Translations under genes and position numbers: made by a program
Source of the DNA: Polytrichum commune
Taxonomy: Eukaryota > Streptophyta > Polytrichopsida > Polytrichales > Polytrichaceae
Length of the DNA: 64,000 bases
Reading direction: 5' to 3'
Assembly: GCA_950295325.1 (NCBI GenBank)
Contig: OX485803.1
Coordinates: forward strand, 45,709,554-45,773,553
Notes under the pieces: model-generated
What the model saw: the letters and a program-made list of their open reading frames with translations, nothing else
What the model was told of the DNA's origin: nothing
Databases searched by the model: none
Shown here: in pieces, positions 1 to 64,000 of the stretch
Position numbering within the stretch: position 1 is the stretch's first letter
Layout: each line of letters begins with the position of its first letter

Positions 1-498
1 AATTACGAATGTCATGGCAATATTTATTTTCAAGGCGCATGGCATCTAAAGAGAAAACCCTAGCCGGATGTCAATCCAAGCACCAAAACAAGGTGTATTA
101 ATGTCAAGTTCAATGTCGCGTCAAAGCACATCACAACCTGACAACGAAAGTAAGATGAAAACGGAGTCCAATGGAATTTACAGATTCAAAAGGCAATGGA
201 TATTTGGTATAATGACATCCCAAGTTTAGAATCAAGTTCAATGTTCAATTGAATACAAATCAATGATTCCAGATAACTTGAATGCGTGAAAGGGACACCA
301 AAGCAAGATACAATGGAAGTTGATAATCAAGTCAAGGTAAACGAGGACCCCATGGCAATCAAAAATTGCAAAAGAAGTCAAATGTAAAGGTTGATGGCAT
401 TAAGGTGTACAATTGACATTGAATGCGAAGTTGTATAAAATTTGTGTTGCAAAATTAGTGAACCGAAAGAGATGCGTCACAACTAGATCTCCAAATGC

Positions 499-735
499 AC
501 ATTCCCGGGTTATCATTTCCCCTCCAAAAGCATGGTTGTAAGAAAACCTCCACCAACATCAATCGGATGTCCCGCCACTCCAAACAATGAGTGCAGATCG
601 GTTGCCCATGGTCAAGGAACATATCATAATAAGGAGAAAGAAACTGAGAAGAAATGACAAGACGGAAGTGGAAACTCAACTCATGATGTCGAAGTGCCCC
701 CCCCCCCCCGAGCATGATCACATATTCCACATAAA
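499..735 (+). repeat. Diverged duplicated block, copy 1
   Basis: This block shares an ordered series of short matches with 1,345-1,585: aaatgcacattc, ccccgccactc-like, gagtgcagatcg, gacaagacggaag and gatcacatattccac. The order and spacing are kept while the intervening bases differ, so this looks like an old duplication or two insertions of one repeat. No protein is recognisable in any frame. Confidence 0.5.
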
Positions 736-1344
736 AACCGCCAAAACAACAATTTTTTTGTGTCGATCGTGCCCCGACACCTCCAAGCTAGGCATTTGCT
801 AAACACATGTCCACATCTTTAGTTCATATTGACAACATCAACACACCCACCACATCCATTTGCTCCCCACATCCACACAACAATGGCCATAGGATTCCAG
901 GGACAATCACTCGACAATTTTCAATGTGCAATACTGCCATGGGAACCTAAAAAACGAACTCAAATTCCACACGCACATGCGTGTGGGTAGGAACCTAACC
1001 CTTAATATGAAGACAGAAGGTAGTGACACTCACACATACGATGCAAGAAGTTGGTAAGGAAAAAATGAACAAGAAGCCATGAAACCCATAAAAGACCAAT
1101 CACATTGCAAAAAATCAAATCTTGCACATCACCAACACGCATGCAACCAACTGTGAAAGAAACTTGTGAAACTCATAAAACCATACATCGCAAGCAACAA
1201 GAAGATTTTTTTTTTTAAAGAAGTTGGAAGCATACAATCTCAAAATCAATCCAACATATCCCCAAACCACAAACAAACAACAAACCTAATGACGATGTTA
1301 TGGACATGTTGCGAAGAAGGCATGGAAGCACCACCGGCATAGTT

Positions 1345-1585
1345 CGAAATGCACATTGCTAGGCGCCACCCCCTCTCAAGCCACGGCCCCAAAAAATTCT
1401 CTGCTAGCATCAGTTGAAAGCCCCGCCACTCTAATTGAAGAGTGTAGATCGACCGCCTCCAGCCACGGAGCACAACAAAAGAATAAGGAAGCCGAGAAGA
1501 AGGGACAAGACGGAAGCATGAACCCATGTCACGAAGCCGAAGTGGTCATCGACCATGATCCCATATTGCACACAACACTCAAATA
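1345..1585 (+). repeat. Diverged duplicated block, copy 2
   Basis: Second copy of the block at 499-735. It shares aaatgcacattg, ccccgccactc, gagtgtagatcg, gacaagacggaag and gatcccatattgcac in the same order. Open frames on both strands are by-products of low stop density and show no domain. Confidence 0.5.
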
Positions 1586-3959
1586 GTGGCACAATTACCT
1601 GACACAATCGCGGCCTGCCTATATACAAAGGTGACCTCAAAACCACTAGCTTGCACGGCAAATCCATTTGATGCCGGGATCCAGACAACAATGTCGGAGC
1701 AAGTCCAAAGCCACAAATTCGCGAACTATCTTATATGTGGGAACAATTAATCATGAACAAGTCCCAAATATGTTAGATTTCTCATCGTAAACAACCTTTA
1801 GTGGCCTCATCACTAGAGGTAGAGATATCCATATCCATTGCCATGATATCCCATACCATGTATGGAAAGAATACACTAAAACCAAAAAGCCCTATGATTT
1901 AATTAAAAAGCTTCACAAGTCCTAATATATTAAAGGAAAATAAAAGAAATTGAATCTTTTAAAAACCTTGAAAAATGCTTGCAGATGACCAAAAATGTAG
2001 ATGCCTTGTTGGTTTGGTCACCAAAAATTTGTAGCAAAATTTGCTACCAAGCATGCTAAGTGTTCCTCTCGCCTCTCTTAAAACAAAATTACACTAAATT
2101 GTATTCCTTAAACCTTAGAAAACAACCAAGTCATTCCTTTTCGTGCAATTTAGATGCTTATGACAAAAACACACAATGTATGCTCTCGATGATCACACTC
2201 GTGGCCAAACAAACACATTGTTGCACTACTCCTAATTACATGTGGTCGTCATGCCACCGCCAATCTACTATAGGCCAACAATGGCAAAATCACTACCTAT
2301 TGCCACAATAGAGGCTCAATTGGCAAGCTTAGCCAAGCTATGACCAATCTAACGGGCCTAGCCAAGCCACCAAGGATCCCAAACAAAATATCTAAGGGGG
2401 AGGATGAGGGAGGAATGTTAAATCCTCCTCCCATCTCTTAATGGCCACCTTCATCATCACATGCCACATATTTGCATGTTTCATATCCTTTGAGAAGTGG
2501 GTGCATGGAGAAAAAACATCCATCCAATGCAATCTACCTTAGCCCTGCTATCCTCGAAGCTTGCTAACCTTGAACATTTAAGGGTCTAGCTGCACATCCC
2601 AGTTAAGGCTATGGTTAGAGTAAGTAACCACTCAAATTATTTATATTATGCTTGCATTGCCCAATTAAGAGAGTTAGCTAATATACAAGCGCTAAGGTAG
2701 CTAACCTATGTGAGAGCTAATCTATCTCACGACCACGCCACCTAGTTAAATAAAGGTTTCAATAAAAATGATCAAAATTGAAGTTAGCTAACTTTTGGGA
2801 CCTTGCTTTTGTGAAAAAAATCTTATCTCATCCATAACCCTTGATATACAACCCAAGTTTTTGTCTGGAATACTTGTTTGCCATTTTTCCCATTTCTCCT
2901 TTGTTCCGCTAGGAGGTGGACCACAATAATTTTTATATTTTCCTAAATTAGCATATGCAATAAAATAATAAATAGACAAATTAATGTCAAATTCAGACAA
3001 ATATACTTTTTAAGTGTAAATATATTATTATAATGTATTTTAGTCATAATGAAACACAAATGGTTTGGGCCACATAATTATAATGTATCATAATTATTGT
3101 CATGTTCAAAACTTGGGCAAATCGAGCAAAACTTTGGTTGATCAATCTTAACTCTTTAAAATTGGTCAACCTTTGGTCAATGGTAACCGGGATGGCGGTC
3201 ATGTGATCGGTTAGCTCGCATATGAGTCAGGCAATTGACTTCACTAATGCCCCTCCCCACCTGACTTTAGCTAAGCCTAAAAGTTAGTTCTAAAAACACA
3301 CTCATCACACCATCGACATTATCTAGTGCCGAGCCTAGTTGGCAAATGATGTGGCATGGTTTAAAAGTGGAGGTTTTAAGCCTCAAGCACCGACCCTCTC
3401 ATCGGTACCTAGACTTGAGGCAAGAATGTAGGACCTTTAGTCGCCTCCCGCCCTTGTGATTGGTTGCTTCTAGTCTTAGCTATGAGGGCACATGGAGCTT
3501 CATTAACAAAAACCAATGATAAGATAAATGAGTAGTAAGGCATTTGGGGATGGGACAAAAACTATCCAACATTCATTGCTTGGTAGATAAAACAATGAAC
3601 ATGTGTGAAAGCTACTTAACTAAAAGCTACTTGAAAACCTCCAGAGCAAGTTCTTGTAAGTGCATTGGGATAGCCGGATGCCTCTGCTATAACCGAGGGA
3701 GCTTTACCCGGGTTTTAGGAAAAACTTTGGTTATTTGGGGAGGGGCATAACTCACATGTTAGCTAATTCTCCTATCTAGGTGGTGCAGCCATGATTTTAA
3801 TTACCTAGAATTTGGTTAGCTAATGCTCACTAACTTGTAAGTTAGCTAATTCTCTTAACTAGGTTGTGCAGCTGGACCCGAAAATGGTGGTTATGTGACA
3901 TACCGTGGCAATTTACCAGGACTGGGTGGGGGTGCTGGAACAGGTGCATAGTGAGGGAC

Positions 3960-3976
3960 TAGGGTTTAGGGTTTTA
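3960..3976 (-). promoter_or_regulatory. Telo-box (interstitial telomere-like motif) just upstream of PUS7
   Basis: The plus strand reads tagggtttagggttttag, so the minus strand carries two overlapping plant telo-box units (aaaccctaa). It lies 45-60 bases before the first ATG of the PUS7 gene, in the promoter or 5' leader. In plants telo-boxes are enriched at genes for translation and ribosome biogenesis, which fits a pseudouridine synthase. A related copy lies at about 8,377, inside intron 5. Confidence 0.55.
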
Positions 3977-4020
3977 GCCTAGCCAGCTTCTCCGAGTCGA
4001 GCAAGATTCCGTTTGCTATT

Positions 4021-7000
4021 ATGCTGTGGACAAAACCATGTTTGAAGTTTGATATAGACACCATTTCCTGTCAAAATGCTGTCAAATTCTCTTCATCCCA
4101 AACTTCCAATCGCAATCGCAAGAAGTTGACGGCGGTTGTGCCACATGTGATGCAATGCGCCAGCCGAATTCTTCGATCGTCTAGAAATAATGTGGCATTG
4201 CGGAGACTCTTGTGCTTGTCTAGCTCCACACAAACTAGTGCTGCTGTGGAGTTAGGCAAAAGCGCAGGTGGTGGTGGTGGAGAATTCACACAGGGGAGGA
4301 GCTACGGCTGGAGGTTTTGTGGGAGTTCGGCTGCCTCGCGGATTGTTACTATTGTGGACGGAACAAACCCGTCCACTTCGTACCCAGGTAAATGCAGAAT
4401 TCCTTCCTTCCTAGAGAGATACGACTTCGATGTGTGAATTATGGTGTTGCTTCATATTCGACTTTTTGTCTAATTGTATATGTAATCTCGAAATGGACAT
4501 CACGAGAATTAGAGGGACTTTCAGGACTACTGCTCCCTTTCAAAGGTGTACACCTTGTCTGCACTTGACCTAATCCCGACCAAAGGCTGAATTGTTGAAA
4601 ATACATGGTTCACCTGAAGAAACTTGTCCGCTTTGTACCGAGCTAAATGCAGAATTCCTTTCAAGAGAGAGATGACTCCCATGTGAGAATAGTGACGTTG
4701 CTTCATTTTCGAGTTAGTCTAATTTTATGTGGAATTTTGAAATGGACATTGCAAGAAATATTAGAGGGACTCTGAAGACCTTGAATGGGCGCAGACAAGC
4801 TGCCCCGCACCTAACCTGATCTCCACCAAGGGCAAAGACTGGGTTCCCACAGGGTTTGTTAAAAACAACTGGTTCACCTGAAGAAACCTGTTCACTTTGT
4901 AGCGAGTAAAATGCTCAATTACTTTCAAGAGAGAGATGATTATGATGTGTGAATTATGGTGTTGCGTCATTTTTGCATTAGTTGAATTCTATTTGTAATT
5001 CCGAAATGGACACCACGAGAATTAGAGAGACCTTGAAGACTATTGCCTCCTTTCAACGGTGAACACTTAACTGGCACACGGACAGACCAACCTGCAATTA
5101 ACCTAATCTCCCCCAATGGCAATTGCATGGGTTCCCACATGGATGGTTGAAAATATACGGTTCTCGTTGAGAAAAACATCCATGATGTAATGAGGTAAAT
5201 GCATGCTTCCTTCCAAGGGAGAGATGACTCCAATGTTGTCACCAATTGTGAATTATGGTGTTGCTTCATATTTGAGTTAGTCTTATTCTATATGTCATTC
5301 CAAAACGAACATTGCAAAAATTAGAGGGGCTTTGCAGACTACTACCTTATTCCAATGGTCAACACCTTGAATGGGCACGGACAAGCTGGCCTGCACCTAA
5401 CCTAACCTCCCTCAAGGACTTGCCCTTGGGTTCCCTATAGTTAATTGCTTCATATCCTTGTTGAGGCTTTTGGGTTTAAGCCACCCTTGAATTCCTTCCA
5501 TGTTCTTACATTTGCTGATTGACCAAATGTCACCTGGGAAGTGCACTTGTTGAGGGCTTACGGAGTCTCGCATATTGAAGACTTGAAATCTCTAACATCA
5601 AAAGGAATAGGAGCTACATTTTTTGCTGTGTAATGTGGACAAGTTCCTTTGGATTGGAGAGAATTTCTTTTTGGGTAACCTAGCAGCAAATAATGTGAAT
5701 TATTACACATTAGTTCCTCTGATGAATTTACTTCGCAGTTGGCCATTAAATGCCTAGTGTGTCTTCTGAAAGTTCTGGTTTGCATTGAAGGTATTGAAGA
5801 GATGTCTTCTGAAGAGGCAGTTGGGATTTTAGCCTATGCAAATTCCTGCCCTGGGTTCCGAGGCATATTGAAGCAAAGGTTAGTGCTACTTAACAGACAT
5901 CGCCCATTAGAAGAGACAGGGATAGTGTCTTTTGCTTTGCAAAATTATATGTTAATTAGTTGTATCTGCTTTGCCACGATGGACATCACAAAGCTTTGAG
6001 AAAAAATTAAACTTTTTAGAGGCATAGTGCATGTGAACACGAAATACTTGCAGTTCTAAGGTACATGGTTCTAAATTTGTGACATTGATTGATGAGCACA
6101 TATACTATTATGATATTTTAAGTTTTAAATGATTATCATTAGTCATTGACAGGGTGTTCCAATGCACCAAAGTACGTCTTATTCGAGTTCCACTTTCAAA
6201 AGTCATAATGGTTCGAAGTTTTAATGGTGAGATGACCCAAAACCATCACGGGAGTTTGATTCTAAGGTGGTGGACATTCTCAAATCAGTATGTACTTATT
6301 GTGCAAAATTTAAGGGTGTTGGTATTGGGTGGGATAATTTGTTTTAACATACTCCACCTTACTGCATAATTTCGAAACTGATTTTCTAAAATGTATGATC
6401 AGGTTTTCGGATTTCATTGTCAACGAGGTGGATCTCTGTGGTAATGTCACTCATCTTACAAAGACAGAGGCCGATGGCAAGGTTGGTTCTAATCATTGGA
6501 GATGCATATGGATTTGTATAATTTTTGTTGCATTATATTGCTTCAATGAAGCATGGGTGCTTCAATGTTCAACACTACAACTTTTGAACAAAGGTTAACC
6601 ATTTGTCGCAAGAAAATTGGGGTTGGATGTTGATACAAGGGCCTGATCATAATTGTGGCATACACAAAGACGATATAACTAACATGATGAGTTCTTGATC
6701 ACCATCTGCAAAATTGGTCTCAACACATGAATCTGAATATTGAGGATCAAACAAAGGATTTTCTAATAAAAAACCAATAACTTCTCTGGAAGGTTCACCA
6801 AGGCTTCACATCATTATTCACATTGCGCTTATGATGCATGTAAGTAGGTGGTATTATGCATGTAGCAGGTGCATGTAGTAGAAAACATAAGACACGGAGA
6901 GATTTTAGAGCGAGGATGATATTTTGAGTAACAGCCAAAGGGGTTGGTCATTGACTCAGGAAAATGATGAAATAGTTAAAGTTCCAGAGGAAACTGTTGC

Positions 7001-10000
7001 AGACATGAAAGTGGAAGAGGATATTCCCAAGAGTGATGAACATGCAGCTGATGTGTTGGCCTTCAAAGAAATTGCTGGGGAGACCAATGCCAAAGTTCTG
7101 GAAGATCTTCTTAGCCAGATTGCAGGATGCAAGGGTGAAGCTGTTCCTCCTGTAACTTTAGCACCTGATGATGACAAAAATCACAGAGGGGTGAGTCACA
7201 GAATTATCTAACTTTTCTCACTCCACAGACAGATCTGGCTGTTGATTGGTTTGGGAATATTTTCATCTGGTTAGCAAATGCGATGAATCACAAAGATTGT
7301 TATTTAAGTTTCACCACAATTGGAGTTCAGATGTAAAAGTTATAGGAGGTCAAAGTGAAGATTCTCTTTCTCTTTATGTGATCACATAGGTCCTCTCAAT
7401 TGTGATCATAACTGTTCAACCTAGATTGGTGTGTAAATTTTGAGCACATAGTCCAATCGCATTGTAACACGTGTCATTCTGGTGTCCATTCTTAACTATG
7501 AGCCTTGCCATATACCACTCAAATATAGGTGTCCGATAAAGAAGAGTGACTGCATAAGGCCCACATACCTTATGTCGCCATGAAACCACTTTAACGATTT
7601 ACTAAATTGTCTATGTTTGCCTCCAGAATGCCAACCTGTTTCATTTTGATTCAAAGTCTGAGTGTTTCAATCCTCCAGTCCATGAAAGATCATCATCCAC
7701 ATAATGAGCAGCTTGGTGTTTTGTGAGTGGGGGCATGGAAGTATTATTGTGATGCTGATCCCATAAATCTGCTTCAGTGTAGAAGTCATCTTCTTGTGTT
7801 ATTTTACAACCTTACAATTTTGACTGTTGTATGGTCCACCTGGTCCTTGATACTAGGTCTACTCATTTGAAGATATTCATTATATATTTGAGTTAGCACC
7901 AAGGTTTTTGTGGGACTTTTTGACAATGTTCTGTGTAGAATGTATTTGTAAGAGTTATGAACATAACAGTATCTTCTTCCACTTTGGAAGAGATAAAATT
8001 TTCTCATCTGTTGTCATCATTGGCAGATTATTCATAACTTCTTTAAGACCCGATTGACATTTATTGTAACGGACACCGTGGATGGTCCAACCTCAAAGGA
8101 GAAATGTGTGCGTCTTCGTCATCAAATTGGTGGGGGTGGGGGAGTAAAACGTTTTCAGAAACGTGGAAGAGACCCAAGTGGTCGCAGTCGGGATAATAAA
8201 CGTCAAAAATCGACTGATGATGACCGTGACCAACCTTATGATGATCGTGGATCAGACGGTTGGCCAGCTGATCGCCCAAAATTCTTGCAGTTTGTCCCTA
8301 ACCCACCTTTCTTTTTAGAAGAGGAAAAAAAGAAATAGAATACTTAAGACCTGAATGCCTGCAGCATCTTGGAGCTAGGGTTTAGGGTTGGTGACTTGAA
8401 GATAAAAATATTGCTGTATTAATTTTATGTAAATAGTGATGAGGGATTGATTTGTGTCTAGTTCCTATATGTCCCGATTGTCCTTTGTGTTCTTAATTTT
8501 TCATTTTTTTGAGGGTTTGCAGGTTTTATCTTTACAAAGAGAACAAGGACACACAAGATGCATTGACTGTTATCTCCCGAATGCTCCATGTGCAAGTATG
8601 GACTGACTACTTTATCTGATCTAATTTTGTGTGCTCTGTTGTTCTTAACCCTTGAAGTACCACAGGTGTGTTTATGCAGAATACATGACAATTTGTACGA
8701 ACTCCCAACAACTATTGAATCAATGTTATATTTGATCTATGATATTAAGTCCATGTTTAGCACAACCTATTAAAAAGAGGAAGTGAAATGAAAGTCATAC
8801 TTGACCACGGTCATCAGATATACATCATTGTCTTTGAGCCTATGCCATTTGTATGAGGTAAAATCTCCCTATAATTCAGTCTACATATTTGCTTGCTTTG
8901 AATGGTATATTGAATATGATAACTGTGCTAATTATAGACAGAGTTGCTTTTGACATCCAAAGCTTAAAATACCAAGGAATATTTCAAGACCCATCTGTAT
9001 GACATGTTGAAGCCCAAATTGAGCCCCTTGGACATTTAAGGATTACGATAGTGGCAGCCATGTTCTAATGGGTTACAATGAATCCAACTTTTTGAATCAG
9101 TGCTAGTGAGCTCCATCTCTGGTTGATCTATTTGCGAGTGGTGTTCTTGCTGATTTCTTCGTTTAATGATAGTGCTTCTGGATTTTATTGGGCGACTTAT
9201 GTTGTATACGATTGTGGCAGCCAAAGTCATTCGGGTTTGCTGGAACCAAGGATAAAAGAGCCATCACAACACAACGGGTACAAGCATTATTTTTTGAAAA
9301 GGAACACCCATTATTATTCTAGCATAAAAGTTACTAAGCCTTCCAGTTGCATCCGGTTTCTTAGAAAATTCGCTAAACTTAAAGCTTTGTATGCACCAGG
9401 TTACAGTATTTAAGCAGACAGCAGCAAAGGTGGCAGCTCTGAACAAAATTCTATTTGGTCTGAGAGTAGGAAATTACAGGTATGCCTTTCTGTTGTCAAC
9501 GATTCCTGTAGTACTTCTCAGTCAAAGGATTACTGGGGGAAAATTGGGGTGGAGCGTGTGCATGCTGGCATTTTTCTGCTGTCTAACAACAGATTATATT
9601 TCTATGCAGCTATGTGGACAAAGGATTGGTTCTAGGACAGCTTTCAGGGAACCGCTTCACTGTGACACTCAGGTAAGTTAAGTGACTTTGCTCCAGTTCA
9701 GGAGTAGTTGTAATATTGACGTTGATTTAGGGGTATGTAAGGTAAGCGTGCCTAATTTGGTGACTTATCTTGATTGAACACCTATATTTGAGTAGTGGGT
9801 GGTTATGTGTGCATCTAAGAACGGACACCAAAAAGACATCTGTGTACAAGAGATTGAACTACATGCCCAAAATTTTGCTAACCATTCTAGTTTCAACAGT
9901 CAACATCATTAGGGGGACCTATATGATTTTTAAGAGGAAAGAGATTCTTTACTTTGATATCGAAGAAGATATTCATATGAGCTCTGATAGTTATGAGGAA

Positions 10001-13000
10001 AATGTCCTTGCTTTGGATCTGCTAATCTTCTTGTAGTAATTGTAGGTTTAATATCCTAGGAGAAATGGCTTAATTGGAAAATACCATTTAAGGCCTGTCT
10101 GCCTTATGTATTTTGTGCTGCAGCTTTCATGGCATAACTTGCAACTGTTGTTGATGTTGCTCTGTGCTTAGTTGGATTCCCTTTTTGGTAGGAATCAAAG
10201 AACTGTAGCTGAAATGTTCCTGGTTTTATATTCTGAATGAGCTTGCTAGGGGCGTTGAATTTCAGGGGTGTTGTGGCAGAGAGTGACGACGTAATCAAAA
10301 ATGCTTTTGAAGGACTTGGAAAAAGTGGCTTCATTAACTATTTTGGCTTACAGGTTTACTGTAGAACTTTTTTTTAATGTGGTCACATGGCTTTCCTGTA
10401 TTGCTACTATGTGTCTGTAATTTTTTTTATGTATACGAGTATAAGTTCTGCATTCTTTAAGTCTTTGTTGATGATTGTGTGTCAGCTATTGTGCTTCAAT
10501 TGACATAAAATCTGGGTGTTGTCAAAAAATTCAGAGATTTGGAAGTGGTTCTATAGCAACTCACAGCGTGGGAGCTGCCTTACTTAGAGGAGAATGGAAG
10601 GCAGCAGTCAATCTGATCTTGGACCCACGAGAAGGAGATATCCTGCCATGAACCTTCTTACTTTCCCTCTGACTGCTATTTTAAATGTCTAAATTCAGGT
10701 ATCCATATAAAAAAAATTGTTTGATTTCGTTTATGAACTTGAACCTATCTTTTCCATTCCTGTAAGAGCAAATGAAAATATGGTCATCTGCACCAATAGT
10801 AACCAAATGTACTACGGTACAAAGAACCCCGGGGAGCTTTAATTGTGGTGGCATACTTTTCCTAGTGTAGTTTTTCATTCAGCAAAAAAGTCCTTTACAT
10901 GAAACACACATAAGCCAGAAGTCAAAGAAGCTCGTGAATATTATAAGAAAACAGGAAATGCTGATGGCGCCTTGCGACGCTTTCCTCGCTACCTGACTGG
11001 TGAACGTGCCCTTGTAAGTAATTTCTTGCTACACTAGTAATTTGCAGTTGATTTTTTAACCCAGTAGATTTATGCTAATTTCTGGTTGGGCTTGAATATG
11101 TGTCTTGTATTTTGTCTGATCCTTCAATGTAGTTTGCATAGGTCATGCATGTCTTATTTCATTTGAACCTAAAATATGTGTTGTACATGCCAATGTTAAA
11201 TATTGCAGCTCATGAGTCTGAAGAGAGATGCCAACAACTGCCTTCAAGCCATCAATACCATCCCCAGAACCTTACGATTAATGTAAACTAAAAATTATCT
11301 CTTCATCACTCATTCTGAAACTCACCAATCTCCTAGAGGATGTTTAGTTGATCAATTTCATTGTCATATCTAGTTTATCAATTCTCTGTGGTGGCGACTG
11401 AAGATCTCTCACTAGGTACATGATGGTGCCGGGTGTGTGGTCATCCAAGTAGGCATTTAAGTTCAAGAATAAATTCCACGTGGTTTGTCTGAAGAGGTAG
11501 GTAAAGGCCTCTTGATGATAATCTTTAGGTGATTTGATGTATAATTTTGGAATGGGGATTGTTTTGAGGTGATCAGGTATGTGCACAGCTACCAAAGTTA
11601 TCTCTGGAATCACGCAGCCAGTCACCGCACAAAAGCTCATGGTAAAATCCTGTCCATCAAATATATTCTGATGGAACTGTGGAAAGAAACTAGACAAGGT
11701 TCAACTTAAGAATGATAGCTGTCATAGTGTTTTGACATTCATTTTGTTTTTAATTCTCACTTATAATCAACAACACAACCTCCATAATGTGTTTTCTGAT
11801 CTGATGAGAGAGCACAGGCTACCATTATGAATAGAGGAGCTTCAAACCAAAATTAGCCAAGACCTGGAGGCAAGAATTTGTTTTCTATCTATTTTGATTT
11901 ACGGTGCTGAAGACATGGACTGATTTCTTTCGTCTTTGTGTGCAGGAGTTGAGAAGGTTGTGGAAGGGGATCTTGTCTACAACGTTGAGGGAGATCGTGA
12001 CTTTCCGGTAGAGGCAGCTATGGTCAAACCCGAAGAAATTGAGAGGACCTTCCCAAACCAAGAAGTAGGAAACACGGAGGTGGCACTTGATGATGCTGTT
12101 GATGTTGATGTGGCATCAGAAGGTCTCGGCAAAGTAAAGGTACTTGTAACTTCTAGAGTATTTTTATCACTGGATAGAGTTATCCTTCAACCCGATGGGG
12201 CTTTTTTGTAAGGAGTTGGTCCCCTCTGATTTTATTGGTTGTTTTGCATGACATCAATAATTTCTTTCTACTTGTGTTTGAATTTGAATGAAGAGCAACC
12301 AATTTTGGTTCATCAAGGGCCAAACTCTTTTTAGCACCTGTTGGCATGCCAAAATGAGTTTGACCCTCAATGAATCCGTGTAGAAAATTCTACATTCAAA
12401 TCTCCACACTATCTCCAACATTCCACCAAAAACTTACTGAACATGACAGGTATTTAATGCAAATCAACCAACTTCCAACCACAGGTCACGTTGAATTAGA
12501 GTAACTCTAATACATTGGAGTACACAAGATAGAAGTGTTGTTATTACACTTATTCTTCTTTTGACACTGCTCCTAATTCATTTTCCATCATATGGAGATG
12601 ACTTCTCTTTTTTGTTGGTAGTGTGTGACAGCAGAAGATGTTGCAACAGGGAGATATCAGATATGGGATGTGGTCCTTCCCTTGCCAGGGTAAGCTTGCA
12701 GCAAACCTCTTGAAGGACTCTATATACAATAAAGTTATACCTAAAGTGGAGGGAGGGTCAAAAGCACATGCTTTTGAGTTTTTGAGTTTTTGAGGGATCT
12801 TCTCAAATTCCATCAAGAGTATCCTCTATTAAGTCCTAAGAGAGAACTAAAGGAAGATTGCTTGAAGAGTTTGGGGTCAAGAAGAGGGGATTCATGAGTT
12901 CGGCCCAATCTTGAGTTTGAGTCCTGGAATAGACATCATCCTCCTTCATGTTGGCCAAGGTGACATCACCCTCCTTCATGTGGGCCAAGGTGACATCACC

Positions 13001-15607
13001 CTCGTCCATTAGGGTGAGTTGATGTCACCCTTGTGTTATTTAAAGTCTAAGAGAGGGTCCATGATTTAGGCGCCACAAGTTACTTATAGAAATCCCTTTA
13101 CTTCCCAGATAAATTCATTCTCACCCCTAAGACCTACTTAGAGGGTCCAGATTCCCTAAAACACTTGGTTACTTTATGCATAACTCGTATCTACGTTTTG
13201 CTTAGTTAGTGTTCAATGATAAAAATTGTGTGGACCATTGTATCTGCCAAAGGTTCTCTATTTGAGGTACCTTCTGTGGTGTATGCAGTGTGTTGCTATG
13301 CTAAATGATATATAGCTATTTATTATTTGGTGGCATGAGTGCAGAGGTTCTACGTTGTACCCAAAAAATGACACGGCTGATGTCTATCACAAGTTGGCGG
13401 GCAAGGTCTTGCTTGATCTTCTTACCCCATTTGCAAGAATGATTATTCAGCAAATTTCTGTTGTAGAATTCTGCTTATGTTGATTACCCTTCAATTAAAA
13501 AATAAATAAAATTGTCTGTTAGAGAGACTCAGATGTACACACATATTTAAACCTCATCTCACCATTATAAAAAAAACCAGATTTCATCTTAAAACACTGA
13601 ATTACTTATATGACATTGTTTCTATGCCATCTCTTGATATCTTTATTTGTGATGTATTTTATAAAAGTGTAACTTCTTGTATGTGGATCTTAATTATGGT
13701 CTGTCATTTATAATGCAGTCATTTTGAAGTCAGAAAAAAAATTGGACTAGTAAGAAAACTAGGTGGGCCTCATGTTGGGTCATTCTCCCATAAATTGTGA
13801 CTCTTTACCTTGAATTGAACTATGCAGGACTCCGTCGACTTACACACATGCACCCACAATGTCAAGTAATTCATCTTTTATTTTGTTGGACTACTATGTT
13901 TTTAGGGTGCTAAAACTAGATGGTGTTCTTTACATGCATTCCATATAATGCATTAGTTACTCTTTATGTGATTTGTACACAAAACTCTAAGGAAATCTCA
14001 TCTAGTGAAATTACTGCTTTTCAACATCTTGGAATTTACATGGAGCATGTTGTGAGCAGGGAGTACTCGGTAAATCATTTACCAGGAGGCTATAGACGTC
14101 TACTTCAGAAGCCAAAGGACTTGGAGTGGTAAACCATATATTCCTGGTTCCTGTTTCTTATGTCTTTCATGTCTGGATTGTGGTACACCGTTTATGGTAT
14201 CTAGTGTCACTTACTATTCGGAGTTACGCATTGCTATAGAATTTTATTGTTAATGTAGTTTTTTACCAAGTAAAGATGTTAATATTCTATAGTGTTCAAA
14301 CAGCCAATTTGCCCTTTGTTGCTAAAAAATGAGATCTATAGTAGAAAGTTATAGCACAATGTAACTTCGAATAGTAAGTGACACTAAATACCATGAACGG
14401 TGTAGTACCTACCAGTTAGGGTGCCACATGTCATATATTGATTGGTTGAAACCTGTGAAAGAGTTGATGTGGCATGAAAGTAAATCTAATATCAGCAAGC
14501 AAAGTGCTGAAACCAATAATGTACTACGTATGTATTTCATGTCTTGTGTAGAACATGGACTGCATAGACAGGTATATTAATAATATATTCTTGGTATCTG
14601 CAGGAAAATCTTGAAGTACACTGATGCGACAAAATCGTTGGTTGAGACAGATCTGGAAAGACTTAAAAATGCAGGCTGTAAAGATGGATCATCTGAATTG
14701 GGTGTACAGAGTGATGCTCAATTAGGAGATCATGCGAATCTCAATTTGGCTTCAGTTTTGGTACCAAAGTCTGAGGAGGTTGAAACTGTTTCAGAAGCCG
14801 CTGATGTCCATTCGGAGGAAGCAGCTGGAGAGAATTCTGCAGTTGTGCAGACAGCTGCCCAGCTAAGTTTCACTTTGCCTGCATCGTGTTACGCAACGAT
14901 GGCAATTCGGGAGCTTTTGAAGATTTCCACATCGGTAAGCCTTTTGAGGTTGTGCACATGCACAGATGGACAATATTTTACTCTGAGGAATTTAAGGATA
15001 TTTTAATTTAATTTACATAGCAAATTCCAGGGTTTTATTGACAATAGAGGTATCCTTGAACTCAACATGACTTTTGGTCTAACGTAGGCAATTGGCATGC
15101 AAATCTTTCCATGTTTGGTAAGTTTCCAGTGCAGTGCATGCATGTGGTAGTGGAAGGTTTGAACAAAGATCATTCTATATTGGTTCATTGAGGGCCAAAC
15201 TTATTTTGGCATCCTGAAGGTGCTACGATGACCCCCAATGAACAGAAATAGGTTGCTCTTCATTCAAATTCAAACACTACCTCCAAGCATCCACTGGTTC
15301 CTTTGCATATTGATATTGTATGCAAAGGAACCAGTTGAAAATCATAAGCGGCCAATGCCTGATGAAAAGGCTCATTAAGTCAAAGGATAACTCTAATGTT
15401 CATTGCAAATCCATGTGATGCTGTGACTAGGTCACTATTAATGCATGAGCTATTCCTGAAATGGTAGACTCAGGTTGGAGGATGGTTGTGGACATAAATC
15501 TGAGAAGCTGCATGGATGATAGTTATATTTAAGATCCTGGACATTGCTGGACTTGCTGTGAACAGGTTGCATTCCACAAGTCTCTCAACGATGAGCCGGC
15601 AAAGTGA
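4021..15607 (+). CDS. PUS7: PUS7/TruD-family pseudouridine synthase, 20 exons
   Basis: TruD-family enzymes isomerise uridine to pseudouridine in tRNA (U13 type) and, for PUS7, in mRNA and other RNAs. Exons: 4021-4387, 5773-5878, 6403-6481, 6960-7190, 8027-8289, 8523-8595, 9221-9277, 9400-9479, 9610-9672, 10266-10353, 10535-10637, 10910-11013, 11209-11282, 11577-11641, 11946-12139, 12622-12689, 13345-13405, 13992-14128, 14604-14934, 15566-15607. All phases agree and give 861 codons plus TGA. Family motifs: KQRFSDFIVNEVD (residues 156-168), GTKDKRA (381-387) with D384 as the expected catalytic Asp, NYFGLQRFG (464-472), and YVHSYQSYLWN (564-574). The acidic, low-complexity stretch at about 185-260 and much of exon 19 look like linkers. 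An in-frame TAG lies upstream of the chosen ATG. Met44 starts an Arg/Ser-rich stretch that could be an organelle presequence (inference). The 5' boundary of exon 18 is the least certain. The intron at 10,638-10,909 is AT-AC. Confidence 0.93.
4370..5440 (+). repeat. Four tandem copies of a ~270-bp unit across the exon 1 donor of PUS7
   Basis: Units begin near 4,370, 4,625, 4,888 and 5,170. Each repeats the series cactttgta, aaatgcagaattcc, gagagatgact, tgtgaattatggtgttg, aaatggacatcac and gggttccc. The first unit contains the last bases of exon 1 and its real donor (cag/gtaaat). The later units carry altered versions at the same place, for example gagctaaat and gagtaaaat. The array lies inside intron 1. 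Confidence 0.75.
7290..7590 (+). repeat. Dispersed repeat family A, copy in PUS7 intron 4
   Basis: It shares long blocks with the reverse complement of 38,530-38,990: ccatataccactcaaatat, catagtccaatc-like, gtgtccattcttaacta, atgtgatcacat and gaagattctctttctc. Related pieces lie at 31,020-31,110, 37,510-37,600 and 40,600-40,830. No coding capacity is visible, so it is probably a non-autonomous element. Confidence 0.65.
10638..10909 (+). other. U12-type AT-AC intron of PUS7 (intron 11)
   Basis: Exon 11 must end before an in-frame TGA, and no GT is available there. The bases after G10637 are atatcctgcc, close to the minor-spliceosome donor atatcctt. Upstream of the acceptor lies tcctttac (10,891-10,898), one mismatch from the U12 branch element tccttaac. 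The intron ends cacac/at, with the branch A 12 bases before the end. Joining G10637 to A10910 makes an Asp codon and restores the family sequence (DPREG-D-KPEVKEAREYY). Length is 272 bases. Confidence 0.88.
12281..12430. repeat. Foldback MITE-like repeat family C, copy 1 (PUS7 intron 15)
   Basis: The two halves are imperfect inverted copies: ggttcatcaagggccaaact on the left pairs with agtttgaccctcaatgaatcc on the right, with gaatttgaatg and cattcaaatc outside them. A second copy lies at 15,172-15,280. It lacks coding capacity. Confidence 0.55.
12937..13030 (+). repeat. Short tandem repeat, ~29-bp unit, three copies
   Basis: The unit caccctccttcatgtgggcc is followed by aaggtgacat and repeats with small changes. 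The third copy runs into agggtgagttgatgtcaccc, which is partly complementary to the unit, so a hairpin is possible. It lies within intron 16 of PUS7. Confidence 0.7.
14184..14404. mobile_element. MITE with ~55-bp terminal inverted repeats in PUS7 intron 18
   Basis: The left end tacaccgtttatggtatcta continues gtgtcacttactattcg. The right end is its reverse complement with few changes (cgaatagtaagtgacac, then taccatgaacggtgta). The inverted repeats span about 14,184-14,240 and 14,350-14,404, leaving a ~110-base AT-rich centre without coding capacity. TA flanks both ends, which would fit a 2-bp target site, but the boundary is not certain. Confidence 0.75.
15172..15280. repeat. Foldback MITE-like repeat family C, copy 2 (PUS7 intron 19)
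   Basis: It matches 12,281-12,430: ggttcattgagggccaaact followed by the inverted match in gacccccaatgaac, and gctcttcattcaaattcaaa, which is the inverted form of the phrase in copy 1. Confidence 0.5.
15294..15334. repeat. Perfect 16-bp inverted repeat with 9-base loop
   Basis: The arms ctggttcctttgcata (15,294-15,309) and tatgcaaaggaaccag (15,319-15,334) are exact reverse complements. The repeat lies in the last intron of PUS7, just after family C copy 2. It could be a cruciform-forming element end. Confidence 0.85.
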
Positions 15608-17829
15608 TTGCTTTGAGGCCAACGACATCAAATTGGAGGCCAAAGTTTCACATAATCATAACATGGAAGTTGGGTACATGCTATTACTCTGGTCTCCTGG
15701 ATGCGGTAATTTGGACAAGAACAAAAGGAGGTGAAAGACAATTCATGATTGAAATTATGTTGCTGTTACCGTGATTATTGTACCCTTACTGTGAGGATAT
15801 TGAGTTGCCAGAAGCTTTTTTTCCCTGAATAACCTCCATGTTTAGTTTCTGGTCATATTATTCAATGACATCTGTTTGATTGTTGGTTGTATCCTGTTCT
15901 CTGGATGCTTTTTTTTTTTAGTTATTTCTCTTATAAATCTTCCACTCTACAGTTTGTATTGAACTGTAGTCTCATGTCTACAGTTAGTATTACCATAAAG
16001 GTACAACCGCTTCATCCAGTGAGGTAGATTCAAATCTAACATCAAGTTGGGAAATTAAATATTTATCATGAAAACTGCTCTACAATAAGTGATTACCAGT
16101 TTTTTGAAGCCAAATCAAGCTGTATCTATGTACCACATGTACATGAATACCACTAGACCTCCTTCTGTTCATTTGGCTTACTGTTGTCTATACAACTCAC
16201 CAAGTCCAACGATTTCTCTGTATTGTGATTTCAACCCCTTTGCCTTGTTCAACGAGTATTTTGATAATACATCCAGTACTTACTGTAAGAGTGATGGTTA
16301 CAAATGACTGCAATCAAGGTTATCTTTGACATGAAAGGGGTTATCTATAGACCGTAGTCATACAATAGTCCTTTGATGGCCCTTAGCAATACCTTTGAGA
16401 GACTTCTTAATGATCTTTGCTCATGTTTTAATACTTGATCCTTTCCATCATAGAGATCAAAATTGCATCCTAGAGTGTTCTATTACTTGTCAATTAAGCA
16501 GGTGGTGGATGTGGTAAATACTGCTCAGATCTCAATATTGGGACCAATAAACCAAGCCTAAAGCCTAAAGCCCCTTGTGACTTGCCTTTGTTCACCTTGT
16601 CTCCTCTAATCAATGAACTTCAACCCAAGTAATATCTTTTGACCTACATTGTGATTTTCTTTGGGTGGTTTGCAATAAGGACATAATGGTACCTCCGCAA
16701 GAAGGATAGATGTAACCTATTTATCAAGACTACTAGTTTTTGACATACAAGAAGTGATTGACCATGTTTAGTCAACAATATTCATATCTAGTATGGTTGG
16801 CTCTAAGCTCCAATTCTCATTCATAGGTTGTGATACTAATGTACTTTGACAACCTTGATTGAGATCCATGTATTACAGGAAGTGATAAGTTTAGAATGAA
16901 TGACCCAAATCCAATCCAGATGAGATTATTATTGTGCTTGCTGTAAACTACAAACACATGCATTTTTATGAGAGTAAGAGTGTTGAGTATAGGTCATCAG
17001 TGGTTTTGGAATATTTATCCTTTTCCTGTTTCCCAAAATCCAAAATCTCCATGCAAAGAATCATCAAGTAGCTTTGGTGCAATACATTAAAATGAAATAC
17101 TTGATAACATTTTACTCCTTTGGTAAGATGACATCATGGAAGTGTGAAGTCAATTTCATGAAGGCTGCAAGCTACTTCATGAACCTTCCAACTCATGTTA
17201 CTGGAGTGTTTGTCCAATTTCATGAACTTTCTAAATTAATTCTTGATTCTTCTAAACCAACTTGACATGTGGCACACCTCATTTCATGGTGGACCTTTAC
17301 CAACTTCATGAATCTTTCAAACCAAGGGGCTCTTGTATTCTCAACTTCTCAACCTTTGGCCTTCTTGTATCACAACATCCGGTTGTTGGTGAGAGCCTTC
17401 GTACTAGGTTTAATAGTAGAATTTATCTGAAAGCAAATTTGTGTGCCCACATACAACTTTCTAGTTCTCTAGTAGTGATATATCTAGTGTGTTGGTACAA
17501 TTCTCTAGCACGCTTGGGTTTTCTCACAAGGTTTTCTAATGGTTATTTGTCTCAAGGCCTCTTTTGCATAACTCAACAAAAAGTGATAGTATTGTATGTT
17601 TTGTTATCTCTCCACATTCTATGTGTTCAGATTCGGATAGTTTATTTAGATTCACAAATTGTAGATAATCATAGAACTTGAGAGTTATTCAGATTGCTCG
17701 AGTCGTCTACACTGAATAAACCATAATGAATAAATTAACAAACTTTGAGTGAATAAATCAACAAATTCTATGATTACCTACGATATGTGAATTTGATTTA
17801 TTCAATGTGATCACTCCGAGATTTATTTA

Positions 17830-17996
17830 GATCACTCAAGTCATCTCCTAGATAATCGTAGAATTTGCAGGGGCCTATTGTAAGTGACAAGAAATTTTGA
17901 CTTTGCTCATTCCTTTACAATCACATAGTTGGTTTTGGTCTATATCACTCGAGTCGTCTCCTACATAATTATTAAATTTGCAGGGGCCTACTGTAG
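17830..17996 (+). repeat. Tandem duplication containing aatttgcaggggcctactgt
   Basis: Two copies, at about 17,830-17,882 and 17,943-17,996, share atcactcgagtcgtctccta and then aatttgcaggggcctactgt with few differences. A shorter relative (ctcgagtcgtctacac) occurs near 17,699. Confidence 0.7.
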
Positions 17997-18244
17997 CTAT
18001 GTCTAATCGCCCGTGTAGATATAACTGCATAGATGATGTACTTCGCTCACAAATCATACATTTCATTTTTAATGAGGGTTTATCTTATGCTAATATAAGT
18101 GAATGCAATCCTTACGAGACTATCAAGAGCATAACCAAAGTGTTTGAGGAACATAATCAATCAGTGCCCAAACACAAAGGCAGTGTTCGCATCCAATTTT
18201 ACAAGATGAGCACATTCAAAGGTTACTACAGAGGCTTCATGTAG
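17996..18244 (+). CDS. Unrecognised 82-aa open frame, possible helix-turn-helix remnant
   Basis: From ATG 17,999 the frame reads MSNRPCRYNCIDDVLRSQII and continues to a stop at 18,244. The stretch RSQIIHFIFNEGLSYANIS has the spacing of the first helix-turn-helix of Tc1/mariner-like or related transposases (helix, GLSY turn, helix). There is no catalytic domain after it, so at best it is a fragment. It may be chance coding, and I do not assign a function. Confidence 0.2.
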   Translation, partial: AMSNRPCRYNCIDDVLRSQIIHFIFNEGLSYANISECNPYETIKSITKVFEEHNQSVPKHKGSVRIQFYKMSTFKGYYRGFM

Positions 18245-18884
18245 ATCTAGACATCACCGTAGAATCTCTCCATTGTTAATTGAATGAAGTTTTTCAATTT
18301 CCCATGCCCTATATCTATCAGTTATGTTTCAAAAGCCATTCAAATTGAAGTTGAATTTACCCTCGAGTTGATGTGCTATGAACCATATGATTTTGATAAT
18401 GAAGAACATTACTCCTTCACATTAATGATGACGTACAAACAATCATTGCAGACATGGTGCAAGATTGGATAAGAGAGGTCAATAGAAATTTTGGTAAAGC
18501 TAGTCGCGGGGAGTGATTAGGAGAATCTTATACATGATGTAGCATTGTTTGTGAAATAAAGCTATATAATTCATGAAATTAATTTTGTGAAGTTGTGAAT
18601 ATATTGGCACCAAATCATGAAGTTGTTCATAACATGTATTGAGATTGGTTGAAAATTCAGGTTAAATTGGTTGTTTGTATATAGTAAACTTGCTTCACGA
18701 TTCCAATGAAATTGATAGAACCTATTGCTAAATTGATTTGTAAAATCATGAAATTGAGTTCACACTTCTGTGAATTCATCTTACCAAAGAAGTATTTACA
18801 TTGGAAATCTTGGACTATCTTGGACTAGAGTATAAAATTCGACACCTCGGGGTATGTGCTTGTAGACAACATTTTTTCTTCGGA

Positions 18885-19040
18885 GATATTTTTAGGCATA
18901 ATTGGTTGAGATTCTAGTGTTTCCAAGTCCAACCAGTTACATGTTGACATTGGTTGGTTTTCCTTTAATATGATTAATAACCTCCCCACTGTCTTCAACT
19001 TGAGCCAGTTTTTACTTAACTTCAACCGGTTCATCTGTAA
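18885..19040 (-). repeat. Dispersed repeat family B, copy 1 (inverted)
   Basis: The minus strand reads gatgaaccggttgaagttaa, then atgtcaacatgtaactggtt and actagaatctcaaccaatta. These are the same ordered phrases as the plus-strand copies at 21,130-21,800 and 22,410-22,660. Confidence 0.65.
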
Positions 19041-21129
19041 CTAGCGGTCGAATCTCCCTGTTTATTGCAACTTTTAACTTACAGAGTGTTCATCCCGGAA
19101 CCAAATTTCAAAATTTTGTGCTCAAGTCTTCCTCTCTTTGTGTACATATGTACTTTTTCCTTGATTTTACAAGTACCAACAGGATTTAAGGCTTCAGGCT
19201 TTAGGGTTTCTGGTTTCTTAATTACCTAGGCATTCACTTTTGGACTCAATGTGTTTATGCATCGCACTTTAGTAAGGAAAAGCACTAACATTCTCCCTTT
19301 CTCAACAACTCATTCCACAACCTTTTCATATACGCATTTATTTTATTTTTTAAAAATCTATTTGGGTGCAAACTAGCTTAACATCAATCCTTTATTGGTA
19401 TTAGGGGGGGGGGTGTCCATTGAGCATGTCTTAGAGCCGGTTTAGACTACGATGAAGAAATGCAACAGTTGGTCAAGAATTTCCACCCAAGACAAGGTTA
19501 TTTGAGGTACCTATGATAGAGAAGATGAAGAAAACGATTAAAATTGCCTGAAGTTGAAGTTCTCCAATGATCAAGTTTCTTGTTTGAGGGTTTGAGGTTG
19601 CCCAAGAAACTTGACCTCCGGAGAACTCCCTTAACAAAAAAGTGTTGACATGTTGGCATGTATGTCATTTTTTCATCCATGCTTGAAAGTCACCACCAGA
19701 GAAGTCTTGGCCGTAGTGTGAACCCCATCCAGTAAAAACCCCATTTCGTAGCCAATCATATTACTCTATTCCCCTGGAATTCTTGACCGAAGCACTTCTT
19801 CACTATAGTCTAACCAACCCTTATGTTGACACATTTTTGAACCAACCTTTCCTTTGTGCAACTCATGAATTCATTTGGACCACGTACCTAGTTGCCCCGC
19901 CCCAATCTTTCAAGTATTGGAAGGTCGCTTGGGCAATCTTGAAAAACACTCCTTCAACAAGGATTGAAGGTGGTGTTGAAAAATGAATAAGACTAAATTA
20001 CAAGTTGCAAACATTGATAAATTAAAATAATATTCATATATGACATTGATGATTACAATGTCAACATGCATTTGTATTTAAAAAACACTCAAGTTGTGTA
20101 TCGAATTCCAATCTTTAATGCCATTTAGGTATTCAACTAATTCAAAAAATGCATTTGAGAAATAAGTTAATTTTAGATAGGCTTGCTTTTGAAATAACTA
20201 GTATACTATGGAAACATGCAGCTCAAATACAAGTTTTTGGGCATGGGGAGGCATGATTTGGGCTTCCAAGACTCTCAAGGGTCAACCTATAAAACTAAGA
20301 ACTTCAATGCACAACTTATATACATAATTTCTACGTGACGTGTCTTCACCAAATCTTGAAACCATGACCTTTATATTTATATGGGTTTGTAGCTTTATTT
20401 GTGTTACTATCTTGTGTGATAGTGGCAACCATCAATTGGGACTCGACGAGGGTGAATGCACATTGCTATCATCTCATCGGAGTTGGATGCGCACTGAAGG
20501 AGAAGGTAGGTGGATGTTGATTTTTAGGGATTGAAGCCTTTGCCCACACTTACTGGTGGGCATAGCCAGTACATGGTTCCCACCAATAGAGCCTTTTTTT
20601 TGTCGCTTTCAATCAGCAACTAGATGTAACTTATTCATATTTTGAATGATTGTTGTTTAAAAGAAAACAAAAACTTGCTAAATACTCTAAACGAGTCAAT
20701 AGTGAAAATAATGGGGGGGGGGGGGGAGGATCTAAGTGACCTACTAATATTAAATAGTTTGAAATATCACAATAAATTCAGATGAGCTCTGGATAATTTG
20801 CATCCGATTGATGCATCTGATCCCATACACATTTGCAAATCATGGTTGGATTATTTTACACCTCAACTTTGATTTCTCTTAAAACAGTTAAACAAACGGT
20901 ATTTGAATAAGGCTCGTCTACCTTACCAAACTCCCATACATTACAAGCTAGGACGCATATGGAAACAAAATATGAAACGTTGTTGTCATCATTAATATCT
21001 AAAATGAGCAACAATAAATAGACTCCCCAACCCTCCCACCTTATAATGTGGGCTTTACAAAGAGGAAACATCAAAATGACAATACATCTATGAACCCTAA
21101 ACCCTAAAACTACACGGCCTTACTTGGAG

Positions 21130-21800
21130 AAGGTGGTACCAAGCACTGCTCGGGGAGAACCAACGGTTAGTTACAGATGAACCGGTTGAGTTTGAGAAAT
21201 AACTAAGTGGTTGAAGTACGAGACATTAGGAGAATTATCCATCATTTAAGAAGAATCTATAGAAGAATATACCTCAAATGAATAGAGCAACACCGGAGGA
21301 AGATGTCAACATACACGTAAGGTAGAAATACCATATCCCGTGAAAATAAGGTGATTCGCATTGAAGAATCATGAGATAATTTCCCAAGATAGACGAGAAG
21401 GATTCATGAAGAATGCAAGTTGTTTCATATTTTTTTGCCCTATATAAAAAATTCTACAATTTTTCAAAGTGGAAAGTTGTCCAAACCCATACTCGTTCAC
21501 TAGATTCTCCCTACACCAACACAGTAATCCGCATTTCCATACAAAACATCGCCTAAATCGGTTACCTCATGAGTACATTAACACTTGACTCCCATTGGCT
21601 ACACTAAGTGTACACGCATTGAAGTTGTTGCCGAGTCCTGATCCGTTTTAGAAATGGCATTTCACCATTATGACGGCAGTCTAGTGCATGGCTAGAGGGT
21701 GGTTAACGGGTTATGGTTTTTCTACCTTAACCGGCTGGATTTAGAATCACTGGGATCTTGACCAACTATCCCCATAAACTTCCTAGGCATTGGTACCAAG
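21130..21800 (+). repeat. Dispersed repeat family B, copy 2, interrupted by an insertion
   Basis: 21,140-21,317 matches 22,415-22,590 (gaaccggttgagtttgagaa, atctatagaagaatatacct, aagatgtcaacat). 21,730-21,800 matches 22,590-22,660. The segment in between is absent from copy 3, so it is an insertion in this copy or a deletion in the other. Confidence 0.7.
21318..21729. mobile_element. 412-bp insertion with 11-bp inverted ends
   Basis: The segment that interrupts repeat B begins taaggtagaaa (21,318-21,328) and ends tttctacctta (21,719-21,729), exact reverse complements. The uninterrupted relatives at 22,410-22,660 and 18,885-19,040 lack it. It has no coding capacity, so it looks like a small non-autonomous DNA transposon. 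The target-site duplication is not clear. Confidence 0.65.
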
Positions 21801-22409
21801 CCAACATGAATGATCCGGCTCGCAACTGAATGAATGCATGCTTCCCAACCGATAACAATCCCCATGTTAGTAAGCAAGGGCCACTTCACACCTAGAGGTC
21901 GGGCCCATTCCCCTTGAGGCCGATTGCATGAAATTCCAGCCCCTTTTGGGTTGGAGGCCAGCCTCAACTACACATTATAATAAGATTATAATGGGGGTCA
22001 ATTTTCCTATATGTAAAGCCTTAGGGCCAAGAAGCTAGGCCAATTCAATAAATTTAGCGTAATCCAACGGATCTAGCATAGAGCCATTCAAATTTGCATA
22101 TAATTCAATGGATATGGTTCGCTAAAAATATCATTTTTTTAATAGTTTATTTTTTATTGAAATTTGATATTGACCCCGAGGCCAGGAATTGGCCTTCCAT
22201 TTTGGGTGCACCCAATTCAACGAGCTCGGGTCATGCCATACCATGCATTTTTTTTATTAAGAAATTCGTACCACCAAATCGGCCGGGCCTCTAGGTGTAA
22301 AGGGGTTGGGCCCGATCTCAGCCTTTTGGCCAATCACAAGTGAGGATTTCAAGCCTATTACACAACAACGAATTGGCCCGGCCTCAAGGTGTAAAGCGGC
22401 CATGAGTGT

Positions 22410-22660
22410 GAAGACCAGGGCTCGGGGAGAACATGCGGTTAGTTAGTTACAAATGAACCGGTTGAGTTTGAGAAACAACTGGTTGAAGTTGGAGACTTTA
22501 GGAGAATTACCGATCATTTAGGAAGGATCTATAGAAGACTATACCTCAAATGAATGAAAGCAAAACTGGAAGATGTCAACATGCAACCAGTTGGATTTAG
22601 CATCAATAGGATGTTGACCGACTATGCCCAAACACTTCCCGGGTAGTGGTGATCGAAGAC
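22410..22660 (+). repeat. Dispersed repeat family B, copy 3, uninterrupted
   Basis: It carries gaaccggttgagtttgagaa, gatctatagaagactatacc, aagatgtcaacatgcaacca, and then gttggatttagcatcaatag without interruption. It serves as the empty-site reference for the insertion in copy 2. Confidence 0.7.
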
Positions 22661-23297
22661 CCCCCCCCCCGGCATTAATTATTGTGAAGGCATTTTGGGG
22701 TGGCTTTGACACACGTGTTGGGAGGAAGGTGCAGCAAGCGTAGACTTAATTACTTACATATATACTAGGGGCTAGCTAGCTAGCCAGTTCTTTTATTACC
22801 GCAGGTTGACAAGGGAGTCCTTAAAGGAAGACGATGAGTACGAGATGATGAGCAAGGGCCATATATGCTCTCTGCGCAGCACCATAATTTGCTGCACCAG
22901 GATGCCTTCAATGGGGAAAAGGAAAGGAAAGGCAAGGCAAGGGGAAGGCAAAGGAAGGGGGGGGACCACCGCATTATGTAACCAATCACACAATGAAGGA
23001 TCAAGGAAGGACAAAACCCGAAAAGATGTCAACATGTAACCGGGTGCGCGCTTGGATACACGAGGGTCTTCACCGATTAAGGTAGGGAAACGGGGAGGGA
23101 AAAAAATGATGGTGAAAATGAGTTGGTTTGGCCAAAAGGAGTGGCTTGGAATCTATGCAATGTTTCAGGCTTTGGACGACTATCCAACTGGTTCAGCTAT
23201 TAGTTAAGTAGTCGCCTTTCATAACTATAGTCGTTCGCGATTTGACCTGTCAGAGAATGTAGTTAACTCTAGTTGTTTTAAATTCGGCCTATCAAAC

Positions 23298-23352
23298 AAT
23301 CTAGTTGACTATAGTTATATCTAGTTGACTATAGTTATATCTAGTTGACTAG
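23298..23352 (+). repeat. 20-bp tandem repeat ctagttgactatagttata
   Basis: The unit atctagttgactatagttat occurs in nearly three perfect copies. A looser relative (ctagttaactatagttgttc) occurs twice between 23,600 and 23,660. Confidence 0.9.
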
Positions 23353-24579
23353 ATGTTTAGTTGAGTAAAGTTGAGCGCACCCTGTTCACGGAATTTTGTT
23401 TGCGGTGTGTTTAGTGTGCTAGTGTGTTATTTGTGTTGGTGGTGTACATGGAGGTTGTTCCGGAGCCGAGCATTGTGAGTGACCATGTAAAGGCATTTCT
23501 TGATGACTCACAGTGGCCTGAGCATATTAAGACCCTCAATTGAAGCAAATCAAGAGGCGAACTTCTTCAAATATATGATAATACTTGGAATCTTTTCTAG
23601 TTAACTATAGTTGTTCTCCAAATTGATTTGAATTTTTTCTAGTTAACTATAGTTGTTCCCTAATTTGGCTCCCTATTTCACCTTTACCTATGTTGGGATG
23701 CAGTTTCCATGTGGGATACAAGTCAGTATTAGCAAATGGGGGCATGACATGTGGCAAAATTGAAGGGAAAATAATTATTTTGTGTCGGAATAAAGAGCCC
23801 TCTAAGGTACTTTCATATAACCACTACGTCATAAACATAATTTCAAACACAACAAAAAACTTGTTTGAATGTAAAAGATTATTCCTTTACATCTTTTAAC
23901 ATCAACATAGGCATACATAAATGTCATTCTAAGCACGTGTGAAGCTTGAAATGGTCCACCCCCACACATACCTTGGTAATCACCATAGACCTTCCAAGTG
24001 TTATAGTGTAAGTTATTGACTACTTTATGGACGGGTCAAACCATCTTACTTGAGGATGGACATCATCATGGCGAGGATAAATTGACTTGTCTGCCGGTGC
24101 TATACAATATGCCCATTTTTGAGTGACCGTAAAACATGAATACACATGTTATCGAGCCATGGTTGTAGGTTACAACATTGCATGGGCTCCGTTTAAGAAA
24201 GACTCATCAATTGTATAACGGATGCTCTCTTCACGAGAGACTAACAAGGTGCTCGTTTGTTGTGGCGGAAGGAGAGCCGAGTGTGATGATGGGCGTTTGA
24301 GAGAGGCGAGAGGGTGATCAGGGTCTCGGAGAGGAGAAACCCCTCAGGAACGCGAGAGGCTGCTGGAGGCTAAGGAGTGGGAAAGTCGTAGCGGCAAACA
24401 TGTTGCTCCTCAACACTCCCCTAGCCACCCACCTCTTCAGGAACTAAAGGGACACCCTGCTCCGAACCCGGTTTCGTCACTCAACATAAATACCAAGAAG
24501 TCTGTACTCACACACCCACTTACTAGATACAGATTCACATATTCACAGATCGCAAAAGTACCCAGCGAAATCCACAGAT

Positions 24580-24935
24580 CTCTAAGTGCCTACATCTCCG
24601 AATGTCCCAGCATTGAAACAAGCAGATCGCCAAAGTCCTAGTTAGCATCTCCGAAGCGCCTGCATCTCCGAAGTCCCAAAGCTCGAAGTCCTAGCATCTC
24701 CGAAGTCCAAAGCCGACACATACAAATCGCCAAAATCCCAGAGGGGTCACAGATCTCCGAAGCACTTGCATCCCCGAAGTCCCAGAGTGATCGCCGAAGA
24801 CACATAGAGATTGTCAAAGTCCCAGATCACAGATCTCAGAAGCGCCTGTTTTTTCGGAGCCCCAGAGTTGAAACAGCCAGATCACCGAAGTCCCAGTGAA
24901 ACATATAAGATCTCCGAAGTCCCAGTGTTGGTATA
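24580..24935 (+). repeat. Degenerate minisatellite with atctccgaagtcccag core
   Basis: More than ten imperfect copies of a roughly 25-30-base unit built on agatctccgaagtcccag or gatcgccaaagtcc follow one another. The next segment (25,080-25,560) is rich in gctgctgta-type triplets and gives Leu/Gln/Ser-rich low-complexity frames on both strands, which I do not call as genes. It could be the 5' region of the LINE that follows. Confidence 0.65.
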
Positions 24936-26352
24936 GAAACCTTCACAAATATAGCCTAGATATACAAAAGATTGATCCACAAGGAGAGAGTTCGGATAGA
25001 GAAGAGGGATCCAACAAAACTAGATCGAAATAGAGACGTTGTAGTTGGTCGAAATATTGTCGCAAGATATCGCCGCCATCGATAGAAGCTGCTGCAGCAG
25101 CTAGGAACTACCAAACAAATTTCAAACAGAAAGAAGCCGCGCGCGATAGCTGCCGGCAAGTTGCAGAAATAGTTGTCGGAGTTGACAGGGACGCTGCTGC
25201 AGCCAAAGACGTAGACACTGTAGCCGAAGGTGGGCTGCTGCTGCTACTGTAACCACAGAGGAGGTTGTACCCGGAGGCGAATTTGTTGGTGCAGCATTGT
25301 AACAGCCGAAGGAGAAGCTGCTGTAATCGCAGCCGTGACACGTAAATCTGTGAAACCAAAGGTGAAGCTGCTGTAGCAGTCGAGACAAATTGTTGTAGTA
25401 GGGTTGCCAAGTAAATCGAAGCAAGCTTAGGAAGCTGTTGGAGCTGCCATAGAAAAAGTGAGGAACAGAAGCCACACAAATCTGAAGCTGCTGGAGTTGC
25501 TTTCGAGGCGCCGCTGGGAGCTAGAAGTAGCGCTGCCAAGAAACTGTTGCGGGAAAATAAAATTCGGGAGGTTGCAAACTTGGAGCTGTGAAGACTAAGG
25601 AGGCTGCGGAAGGAGGGAGTTTGAGGTGCTGGGGATACGGTGTTGTGAAGTTGAGGAGCAACTCTAGCAAGTTACTGCCCGAGCTAAACCAGGTACCACT
25701 CAAACCCCCACTTAGATAGGCACTTAGACACATAGAGAACACACACACAACCAAAACAAACTAAAATCACAGTAGATACACACTTAGTCACTTAGAAACA
25801 CACACACACACATTAGTTAACTAGGCACTTAGCTTCTTTTATTTGGCTCCCTAAAAGTAGAAGTAGTTAAAACTAGTTAGAAATGAAGGTTGCTCAAACA
25901 ACCACTTTTTGTTTTGTTTTATGGCTCACAGCCTCCCTATATTGGACAAATCCTCGCCGTGCAAACTCACACAACTCACATGTTTGCTCATCTCATACTA
26001 GACTTATACATAATAATAAAACTAATAAACCAGAAACACTAGTAAACAACATTATCTTCCCCCTAGCCACATATCCCCTCCAAGCCCCACTTGTTCATAA
26101 GTGGAATGAGAATTTGTTTAGGGAAAAATGAAGAATTTTTATGGACACAAAAAATAACATGCAATTACTTTCTCTTTGCAGAATGACTTATTAACGAAGC
26201 TTGGACAAAACCTTTGATGGTGTTAAGGACATGGAAACCTCACAAAACAAAAAAAGAACATCTAGCAATGCATGTCTAACCATAGTAGAGAAAAACAAAA
26301 ATAAAAGTAATACACCAAAAAAAACTCATGCCTATGGCTTAGATTCAAGGCT

Positions 26353-28145
26353 ATGAATGCTTTGAATGTAAAAAAATGGCTTAATGAAGTAGCCCATAGA
26401 AGTGTGAGTGAACTTATGAAAATGGGAATGAATAAAAAAGAAGCATTAGAATGTCAACATTGTGTACCATCATACTTATACGTCCCGCAAGAAATATGGC
26501 CAAATATGAATGACCTTGGGGAGCATAATTTTCATCACACTCAAATACCCTCGGACATTGATGTATGTGATGGATTTGTCATGGACTATCATATTGCTTT
26601 GTTCTTTCAAATAGATGATATGCTCATCCCCAAAGAAGAAGCATTAGACAAAATGACCAAGAGATTGGATGATATGCAAATCTTACTTAGGGATGAGATA
26701 AATGACCCCATAGCAATAATATGTACACATGGGGGAAACAATGGTCGGGTCATGTAAAACTTCATCTTAAGAATATGAACACCAAAAGACTACATGACCA
26801 CCAGGATATCCTACAGGCAGAAATGATTGTCATCCATAAAGCACTACAAATCATCAATACCCAATATCCAAATGAACCCGCATATATATTCACCGATAGT
26901 CTAAATGTACTATATCTACTCAATACACAAATTAAACATTCCACACTACACAATAGTCACCCAGACCAAGTCACACTTGCCTCCATAGTACAACTTCTCC
27001 AAAACCGCTCCCAACCAATCACATTATATAAAGTTAGAGCACATGTCAACATAGACGGTAACGAACAAGCAGATAAATTAGCAAAAGAAGGATTGGACAT
27101 TACTCATAGAAATGCCACACACCCATACGAACACGCCCATGCCACACCTTACTACTACCAAAAAGACGAATGGCCCTCCAAGATAGATACACCAGACAAA
27201 GGCCCCGTTAGATTTCTAGAAAAATAAATAAAAAAATATGACAGAATAAACAACCTAGAAACTATGGCCTCACAAACCCCCAATATATGTAAATGGACAG
27301 GTAATGAAGACATTGACAAGGAACTTTCCAATGAATTTTGGAACAACCCTGCTATCACGGACAAGCAAAAATCATGCCTTATTAAATTTCGCACCGGAAC
27401 ATACATGGGCCAAGCTAGAAAACAAACCTTCTTTGGTAGACAAAGATTCCCCACCATCACCTGCCCTATTTGTAATTCATACGAACCTGATACATGGCTA
27501 CATGTACTACTCACATGTAGGCAACAACATATACACTCACTACACGTCAAAAGACATAACAAAACAGTATGGGAAATCATAAAACTACTAATCTCTTCCG
27601 AAAAATCCCGGTGCTACACTCTCATGAACGTTGGTACCTTTAATGACCACCCCCAAGAAAACACCGTCCCGAATTGGCTCTTACCCTGCACATGCGGAAC
27701 CCAAAGATGCCACTGTAACTCTCGATTTAGACCTGACATTCTTTGCGTTAAAGGGCTCCCATACCAAAATGAACATCCCACAATTATAGACCAAACTCTT
27801 ACCATACAAGCCATTGAAAGAAAACATTGCTGCTCTAGGCTGGAAAATCGATCATTGTTATTACAGCAAGCGCTAGAGCCGCAACACACATTCCATCAAT
27901 GAAACTACTTGAAGACAAATTTAAACTACCTATGCCATCCATCTGAAACACCTTCAAAAACATTAATACCATTGCCATACAATACGCCATGTCCATCCTC
28001 CTCCACAAAAGAAGACTAGAAAATCACCAACCTCTACCACAAATGCAAGACCCCCCCTAGACGACTCAAAAGTTGTATTATGAAAAACGCCCTCTCTACA
28101 CAACAATGAGACAATGGCCTGACGTCCAAAGCCCGCACAAAACAA
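26353..28145 (+). pseudogene. Decayed LINE 3' half: RNase H, zinc knuckle, restriction-like endonuclease
   Basis: Three frames follow each other. 26,353-26,757 is an unrecognised linker. 26,721-27,227 is an RNase H domain: QAEMIVIHKAL supplies the Glu, YIFTDSLNVLYLL the Asp, and KVRAHVNIDGNEQADKLAKEG the C-terminal His/Asp motif. After an in-frame TAA at 27,225 the same frame continues to 27,902 with a zinc knuckle (CPICNSY, then HVLLTC) and then RPDILCV followed by TIIDQTLTIQAIE. That last pattern fits the PD-(D/E)xK core of a restriction-like endonuclease. RNase H plus a C-terminal endonuclease points to a LINE of unusual domain content, such as the Dualen/RandI type (inference). Stops and a frame change between the first two segments make it a pseudogene. 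The tail reaches about 28,145. Confidence 0.75.
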
Positions 28146-31100
28146 ACTATATATTAATTAAACCTTATTTGTACTCCTACTTGTTATTGGTTCCTATCTG
28201 CTACTGGTTACTATAGTGTCTACTCTCGAAAGGGGAAAGTAGTTATTTACTTTTATTCCATAGGAATAGGGGTGGAACGAACATACACTTCATTCACGTC
28301 GGTCCCCTCCGGGGATCGAAGTTTCTTCTCTTCTCTGCTCGTTTGTTGGAGGGGAGCCACTTCACCTTTCCCAAGCATGGTTTCAGCCGTGCCCTTCGGG
28401 ATGCACTGCATAAACAAAGACTTGGTCATGCAATACGCATTGGACTAAAGGTAGAGACAACTGTAACGTAGGGTTGCTAACTTCCTTCTTTTGAAAGGAT
28501 TTTGAAATGAGTATAGGAATTTGAGAACTTTGTATATTGAGAAAGGGTTACAAACTTTGGGGCCATTTTACTTAGAACAAGATGTGGGCATCACACAAAC
28601 TCATCTATTGTGGATGATGAAAGATATGTTATATGCCTATTAGTCCCTTTAGGTTGTGAATTCTCCTGTGTTAATTCCGGGATCAATTCATGTTATGAAT
28701 AATTTATGATTGAATAGTAATGACAATTTTCACGGGCAAAGTTTCACGACACCGGGGGGGGGGGGGGGGGGGACACGAATATGAACATTGTATACGATGA
28801 TTGTTTATGTTTTCATGCAAGTTAACCCCTAGTTAGTTCATGATCAAAGACTTCGAGTTAGTCCAGTGGGACCCAATTCATATTAATTAACAACAAACTT
28901 GGGAGGGACAAGTTTTCAATCAATGTCAAACTAGTGATGCATGCATAATCTTCAAAGTTGAGTCGATTTTGAAAATCTCAAAATGGGGAAGATAACAAAC
29001 TTTCTAAACTATATTTTGCTAGTCACACTCACAATTGATGAAATCCAACATTCTTTAGCTAGGGTATAATGTTCGATGGGGCATGACACCTGGGTCCCGT
29101 GATTCTTGTATCGATTAAGAAGTCCACATCTCAAAGTCCTCTCGATCTGAATTTGTACTTGGAGAGGGCAAAACTTAAAAAAGAAAATGCTCTAATACTC
29201 CCCTCACTATACTTGACACCCATGTTAGCAACCAAACAAATACCATCAACTAAAAATGTTGATCTCGTTTAAAGAAGGTGTGAAGATATGAGAAATGACG
29301 CCTTTCATGCTCTACAAACATATAGTCGGGGGAGTTGTTGACTTCTTGCCATTCAAGCACATATGTTTCATTTGTGGTTACGTAGTTGGCGGTTCTTGAA
29401 GATTTTGTTAGTATGTACATTCGGTTTGGTCTTTTTTGTGTGGGTTCCTTCCCTCAGGCCTCTCCAAAGCCCAGTTTGGGATCATTGAGGTCTTTTGTGG
29501 GTACAATTCCATCTACCAATGAAAAATTGCCATTTGATTTGAAAAGAAAAAATAAATGAAAAGAAAAAAGAATGAAATGTTACGATCTTTGCTAATATGT
29601 TCAAATAGACGAGGTATATATGTGGGGTTCAATGGTATCACAAAGTCTATCATTAAATTAACATAGGCAACAAATTAGTAAAGATTTGAATCTGGCAAGG
29701 GGTGCTATATATATACAAACAGTGACATAAGGAACAACAACACAAAAGGCACTTTAGCTTATGTTAGGATGTGAGTGGAGCATGAAGTCTGTCAACCCTC
29801 ATATGCTCTTCTAGCTAGTAAAGACTCTAACTTAGCTAGGCAATAAAATGCAAGGGATTTACTATCTATGTTACAAATTTAACACATACGTGGCCCACTG
29901 ATCCTGTGGATAAGAAACAATTACCACCCCCCATGTATTCCTGCTCATTACAATAGGCCACCACATGCCCAAGCCTCCTCACACTACTTTAGGTGAACCA
30001 TTTGAGCCTATTTATGAGTATTCGCCACTTCATGGCTAATAATAATAAAAATGGACCTCCACTTTCACCAGGACTTTCTCACTCCCTACACACCACGAGG
30101 GGCATAAAGTATAATATAAAGCAATGTAAAATCCACAAGATAAAGATGAAGGTTTAATGACCCCCCTTGATTTACGTTACACTTTAATCCCCCACCTGGG
30201 CCCAAACGTGGACCTATTCCCCACTTTTATAGTACAGCATAATAATCGCCCAGCCATTTAATCCTCCTTAATGTCTTGCGAATTGGTACATTCTCCCCTC
30301 CTTTGCAGACTTCCTAGATCCTGCGGTCGGGCGAGATCTACGTCCTGGGTACAGGATGGGGGACGGTTGAGGAATGAGGAGAACGGGAAGATTGTGAACA
30401 GGGATGAACGGTTATCGTCGCCCCGGATGAGCGAGTTCTGCCAAGAATGTAAGGCAGATGGTTACTTTTCCTATAAGGTAGATGGGTCTTAAGTATATTT
30501 GATTGGTATATGGTTTGGTGAGGATCAAAGAGTGAACATCATAAAGACACATATTCAAAGAAACTGGACTATGTCTTCAAATATTGATGACTACTCTACA
30601 CTCAATAAGTAGTGTGTGTTGGTTGCCCTTTGAGATTAGTTCCGCTCCCAATAATGGACGCAATTAGGAGGACCTATATATCAAGTTTAAAAAGTCAACA
30701 CACGTGCACTTTTGATAGATGTAACTAAATCAGGGAAAGTCTAGTGTTCAATATGGTTTTTACACATGATTCATCATAGATTTGCCAATGCAACACAAGT
30801 TTTGTTGTGTGAATATATCAGTAGAAGTTGGAGAACTTGAAGAATGGAACCAAATAATACCCACTTACCTTATGATTAATTATCAAAGTGAAGAGTGAAG
30901 ATTCCTTGTGCTCATTAAGTGGTTATAAAGGTTCCCCAATTATGTTGATAGAGTGATTGCCATATATGAAACGATTAGTTCAATCTCTTTGAACACATAT
31001 GTCTCTTTGGTATCCGTTCTTGAAGCCACACCTGACCACGCACCACTCAAATATAGGTATTGGATTAAGATAAGTAACCGAATTAGACACATCTACCTTA

Positions 31101-31240
31101 ACATCAAGGAAGCGGATGCTTTCTGGTCATCCAAGACAAACAGTTCTGCCCAGATTCCCAACTTATGGATGAGATCTGTTGATATTGAGGAATGTATTCT
31201 GTTCAGAATAGAGAGACTCCAGTCTGGCTTTGTCTAGGCT
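28146..31240. other. Gene-free stretch between LINE remnant and IQD gene
   Basis: The first ~280 bases contain a GC-rich palindromic phrase (ggtcccctccggggatc, about 28,301-28,317) that may be the 3' end of the preceding LINE. A run of about 18 G lies at about 28,756. A family A repeat piece occurs at 31,020-31,110 (gcaccactcaaatatagg). A small open frame at 30,271-30,483 is GC-richer than its surroundings, but I do not recognise it. Confidence 0.5.
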
Positions 31241-32627
31241 TTGCGCCTCCTCGCATTGCATCGCCGTTTCTTGCGTCTTGTCGCCGATTTTGGCGATTTT
31301 GCACGGCCGATGTGTTGCGCGGGGTGTAATGTTCTTCAATCTCGGGCACAGTAGCTTGCGTACGAAATTTTGGCGCTCCTGACGGCTATCTCGCGGTGTC
31401 ATTCTCTCACAATGCGGCGCAGTATCAAGAAACTCCGTAGGTGCAAGTTTAATCTCGGCTGTAAGTAGGTTGTTTCGGTCGGGAGCGATGAGTAAGAGTT
31501 ATGTACGTGAGAGTGCTTTGTTTGAGGTCCTGTGGCTCGCCGGCATTTTTAGGTTTTAGTTTGCTTTTGAGCTGAGAAGCTCGAAATCTTCCTGCGTAGC
31601 TTGCACATTTGCCTAGCTCCTTGTCTGTTTAGCTCGATCGCCTTCTCCGGATACTTGCAGGCCTTGCGAGCGAGTTTTGTAAGGCGAAATCTCGCTAGGT
31701 TGCTGTTTCCTATCTTATTTATATATACATATATATATATACACAGACACACGTCCTTGTTTTTGTTTTTATTCCTTTTTATTCTTGTTCTTGTTCTCTG
31801 TCTTGGGCTTGGAGTTGGTCGAGTATTTCACTTCAAGAAAATCCGTTGCGGAGGTTTCCTTTTTCTTGTGTTGAGAGCTTGATCCGCTTTTCTTGAGAAG
31901 TTTTATCTCACGGACCCTAAACCCCAAACCTTGCCTTTAATCTGACAGTGTAATGTGTTTGTTGCCTCAGGTTCTGCATTGGGGGTGGCGCACATTGTCT
32001 CCAACATCAATCACCTTGTCGTTGACCTTAAGTCATAGTTCTCTCTTGGCTTTGTTCAGTGCTATACCACTGAACTGAATTCCAAGTATTCGAGCAGGAC
32101 AAAGAAGCTGCAAGTTATAGCTCATATTCTTACTACTTTCTACATCTCACCCTAAGTCAAGGTAAGTGGCAGTTATGTGAGTCTTCAGTGATTTTTGTAG
32201 GGTCGAGCAGGGTTTGAGCTATAGCATATTGTGTAGAATTTCATGTCCATGGAGAGAGCACATCTACTGGTCTTTGGCTGTCAGAATCAAATTGCTATCA
32301 GGATCAATTGTGAAGATGCAAGGTTTATTGTATCTATGTCATCTGAGCAGTGTATGTTAGTCAGCATCATTGAGCCTGACATAATGCTGAGTCACATACG
32401 CACATTATTTAACATTATATATTATTGATAACCATTTACTTAGTCCAAACTTTCTAAGTTGCAATTTTTCTATTCTCTTCGATGTAGAATTTTTTTTTCT
32501 GTCCTTCCCTTCTCTACCTGTTTTCCTGTTGGTGCACAATAGTAGGGGTTGATTACCTGTGTGTAAATCTCCCTTGTAATGAGTTGCTAATTTTCTTCCT
32601 TCAATTGCTTCTATTTCTCCAATGCAG
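31240..32627 (+). promoter_or_regulatory. Promoter / 5' leader region of the IQD gene with probable leader intron
   Basis: GC content rises from about 31,240. A strong donor (caag/gtaagt) occurs at 32,161/32,162 and a strong acceptor (aatgcag/aaag) at 32,627, four bases before the IQD start codon. This suggests a spliced 5' UTR. A TA/CA microsatellite lies at about 31,720-31,750. The transcription start cannot be fixed from sequence. Confidence 0.5.
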
Positions 32628-32631
32628 AAAG

Positions 32632-35600
32632 ATGGGGAAGAAAGGAAAGTGGCTCAGTGCTGTCAAAAATGCATTCCGCTCGCCAAATGAGGAAAAAGAA
32701 TTTGAAATTTCGGATCCCACAGATCTGGACCTTGTTGGAGAGATGCCTCCTCTTATAATGGTAACTTATTCAAAACTTCTTGGTTTTGACATTATCTTTA
32801 ATCTCAACCACAACATTATCTGCTGAAATGTTCTGGATATTGTTATCATCAAGAAGGCTAAATCTAGTATGATATTACTCATGCTCACACGGTGAGGTTC
32901 TTTAGGATAATGGTACAAAAGCTATAGTAACTAAAACTATTCAGAAGTTTATGAACATTTAGTAGTTGAGCCAATGTTAGGACTGCAGGGATGACTGGAT
33001 ACTTAATCAGTCACCGTGGTCGTCCTAGTGTCTCGGCCAGCTAGTCTTCCATGTGCAGTGAAGAAATGTGATATAAAATTCTAGGGGCCTATTGTTTAAA
33101 AAGATAAGGGGGTTTCTTAGCATGACCCTTGAGAATAATAGTAGGTTTGTTGCTTAGTAGGTACTGTTGCCAGATTTCAACTCTAGATACAATAACCAGC
33201 TTAAATGCAAGTTCTACCTCATTGTGCTACCTTAATGAGCAAAGCCATCTTCTACTTAAAACCTTCATAATGATCTGTGGGCTTCTATCTGAAAACCTCT
33301 GTACAAAAAGATATCATTATAATCCCTTCAAATTCAACAAAGATTTTATGTGACTTTTTGTGTTTGAACAATGTTTCTTTGCTGGTTGTTTCTTTCCAGG
33401 AGAGGCCAAAACACAAGGTGAGGCGATGGAGTTTTGGCAAGTCATCCCATTCAGATGAGAGAGATCCAGACAAGAGAGGGGAAGACTTTTATTCAACAGC
33501 TTGGAGTAGTCATAAGGGAACTCCAGTGCGCCAGTCCAATGGGATGTCCATGTATGCATCAGTTGAAGAATGGGCAGCTGTTAGGATCCAAACTGGCTTT
33601 CGTGGTTACTTGGTATGAACTAGACTCCATAAGTAGTTTCTGTTTCGTTGCAAAGTACATGTTGACACGAGATCAAAGTTAATGCGTCTTCTATATCTCT
33701 TCTTTTTCCCACAATACACACTAGTGTACTCATCTTTGCCCACATCCGTCTTTACTCTCTGATGGATGCTTCCTACAGACAACTTATGATTTTCTCGTCA
33801 GTTCTTTTTCTGCCACTGATTAGCACTATCCCCAAAGTAAGGTAAGGTGCTACTTTATTTTCAGTTAGTTTGTTTGGCTTTCACAGGCAAGGCGAGCTTT
33901 ACGTGCCTTAAGGGGCTTGGTCAGGTTACAAGCCTTGGTTCGAGGCCATACGGTGAGGCGCCAAGCAACCATCACCCTCAGATGTATGCAATCCCTTGTT
34001 CGAGTTCAGGCCAGGGTAAGAGCACGGCGAGTACGAATGTCAGAGGAAGGTCAAGCTGTGCAGAGGCAAATTTGGCAGCGGCGGCAGCAAATAAATCCCA
34101 GGAAGTCTGTGGTGAGAACTTGTTGTCTTCAAAACTATTTACAAACCATCATTGAGATTTGGATTTGCCTTGTAGCAAGTGTAACATCAAGGACATAATT
34201 GATTGAAGACTAATGACTTAAGAAAGCACCTTTGTTTGTGTTCTGTGTATCTTCCTCTTATTGTATGCATGTCTCTGCTTTGAGGTCCTCATCCTCTTGT
34301 CTAGCAGGTAGACATGTAATGCAAAGTATTTGTTTCTTCTTTGTTCAGTGGAACAATGCAAATAGCTAGGGATCTGCATTGCTCTACATGACCTTTGACA
34401 GATGAAAGACAATGCCAGAAAGATAAGTGGCAGCAACGTTTTCTTGTGCGCTTTTTTGTAATGGGTTGGTTGATTCACATATTTATATCACTTTGACTTC
34501 TGGGGCTATGCACATATGGAGTCAGTAGATGGGAACAAAGAGAGCATAACAATACTAGAAAATTCAAGCTTGATTCGAACATAAAAGATAAAACTGACCT
34601 TAGATGAATATCAAGAGCACGTTGGTGCATGTGTTCATTCACCTTCTTACAACACCAACCACACCATCTTTTGCCCTTTGCTCTTATTGCCCTTTGACCA
34701 AGTTGTCTTTCAACGTCAATGCTATTTACAGGAAAGCTTGACTGAGTCCGGGTGGAACGACAGCGTTGCAAGTGTGCAACAGATAGAGGCAAAGGCGCAA
34801 GAAAGACAAGTGGCAGCATTGAAGAGAGAGAGGGCTTTAGCCTATGCACATACACAACAGGTTTGATTCAATATTTGGTCTCATGATTTGTATTCAATAA
34901 CACATGCATCACATCCACGTAAAAAATTCCTTCCATTGAGTTTGAGGTGGTTATTAATATGAGTTGCTTTATATTAGGTAGAATTGTGTTTGAATGTTTG
35001 TCGTCAAGTTTGGTGTTACCTGATTTCTGTTGAATTCTCCTTTCAGCAACTCTGGAGGGCACCGCCAAAACAGGCTGTACCATTGTTTATTGACTGCGAG
35101 CCTGACAAGCCACACTGGGATTGGAGCTGGTTGGAAAGGTGGATGGATGCAAGGCCATGGGAGAATCGGATTTTTGACAGTAGCTCTGTATCCAAACAGG
35201 TTATTGACAGCCAATCCGGCAAACAAGTCATTGATAACCAATCTGGCAAGAGTGTGGATGGAGCCATCACAGCTGACACAAAGGAGCTTGAATCTGCTAC
35301 AAAGCAGCAGAATGCCTACACTAGGCGCAAGAAGCCAATTCCACATTCTGGTTCTCTTCGTAAGAGTGATACTTGGTCTACTATACAAGGACTACATCCA
35401 TCACCTCATGCAGGACCAGGTCTGCCCAATGGAAATGGAATAGTGAACAATCCACCAAATGTGCTGAGAACAAGTAGTCATGGACATATAACCCCCTCTC
35501 CATCAAGCTACAAGCAGTTGTCATCTCCTGTCAGCCCCCAAAATATAGTTCGACAGGAAGATTTAGAAGAGGTTGGAAGTGTAACATCAACAACAGCTAG

Positions 35601-36057
35601 ATCGACATCAAATGTGCCAATTGCAAATCCACAGTTTGGAACAAGGTACAGCAACTCTGGTCCAATTCGGGATGGTACGATCCGTGATGATGAGAGCATG
35701 GCAAGCTCTACAATCGTACCAAGCTACATGCAAGCTACTCAAAGTGTGAGGAACAAATCAACACAAACCTCAAAGATCAATGCCAGGTCTCGGAGTCAGC
35801 CCAAGCAACGGCCAGGTACTCCTGACAAGGATGCTGCCAAGAAACGCCTGTCATTTATTCCAGACAGAGTGGCAAGTGGGCCCTTGGTAAGGCCTCTCAA
35901 GCCAGGAACCCAAGCTCAAAGGAGTCCAATTGGCAAAGGTTTTGCTGGCATGAGTCGTGAAAAGTGGCCTGCAGTTTCATCACATGCCACAAATGATAGC
36001 AGCACCTTGGCTAATGAGCAAGTTCTTACAAATGGACACCCTGAAGCAGGTCAATGA
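32632..36057 (+). CDS. IQD: IQ67-domain (IQD) calmodulin-binding scaffold protein, 5 coding exons
   Basis: IQD proteins bind calmodulin through repeated IQ motifs and act as scaffolds at microtubules, plasma membrane or nucleus. Exons 32632-32760, 33400-33612, 33887-34111, 34732-34860 and 35047-36057 are all phase 0 and join to 568 codons plus TGA. The N-terminus [18 protein letters not shown] is typical of the family. The IQ67 domain spans about residues 96-165: [13 protein letters not shown], then after the intron [20 protein letters not shown] and [20 protein letters not shown]. The phase-0 intron inside the first IQ motif is the conserved family position. [19 protein letters not shown] (residues 258-276) and a C-terminal DUF4005-like region (about 485-560, with KKRLSF) complete the picture. 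Basic composition fits the family. Length and splice sites look intact. Confidence 0.96.
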
Positions 36058-37500
36058 CCATCACACTTCCAGTCCTTGTCTCCTTTATTTGCAATATCAT
36101 CCTCTGCTGAGGACATCAAGTCACGTAGTAGATGGGGTTTTGAGGATGGATAATTGGTAGGTCGAATCTACTCCACACCAGGCTTGAAGTATCGGGCTTC
36201 ATCGACTAGCTGTGAGGAGCTTCCCCATTTCAAGATGTTTCTGTAGCAACAACGTTGACTCCATGCTTCACCAACAATGGAACAGGGTGGTTCTCTACTG
36301 TGGCTGCAAGAAGAGTATGTGGTGACTTACGACGCTCTGCTCCTGAAGCATTCTGCAGAGGATCCTAGGTCTCTTTTCTTGCCATGACTACAACTCCTGG
36401 AGAATGCATCTAGAGGTGCTCTGCAAGTATCCCTACAGCAAAATTTGACAGGAATGTATGCACATCGTAGTCACAATGCTGTGTGTCATGAAGTTAGTAG
36501 TATGTCTTTGAAGAGGGGACTGCTTCAAAGTATTTCATTCCTTTGTCCTCCATTGCACACATTTAGCTAGTCACCGTAGTCTGAATGTACTACAGTGTTG
36601 TATATGAGTAGACTATTCTTTTCAGAGTGTTTTCTCAAATATTGAGGTACCAAATGTGAGGTTTTTCAGCCTCACATGCACATCTTTCCAGTATCATATC
36701 CGTCTGCCCACCAATTGATTCTCTTAATGCACTGGTCCTCAGTTATGCTTGCGAGTGTGTCCCACTCTAGTTTTTGGAGAAAACACTTTGATGAGGCTGT
36801 TAGCTTTATGTTGATCCTGTAGATTTTACTTGGCGAATTAGGTAGGTTTTCTACACTGGCAGTGTCAATCAATACAATGTTTCTGGTCATCGCAAAAGTT
36901 TTTGCACGTTCTTGGAGGAAGTATCATGAAACCAAATCCTGGAATTCAAATCCTGAAACCATCAGAAGCTGTTGACTTCCGTTTGTGGTGTCTAATAATG
37001 AATGTTTCCTTGTATGGAATCACTGTATGTCAAGGTTTACTAGCCTGTCTTCTAATCCTCAAGGTTTGGTATTTCAATAATTGGTGTCAAATTATTCTAA
37101 ATAAGTAATCTATAACCTGGATACTATTTCCAGTGGTTTTGTTTGATGAATAAGGAGGCAAGCTCATATGCAACAATTTCCTCTCGCCCCATTGCACAGG
37201 CACATACACAGGTATGACATCAAGGATATGTGCTAATTATGGTATCACCTCAGGGTTGTTACCACTGATCATAAGGTGAGCAGGTCTAAAACTTAGACTT
37301 GTCTTAGGATATGAAGCACATGATTAATACGAGATGATTAGCAAATCCAAATCAACGCTGTAGCCTCTTCCCTTGTAATTGAGCTTGTATGAATATCTTA
37401 ATGAACACCCTTTTTAAGAATTGATCATATGCCCCTCGCTCCCTTCAATTATGTTCACTATTGAGCATAGAATGGTTAACAACTTTTGAGCATGTAGGCC
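36058..37500 (+). other. IQD 3' UTR and downstream sequence
   Basis: The 3' UTR probably extends several hundred bases (to roughly 36,650). No polyadenylation signal stands out. The remainder has only short open frames without domains. Confidence 0.4.
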
Positions 37501-37509
37501 TTCTCTTTT

Positions 37510-37600
37510 GAATGATAACTTTTAGGTGTCCACACAACACTCGAATATAGGTGTCCGATTAAGAAAAGCAACCGAGTTAGGCATGGTTATCTTAGATTTG
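37510..37600 (+). repeat. Dispersed repeat family A fragment
   Basis: It carries aacactcgaatataggtgtc and cgattaagaaaagcaaccga, the same ordered phrases as 7,520-7,560 and 31,040-31,085. Confidence 0.55.
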
Positions 37601-37904
37601 TGTCCTAATCTTAGAACTGTATTTCCAAAACTTTGAGGGTTGTTTTGAGGTGGATGAATTGTTGATATGAGGCAGGGTCTCATGCTTTGTGACGGCGAGA
37701 GGGAATTATTGGATATGAGCTTACCTCTCATCCAATCCAACATAAAAACTCGACCCCTTATAGGTTTGTGGCTGATTCAACTTGGACTAGACTAGTCCGG
37801 AGGTTTTATATACATATATATGATTTTTATGAAGCTGATTTGGCATCCAAATGTATGAGGGACTTGTCATAAGGGCGAAAGGGAGTTATTATAGCATATG
37901 AGCC

Positions 37905-37970
37905 TACCCCTCATTCATCCATCATTGAACATATTGTTTTAGGGCTTTTATGATGGATGAATGAGGGGTA
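37905..37970. repeat. Perfect 21-bp inverted repeat (hairpin)
   Basis: Arms at 37,905-37,925 and 37,950-37,970 are exact reverse complements (core cccctcattcatccatcat), with a 24-base loop. The pairing extends imperfectly outwards. It lies directly before the MITE at 37,988. Confidence 0.85.
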
Positions 37971-37987
37971 TGCTTGTATGTGATGGT

Positions 37988-38234
37988 GGCCGGGGATTCG
38001 TGGCACTCAAGTAAAATCATCTGTGCGGATGAAAAAAACACATGAATAATCTAAATGGCTATTTTTGGGCAATCTGATTCCGGAAATAGAGTCAAAGGCC
38101 CCGAATTAGTCTAGTGATGTCACATTCGAATGAATCGGCCCTCAACCCCATAGGGGGGCTTTTTTTTATTGGAGCCACTTCATCCACGATATCTTGGATG
38201 GATGATTTTACTTGAGTGCCACGAATCCCCAGCC
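37988..38234. mobile_element. Mutator-type MITE, 247 bp, with 10-bp target-site duplication
   Basis: The left end ggccggggattcgtggcact and the reverse complement of the right end ggctggggattcgtggcact match over about 34 bases with one difference. The element is flanked on both sides by atgtgatggt (37,978-37,987 and 38,235-38,244). Long inverted ends plus a 9-10-bp duplication are typical of Mutator-like elements. There is no coding capacity. Its ends differ from those of the 16-kb element at 40,133, so another transposase must have moved it. Confidence 0.88.
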
Positions 38235-38529
38235 ATGTGATGGTTCTGTCTTACCCTTTGTACATCTACGTAAACTTATCCAAGTGAAAAAAAGTCCTTT
38301 ATACAAGTTTAGGGCGAATTTAGTCGAATTAACATCACAGTAGACTAGTTTGGGGTCTTTCAGGTCATTTATGGAATCAAATCAACCAAAATTGAAAAAT
38401 CATATTATAGAATAACTTGTGTTTTCACCTCCTGAATATATGAGTTTAGTATACCTAGGCACCATGAAGCTTTGGCCTATGCTTATGTGTGAAAGCATGT
38501 ACCATATGATGATTGCATATATATTAAAG

Positions 38530-38990
38530 TGTGTCTTATGTGGTCACTCATCTTAATTGGGACACTATATGTGAGTGGTATATGGCAAGGGTTGTAGTTA
38601 AGAATGGACACCCAAGAAGTACGCGTCACAATGAGATTGGATTATGTCCTTGAAATATAAACACCACTCTAAGCTTAATAATTAGCATAATGGGAGAGCC
38701 TATAGATGGTTGGAGTACTCGGCAACCCAAAAAACATTCATCAAACCAAAATCTTGTAGCCAAAGTGGTTGCTCGAGACATGATTTCTCTTGATGCTATG
38801 TGATCACTTAAAGAAAAAGAGAATCTTCAAATTGACCTCTTAATACTTTGCATCTCAACTCCAAACCTCAAATATGAAATTACAATCTCCATGATTTGCA
38901 ATTGCTAAGTGGAGGGGACATCTCCCGATCCAATCCAACGATCCAAAACGATCAAAATTGATCATGAAATTCGAAGACTTACCCACAATA
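38530..38990 (-). repeat. Dispersed repeat family A, inverted copy
   Basis: The reverse complement carries ccttgccatataccactcac, then the tagttaagaatggacaccc match in inverted sense, agtgatcacatagcatcaag and attctctttttctttaagtg. These are the same phrases as in the copy at 7,290-7,590, but the element is longer in the middle here. Confidence 0.65.
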
Positions 38991-39789
38991 GGACCACATA
39001 CCTCATATTAATATGATTTTATCGTGGATCGCGTTCTTAGACATTGTCTTGACATGGTACGGTGATTTGTTTTCTTCACTTTGATTACCACACACAAAAT
39101 ATGCGCATGCTCTAATATCCATACATCCCCGTGTACCTTTGTCAAGTGATTGAACTCCGTCCAAAACAAATGTGGCCCTTTATATTAATCTGATTTGCGT
39201 TGGTAAGGTGGAGTTGTTGTTTGTGAGAGTACGTGCTATAGGTCCGGCTAGGGTTTGGAAAATGGGACCAAGTTAGTACCATATATTGAGGGAAAACCAA
39301 TAGAAAAACAGTAAAAGTTAGGGTTTGCACGCATGTGAATTAATGTCGCAAGTCATCCTTGCATTGTTTGTTCAACATGCCGTTATCAAAGGCCAACCAT
39401 TTTTGGAACAATTTGGAAAGGTCGGAGGGGGATGGCTTCATTGCCAACCACATGCTTCATTGTAAAGTAGATTTTTTGATATGCCATGTGAAACATTCAT
39501 GTACACATTTTAAGTGCTAGTATACAATTTCACTCAAAATTGCATTATGTTTATGTAGCATCCAAAATTGTATCATTGACCATCCATTTTTGGCACGTCA
39601 TATTCCTATATATTCTAAGAAAATGTAAGAGATTTCAACCCGAAGTAAAAAGCCTTCACATGGAGAGATTAATATCCATATACATGTGAGCTTCAAATCA
39701 ATATCAACAACTATGCTTCAGAAAGTTCTTACTTCACACTTTTAAACCTTGGATAACTATATTGGGCATGGATTTTATAGTAAGTAGCA

Positions 39790-40132
39790 ATATGTGTTGA
39801 TATATGCTCATGGGAGGATCGTATGCCTTGCTCTTCGAGTGTTCTTTGAGCATGGTCCGACGAGGATGGAGCCTGAGCCCGCAGCGCAATCCACCGCTGC
39901 AGACACAAGGGCCGTGTGCAGCATATGCGGCGAAAGCCCGAAAGCCCAAAACCTCGAAGACACAAGACAAGATGCAGCCACAGCCTGCCACAAACAGGGA
40001 AAAACGAACGAGCGAAGCACAAATCTGAGGTGAACTCCAAGCACCAGCATGCACATAGGAGAGCTAACGGAAGAGTGGCACCAGACACAACATCAGCACA
40101 AACATCCCACAAGAAATAGCGTGCGAGAGGCC
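39790..40132 (+). mobile_element. LINE-like sequence left of the MULE insertion
   Basis: The CA- and GC-rich sequence ends exactly at the left copy of the 10-bp duplication (gcgagaggcc, 40,123-40,132). Its composition resembles the segment beginning after the right copy at 56,247 and differs from the AT-rich sequence before 39,790. It is best read as the interrupted 5' part of the LINE-like element to the right. No ORF function is assigned. Confidence 0.5.
40123..40132 (+). repeat. Target-site duplication, left copy (gcgagaggcc)
   Basis: The identical ten bases recur at 56,237-56,246, directly outside the right terminal inverted repeat. The length fits Mutator-superfamily insertion. Confidence 0.88.
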
Positions 40133-40187
40133 GGGAAAAGCTATTTTGCGAGCGGTGAGCGGTGAGCGGTAAGTTTTCTAGAATATT
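40133..40187 (+). repeat. Left terminal inverted repeat of the MULE
   Basis: It begins gggaaaagctattttgcgag and carries three copies of the heptamer agcggtg/a before ttctagaatatt. It pairs with 56,190-56,236. Confidence 0.87.
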
Positions 40188-41757
40188 GAAATTTTGTCAG
40201 GTGAAACATGCCCTATGGCCGTGGTGTAGAGCTAACTTTTGAAATATTTATTGACAAATTTATTGACAAAAAGAACCTATAACCGTGGTGGAGGAACCTA
40301 TATAGTATTTGCTTGCACCTTCTTGGAGGTTCATGATATTACCTGACCACGACAATTTCATGACAACCTCTAGCAATTTAGCAAGTAAGATTCCATCTAT
40401 TGTGGTGAGGGAATCTCCAAACCCCAATGCTGCAGGCCTCACACGTAATGCCCATGAAGACCCATCCGTTTGTATGTGTGTGTATATATATATATGAGCA
40501 TAAACTTAAAATGTTGAAAGAAACTTAAAGTAAATATTAAAGAAACTGAAAATGTTGGAAGTGTTTACAACATGTTCCTCTAACAACAACACCTTACTAT
40601 ATACCACTCAAATATAGATGGTTATTTAAGAAGAGCAATTGTGTTGAACATAAAACCTAGGATGATGTCCATATTTTAAGCACAAGCCTTCTTGGTTTAA
40701 CACTCAACACAACTAGGAGGTCTCGAGTCATCATTTAAAAAAATTAAATTCTTCACTTTGACTTATTATAACCTTTGCATCTCAACTTCAATTTTGAAAC
40801 ATGAAATAAAAAATTTCTTGGTTCTCAGTCGCTAGCCAAATGGGAAAATTATGATCCAATCCAATGACCACAATTCTATGTGAACTTGGAAGTTTTTGAC
40901 ATTAAAATTGCATATTCTAACCTCATTTGGAGTATATCTATGATCATGAATCTAAAGTAAATTATGTCTTAATAATTAAAAACCTAAGCGATATTAAACA
41001 ATAAACTTTTTGTCACCTTCAACTCATAGTATTGCCATAATGTTTGATCCTTGATTGGGATTAAAGTTTCCTGACACCTACTAAAGGGGAGAGCAAAGAA
41101 ACTAATTATCATGTAGAACATGTGAATGATTGGTCTAAACCCAATTAACACCTTAATCAAGATCAAAGACCTTGAATTATTCTAGTAGAATTAACTAGAG
41201 ATGGATCTATATGTACTAAAAGTTTGTTAGACCGTGTTGAAGTATGCAAGGGGAAGATATTCTTAAGCATACCAATGTCAAGTGTCGTTGGTGTACACTT
41301 TAGTCAACTTGTAGACCATTGTGTAATATAGGTGTGCACTTCATATCATTGTGGAACATACTAATGCCGAGATATTAGTAAAGACACTTGAATGCCAAAT
41401 TTCATGAGGTGACATTAATGGTGAGGTTGATGGTGAATTATTCAACCCAACATTCGCCTAAAATCGTAAGCAAGCATTGAAAAAGTATATGAAAACGATA
41501 ATAGAAGAATAGTGGAAACCCTTAAATTTCAAAGAGAAGGGTATGAACTAATAGGCCGATTATGGAATTAAGTGAACAATATCAGAAAACACGAAGTCAA
41601 AAGTTAACCTAAATCTGCAATTTTATATATGCAATCCCATAAATTCCGAAAGTAATACAAATACAATGAATTTCATGCGGAATGAGTGCACAAACTGAAA
41701 AACCAACGGAAGAAAAACCGGTATATTAGATAGTACACAGACATTCACATGAAGCTA
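40188..41757. other. Left subterminal region of the MULE, no gene
   Basis: AT-rich sequence between the left end and the 3' end of the methyltransferase gene. A piece of dispersed family A lies at about 40,600-40,830 (ataccactcaaatatagatg, then cttcactttgac on the other side), so a smaller element seems nested here. No coding frame is supported. Confidence 0.5.
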
Positions 41758-44700
41758 TTACATCAGATCCGAATCACTGTGATCACGTGATGATGAAGAC
41801 ATTCTAGAATCACTAATATATGCATCAGAGGAGGCCTGACCATCTGATTCTAAAGCTTCTATATCCAAAAACTCTAAAACTCTTCCCGGATGATATTTAG
41901 ATGTAAAAGTCTGATAAGAACCTCCAGCTAGTTGATTAGCAATAACATTTGCATATGTAGGAAGTTGCCAAGACTTTGGAGGGCTGGGATAGAATTTAGG
42001 GTCACAAAAAAAAGGCCGGTGAATAGGATAGCTCAATTTATCGCATCTGCAAATGCCAATGGTACCATGTTCATAACTCAACTTTAGAAGAAATGACAGC
42101 AAAAAACATAACACTGGTAAGAGAATTTGTGGACCATACTCACTTAGTAAACCGAGATCTCTTCACAATCCTCTCAACGGGAATATCTTCACCCTCAGGA
42201 TCCTCTACACTGGTGACACGGTCTTCAAGAGTGACTTCAGAGGCTGCTCTAGAGATAATCAATGGAGCAAGTATGGCCTCAAAAATATCTACATCAGCCT
42301 CTAATGCTGCAATGTGACGGTGCACATTGCGGCATGCATGAATGGAAGATCCTGCAAATAAAGAAGTTGGAAAAACTTAGTACAAAAACCACTATGAATT
42401 TTGTAGAACAAAACAATATTAACGATTAACCAACTGAAATGGAAGATTACAAAGACATACCGGTCGCTGCCGTGCAGTCTAGAATAATATCCCATGGGGA
42501 GCTACATGCTTCAATTAGCATTTGCATTAGAAGCACGGACTTTTCACGAGGCCCTCGCCATGGTGTGGATCCATTAGTTAGCTGGTCCTCACGAGAGACC
42601 AAGTTCTGGAGAATATCATCCCGTGCAACATCCACCCCATAAGGATCCAATTCAGGGACATGGCGAAATGAAAACTTCGATGCAGGTGACCCCGGCACGC
42701 TCCTGACCGCCAATGAAATACCGAACCTCATGGTCTATAATGTACCAGACATAAAGATCAATATTACTTTACAAAGTGAACAACAGAACTGCGTGAGTAT
42801 AATAGTTAGGTGGGTCTACACTCAGAACTACCTCAAGGATGAAATTGAAACTGAATGCGGTGATCAGAAAGAAGACTTAAGCTTTATCTTATAGTTGATG
42901 CTGGATTTATTGGAGATGTAAGATGAAGGCGGTTCATTCCCCACCACTCTTTCCGAATTGCAAAACCATACGATTTGCAATATCCAAGAATATTGGACTT
43001 CGTACTCATGCGAAAAGGGTGAAACAAAATAATTGCCCCGTCGTCGTGCAGATGTTCGTTGGCAAAGTCAAAGAGTGGTTGTAACCACTCTTTCGATTCT
43101 TGATTCCAAGCGGGAATGGACGACGGTGGGTTTGATATGCCAGGAACAAGAAGACCTTCCGGTATATCTGCAAGAATCAAGTCCAAACAGGGATGGTCAT
43201 CCGGAGAACCCTTGTAGTGCCGGGTTTTGTCTTTTGAGTGCTGCACAATCAAAGGACAACCATGTTTGGTGTTAAAATAATCCTCCTTGCTTTGTACATT
43301 GCCTAGTACTAGCCCTTAAATCAAACATATCTATACTCATTACTAACCTTATATAATACACAAATCTAACCTCTTATCAGGTTACACTTGTTACCCACAT
43401 ATCTAACCACAGATCAAAGTACCTTTATGACACCCATATTCAACCTCATATCATATTGACCTTATAACATGCGAATATAACCTCACATCAGATTGTACTT
43501 ATAACACACATATCTAACCTCATATCACACACATATCTAACCCGATATCAGATAACAGATATAGCCCAGATATCTAATCTCCCATCAGATTACAGTAATA
43601 TCACCCATATTCAACCCCAGTTCAGATAGACCTTACAACACATATATCTAACCTTAGATCAGATTACACTTCTAACAAACATTTCTAACATCATATCAGA
43701 GTACACTTATAACAAGCATATCTAGATATCAATATCTACTATGATTGTAGGTAGTAGAGTTTGAATACCAGAAAATGTGTCTCGGGACCGAGACACTCAA
43801 ACTCGGCCCTGGAAAATCAGAAATGTCTAAGCTTAAATCAGATTACCCTTATACCCACAATTGCAAACTAACCTCACATCAGTTTCACCTTAATACTAGC
43901 ATATCTAGACCTCACATCAGATTGCACTTGTAACCCACATATCTAACCTCACATCAGTTTGACCTTAATACTAGCATATCTAGACCTCACATCACATTGC
44001 ACTTCAAACACACATGTTTGGTGTCAAATCAAAGTACCCTTATACCAAGTAAATCTAGATTTGAATATCAAATATCATTGTAGGGTTTACAGTTTGAATA
44101 CCAGAAAATGTGTCTCGGGACCGAGACACTCAAACTCGGCCCTGGAAAATCAGAAATTTCTAAACTTGCCTCATATTACCCCAATACCCAAAATTGCAAA
44201 CTAACCTCATATCAGATTGCACTTGTAACCCACATATCTAACCTCACATCAGTTTGACCTTAATACTTGCATATCTAGACCTCACATCATATTTCAGAGA
44301 AGGTAGAATTCAGAGAGGGCGGGGATTTCACTTAAACAATGTTCCGACTAAAAAAGTTCAAAAATTAACATGACACCTCACCATTCATATTTCAACTCCT
44401 AATTTCCACAAACAAAATGGTACAACAAAACAAATGGCCGATTGCAAGCACAAAACAAATTGCCGAGTCCATTGAGGGCTCAGCTCGCACTCCACATGGT
44501 GTTTGGGTCCCGCATAAACTATACCCTACCAGCCTTACTCGTCAGATCCATGATTCGGTCCCGAAAAAAATTATGGCCGATTACTGAAATATGAAAAATA
44601 GTACCTACTGAATGTTCAATGTGGACCACATTGAAATGCATAAATTTAAATGCAAACATGTTATGACAAAATTAAGGAAGAGCAGTACCTTGAGCATGAA

Positions 44701-47700
44701 TCTTTTCAACTCGTTGTAGGAAGGGGTGAATTCCTCCGTGTGACCGCCAAGAACGTCCTCCATTGAGGCGTTGAGAATGAGTTCTTGAATATGGATCTCG
44801 AGCTCCTCCCCCGATGTCAAAATAGGAATTTGACTCAACTGCTCATAGGAGGAATTGCGTTTTGTTCCTCTAGAAAATGTTGGAGCATGAGAACCAGATT
44901 CATACGTTGGACTTGGAGCAACGGGACTCTTACCTTCTAGCTCAGAATGGGGGTTCATCTTCTTTTTCCCCTTCATGGTAGTCTTCTCCAATGATTTTTG
45001 AAGTTTTTCCATCTCTTTCTGTGCGGCTTTCTCCTCTGCTTCCTTTACTCTAAGGGCCTTCTTCCTATCCTCTTCTAGACGTCGGGATAGGGCCTTTGCC
45101 CTCTCATGCTCGTCTTCTATGCCCTGTAAGTCAATCATCTCAACACCAGATTCTCCAACTGCCTCCCTTGACTTCCTAAGTTCAGTTTCAAAGGAAGGAG
45201 TGAAACTAGGAGCATAGTCAAGGTACCAACCACCTCCAGTGAGATGTGAGGTTGACCATGTACGCTGTTGATTTGCTGAGAACATGCACGTGGAGTTAGA
45301 CCTGTCAAGCCATGCTGAGAGGAATATAGGGAGATCTTCTTTTGTTATTGTTCCTTTTGCAAGGAGCTCGTACTTGAAATACCTGCGGGAAAGACACAAC
45401 TCATCATTAAATACCTTGCAATTGACATAGCTGCCATATTAAAAACCAAAACACTATGCCAAATCAGATGTCACTAACTAAGCTTATATCAGATTACCCT
45501 CGCATAATATTACACTTATAACACACAAATCTAACCTCATATCGGATTGACCTTAATACAAGCATATCTAGAAATCACATTAGAATGCACTTATAACACA
45601 CATATCTAGCCTCATATCAGAGTACACTTATACCAAGTATAGGTAGATATCAATAGCAACCATGTTTGTAGGTAGTAGAGTTTGAATACCAAAAAATGTG
45701 TCTCGGGACCGAGACACTCAAACTAGGCCCTGGAATTTCAGAGATTTCTAGGCTTATATGAAACTAGGCCCTAACTAAGCTTATATCAGGTTACCCTAAC
45801 TAAGGTTATATCAGACTCCCCTAACTAAGATTATATCAGATTTCATTACCTAAGCTAATCTCAGATTGCACTAACCAAGCTTAAACCAAACTACCCTAAC
45901 TAAGCTTATATCAGATGTCACTAACTAAGCTTATATCAGATATCACTAACTAAGCTTATATCAGATTACCCTCACATCATATTACACTTATAACACACAA
46001 ATCTAACCTCATATCGGATTGACCTTAATACAAACATATCTAGAAATCACATCAGAATGCACTTATAACACACATATCTACTATGATTATAGGTAGTAGA
46101 GTTTGAATACCAGAAAATGTGTCTCGGGACCGAGAGACTCAAACTCGGCCCTGGAAAATCAGAAATGTCTAAGCTTAAATCAGATTACCCTTATACCCAC
46201 AATTGCAAACTAACCTCATATTAGATTGCACTTGTAACCCACATATCTAACCTCACATCACTTTGACCTTACTACTTGAATATCTAGACATCACATCATA
46301 TTTCACTGCAAACACACATCTCTACCCTCATATCAGAGTACCCTTATACCAAGTAAATCTAGATTTCAATATCAAATATCATTGTAGGGTTTAGAGTTTG
46401 AAGACCAGAAAATGTGTCTCGGGACCGAGACACTCAAACTAGGCCCTGGAATTTCAGAGATTTCTAGGCTTATATGAAACTAGGCCCTAACTAATGTCAC
46501 TAACTAAGCTTATATCAGATATCACTAACTAAGCTTATATCAGATTACCCTCACATCATATTAAACTTATAACACACAAATCTAACCTCATATCGGATTG
46601 ACCTTAATACAAGCATATCTAGAAATCACATCAGAATGCACTTATAACACACATATCTAGCCTCATATCAGAGTACACTTATAAGAAGTACCTGTAGATA
46701 TGAAACATTGCTAACTAACCTTATATGAGATTAAACTTATATCAATCATATATAACCTCATATCAGATTTCACATATAACCCTTAATACAACCAAATGTA
46801 GAGCACACACCAGATTTCACATATAACACAAATTTCTAACCTCATATCAGATTACCCTAATACCTCAAAGTGCATACTAACATCATATGAGAGTACACTT
46901 ATAACACACATATAGAACTGTAGTATGAAAGGAGAGAACTCACCGAAAGATAACTCTTCGGACAATCAAGTCTGTCCCGTTAAATCCCTCAAATTCGTGA
47001 GTTTTGTTAAAGGCCTCCTGCCCTCGGAAGAATGTGGGAAACGCGTTGTCCCATAATTTCATTCTACAGTCCTCGATGTATGCAACCAAGGTCAAGGGCT
47101 CGCTGGGTAGTGCAAAGTTGATAGCAAGTCTGTCTTGGCACAAAGTGTCTTCAAATATAATGGAAGCCTGATCGGATATCTGTATATACAGAGAGTGAAT
47201 ATGAACAAGAATTTGAGCAACATCGATTCATATATTGAAATAACCGTGAAACCAAGAGAAAGACCAATTAATGTAAGGGATCAAATCAAGTAACACCGAA
47301 CTAAAGGGTACATAGGGGATTATGTACTCACTCCTTCCCAAAAACATGCCTTGGCTAGGAATGCCTGCAATTTGTCCTCATTGGTGGGCTTGGTTGGCAG
47401 TTTGCGAGCCTCACGTGTTGATGAAGAGGAATTGAAATATTCCAACCATTTGATTTTACAAGCGGGTGATGATTTTGCAGTAGTGATCAACTGCAATTTC
47501 TCTAAGTTGAGCTCGGGTGCAATTGAGTTAAGAGTATAGTGACGCGCAATCTGTGACCCATAGAGCAATATATTAAGATAATGGAGATTAATGAATTACT
47601 TGAAAAATGTAGAATGGGTTTTAAAGTAGTGGACATACCTCCCGAAGCCATCCATCTGTCAAGTCTGGGTTTGCCACACAAACTAGTTTTGACATTTTCT

Positions 47701-50700
47701 TATGAAGTGCCTCGGCTCTCTTTGAAGCACCGACCTTCATGGCGGCTGCTTTTTCAGCAGCAGACACCTCTCCATCCGTTTGCTCAAGAAGTTGACGAAC
47801 GCCTTCATCTGCAGCAAGTGCCAGTTCGTGCTGGAAAAGGATTACCATAGTTAGTTTGTAATCAAACAACTGCGACAAAAAGGTCTTATGAAAGCACATA
47901 AAGAAACAAAAACATTCAAACATCAATTATAAATACCAAATGTTGAAAGGGATTAAATATAAGAGTAATCACATCATCAAGCATCAACATCACATCATAC
48001 TTGGAAGATGAAGCTCGTGAATACATGTAGATTTAATGAATACCATGTCTTCTTTGAAGTTTGAGATTTCTTGCACCTTTTAATGTCAGAGGGAGTCAAA
48101 ATATCTTGGTACTGTTCGAGCGGCATAAGTCCATACTTCTGCACCCTAAATAGAGTGTGAGCTGTGTTTGTCTTCACGTGAGAGTCTTCCGTATGTCTAC
48201 AAGTAACAATCATATATTAAAGACAAGAACAACATAATATATGTACATAGATGAAAACCTTAAAAAATGGACTTAAAAAACTTACTTGTTGATATTATGC
48301 ATAACTTGCATAACAATACCAATTTTTCCCTTGGTGTCAAGGAGGATGCTATCCACCAAAAAATGCCAGGACTCTTCTGTTTTGTGAAGTCGTTCAATAT
48401 GGTTCAACCAAGCCTGCCGCCTATGGTTGCCGTCACAAACAAAGAACATCAAATTCGTAAAACCGGCTAACTCTGGAACGGACAGAAGAAAGGAGTTGAA
48501 TTGTTCATTTTTGGCACTCCAAATAGGACCCCACGATGCCTTATCAGCCTCAGTAACCTCATGTGTTTTCCCTTCTTCATTTGTTATTGTCACATAAAAT
48601 ACCGAGGCACCCTCTCTATACCCATGCACAAACTCCTGCTCCAATTTAGCAAGATCACTTGGGAGAGTTGGCCTCACCATAGGCATGGCCAACATTCTGC
48701 ACAAGGGAATAGGGAACCTTGAGGAACTCAGGGGTTGGACTCTCAGTCGAGAAATCGTGGCAACAGAATTAAGTTTCTGTCGGGTCCTGATATCATCTTC
48801 ATCCCCTTCATATGGATCTCTATCTCCAAGCCCCTCTTCATCCTCATCCTGACCCTCTTCAGAATAGTCTAGAGAAAACAGAGAAAGAGCAGGAACATCC
48901 TCCATTGCGTTGTTCTCTACCTGCAAAATATATGTACTAGTTAATCAAGGAGAGAACATGAGCTCAGCTGCCATCAGTTATAAGTGTATGTGGTATTATT
49001 TGACCATCAAAAGACATGTCTCGGGACCGAGACACTAGTACTAGGCAGAAATATTCAACTCATGAAATAGTGATCCTTACACCGGATCACCCTCTTAGCT
49101 CACATTGCAAATTTACAATATATCAAATTACACTTATATCAGGTTACACTTATATCAGATTACACTCATATCAGATTACACTTATAGCCCCTAAAGTCAT
49201 AGTGAGGTGGAAGAGTTTGATAGTCTCAAATAGTCTCTCGGGACCGAGACACTAGAAATCAACTCTAAAATTCAATTTCAAACCTACCTATCCTTACAGA
49301 TATCAAACCTTAGATCAGATTACACTTCTAACAAACATTTCTAACATCATATCAGAGTACACTTATAACAAGCATATCTAGATATCAATATCTACTATGA
49401 TTGTAGGTAGTAGAGTTTGAATACCATAAAATGTATCTCGGGACCGAGACACTCAAATTCGGCCCTGGAATTTCATAAGTTTCGAAGCTTAAATCAGATT
49501 ACCCGTATACCCACAAGTCCAAACTAACCTCATATCAGATTGCACTTGTAACCCACATATCTAACCTCACATCAGATTGCACTTCAAACATAAATGTTTG
49601 GTGTCAAATCACAGTACCCTTATACCAAGTAAATCTAGATTTGAATATCAAATATCATTGTAGGGTTTACAGTTAGAATACCAGAAAATGTGTCTCGGCA
49701 CCGAGACACTGAAACTCGGCCCTGGAATTTCAGAATTTCTACGCTTACATCAGATTACCCTTATACCCAACATAGCTAACTAACCTTAGAAAACCTAACA
49801 CTTGTAACCCACATATCTAACCTCACATCAGTTTGACCTTAATACGTCCATATCTAGACCTCACATCAGATTTCAAGAACTCCAAGAACGACACAAAACC
49901 CTCACCTTCACCCTCAACCGTCAACCCTCCCCCTCACCAGAAATGTCTCCCTCGGCAGGTATAGGTGTCTACCTTATTTCATTTCACAATCTTGGATCTC
50001 CGAACACTATGCAAAAAAATAAAATTCAGGGTATTTTTGTGTGGGACAACGTACCTCTTCCCCGAATTGTTGTTCTTCATTGTCCATTCTTGCTTCGCAA
50101 AGATCACCTTTATCAGCGCCTTGATCGAATTCGCCAAGGATCTGTTAAGTGTATATGTCCGGTGCTCATTAGCTATGAATTTGGCCTTATACAGTGTTAG
50201 CATTTGAAAGACCCCTTACCCTAAACCCAAAACCATTCAAGTCACCAATTGATTACAATCTTTACAAACCTGCTCCTCACTTTGATATGATGTTGAGGCA
50301 CTGGAGGTTGCCTCAGGTTGAACCTGTGTCTGCGTCATTCCCTATTCCAGATACCCAAACCAAACCCAATTCACAATCCCCCACCAAACATAAAATACAA
50401 CATAAAGGAGCCGATACCATTGCCCACACAACAAGGGAATTTAGAGGGTCTCATCTGTTCCAACTATCCGTGATAGAACTTAACATTATGATTGCACATA
50501 TAAAAATTTCATTATGATTGCAGATAAACATCACCTCACTGCCCCCTTTGTCAACTTCGTTGTCTTCCTCCGATACAGGAAATAATACTACTGGAGCTAC
50601 CTCTGAAACATCAAACGTTTTTTCCCCTTTGGAACCTCTACCTGTGCCCCTAGAAGAATTAACCCCTCGTCTACCCATTGTTGTCCGCAAGTTGTACGGT

Positions 50701-50810
50701 GTTCCTAAGCTCCCTCTTGATTCTAACCTTTGCCTTCTCTCAATACGCCTCTGTTTTTCAATAGTCCTCCTAATCTCTCGATCTGCTCTCGCTCTCGACC
50801 TAGTGTTCAT
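41758..50810 (-). CDS. ParB-like / N4-N6 DNA methyltransferase-like fusion protein, 14 exons
   Basis: Exons 5' to 3' (minus strand): 50810-50535, 50341-50270, 50185-50055, 49968-49938, 48920-48286, 48196-48001, 47830-47639, 47550-47332, 47179-46944, 45382-44689, 43240-42893, 42734-42461, 42351-42144, 42046-41758. Every junction keeps frame, giving 1,266 codons. Domains: a very basic N-terminus (1-40); an acidic stretch (about 177-215); a ParB/sulfiredoxin-like segment with FFVCDGNHRRQAW (329-341); a Lys/Glu-rich coiled coil (about 750-800); then a beta-class methyltransferase order. A motif-IV-like ADIPEG (918-923) comes first, then REKSVLLMQMLIEA and the SAM-binding motif ILDCTAATG (1094-1102), followed by ALEAD (1117-1121). 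Motif IV lacks the usual [DNS]PP[YFW]. The donor of exon 11 reads ATAAGA instead of GTAAGA. Without splicing there, the protein ends after two more codons. DNA methylation is the family role; activity here is uncertain. Confidence 0.78.
43320..44310 (-). repeat. Satellite-like array in intron 10 of the methyltransferase gene
   Basis: Degenerate units of about 36-40 bases built on aacctcatatcagattacac and ttataacacacatatct repeat with changes through most of the intron. Two longer blocks carry the 20-bp palindrome. Confidence 0.8.
43777..49709. promoter_or_regulatory. Nine copies of a 20-bp palindrome, candidate protein-binding sites
   Basis: The consensus gtgtctcgggaccgagacac has 9-base inverted arms around GA. 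Copies: 43,777-43,796; 44,110-44,129; 45,698-45,717; 46,119-46,138 (one change); 46,414-46,433; 49,016-49,035; 49,233-49,252; 49,433-49,452; 49,690-49,709. All lie in introns 4, 9 and 10 of the methyltransferase gene and I find none elsewhere in the window. Two copies (49,016 and 49,233) keep the palindrome although the flanking repeat unit has diverged. A binding role is an inference. Confidence 0.6.
45420..46930 (-). repeat. Satellite-like array in intron 9 of the methyltransferase gene
   Basis: The same family of 36-40-base units as in intron 10, plus a run of ctaactaagcttatatcag units at about 45,770-45,965. It includes three palindrome copies and a longer duplicated block. Confidence 0.8.
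49050..49880 (-). repeat. Satellite-like array in intron 4 of the methyltransferase gene
   Basis: Units such as atatcagattacacttat and acccacatatctaacctcac repeat through the intron. Four palindrome copies lie in or beside the array. Confidence 0.8.
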
Positions 50811-51254
50811 CTCTAATAATATTGAAGCAAACAGATCTTATATATCATTGTCAACTCTGTCATAATTAACATCTATTCTCCATCATTATGTTCACATTTT
50901 GGATAATTGTGTTCATATTGGATTTAGATAATTAATCTGCATTTCCTTGATTTATTCCTCTGTTAATCCACACAACATTAATACACTACAATTGGCGGCA
51001 CTAAAACCTATTCTATATAATAGAATCCTGCCATGTCACATATTTGGTGGTTGATAATTAAAGTATTGACTATTATTGTAGTACATTCTTTTCCTACTTG
51101 AAACAGGGTGTCTAGCATTTACATAAATAAACATTGACTATTAATTGATCTAACATGTTATCAAATATTCGCGCATTGGTGTCTACCCTAGGTGTATATA
51201 ATACCCGATTGCTTGTACCCATTCCTTCATGTCATCTCATCATATTCTTCTCCA
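50811..51254. promoter_or_regulatory. Shared divergent promoter region of the two MULE genes
   Basis: The start codons of the methyltransferase gene (50,810, minus) and of the first open frame on the plus strand (51,255) face away from each other across 444 AT-rich bases. A TATA-like string tgtatataata lies about 60 bases before the plus-strand ATG, and tatatat-type sequence lies near 50,838-50,845. Whether one promoter drives both genes is unknown. Confidence 0.4.
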
Positions 51255-54200
51255 ATGGGTACTGACTCAAGTCTCCCAAACCCTGCTCCTTTAGGTTCTC
51301 CTAGTACATCTCAAGTTCACACCACGTTGTCCATCGATGGTTTCGCAGTTGTCAACAACATGAAGATTGACAACCCACCTGACTCCTCAGTTACTCCGGC
51401 GGTCGTGGTTCAGAGTCCACATGCACGGACTCCATCATTGCAAGCGGATGTTGCAACGCTGATAGAGGACTTGTCTACTTTACAGACTCATGCATATTCT
51501 AGAGCAGGGGTTATTAAACCGGGCACGTACTCTAGATCTGTATTAAGGAGTTTCCCACTTCCCAAATGACAGAAACTCGGTTGCGCAGGATGCACTGCAG
51601 TTCATAGTTTAGGGATTGACCATTGTCATAAACATGACGGTGACAAAAATGGCAAAGGGCCCCATAAGCGTCTTTGTCGTTAATCACAATGTAGCATTCT
51701 ATTGTTTGGGATTTATTATTGCAGAGCTACTATCATGCTCTCTACATTATTCGTGGCGGCCGTCATTCTTATGGCTTTATTTGCCAATATATATTATAAC
51801 CAACAATGTTTAGAATGTATGTCTGTTCTTGGTTTCTACTATTTGAAAACAGGTAAACATGACACCTTGTGAGTGTATATGATACGCCCACCTCTTTTGC
51901 TCTATTTATATTGGAATATTATGTTTGAAATAGATATCGGTTTCTTACCTATCTCGGACTTGCATCCAAAAATGGTTTTTCAGCCGTCTTTCAGCTTACT
52001 CTCCATGTCTCTCTATTATCTTCTGAAATTCTGCTTGTTGATACATAAATTACCAGTTTGCACTGTAATTTGTTCCCTCTTATATATTCATGTCATTTCA
52101 ATGTTCACAGTACTTGTTTTGTTCAGAGTTCTGTGGTATACTATGGCCCTGCTTCATGCTGAACCTCATTCTGTTCCGGTCCTCCTTCTATTAGGTGAAG
52201 ACGGTCATGCTATAGTCACTTGTGCAACATTGAGTTTGAGGTTTCAATATCGTGAGGTCACTATCTTTGTCGAAGAAGAAGCTTTTGACGATCATACCGG
52301 TCTAGTTTCACATGCAGTTCGTCAGACTAGAGTAGATAATGACGTCGGTACGTTCTGGTTGCTGAAGCCTGGAAAATATCGTGTATATGGAGTCTCAGAG
52401 TCTATGTTAGAGTGTTCGACTGAACTTCTAACACCTAAGGAGTCGTCCACTGTTAGCATTGAGAGACCAGTCCTGGCTAGGGTCAAAATTGAGCCCGGTC
52501 TAAATACAATATATGAGTTGAGTGATGATTCCGACGGCGATGTTGAATTCCTAAAATAAGAGAGGAAAGTCCCAGCTTCGCTCTCTCCACAAATAGTTCG
52601 CAAGGAAACAACTCCTCCTGTTAATCCGTCTCGTAATCCTGGTCAGTCCAATGTTGTGACAAGTCATGTTGTCAGTATCATTCATTCATTGATGCGCCTT
52701 GGAGCTCGTAAGCGGTCCAAAAGTGTGTTATCTCGAATTAACTTTGATGCGATCAGACTCCAGCAGGTTGATTACCTTCCCCCTCGTTACGATGGGGACG
52801 TTATCTTCAAATTTCCACCTTTAGGTGATCATGGCCAGAATACAAAGGCCAAGCTGCTTCGTGGAATGGATAGAAGGTACAATGGCCATGCTTGGTCTTG
52901 CACAATTACAACCAATATTCAGAATGATCTCAAGCTTTTGTTTCGTACATCTTCTTGTTTGGGCCACCTCCGTTGCGACAATCCTGTTTGTGAGTATCTT
53001 CGGCGAGACCACAGGACTTCCCAAGTGAATGAAACAAAGTGGGAAGGATTATCTGAGAAATTGTTTGAAGTAGGGTCCAAGCCTCCAACTGATTCGACCG
53101 TTGTTTGCAAATCATGTAACGTCCCTCCCACCTGTGTTGCTGTCTGCACTGCCAAGATCTACTATGTTACCGCGACACCTCACATGACGAGGGCTTGTGT
53201 GCACTTAGGATCTCACGACCATCCCGTCAAGTCAGGTGATCATCGGGACTTCATCGATTTGACAAACACCTTGATTGGGGATCAAGTCGAACGCACCCCA
53301 TCAGCCACTCGCTCCGCTATTGTGCTTGAAACTACAAAGGAAGTACTGGGCCCACTCCTCCTTGCTAAAGAAGGTGACCCACAAAAGATCTTGGAGTTGG
53401 ACGAGCTGCAAGTTATTTTCGATCGGTGTAAGCACCTCACCTCGCCCAACATTCGTAACGCAGTCACCACGTTCAGGACTATGCGTCGCTTTGGAGTCAT
53501 GGACAGTATTACCAAGTTACGTGGTGCTAGCAATTGGAGGTTCGTGCAGCAGAATAGGTTTCCAGGGCAAGGAGCGGACATGGAACAAGGTCTTTGTCTT
53601 CAAGATGTCTGAAGTTGGACTGGGCAGCGGAGTCGACCTGGTCAAATGAATGCAACCCGGTGGTGACTTGGAGAACTCCTGGATAATGTTTGACCATGTC
53701 AAACGGGTCAGGTCGTGGACGACAATAGCTTGCCATGTGTACGATTCCACATATTGCCGTGTCATGACCATCGCAGTATGCGACATGCAGTCTGAAGATG
53801 TTGCAGCCCAGTCAGTCGTATGGAAGAACCTGAACGCTCTCATGGCTCAATATGGAGTGGACAAAGTCAATTTTAAAGGTTTCATGGCCGACAGTGCCCA
53901 AGCCAACTGGAATGTTGTTCGAATCATTTACGGAAGTGGAAATGTGTCTGAGAAGATGGTGGATAGAGAGAGGACTTGTCTTTTCCATTGGACGCAGTCC
54001 TTGGAGAAACATACCAAGGCCGATATCCGTCAAGACCTGCAACATCAACATCGAATACTATGCCAGCAATACAAGAATGCAAAATCGATGGCGGAGGCCG
54101 AGACAAAGTATTTGGCAATTCGGGCATGGTGGATGTCATCCGGGGCAGCAACTGAACAAGGTCTACCTCGACTGGAGCTCTGGCTGGCCTTCTGGCATTT

Positions 54201-55876
54201 CCGTTACCGCCAATGGGGTGGATTTATGGAGTTGGTAAGTCTATGCTTCCCTCTATATTTCCTGTATAGTTCCCACTTTATGCTTCAACTACATTGATTC
54301 CGCCATTATTCTAATTCGGACTGTATGGGCATTGCAGGATCTAAGTGAAGCTGAACTAGCGGAAATGCCATCTTGTAACCTTGCTGAATCTATCCACAAC
54401 AAGTGGAAGCAACAATCTGGCGATCGGGGCAGCGACCTTCATGTGGCAACAATCGATGACTTCGTGCGTGCTTTCATGCAGTGCTCAGCATATTCCCAAT
54501 TCCTAAAGGAAGAGAACCCTGGAACTGGACCGTCGAAGGAGGAATTGAAGCTGCGGCGTGCTCAGAGGTCTGTCGTAAAAACAGGAATCTCGAAACCGCT
54601 GCATGAGGCCATCTTGAAGATGCCTGGCGGTGACGAGTGGTGCACCAGGACTCCCCACCTCGAAGGGGAAGAGGTATTTGTTTCTCTGAAGCGTAAACCG
54701 GATACTGCTTTCGGTGACGAACGTGAATCTCACAGGCCAGACAAGATCAGTATATCCCGACCACGCGTCCAAACCAGATCTGCCCGACTGAACGATTCTC
54801 CACCTCCTGTGACAACTCCAGATTCTCCCACAACTCCAGATGAAAACCAACCGCAATTTCCAACACACGACGCTCCGCAGCGGGTGGATCGGCACCACGT
54901 CACCGCGATTGAGGAGACATTATGCAACCCTGCCCAGTGGCACATCGCACGGCTGCCTAAGACATCTGCGAAGGCTTGCTTTGCTCTACAAGCAATCACC
55001 AAGAAGAAGTGCGTCGCTCGGATTGTACAAGACGGGAAGAGCACCGCTGCACCTACCTACTCAGGCCTCATGGATAACTATCGGAAGAAGAGATTGGACC
55101 CTCAAGACTTCTTTTTCTGCAATGACGACATTGAGAGATGCGTTAAGGGTACAAAAAGGAGGTGGGTGGTCTCAGTCCCGAACGTTCCGGAGGTATGGCC
55201 GGTTAAGTTGGGGACCAACTTAACTTGCAAAGAGATCCTGTCTTTAGAAAACGCAGGATTTAGACTGCCCCAGCGGAAGGAGATGACACCTTCCAGAATT
55301 TTTCAGGACCACCCGTTACCTTTGGACTTAGCAAGCTACACGACTCCTGCATATCCGGATGAGTTTCCCACCCGGCGTTCAGGGAAGTTGATTAGGCGCA
55401 ACAAGAAGGCCCCGTCAACAAAACACGCCAATAATTGTGCCTCAGCCCTATCACTGAAAGCCAAAGTGCACAAACTGTGCATGCTTCCAGCCCCTGCCTT
55501 AGGATGCATCGTCTCCTTGGATTCCGGCACGCCCCCAAAGGTTCAGCAATACTACTTGACGATTTTGCAGCTGCCAACATGCACTTGTCCTAACTTCAAG
55601 GACATGGCGACTAAAGCAATTGGAAAAAGGGGTCAATGGGCCAACTGTAAGCATTTGTACTATTTGTTTACTGTAGTCTGTGGTTTGGACTCAGAATCAG
55701 ACACGTTCATTCATGCAGCTAGTTTTAGCTTCAACGAAGTGAAGCGAGTTTTGGAGGGTGGTTTGCTGAAGTACCTTGACTTTAGAGTTTTTTGTTTCTT
55801 TAAAGTAACATATGTATGTAAGATTTGTTATAATCATGATGTAGTGAGACTAAAAGGGCCACTACAAGACATTTGA
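51255..55876 (+). pseudogene. MULE transposase with zinc-ligand clusters and SWIM finger, disrupted
   Basis: A first open frame (51,255-51,569) may be an N-terminal exon. The main coding part runs from about 52,135. Zinc ligands occur in RCDNPVCEYL and ACVHLGSHDHPV, a pattern of the WRKY/GCM type seen in some MULE transposases. The transposase core follows: SGVDLV, WIMFDHVKRVRSWTTIACHV, MADSAQANWNVV and RTCLFHWTQSLEKH. After a clean intron (54,235-54,337) the C-terminal part ends with a SWIM finger (CTCPNF to NCKHLYYL). Lesions: in-frame TAA at 52,557, a one-base frame change near 53,545-53,560, and TGA at 53,647. The protein would have cut and joined the element's ends. This copy probably cannot make it whole, unless unrecognised splicing removes the lesions. 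Confidence 0.82.
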
Positions 55877-56189
55877 CGCACCACATGTATTTCGTTGTTC
55901 CAAAGTTGCGTGACCTTTTTAGAGTACCACTAATTCTCATTATACTGAAACAATACGTGTTTGACTTGAGACAAACCCATATTTATTACTGGTATTAGTT
56001 CCAAATGTTCAATTTAACACCCTAAACCATATTTTTCACTGATACAATAACCATTTTTCATGTATCAGAGCCCTTAATTGTCCACGGTCATAGGTCACAC
56101 TGTTCACTAAGTTTAGAAAAACTAATTACTAAAAATAAATTTAGTCCAACAATACCATAAATTTACTGCTTAAAATAACATTTTAATCA
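55877..56189. other. Right subterminal region of the MULE, no gene
   Basis: AT-rich sequence after the transposase stop up to the right inverted repeat. It should contain the transposase 3' UTR. I see no other feature. Confidence 0.5.
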
Positions 56190-56236
56190 AAATATCTCGG
56201 AAGTTACCGCTCACCGCTCGCAAAATAGCTTCGTCC
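56190..56236 (-). repeat. Right terminal inverted repeat of the MULE
   Basis: The reverse complement starts ggacgaagctattttgcgag and matches the left end apart from one missing heptamer and a few substitutions. Confidence 0.87.
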
Positions 56237-56246
56237 GCGAGAGGCC
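56237..56246 (+). repeat. Target-site duplication, right copy (gcgagaggcc)
   Basis: Identical to 40,123-40,132 on the far side of the element. Confidence 0.88.
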
Positions 56247-58593
56247 CTCAACTTCATCTTTCCACAACTTTATTAGGGCTAGTGTTCTATACACTTATTT
56301 GCTCAATCCTAACCTACCCAGCAACTCTGTACAAGAACTACCCTAACTACACCAAGCGTCTCCATCTCCCACCCCCACCGCAAGATGTGCACTCTCCACC
56401 GCGCTCGCCGGCCACAACAACAACTCAAATCTGGAATGATGAGCACCGCCACAAAGCGAATCGCCACGGATGGAAGCAAGAGAAATCCCTCAGCGAACGG
56501 CAGCTCCAACAAGCACAACACACCAACACATACACAACCACCACCAAGCATGAGGTCAAAACTGCCCCGATCATACAAAGGTACCTCCAAACCCTAACCT
56601 CCAAAACCCTAAACTTCACAAACTTGTGCTACTTCACCACACAACACTCATACAAAACTGGGTTATAGAGTACGCACAAAAGGCGACACCGTTCCGCATC
56701 TACAAATCAACCATACAAATCAAACGCGCACAACAATGCACACAAAGCCCCCCACACAATTCTAACATACAAAACAAAAAGTCACACAAACCTTCCAAAA
56801 TCGACAGCTAGCCACCTCCGCCCGCCTCCAACTCGCATCACGACGCTTGCTGGAATGGGCAACCAACAAGCCCCAAACTGCTACTAACACTAGCCACCAA
56901 ACTCAAACACAAACATCTAACAAACCAAGAAAAACCACACAACACTTCACACACCGCCTACCACAACAACTAACCACACAACACCACCCATGCGCTACTC
57001 ACCAGCACCGAAGGAAATCTGATCATCACCCAAGCATAGCAACCAAAACGCTGGAAAACACTAGAAACATCACACAACAATATTACAAACATAAGAGACA
57101 CACCCAAGAAAATCCCCTACAACAATGCACACAAAACGACCCAAAAAAAACCTACACACAAGGAATGAACAATAAAAGAACCTGCACACAAAGCACAAAC
57201 AAGGAAAGGGCACATACCTCCATACGCCCCAACCAAACACCTCCCACCACTGCGTGATCATATCCTCCCAACCGAGCAAGGAGACCACCGAATGCTACGC
57301 CGCCCACCAACCTCACACTCCCACACACCGCAATAATAAGACCAACCCCAAATCACAAGAGCCCACCACATAGACACACAGTGGCTGTGCCCCACAACCT
57401 CCTAAGAAATCACATCGAATAGCAAAACCAGGGACAAAGCTCGAGCAACCACTGCGGAGATCGCATAGATAACAATAGAATTCACTAGACAGTTACACAA
57501 CAAGGAGGAAGCAGCCAAAAGACACTCAATTCGACCCCCACCCACCCAAGCTACACACAACACAAATACATTGCCACTATTCACTAATATAGCCACACAA
57601 AACATTCATTCAATAAATTCCACTCACACACTAGACACATGATACACAAACCATACAAAATAGACTCAGAACATTCCACAAGCCAACCGGCGCCACCCAC
57701 AAACTGCCATAAGCAATCAACCAACCTAGCAAATCCAAGAACCCACTAGAACGCCCCCAAAAAAGCAATCACAGACACCCGAGTAAATACCCACATTAGC
57801 ACTCACAAACCAGTACTTAACACACCCACACTCAAACCCAACAACACTCACTCAATCTCTCACCCACTCAAACTCACACACACCTCTCTCTCTTCGCATT
57901 ACTCCCCCCACCTCTCCACCTCTCCATCCCCACTACCCCCCTCACCTCATCTCACCACCCATCTCTCATTGCATACATGCATCCTTCCACACCACAATTC
58001 CCATCTCCCCATCTCCCCCTCTCATCCTCTCTAGCCTACTGCACACACTTCTCAATACCTCCCACACAACACTCCACACAGGTCCCCCCAAGCTAACCCC
58101 CTGCGCACGTCGAAGCAACAAGCGAGCAGACACCACCAGTACTCGCAAAGCTGTTGTTGCCCCCTACCGCACCGAAGACGGAGAAGCTGACGACACCCCC
58201 AACCAAACCAGAGGCGGAGTAGCTAATGACACCCCCAGTAGAATCAAAGCCGAAGTAGTTGCTGATGCCCCCAACAACACCGCAATCGGAGTAGCTGCTA
58301 CAACACCCGCCTCTGCAAACACGACCACACCACAACTCAACACACCAACGTTCGCATACCCCCCAACACAAACAGGACGAAACGAGACCAACCCCGACAC
58401 AAAGACGAGCTCCCTAGACACAACAACGCCACAAATCAAAACCCGGCAACAAGAAAACCAACGCCGACACTGCACCTCGCATCGCTGTAGGCCTAGGCCC
58501 CGACCCCGAGTACTAAGTAGCCGCCCACCCACAAGACCAGGGACACCGACAACAACAAAGAAATCGAACCAGACACAGACACAATCAAAACCA
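56247..58593 (+). mobile_element. LINE 5' region, CA-rich, right of the MULE insertion
   Basis: Long AC-rich, G-poor sequence without a stable reading frame. It leads into the gag-like frames at 58,594. Together with 39,790-40,132 it looks like the 5' untranslated part of a LINE that the MULE entered. Confidence 0.5.
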
Positions 58594-60427
58594 TTGCAGA
58601 CAAGGCAAAATCAAACCCGAACTCAAGAAACCAACAGCAAAAGCACACGGCACCAACACTACACCAAAAACCAACAATTCTGCGAAGACACGCCTCCTGC
58701 CCGGCCTCAACGACGCTCTAATACCCAAGGTAACCCCCTGTCCCATCCCTTGGCAGTCATGAATCAGCACACAAGCATGTCACAACCACCAACAATCAGC
58801 GACCAGTACAACGAATTCTGGCAACAAGTACTAGCTCAGCCGCCACTCCCACACCCATCCCAGCTCTCAAATCACACGCCACAAGCTCACGACTTGGATG
58901 CCGAAGAAGACCTTGATATGGATGCTCAATTGGAGAATGTATCGCTAGAAAGAGGAGGTAGCTCACTCCAATTGACTTACGAACGCAACCCACAACAATC
59001 CCCCAAAGCCACACTCTTCAAAACAATGCACAACACCGAGAGCACACCTCCAACACCTCAATACCGCAACCCAAGAATCGAAGACGCATCGGAGAGCCAA
59101 ACTACCAAAAGAAGAAAGGCGGATGACTTCACCGTAACATCTACACCCGGCATTCCACGCAAACCACAACACCACCATCAAACACAAATGTACGAAGGAT
59201 GGCCACCCTTGGCATTGACATGATGGGATGCATGTGGCTAGGATTCCAAATGCACGAAATGCTAGCTACACAAAGAAGGAGAAACGCATCGACGAAGAAT
59301 TCACCACCGTCAACACACCCGCGAGCGAAATCCAAGAATTTTGTTCACTAAGGCGAGCATTCCCACGGGTCGAGCAAACTCTCTACCCCATTGAACGACC
59401 GGATGCAGTACCCGGCCAACATCTACACTTCACACAAATACCCATGTACGAGAAGACATCTCAAGCCACGGGCCTCACCGAAGGTTTCCATGTCACCATC
59501 CGATTAGATGGAGAATACAAGAAGCTTAGCCGAAGGGAGGTCAAGACCGCATGCATGGAACGACTCCAGACTATGAACATACCTCTTGGGACCACCTACT
59601 CCAATTCCATAAACATAGGTATCAACACGGTCACAAGGAATTGGGCCGGATTCATCAAAATTCACCTTCAAGATCCCAACCGTGATGGCCTAGCTCTACT
59701 CCGAGGGGACTGAGCATTTATCATGACAATGGGGGATGGGAAAAAAATCATAGGAAAGGTGGAGAAAGGCTTTGAGCTCGTCACGAAAGCGAAGAATACG
59801 AGACTCCATCTCAAAGGCGAAGCCATCCGCAACAACATGGCCCTCGACATACTTCGCAACCTCATGCAACGCTCATACTACGACGGAAGGGAAATAGAAA
59901 TCCTATCCCTCACCAAGGCGGGAGTAGAGAAGGACTTCGCCTTCAACATCCTCACCACCAAAGAAGCTCGAGATGACATCCTCAACAACGGCCTCACATT
60001 CCAATCCAAACGGCTCAAAGTAAGCATTACCAAAGACAAGGATTTGGGCAACCCATTGGAGCTAAGGATTAACACTACTTTAGTTGCTAACAACTTGCCA
60101 CAATGGGAGTTTCAATCAACAATCACCAAATCCCCAAAGAGATTGTTCGGAGAGAAGAACATCACCGGGGTTACCTTTGGACACAAGACCAACCAAGACG
60201 ATGACCGCCAAGCCGGATGGTGTCACATACAATGCTTGAACGCGGCGGTCTACACAGATTGGCTTCACAAGTCTACATATATCCTCGGGAGGCGTGTAAA
60301 CTTTGTCCCGCACAAGGGAAGTATCGACGGCACCGCACTGAATCAAACCGCTATCCGACTAGCACAAGCCCCCGTGCGAGAAGTCATCGCTCAAAAAACA
60401 CATGCTATGAGGGGGAGCATCATATGA
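58594..60427 (+). pseudogene. LINE ORF1 (gag-like, RRM-type) with frameshift and stop
   Basis: An N-terminal Gln/Pro/Asn-rich frame runs to 59,223 (possible start MNQHTSMSQPPTISDQYNEF at 58,759). A second frame, shifted by one, runs 59,228-60,427 and is interrupted by TGA at 59,711. It contains FHVTIRLDGEYKKLSRREVK, then FAFNILTTKEARDDILNNG and KRLKVSITKDKDLGNPL, which resemble RNA-recognition-type folds of plant LINE ORF1 proteins. ORF1 products bind the element RNA. The frame ends where a degenerate transposon end begins (60,411). The fold assignment is an inference from pattern only. Confidence 0.6.
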
Positions 60428-61990
60428 GCGGTGAGCAGTGAGCGATGAATAGTAAGCAGTAACTAATGAGCAGATTAGGGTGAGAAAAATTCAAGAAACA
60501 TACCCATCACCGTGGGTTTGGTATCCTATTACCACATATTTGTAGCTCAAATATCAACAGATGTTACCTGCCGAAAACTAACTTGCCAATTGATTGTTCC
60601 AATTCATACGAACATTTGAAACAATGATGAAAGCTATAAAACAATGATGTTGTGGAAATCATTAGGGTTTAGGGATTTTAGACAATGGTCATACAAATCA
60701 CTCTTAGTGGTTAGGATTTAGGGTAAACTAGATAATTGCCACGCAAAAACAAAAAACATGTGCACATATATACCAAGTCACGTGCAAGACCTCTTCATGT
60801 ACCTTTATTTTATTTTATTTTATTATCTATTATTCTCCTTATTATTACAAACACGAACATTACATTCCTCTGCCTCTATATTCATAAATGCCAAGATATA
60901 AATATCATAATGTTTAAATCTACTTCGCCTTGAATGTGTAATGACGGTTGCTGACCGTATCACCTCAGATTCGGTATACACAGGGAGAATCAATTAATGA
61001 AGGGGGGACATCACTTCTTTTATTTTTCTACACACAATATCCAAAAATGGTAGAAACAATTGGTAGAAGACTAAATAGTCCAAAAAAAAACCAAAATTTT
61101 TAAATTATTCAAATCAACAAACTTACGTACTCAAGCGAGATTTCTTTGGAACTTTTTGAATAGACTCGTCATCATCTTCGCATGCCATGTTAATTGATTG
61201 CAAGCTATGGATAATAGGAGGTGACAATGAATCACATAAAGAACGTTATCCCAAACCACATCACCCAATTGTGGTAGAATGTCATAAATTCATTGATGGC
61301 ACCTTCCTCCAACTAAAAATTAGAATTCACATATAAAACGTTATGTCAAATAACTATTTTAACAAATAAAAACGTTATATAATAATTAAATAAATTTCAT
61401 AAGCATAAATGCATTTACAATTATAATTCATAATATTATTTGAGCCCAAAATGATATTTTCACCAAACACAAATCAAGGTCATTGTCTATAAAATTTGGA
61501 GGCAAAAAATGCAAAGCCTTGCGTGTCATCGGAGATGAATTCCACTACTTCAGCCATTTTACTTTATACATGCCATCTACCGGAGTTGTTGCAATTTTTT
61601 GCAATTTTTCCAAGGTCATTTCTGATTTAGGATTAGAAATCCAATGCCCATTTACTTGAAAAAAATATTAAATATAAAATACGCAATGAAATAAAACATA
61701 TTACAAAAATCAAACGAATAATATAAAGACTTATCTCTTTCACAAAATCAACGCCATTTGCGGGATCCGCAATTACAAGGACTTTATCAAACTTTTTTAA
61801 CTCATGTGCCTTCACTGTTTTCCTCACCGTATTTGCCATAGTCTCCAATTCAAGCCTAGGAGATCTTTGGGCCAATAGAATGTTGTCCCTGCCCTCACAA
61901 CATGCCTCTTCTGATGCCACTACAACATTACGATTGATCACGCTAGACTCCTTGTCAATATGAAATACATAGGCTACCCACAAGATGCGG
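60411..61990. mobile_element. Degenerate relative of the methyltransferase-carrying MULE
   Basis: gggggagcatcatatgagcg at 60,411 resembles the end gggaaaagctattttgcgag. It is followed by a decayed run of the same heptamer (agcggtg agcagtg agcgatg). Downstream, on the minus strand, is a pseudogene related to the methyltransferase gene, in the orientation expected for a left end. No right end or target duplication was found, so the element is truncated. The rest is AT-rich. Confidence 0.5.
61490..61985 (-). pseudogene. Fragment related to exons 7-8 of the methyltransferase-like gene
   Basis: The minus strand encodes MANTVRKTVKAHELKKFDKV followed by LVIADPANGVDFVKE, matching in order the exon 7 segment ALHKKMSKLVCVANPDLTDG. 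It then encodes TLEKLQKIATT, YKVKWLK, WNSSPMTRKA and LVKISFW, matching exon 8 (NLEKLQLITT, CKIKWLE, FNSSSSTREA, LAKACFW). Between them the donor reads ATAAGT and the acceptor CAA rather than CAG, and a TAG interrupts the second part. It is clearly inactive but shows that the gene family was present in more than one element. Confidence 0.7.
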
Positions 61991-61999
61991 TAGCCCTAG

Positions 62000-63250
62000 T
62001 AGGCAATATTTATTCACAATCCACTACCACATTTATTGGAGAGTATTTCGATAAAATACAACCAATACCTATACAAAGAGGAACTATATAAGGAGACACA
62101 TTAAGCCCAAATCTCTTTATCATATTTCTTGAACCACTCCTCAGATGGCTACAACGAGGAAACAATGGATACACCTTTAACACCTCCAATACCAAACTAA
62201 GTTTCGCAGCCTATGCAGATGACCTAGCGGCAATATCCAACAACTTGACATCCCTCCAACACCAATTGAATAAACTAGACAAATACTGTGAATGGGCAGG
62301 AATGGACCTTGGCATCCCGAAATGTGCAATCACGGGTTGCCCCAATAAATCAAAACTAAATCTCCAAGCCTTTAAAACACAACTAAAAAACATAAATATA
62401 AATTTTAGAAACCAACCCATACCTATCCAAAGCCAACACGAGGCATATGTCTACCTCGGAATCAATCTAGTCCCATTGTTACAATGGAAAACACAAACAC
62501 ACATAACAACAACCAAACTAATCAAACAATGCAAACTATTAACCGCATGTCCAACAACTATGAAGCAAAAAATACAAATGGTCGACACAGTCATACGAGT
62601 TGGCATTGCCTACAGTTTCTACGCCGTCCCATACTCACTCCCCTCCATTAACAAACTTGATAAAAAAATAATTTCCATACACAAAACTATATGTGGTCTC
62701 CCGAAATGCCTGTCAAACACAATTACACAACTACCATAAGATATGTTCGGCACATAAGTTTTTTCACTCAAAAATGCATATATTACATGTATAGGTGAAC
62801 AACTCATTAACGCCCTCAATGACAAATGAAGACTTAGAAAAATATATAATGAACTAACCGTGCACATACTTGCCAAACACGGCGGATCACTAAACCTATC
62901 ACGCATATCCCAACATGACTGTATAAGATCACCAATTACAAAAACATTATTCCTACTCAAAATAACCAGTAACACCCACCTTAGAAGCACACTTGAGAAA
63001 TTTCCCCTTCTCCCCACACCACTAGAAACACAATGGATGCGTCAAGCACAAAATATACCAACACTAATCCCCACAATCTCCCTAATATATTTACATAAAC
63101 TAATACTACACAACATAACCGAACTCAAGCACATAACACACCCCAATGGTACACAACTAATGACAAACGATGAATTCAAATATTACTATGACATACCCAC
63201 TAAAACAACCAAAGCCGCCTTAGACCAAGCACGAGTATTCTTTTGTTAAA
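62000..63250 (+). pseudogene. LINE reverse transcriptase fragment with several stops
   Basis: The frame from 62,092 gives GDTLSPNLFIIFLEPLLRWL, then SFAAYADDLAAISNN with the catalytic ADD, KCAITG, and AYVYLGI, which are reverse transcriptase motifs B to E. The thumb region continues in the same frame to 63,248. In-frame stops at 62,089 (TAA), 62,737 (TAA), 62,755 (TAA) and 62,827 (TGA) fall where Gln or Arg would be expected. The endonuclease and first half of the transcriptase are missing. It may belong to the same LINE family as 26,353-28,145. Confidence 0.82.
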
Positions 63251-64000
63251 TACCGTGTTACAATCAATGCCCAAATAATTGCCCTACACATGTCATACCA
63301 AACACCCTAAAAAATGCATACAAAATACAAACCACAACATACACACAAGAACAAGAAGACACAACGCACACCCCCCACCACGTCCACCACCGGAATACCC
63401 AAAACCACCCCCGCACATCTAAAAAATCCACATACAATTCCCCATACACTCTATAATAAAAGACCGCCCCCACACTTACAAAGATAAAAACAAAATTATG
63501 AAAAAATATACATCCTACTTATGTCAATGGCTACTCCCAAATGAAACAATATATAACAAGTGGCTCCCCCAAAAAGACTTGTTCCCATGAAACAACCAAA
63601 ACACCATAAACCATAACATCCTACTCCTAACGCAATATTATACTCACAAACAAAACCAACACTTCACCAACATCTTACAATTAAACTTCGATGAAGAACA
63701 ATTGAGAGTCACTAGATACATCCCCCCGCCACAAGTCATATCCCTATGTCATATCCATATTAACGAATGTAACCCAGATAATGACATCGCCCACACAAAA
63801 CACCATTAAAAGCCAACATGGTGTATCACACATCTACGACAACGATGGTCGCTACTTAATTACCATCCCTGAGCAAAGACTACAATGATTATGGGAAGAA
63901 TACCAAGATGCATTAAACAAACCACATAATCTAGAACTCCCCATACAATCATTTGAAAAGGAAGTTGCATGGTTGTACAAACGATATAAATATAGAATGC
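63251..64000 (+). pseudogene. Further decayed LINE ORF2 sequence up to the window edge
   Basis: CA-rich sequence with broken frames. Near the end the pieces ITIPEQRLQ, LWEEYQDALNKP and SFEKEVAWLYKRYKY suggest a continuing ORF2 linker before an RNase H domain outside the window. No intact gene is supported. Confidence 0.45.

Follow-up and report, generated by a model that had tools for sequence, protein, structure and literature searches.

The 64,000-nucleotide stretch of Polytrichum commune DNA analysed here (contig OX485803.1; hereafter the window) raises the question of whether a mobile element of a land plant carries, as a regular part of its equipment, a gene resembling ParB proteins and DNA methyltransferases, and what such a gene could do for the element.

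Boundaries and gene content of the element

The mobile element spans positions 40133-56236 (16.1 kb). Its left end is GGGAAAAGCTATTTTGCGAG (40133-40152, plus strand) and its right end GGACGAAGCTATTTTGCGAG (56217-56236, minus strand); the two ends show 3 mismatches in their first 5 bases, followed by a perfect match of 26 bp that includes CGGTGAG repeats. The flanking 10-bp duplication gcgagaggcc is exact, no third exact copy of it was found within the window, and shuffled sequences gave 0. The end core was recovered from the genome in 149 exact matches (74 + 75), and the reversed control in 0. Among the 100 end-core places listed, 25 neighbouring inverted pairs less than 130 kb apart were present besides that of the window; 20 were tested, and 17 were flanked by a 10-bp duplication (16 exact, one with one mismatch), with none in the other 3. 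The matching ends, the exact duplication and the single mobile unit described in the earlier note were thus confirmed, and the ends are multi-copy. The element combines a target duplication within the 8-11 bp of MULEs (here 10 bp) with terminal inverted repeats common to the copies, and is most likely one damaged copy of a Mutator-like DNA transposon family of many lineages, normally with two divergent genes. Its features are detailed in Table 1.

Table 1. Features of the element, in window positions (MT, methyltransferase; TIR, terminal inverted repeat; TSD, target site duplication).
Feature	Position	Strand	Remarks
TSD gcgagaggcc, left copy	40123..40132	.	exact 10 bp
TIR, MT-side type	40133..40163	+	GGGAAAAGCTATTTTGCGAG then CGGTGAG repeats
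Exon e10	41758..42046	-	terminates in stop codon
Exon e9	42144..42351	-	second half of motif I and acidic E.D motif of MT-like domain
Exon e8	42461..42734	-	MT-like domain, start of motif I (DCTAATG)
Exon e7	42893..43285	-	motif IV is DIPE (canonical DPPY); donor AT, GT in other copies
2 palindromes TGTCTCGGGACCGAGACA, intron e6-e7	43778..44128 (43778-43795, 44111-44128)	.	
Exon e6	44689..45382	-	charged, probably coiled coil
3 palindromes, intron e5-e6	45699..46432 (45699-45716, 46120-46137, 46415-46432)	.	second with one mismatch
Exon e5	46944..47179	-	
Exon e4	47332..47550	-	
Exon e3	47639..47830	-	
Exon e2	48001..48196	-	
Exon e1	48286..48920	-	ParB-like region, CDGNHRRQAW motif
4 palindromes 5' of e1, presumed intron e0-e1	49017..49708 (starts 49017, 49234, 49434, 49691)	.	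last three with one mismatch
Exon e0, tentative first exon	50525..50812	-	basic then acidic; surrounding ORF conserved in two other lineages
ORF, possible 5' exon of transposase gene	51192..51566	+	conserved
Transposase, DDE-type core (FMADSAQANW, CLFHW)	52170..54234	+	core by eye; broken in window copy
Transposase last exon, C-terminal SWIM-like zinc finger (CTC...CKH)	54338..55873	+	finger by eye
TIR, transposase-side type	56206..56236	-	GGACGAAGCTATTTTGCGAG
TSD gcgagaggcc, right copy	56237..56246	.	exact 10 bp

The transposase gene lies on the plus strand, at about 52.1-55.9 kb, and in the window copy is interrupted by stop codons at 52557 and 53647 and, between about 53560 and 53603, by a change of frame. 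Because of this damage and of the AT splice donor in the methyltransferase-like gene, the window element is probably non-autonomous. Its assignment to the Mutator-like elements is supported by the 10-bp duplication and the shared inverted repeats. No Pfam MULE model was listed for the transposase at E <= 1 or <= 5; the DDE and C..H motifs were recognised by eye. The SWIM finger model reached E 0.0029 and 17.5 bits against the transposase of copy E48M, under the cut-off of 19.6, and a PDB search with the transposase profile gave no match. The second gene, on the minus strand from 48.9 to 41.8 kb, is spliced and divergent from the transposase, as had been claimed, and this arrangement is backed by exons conserved in other copies. 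A DUF4005 protein is encoded at 34978-36054 of the window; this domain is linked to plant IQD proteins, and its presence indicates that the host is probably a land plant.

A ParB-like exon was located within 25 kb of the transposase, on its 5' side and on the opposite strand, at 60 of the 116 scored transposase matches (0.44 at random), and 62 of 72 close pairs were divergent. When lists were merged, 79 of 216 transposase matches were linked to a ParB-like exon (random 1.98), and the linkage recurs among lineages whose transposases share 52-61% identity. Of 18 duplication-supported elements, 10 had all three parts, 2 had the transposase and the methyltransferase-like exon, 6 had cargo exons but no transposase among the listed matches, and 0 had the transposase alone; ParB-like or methyltransferase-like exons were thus present between the ends in 18/18. 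The patterns that the earlier note named as contrary to its reading, a lone pair of ends, or ends around the transposase alone with the methyltransferase gene at single-copy host loci, were not observed. Among close E48M-type transposases a listed ParB exon was found at only 7 of 79, and in the group of 70-84% at 0 of 10; the single copy opened from the transposases with sparse ParB listings does contain the cargo gene.

Among near lineages, dN/dS was 0.13-0.20 for the ParB exon, 0.12-0.14 for the motif IV exon and 0.07-0.23 for the transposase. Elsewhere it was 0.29 and 0.54 for e7 (deep lineages), 0.26-0.67 for e9 and 0.41-0.49 for e10, and in pairs with the decayed copy E7M it was up to 0.86 for e4 and 0.52-0.75 for the transposase. 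Judged by these ratios, the cargo gene is under purifying selection. Gene capture is frequent in MULEs, and a host gene captured by chance in one transposon copy was considered as its origin; since the linkage (60/116 and 79/216) extends over several lineages, the gene is multi-copy and its evolution is constrained, this origin was rejected and retains a negligible probability.

The two halves of the cargo protein

The fusion of a ParB-like region with an N4/N6 methyltransferase, as described in the earlier note, was upheld by Pfam and PDB for its methyltransferase half, but its ParB half is known by a motif and reached no significant score. Pfam N6_N4_Mtase (PF01555) matched 5/5 members, the window gene with 1.8e-6 and 28.5 bits (cut-off 26.7), and the CcrM structure 6pbd was aligned over profile positions 2-213 (9.6e-6), with DIPEN opposite DPPYN. 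On these alignments, the methyltransferase half is a true CcrM-type homologue. Five PF01555 matches were obtained in the genome, the three strongest on the small bacterial-looking contigs C10, C12 and C23, which were left out of the plant gene counts, and the other two in cargo copies. In a viral collection searched for relatives of this half, 54 stretches fit a pattern and 0 were confirmed.

The catalytic motif IV of beta-class N6/N4 methyltransferases is [DNS]PP[YFW]. In 31 of 32 readings (copies or loci), the cargo has Glu or Asp in place of the aromatic residue, and the remaining one is DIPY; the form D-[ILV]-P-[E/D] was seen in 26 of the 32. An active N6-adenine or N4-cytosine methyltransferase, which would mark the DNA of the transposon itself, is suggested by the homology to CcrM/DpnA-type enzymes, by the DIPY copy, by the G-T-G retained at motif I in several lineages (KAGTG in E48M, QCGTG in L051, VGTG in L056/L057) and by the activity proposed for a related algal cargo in the available part of PMC12477816; however, with motif I also eroded in the window lineage (TAATG), such a writer is unlikely. 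Since the catalytic DPPY has lost its aromatic residue in 31/32 readings, methylation of the usual type by the methyltransferase-like protein is improbable. Active DNA methylation by the cargo is therefore weak or unsupported, and this conserved loss makes a straightforward methylation of the element by such cargo less plausible.

The ParB-like half was recognised only by the motif G[ND]HR..AW. A Pfam scan of this region gave no ParB match, and no ParB structure was among the weak matches of the PDB search; in the genome, PF02195 (ParB_N) recovered 0 of 283 merged exon matches, and its 4 matches were on contigs C10, C12 and C23. Alignment with phage ParB-methyltransferase proteins by hhalign was non-significant (E 0.48-0.89), PHROG 1033 gave E 0.39, and a single-sequence AlphaFold model of the ParB exon alone had pLDDT 41. 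A ParB assignment by homology was rejected after hmmscan, hmmsearch in PDB, the PF02195 genome search and hhalign, while the motif-level lead remains; the N-terminal region is tentatively of ParB/Srx type.

Palindrome arrays in the cargo introns

Nine palindromic sites are present within the element, in the introns of the methyltransferase-like gene, and 0 in the remaining 47.9 kb of the window. In the genome, TCTCGGNACCGAGA gave 3,784 strand matches (1795 + 1989), compared with 7 (4 + 3) for the control, and 84 of the 85 listed TCTCGGNACCGAGA sites (8 of 9 clusters) were no more than 6 kb from element genes (random 1.5%). The ends and dense palindrome arrays are retained in two internally deleted copies that are supported by a duplication. 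Several other lineages carry other palindromes at the same location, namely TTTCGG/CCGAAA, TGTCGG/CCGACA and GGAAGTGCTTTC-6-GAAAGCACTTCC; no clear array was seen in the lineage to which L051, L053 and L054 belong (10 kb of each, with one weak palindrome occurring three times in L053), nor in L050. The TCTCGG core is common to the cargo lineages of the window and of L100, whose outer bases differ, so palindrome site and lineage do not correspond one to one. An array also adjoins an element of a different type (V612).

Many of the arrays are tandem repeats, and the TCTCGG type was found in only 6 distinct contexts across four loci. The palindromes could be passengers of the tandem repeats in these repeat-rich introns, or RNA or DNA hairpins acting in processing, as silencing triggers or as origins, instead of binding sites of the protein; as RNA, the site gives an 8-bp hairpin (z -2.7), and the outer bases sometimes change symmetrically. 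Unpaired half-sites occur, as left and right half-sites number 11 and 12 in the window element (9 paired) and 25 and 17 in E15M (13 paired). Pairing at a 2-bp centre was observed in 6-38 cases per locus, against one case of any other spacing in nine loci. Identical arms moreover have differing flanks and variable centres (6 contexts in E49M, 22 in the TTGGGTCG type), and the palindromes differ from lineage to lineage; passengers or hairpins are accordingly considered rather doubtful. Arrays of palindromes beside a ParB-type gene also recall parS and sopC, and could be a centromere-like site for partition or tethering of excised or extrachromosomal copies, a function that is very improbable with ParB homology unproven and no ParA-type gene noticed.

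The reading preferred here is one of self-recognition. A conserved methyltransferase-like gene that apparently lacks its catalytic residue, together with intronic palindromes that differ between many of the lineages, suggests that the element may be able to recognise its DNA as self and to shield it; the arrays also lend support to the earlier proposal of an element that marks or organises its DNA. The normal set would be two divergent genes, for the transposase and for a large spliced "self-recognition" protein, a dimer of which would bind the intronic arrays of the gene that encodes it. Loading on the arrays would keep the chromatin of the element open (anti-silencing) or mark the element for the transposase, with the methyltransferase-like half as a DNA- or SAM-sensing scaffold, not a writer. 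The chances are about even that this is a Mutator-like family whose self-recognition protein, with a tentative ParB/Srx-type region and a methyltransferase domain without the catalytic aromatic, binds its own intronic palindromes. More tentatively, the family possibly has a complete, fast-diverging system, in which a fusion of a ParB-like protein with a catalytically dead CcrM-type methyltransferase binds lineage-typical intronic palindromes (from hundreds to thousands in a genome), so as to separate self from other DNA and avoid silencing, a design that two or more transposon types of the genome may have evolved or acquired.

Comparison with known systems

In searches of the open-licence literature, no plant MULE with ParB-methyltransferase cargo and no comparable palindrome arrays were found. 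For plant MULEs this agrees with the earlier note, but the type of cargo is already known from algal transposons: according to the part of PMC12477816 available, Sola1-1_Ec32 of Ectocarpus and related elements encode a ParB-like plus N4/N6 methyltransferase protein, for which binding and modification of the element that carries it have been suggested, and Iyer et al. 2011 and Petroll et al. 2025 are cited there for such proteins in green and red algae. Sola1-1_Ec32 is likewise a giant DNA transposon with ParB-like/methyltransferase-like cargo, but it has a transposase of another superfamily (Sola1), 21.5 kb and an algal host, and in that part of its account neither palindrome arrays nor loss of the catalytic motif are mentioned, both of which characterise the window element. 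The arrays in cargo introns are new here and propose, by sequence, a target for the ParB-methyltransferase cargo, whereas the same part of the algal account names no target site.

The cargo resembles CcrM/DpnA-type beta-class N6-adenine methyltransferases in its motif order (IV then I) and PF01555 match; these have DPPY, whereas the cargo has mostly D-[ILV]-P-[E/D] and is eukaryotic, spliced and transposon-borne. Its domain architecture is that of prokaryotic and phage ParB-N plus N4/N6 methyltransferase fusions (L058 on contig C12; viral L060 and L061), with which the motif I region was aligned (hhalign probability 75, E 2.5e-5), but their N-terminal half is not alignable with the cargo, and DPPY is kept in the three aligned fusions.

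VANDAL elements are likewise of Mutator type, with an extra gene and arrayed short motifs in introns. As reported in the available parts of PMC5735166 and PMC10398659, these MULEs encode VANC anti-silencing proteins and carry family-specific short motifs arrayed as tandem repeats both in introns and in upstream regions, and protein and motif co-evolve. VANC, as described there, is another kind of protein, whereas the window cargo carries a methyltransferase-type domain; the VANC21 motif YAGTATTAY is non-palindromic, and the word palindrome does not occur in PMC5735166, whereas the sites of the window element are palindromes. By analogy, the self-recognition proposed here would be akin to VANDAL/VANC anti-silencing and, if true, would mean that Mutator-type elements invented sequence-specific self-protection of the VANC kind a second time, independently.

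Element ends and genome-wide linkage of the cargo gene

The two ends of the window element match perfectly over 26 bp, inward of five variable bases, and an exact 10-bp duplication is present on both flanks. The end core AAGCTATTTTGCGAG gave 74 forward and 75 reverse matches in the 408-Mb genome, with 0 for the reversed control. Among 100 of the 149 core matches listed, 25 inverted neighbour pairs not more than 130 kb apart were obtained, the window excluded, and 20 were tested; the 10-bp duplication was exact in 16, had one mismatch in one and was absent in three. Each element has two end types, GGGAAAAGC... and GGACGAAGC..., except one pair with the GGACG type at both ends and two with a variant end (GGACA, AGATG). 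In all other pairs with a listed transposase between the ends, the GGACG-type end was the one nearer the transposase. For two elements on contig C4, the sequence just outside the end of one matches, when reverse-complemented, the duplication of the other, which suggests that the locus was duplicated in inverted orientation. The L001/L002 copy sits within an array of another palindrome type, TTTGGGTCG, and its target duplication overlaps one site.

A total of 116 transposase-exon matches were scored in the genome, with the best 150 of 1236 candidates for the ParB-like exon and the best 150 of 1134 for the methyltransferase-like exon. Among the matches listed, a ParB-like exon lay within 25 kb of 60 of the 116 transposases, on the 5' side and opposite strand (random 0.44), and 57 had a similarly placed methyltransferase-like exon at up to 40 kb (random 0.76); listed close pairs were divergent in 62 of 72 and 60 of 71 cases, respectively. 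A further search round based on the E48M lineage gave merged lists in which 79 of 216 transposases had a listed partner (random 1.98). By identity to the E48M transposase, the proportions were 14/30 at 58–61%, 0/10 at 70–84% and 7/79 above 85%. These lists undercount the linkage, because the one copy opened from the last group (C1:57.42 Mb) holds the cargo gene (profile E 3e-57 and 1e-52) despite having no listed partner. A transposase frame of 757 or 762 aa is present, among the matches listed, in eight copies at 700.7–700.8 bits on six large contigs (e.g. C1:57420097), and probably spread recently.

All three parts were found in 10 of the 18 duplication-supported elements (window included), transposase and methyltransferase-like exon in two, and ParB or methyltransferase-like exons with no listed transposase in six; none had the transposase alone among the matches listed. 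The C4:31628836 pair holds only a transposase among the matches listed, but has no duplication. Two of the six, L102 and L103, are internal deletions in which the transposase 3' end survives. The complete sequence of L102 was read and contains cargo exons e7–e10; of L103, 10 of 12.3 kb were read, and e7 was seen there.

Palindrome arrays and other features in the window and the genome
Feature	Location	Sites
TTTCGGNNCCGAAA, E49M lineage	5' of e1 or in introns	11
CCTCGGATCCGAGG, E49M lineage	5' of e1 or in introns	5
TGTCGGATCCGACA type, E57	5' of e1 or in introns	8
TGTCGGATCCGACA type, L101	5' of e1 or in introns	9
GGAAGTGCTTTC-6-GAAAGCACTTCC, E48M lineage	5' of e1 or in introns	5
AAAATC-T-GATTTT, L052	5' of e1 or in introns	5
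TTGGGTCGNNCGACCCAA, V612 (L097-L098)	C1:612500-631499	38
TTGGGTCGNNCGACCCAA, V1180 (L099)	C1:1180000-1189999	15
L001/L002 copy	C1:463009, C1:475301	
C4 locus, one element	C4:31563594-31578593	
C4 locus, other element	C4:31628836-31635476	
RNase H ORF, then another ORF	window 26706-27899	
DUF4005 protein	window 34978-36054	

Cargo protein and mosaic history

The spliced reading of exons e1–e10 gives about 1,100 residues; a basic first exon ahead of these is tentative. The C-terminal part matched PF01555 in five of five lineage members (window 1.8e-6). CcrM aligned across profile positions 2–213, in the order motif IV, then motif I, with DIPENL of the profile opposite DPPYNL of CcrM at motif IV. 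This motif was read in 32 copies or loci (14 from several analyses and 18 from a further set of 20 loci, two of which gave no reading), which are copies of about eight lineages and not independent events; it was D-[ILV]-P-[E/D] in 26, the rest being QFPD (3), DQPE, YIPE and DIPY, and the pattern for the 18-locus set demanded x-P-x with the fourth position unconstrained. An aromatic residue was present only in L056 (DIPY, 1/32), whose close copies L057 and L095 have DIPD. Some lineages still have G-T-G at motif I; in the window lineage this motif is eroded. In the N-terminal part the motif G.HR..AW is invariant and the strand-helix order, in a poor predicted model, is reminiscent of ParB; no significant ParB similarity of this part was found. 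The assembly also includes bacterial-looking contigs C10, C12 and C23 (L058, L059), and C12 encodes a 501-aa ParB and methyltransferase fusion with DPPY.

Between near lineages, dN/dS was 0.13–0.20 for the ParB-like exon, 0.12–0.14 for the motif IV exon e7, 0.26–0.28 for e9, 0.41–0.49 for e10 and 0.07–0.23 for the transposase. In deeper comparisons the ratio was 0.29 and 0.54 for e7 and 0.42–0.67 for e9. Where the decayed E7M copy was one of the pair, values for e4 went up to 0.86 and those for the transposase were 0.52–0.75. The window copy is likewise decayed: its transposase contains stops and a frame change, and one splice donor is altered.

The closest relatives of the transposase half and of the methyltransferase-like half differ (window 40133-56236 against L041-L044). 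The window copy is 95% identical to E15M in the transposase and 75% in e7, and to E49M 96% in e7 and 75% in the transposase. Since E15M is closest by transposase and E49M by e7, the halves seem to have been swapped between lineages, the parts differing in history.

Other genes in the window include a DUF4005 protein, which we take to be an IQD-like host gene and which hints at a land-plant origin, and an RNase H ORF that, with the ORF following it, is probably part of a non-LTR retroelement.

Palindrome arrays

The site TGTCTCGGGACCGAGACA (up to one mismatch) occurs nine times in the window, five in cargo-gene introns and four in a presumed intron 5' of e1; none was found in exons or outside the element within the window. 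The three introns that bear arrays contain 58 CpGs, 18 of them within the 126 palindrome bases, and the remainder of these introns is CpG-poor (O/E 0.14–0.36). Genome-wide, TCTCGGNACCGAGA gave 1795 + 1989 strand matches vs 4 + 3 for the reversed pattern, counts in which a fully symmetric site scores twice and the control is itself palindromic. The 100 matches listed correspond to 85 distinct sites in nine clusters, all on C1 below 16.5 Mb; 84 of these sites (8/9 clusters) have a transposase, ParB or methyltransferase-like match no more than 6 kb away (random places 1.5%).

Several other lineages carry different palindromes (see table), the TGTCGGATCCGACA type having 658 exact sites genome-wide (control 0). 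A strict lineage-to-palindrome rule is weakened, because L051, L053 and L054 (one lineage; 10 kb examined each) lack a clear array, none was found in L050 and the short loci, and the TCTCGG core is common to two lineages, with outer bases GTG...CAC in the window lineage and CCC...GGG in L100. Half-sites paired across a 2-bp centre in 6–38 cases per locus, with one case of other spacing in nine loci and a mean of 0.00 in resampled sequence. Unpaired half-sites are also present (window element: 11 left, 12 right, 9 paired). Since sites are copied by tandem duplication, only different contexts count as independent evidence: six for the window type (four loci), six for E49M and three for the TGTCGG type. 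L102 and L103 have 10 and 17 sites, mostly with a 138-bp period; in both copies this dense array separates the retained end of the transposase from the methyltransferase-like exons.

The palindrome TTGGGTCGNNCGACCCAA has 10,011 sites in the genome (control 0). In V612 and V1180 its sites are placed around and between ORFs, which gave no profile match to the window-type transposase or cargo; the five searched against Pfam had no match there. The arms GTTTGGGTCG/CGACCCAAAC stay constant across 22 distinct contexts, counting L055, and the centre varies. By eye, IDGQH in one ORF and GDCIFNVFGGS in another resemble ParB and methyltransferase motifs, and both places may represent a second transposon type of the same design.

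Proposed self-recognition and known parallels

The palindromes and the cargo protein together suggest self-recognition by a putative dimeric protein, because the sites are symmetric, the arrays lie in the cargo's own introns, the sites differ among most of the lineages read and deleted copies keep dense arrays. From the sequences we infer that the cargo protein would bind the palindromes, in anti-silencing rather than other uses. The nearest studied parallel is VANDAL/VANC. There, motif arrays within tandem repeats occupy intronic positions in VANC21 and VANB21 and the region upstream of VANA21, and they coevolve with the protein (PMC5735166). By gene content, the nearest parallel is algal transposon cargo (PMC12477816).

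Follow-up and report, generated by a model that had tools for sequence, protein, structure and literature searches.

A ParB-like/methyltransferase gene in a 64,000-nucleotide stretch of moss DNA (the window) is an accessory gene of a transposon, and its introns carry arrays of palindromic sites by which the element may recognize itself. The element has two genes arranged head to head, one for a putative transposase and one for a 1,241-residue accessory protein that combines a ParB-like domain, a charged linker and a methyltransferase-like domain. We propose that the accessory protein, as a dimer, would bind the intronic palindromes of its own gene and load there, and that the loaded protein would protect or mark the element, which would stay expressed and mobile, as VANC does for VANDAL elements. 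Self-recognition by a dimer is suggested because a domain of DNA-binding type is encoded together with palindromes arrayed in its own gene. We give this reading, VANC-like protection or marking through intronic palindromes, a probability of about one half.

The accessory gene lies on the minus strand, with its ATG at 50810 and its stop codon ending at 41758. In our model it has 13 exons and 12 introns, and the 13-exon join gives 1,241 residues with one stop, the terminal one, the frame being open throughout in the window copy. The gene is a genuine, single unit. The coordinates, the strand and the in-frame join of the initial annotation all stand, while its count of 14 exons becomes 13 in the present model. 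The sequence motifs it had pointed out are also present in the predicted protein: DGNHRRQAW starts at residue 308, and the methyltransferase motifs come in the order IV then I, with a motif-IV-like DIPEG (residue 894) followed by PWRGPREK (1043) and a motif-I-like DCTAATG (1071). Two doubtful joins, at the ends of exons 5 and 10, were decided by comparing genomic copies. Exon 5 ends with FTSFIFQ before a GT in all 19 copies listed, and has internal stops in a few of them. In all 13 close copies exon 10 ends before a GT, as it also does, at another position, in the distant copy L028. Since it precedes an AT in the window and a GT in the copies, the window copy has lost the splice donor of intron 10. 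The copy comparison also led us to discard an earlier splice model, in which exon 10 ended at a cryptic donor. In the Ceratodon protein P0122, exons 10, 11 and 12 are joined at the same places as in the 13-exon model, and in P0002, a 2,790-nt contig of RNA or DNA, exons 4 and 5 are joined without the intron.

Features of the transposon and its two genes, in window coordinates.
Feature	Position	Strand	Evidence
Left target-site duplication GCGAGAGGCC	40123..40132	.	identical to 56237-56246
Left transposon end: GGGAA + 26-nt terminal inverted repeat (40138-40163)	40133..40163	+	same end in copy L033
Exon 13, conserved C-terminus and stop	41758..42046	-	13-exon model, copy comparison
Exon 12, end of methyltransferase domain	42144..42351	-	13-exon model, A1 alignment
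Exon 11, PWRGPREK and motif-I-like DCTAATG	42461..42734	-	13-exon model, A1 alignment, Pfam
Exon 10, motif-IV-like methyltransferase half (DIPEG), donor AT here	42893..43240	-	13-exon model, copies
Palindromic site, intron 9	43777..43796	.	site search
Palindromic site, intron 9	44110..44129	.	site search
Exon 9, charged linker, likely coiled-coil (by eye)	44689..45382	-	13-exon model, copy comparison
Palindromic site, intron 8	45698..45717	.	site search
Palindromic site, intron 8, one mismatch	46119..46138	.	site search
Palindromic site, intron 8	46414..46433	.	site search
Exon 8	46944..47179	-	13-exon model, copy comparison
Exon 7	47332..47550	-	13-exon model, copy comparison
Exon 6	47639..47830	-	13-exon model, copy comparison
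Exon 5, end of ParB-like region	48001..48196	-	13-exon model, donor GT in 19/19 copies
Exon 4, ParB-like domain with DGNHRRQAW	48286..48920	-	13-exon model, A2 alignment, genome matches
Palindromic site, intron 3, one mismatch	49016..49035	.	site search
Palindromic site, intron 3, one mismatch	49233..49252	.	site search
Palindromic site, intron 3, one mismatch	49433..49452	.	site search
Palindromic site, intron 3	49690..49709	.	site search
Exon 3	50055..50141	-	13-exon model
Exon 2	50270..50341	-	13-exon model
Exon 1	50535..50810	-	13-exon model
Divergent transposase-like gene, broken here	51255..55876	+	first ATG 51255; conserved in other copies
Transposase-like open pieces	51192-51569, 52137-52559, 52560-53612, 53650-54237, 54338-55876	+	
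Right transposon end: 26-nt terminal inverted repeat (56206-56231) + CGTCC	56206..56236	-	same end in copy L029
Right target-site duplication GCGAGAGGCC	56237..56246	.	identical to left one

When the genome (408 Mb, 64 contigs) was searched with exon 4, 150 matches were scored among 1236 candidates. Exon 4 followed by exon 10, in that order, was found in 14 of 20 fetched genomic copies; copies without an exon-10 match in the stretch read (L010, L012, L016, L020, L022 and L026) were counted as misses, some of the stretches being partial. Most exons keep their order in the distant copies L028 and L032, at 22-43% identity to the window, and L036 has the same exon order at 35-54% exon identity to L028. 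Exons 5 and 6 of L028 and L032 were missed with the window peptides and found with those of L028. Because the exon order is largely retained at such low identity, the gene structure is far beyond chance. A full-length single-sequence protein search scored 7,999 candidates, none of them significant. Profiles built from the copies retrieved 574 proteins at E≤1 (alignment A2, ParB-like) and 136 at E≤0.01 (alignment A1, methyltransferase-like). Among the best 120 of the 136 and the best 120 of the 574, the only relatives with an organism name were P0121 (61%) and P0122 (66%), both hypothetical proteins of the moss Ceratodon purpureus. No relatives of exon 4 were found among viral contigs. An ORF in the window matches DUF4005; together with the Ceratodon relatives, this match points to a land plant, most likely a moss, as the host.

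Both the ParB-like and the methyltransferase parts are under purifying selection between subfamilies. We compared the copies with the window by the Nei-Gojobori method, between subfamilies (L014 and more distant copies, where dS was computable), and dropped gapped exon-pair alignments, such as exon 4 of L016, L020, L021 and L023; L016 is without an exon-10 value. The dN/dS ratio was 0.06-0.26 in exons 4-5, 0.08-0.40 in exons 6-8, 0.09 in exon 9 (one copy) and 0.09-0.14 in exons 10-11, with a value of 0.21, near saturation, for exon 10 of L028. Where the compared half of the gene is nearly identical the ratio is noisy, reaching 1.35 (L024, exons 10-11).

The window contains nine copies of the palindrome GTGTCTCGG-NN-CCGAGACAC, with perfect arms in five and one mismatch in four. 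Intron 3 has four of them, intron 8 three and intron 9 two. At up to three mismatches, the rest of the window has none outside the introns of the accessory gene, and at up to four the sole further match, at 24321 with four mismatches, lies outside the transposon. No recurring palindrome with 7-nt arms was detected in five control stretches (1-38000 in four pieces, and 56237-64000), in the transposase half, or in 100 first-order resamplings. Intron 9 also has a related core, TTCGG-TC-CCGAA, near position 44554.

A search without a seed showed two or more occurrences of a palindrome in 19 of 28 loci, as well as in the window. The same search gave no recurring palindrome in L018, L024, L026-L028, L032-L034 and L036. 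Arrays of imperfect sites are present in L018, L024 and L026, single sites of the L031 kind in L028 and L032, and no clear array was seen in L027 and L036 in the stretches read, some introns lying outside them. Some loci overlap or belong to the same element (L009/L029/L033, L015/L030 and L028/L031/L034). CGG-NN-CCG forms the centre of the commonest palindrome in each locus, and is missing from a minor palindrome of L014, present in 3 copies, and from one of L031, present in 2. The inner 20 nt are identical to the window consensus at 18-20 positions in 10 of 17 other loci and at 10-17 positions in the remaining seven, with the seed fixing about half of these 20 positions. The flanks of those 10 loci match at 13-25 of 60 positions in eight, at 56/60 in L010 and at 42/60 in L012. 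Other palindromes occur in distant copies: GTTTCGG-GG-CCGAAAC in L025, CCCTCTCGG-AA-CCGAGAGGG in L035 and ATCCCACGG-AT-CCGTGGGAT in L031. Similarity of the half-site to that of the window falls with identity of the ParB-like exon (Spearman 0.63, p 0.009; 16 non-independent loci, L027 omitted), a trend that is loose because the half-site is unchanged in L020, L021 and L023, which have a ParB-like exon of 75-77% identity.

We infer that the accessory protein binds these palindromes, and by analogy with VANC such binding may oppose silencing. In bacterial ParB-parS systems, a protein with a G-x-x-R-type motif has palindromic sites near its own gene. The moss element is similar in both respects; it differs in that no ParA gene was noted here, and we know of no partition role for such a transposon protein. 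It is tempting to speculate, at somewhat less than even odds, that the element has a eukaryotic ParB-parS-like system, in which a ParB-like/pseudo-methyltransferase protein and intronic palindromes co-diverge by subfamily, and marking or protection by a subfamily is confined to copies of that subfamily. Alternatively, the palindromes could be read by the transposase or by a host protein, or be mere fast-evolving intron repeats, with the ParB-like protein acting otherwise; NTPase or nuclease activity has been reported for some proteins of the ParB/Srx fold, according to the available part of PMC4619093. The introns of the accessory gene are rich in tandem repeats, such repeats can spread by themselves, and some copies are without an array in the stretches read. 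However, subfamilies that differ in flanking sequence and spacing retain the site, and in the window the sites are confined to the introns of the accessory gene. We consider this explanation rather unlikely. Self-recognition by the accessory protein offers a concrete candidate target, the palindrome, with its natural subfamily variants as built-in controls. If it is true, a bacterial-type DNA-marking module would be the passport of a transposon in land plants, and the VANC anti-silencing proteins would have an independent counterpart.

The assignment of a ParB-type fold in the initial annotation holds for the motif and not for the profile. GNHR is invariant in eight of eight rows of A2 (CDGNHR in the window), and DGNHRRQAW resembles the motifs DGQHR of DndB, (I/V)DGQQR of GmrS and FG(S)GCHR of sulfiredoxin, which according to the accessible text of PMC4619093 belong to the ParB/Srx fold or lie close to it; the protein has, in this sense, the motif of that fold. 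Pfam gave no ParBc match in 98 members or in single exons, NCBIfam gave no ParB, and the ParB-like region matched nothing in the PDB by sequence or profile. A structural model of the region is of moderate quality (pLDDT 56, pTM 0.50) and without a structural match in the PDB; in it, GNHR lies between a predicted strand (159-162) and a predicted helix (168-179), with pLDDT 56 at residues 161-170. Single-sequence prediction for exon 4 was useless (pLDDT 37). The phage ParB-like family phrog_1033 matched weakly (E 0.17-0.39; 2 of 8 in one search, best E 0.17), and was outscored by weak matches to unrelated families such as phrog_32984 (0.0074) and Phage_tube_C (0.0035, 5 of 98). A weak match to DUF1015 (6 of 98, best E 0.061) was considered as a sign of the ParB superfamily and set aside, being without support in the portion of PMC4619093 at hand. 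Because there is no ParBc match and no profile or structural match in the PDB, the domain is termed ParB-like, not ParB, with homology suggested by the motif only.

The beta-class methyltransferase-like domain of the initial annotation is borne out by its profile: exons 10-12 joined, in the window row, match PF01555 (N6_N4_Mtase) at 28.1 bits against a cut-off of 26.7, and seven of seven A1 members match (best E 2.1e-9). Exon 11 alone remains below the cut-off (E 0.029), and Ceratodon P0122 is just below it at 25.2 bits. Against the PDB, the A1 profile matches DpnA (5hfj, 4.1e-9) and CcrMI (6pbd, 8.7e-6). Beta-class amino-methyltransferases have the motif order IV, X, I; in active enzymes, IV precedes I, the catalytic motif IV is (D/N/S)PP(Y/F/W), and motif I contains a SAM-binding GxG. 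The window protein has IV before I, and resembles DpnA and CcrMI in motif order and by a significant profile match. Unlike these enzymes, it has a DxPE-like motif in place of DPPY, and the first glycine of motif I is missing in the window subfamily, where ATG stands instead of the GxG seen in L032 and L036. The canonical catalytic motif IV is absent from the window and the copies, since DPPY is missing from all 14 copies that have exon 10 and from all seven A1 rows (DIPEG in the window); the first D of the motif is kept in 12 of the 14. To judge by these motifs, the domain keeps its putative SAM-binding half, and the catalytic DPPY is replaced by a conserved DxPE-like motif. Because of this replacement we favour a domain that is non-catalytic or altered, and that may bind SAM or DNA rather than methylate.

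An active amino-methyltransferase, writing N6-methyladenine or N4-methylcytosine on its own transposon with the ParB-like domain as a guide, would be consistent with PF01555 membership, with DpnA and CcrMI as the nearest solved structures, with purifying selection on the domain between subfamilies and with the motif I GxG of L032 and L036, and such a role is suggested for the algal proteins in the part of PMC12477816 available to us. The count of DPPY, 0 of 14 exon-10 copies and 0 of 7 A1 rows, with the first D in 12 of 14, argues against it, and we regard it as improbable. DPPY has been lost yet purifying selection continues; what, then, is the role of a methyltransferase domain with a replaced catalytic motif?

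A two-domain protein of this kind has been described in algae. Sola1-1_Ec32, from the brown alga Ectocarpus, encodes a 1104-aa protein with a ParB-like and an N4C/N6A-type methyltransferase domain on the opposite strand to its transposase, and green- and red-algal transposons have similar proteins, as far as the accessible sections of PMC12477816 go. Compared with that description only, the moss element is alike in having both domains in one protein (the ParB part here by motif only), encoded on the opposite strand to the transposase of a giant DNA transposon. It differs in its moss host, its 10-bp target duplications and its degenerate motif IV, and also in its subfamily-specific palindrome arrays, which those sections do not mention; they name no target sequence for the algal proteins. 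By analogy, the nearest proven mechanism would be that of VANC, for which binding and demethylation are proven. VANC recognizes short motifs that lie in repeat arrays, introns included, and vary from one related element to another (PMC5735166, in the part available); VANDAL is listed among Mutator-like elements in the excerpt of PMC6446971. In both systems a plant transposon has an accessory gene, and motif arrays specific to the family lie in non-coding parts of the element such as introns. Unlike the sites described here, the VANC motifs YAGTATTAY and AGTTGTCC/AC are not palindromes, the same part of PMC5735166 does not describe VANC as ParB-like or methyltransferase-like, and binding in the moss element is proposed rather than proven. 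Neither a ParB-methyltransferase transposon protein of land plants nor a palindrome array appeared among the top 8-20 open-access results of each literature search. Thus, going by the accessible sections of PMC12477816, the two-domain transposon protein is known already, in algae, and the intronic palindrome arrays are new here.

The transposon spans 40133-56236 (16,104 bp). Its 26-bp inverted repeat is perfect; 5 further bases lie outside it at each end, and then comes GCGAGAGGCC, a 10-bp direct repeat. Identical ends, with a different 10-bp target-site duplication, ATTCATCGAA, are found in a second copy, located on contig C4. The 10-bp duplications at two copies and the 26-bp perfect inverted repeats agree with Mutator-like elements, for which the available text of PMC6446971 gives target-site duplications of 8-11 bp. 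The transposase-like gene lies on the opposite strand, head to head, 444 bp from the first ATG of the accessory gene. It is conserved in the C4 copy and beside the distant L028 gene (45-73% identity); compared with an open 662-aa frame in L034, the gene of the window copy is broken. Neither the window pieces nor two L034 open frames matched a Pfam family, a MULE transposase included, and no PDB match was obtained by sequence. Because the transposase could not be placed, the transposon fits the Mutator-like class by its ends only. DDE-like and SWIM-like (CxC...CxH) patterns were seen in the gene by eye only.

The L034 transposase frame gave 67 scored matches among 2,270 candidates in the genome. 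A ParB-like exon lies within 25 kb of 40 of these 67, head to head in 38 (149 ParB-like places); when 15 chosen extra ParB-like places were added, 43 of 67 were near and 38 head to head. In 500 runs of random placement against the larger list the mean was 1.5 and the maximum 7, with a head-to-head mean of 0.34. Since the gene sits in the transposon, head to head with the transposase-like gene, it is an accessory gene of the transposon and not a domesticated one. The initial annotation had rightly put it inside a transposon, as the ends, the 10-bp duplications at two copies and the linkage to the transposase attest. A host gene, by which the plant would have domesticated a prokaryotic ParB-methyltransferase module, would suit the intron-rich structure and the purifying selection between subfamilies, but it is contradicted by the copy number in one genome (150 scored matches of 1236 candidates), the transposon ends and duplications and the transposase linkage, and is very improbable.

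The two halves of the gene differ in their divergence from the window. In L014, L015, L017, L018 and L019, dS is 0.15-0.30 in exons 4-5 and 1.5-1.8 in exons 10-11. L024 and L025 show the reverse: dS is 0.01-0.06 in exons 10-11 and about 2.6 in exon 4. Because the difference runs in opposite directions in different copies, gene halves appear to have been exchanged between subfamilies.

At the loci L014, L015, L017-L019 and L024-L025, which carry other copies of the gene, synonymous divergence was strongly unequal between the ParB-like half and the methyltransferase half, pointing to a swap of halves between subfamilies that would have taken place around the exon 9-10 intron. In the window, this intron also carries palindromic sites. 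About 5.5 kb separate exon 4 in the L015 copy from a further, distant family member at another locus, L030, and this suggests that the two copies belong to elements of different subfamilies, either nested or neighbouring. Among the relatives listed from the profile searches (P0001-P0240; best 120 of 574 and best 120 of 136), many close ones are carried by short contigs, perhaps moss DNA from soil or peat metagenomes.

The right end of the transposon is adjoined by a LINE-like reverse transcriptase (Pfam search of window ORFs: RVT_1, E 2.2e-10, 62092-62739) and its upstream ORFs, so the border of a LINE may have been the transposon's insertion site. The window also holds a DUF4005 ORF, presumably encoding a plant IQ-domain (IQD) protein.

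Additional features in the window and at L030
Feature	Position	Basis
ORF with DUF4005 (PF13178)	window 34978-36057	Pfam match, E 3.1e-5
LINE-like region with ORFs upstream of reverse transcriptase	window about 56250-63250	RVT_1 match and ORFs
Further distant gene-family member	L030:1700-6900	38% in exon 4, order kept for most exons
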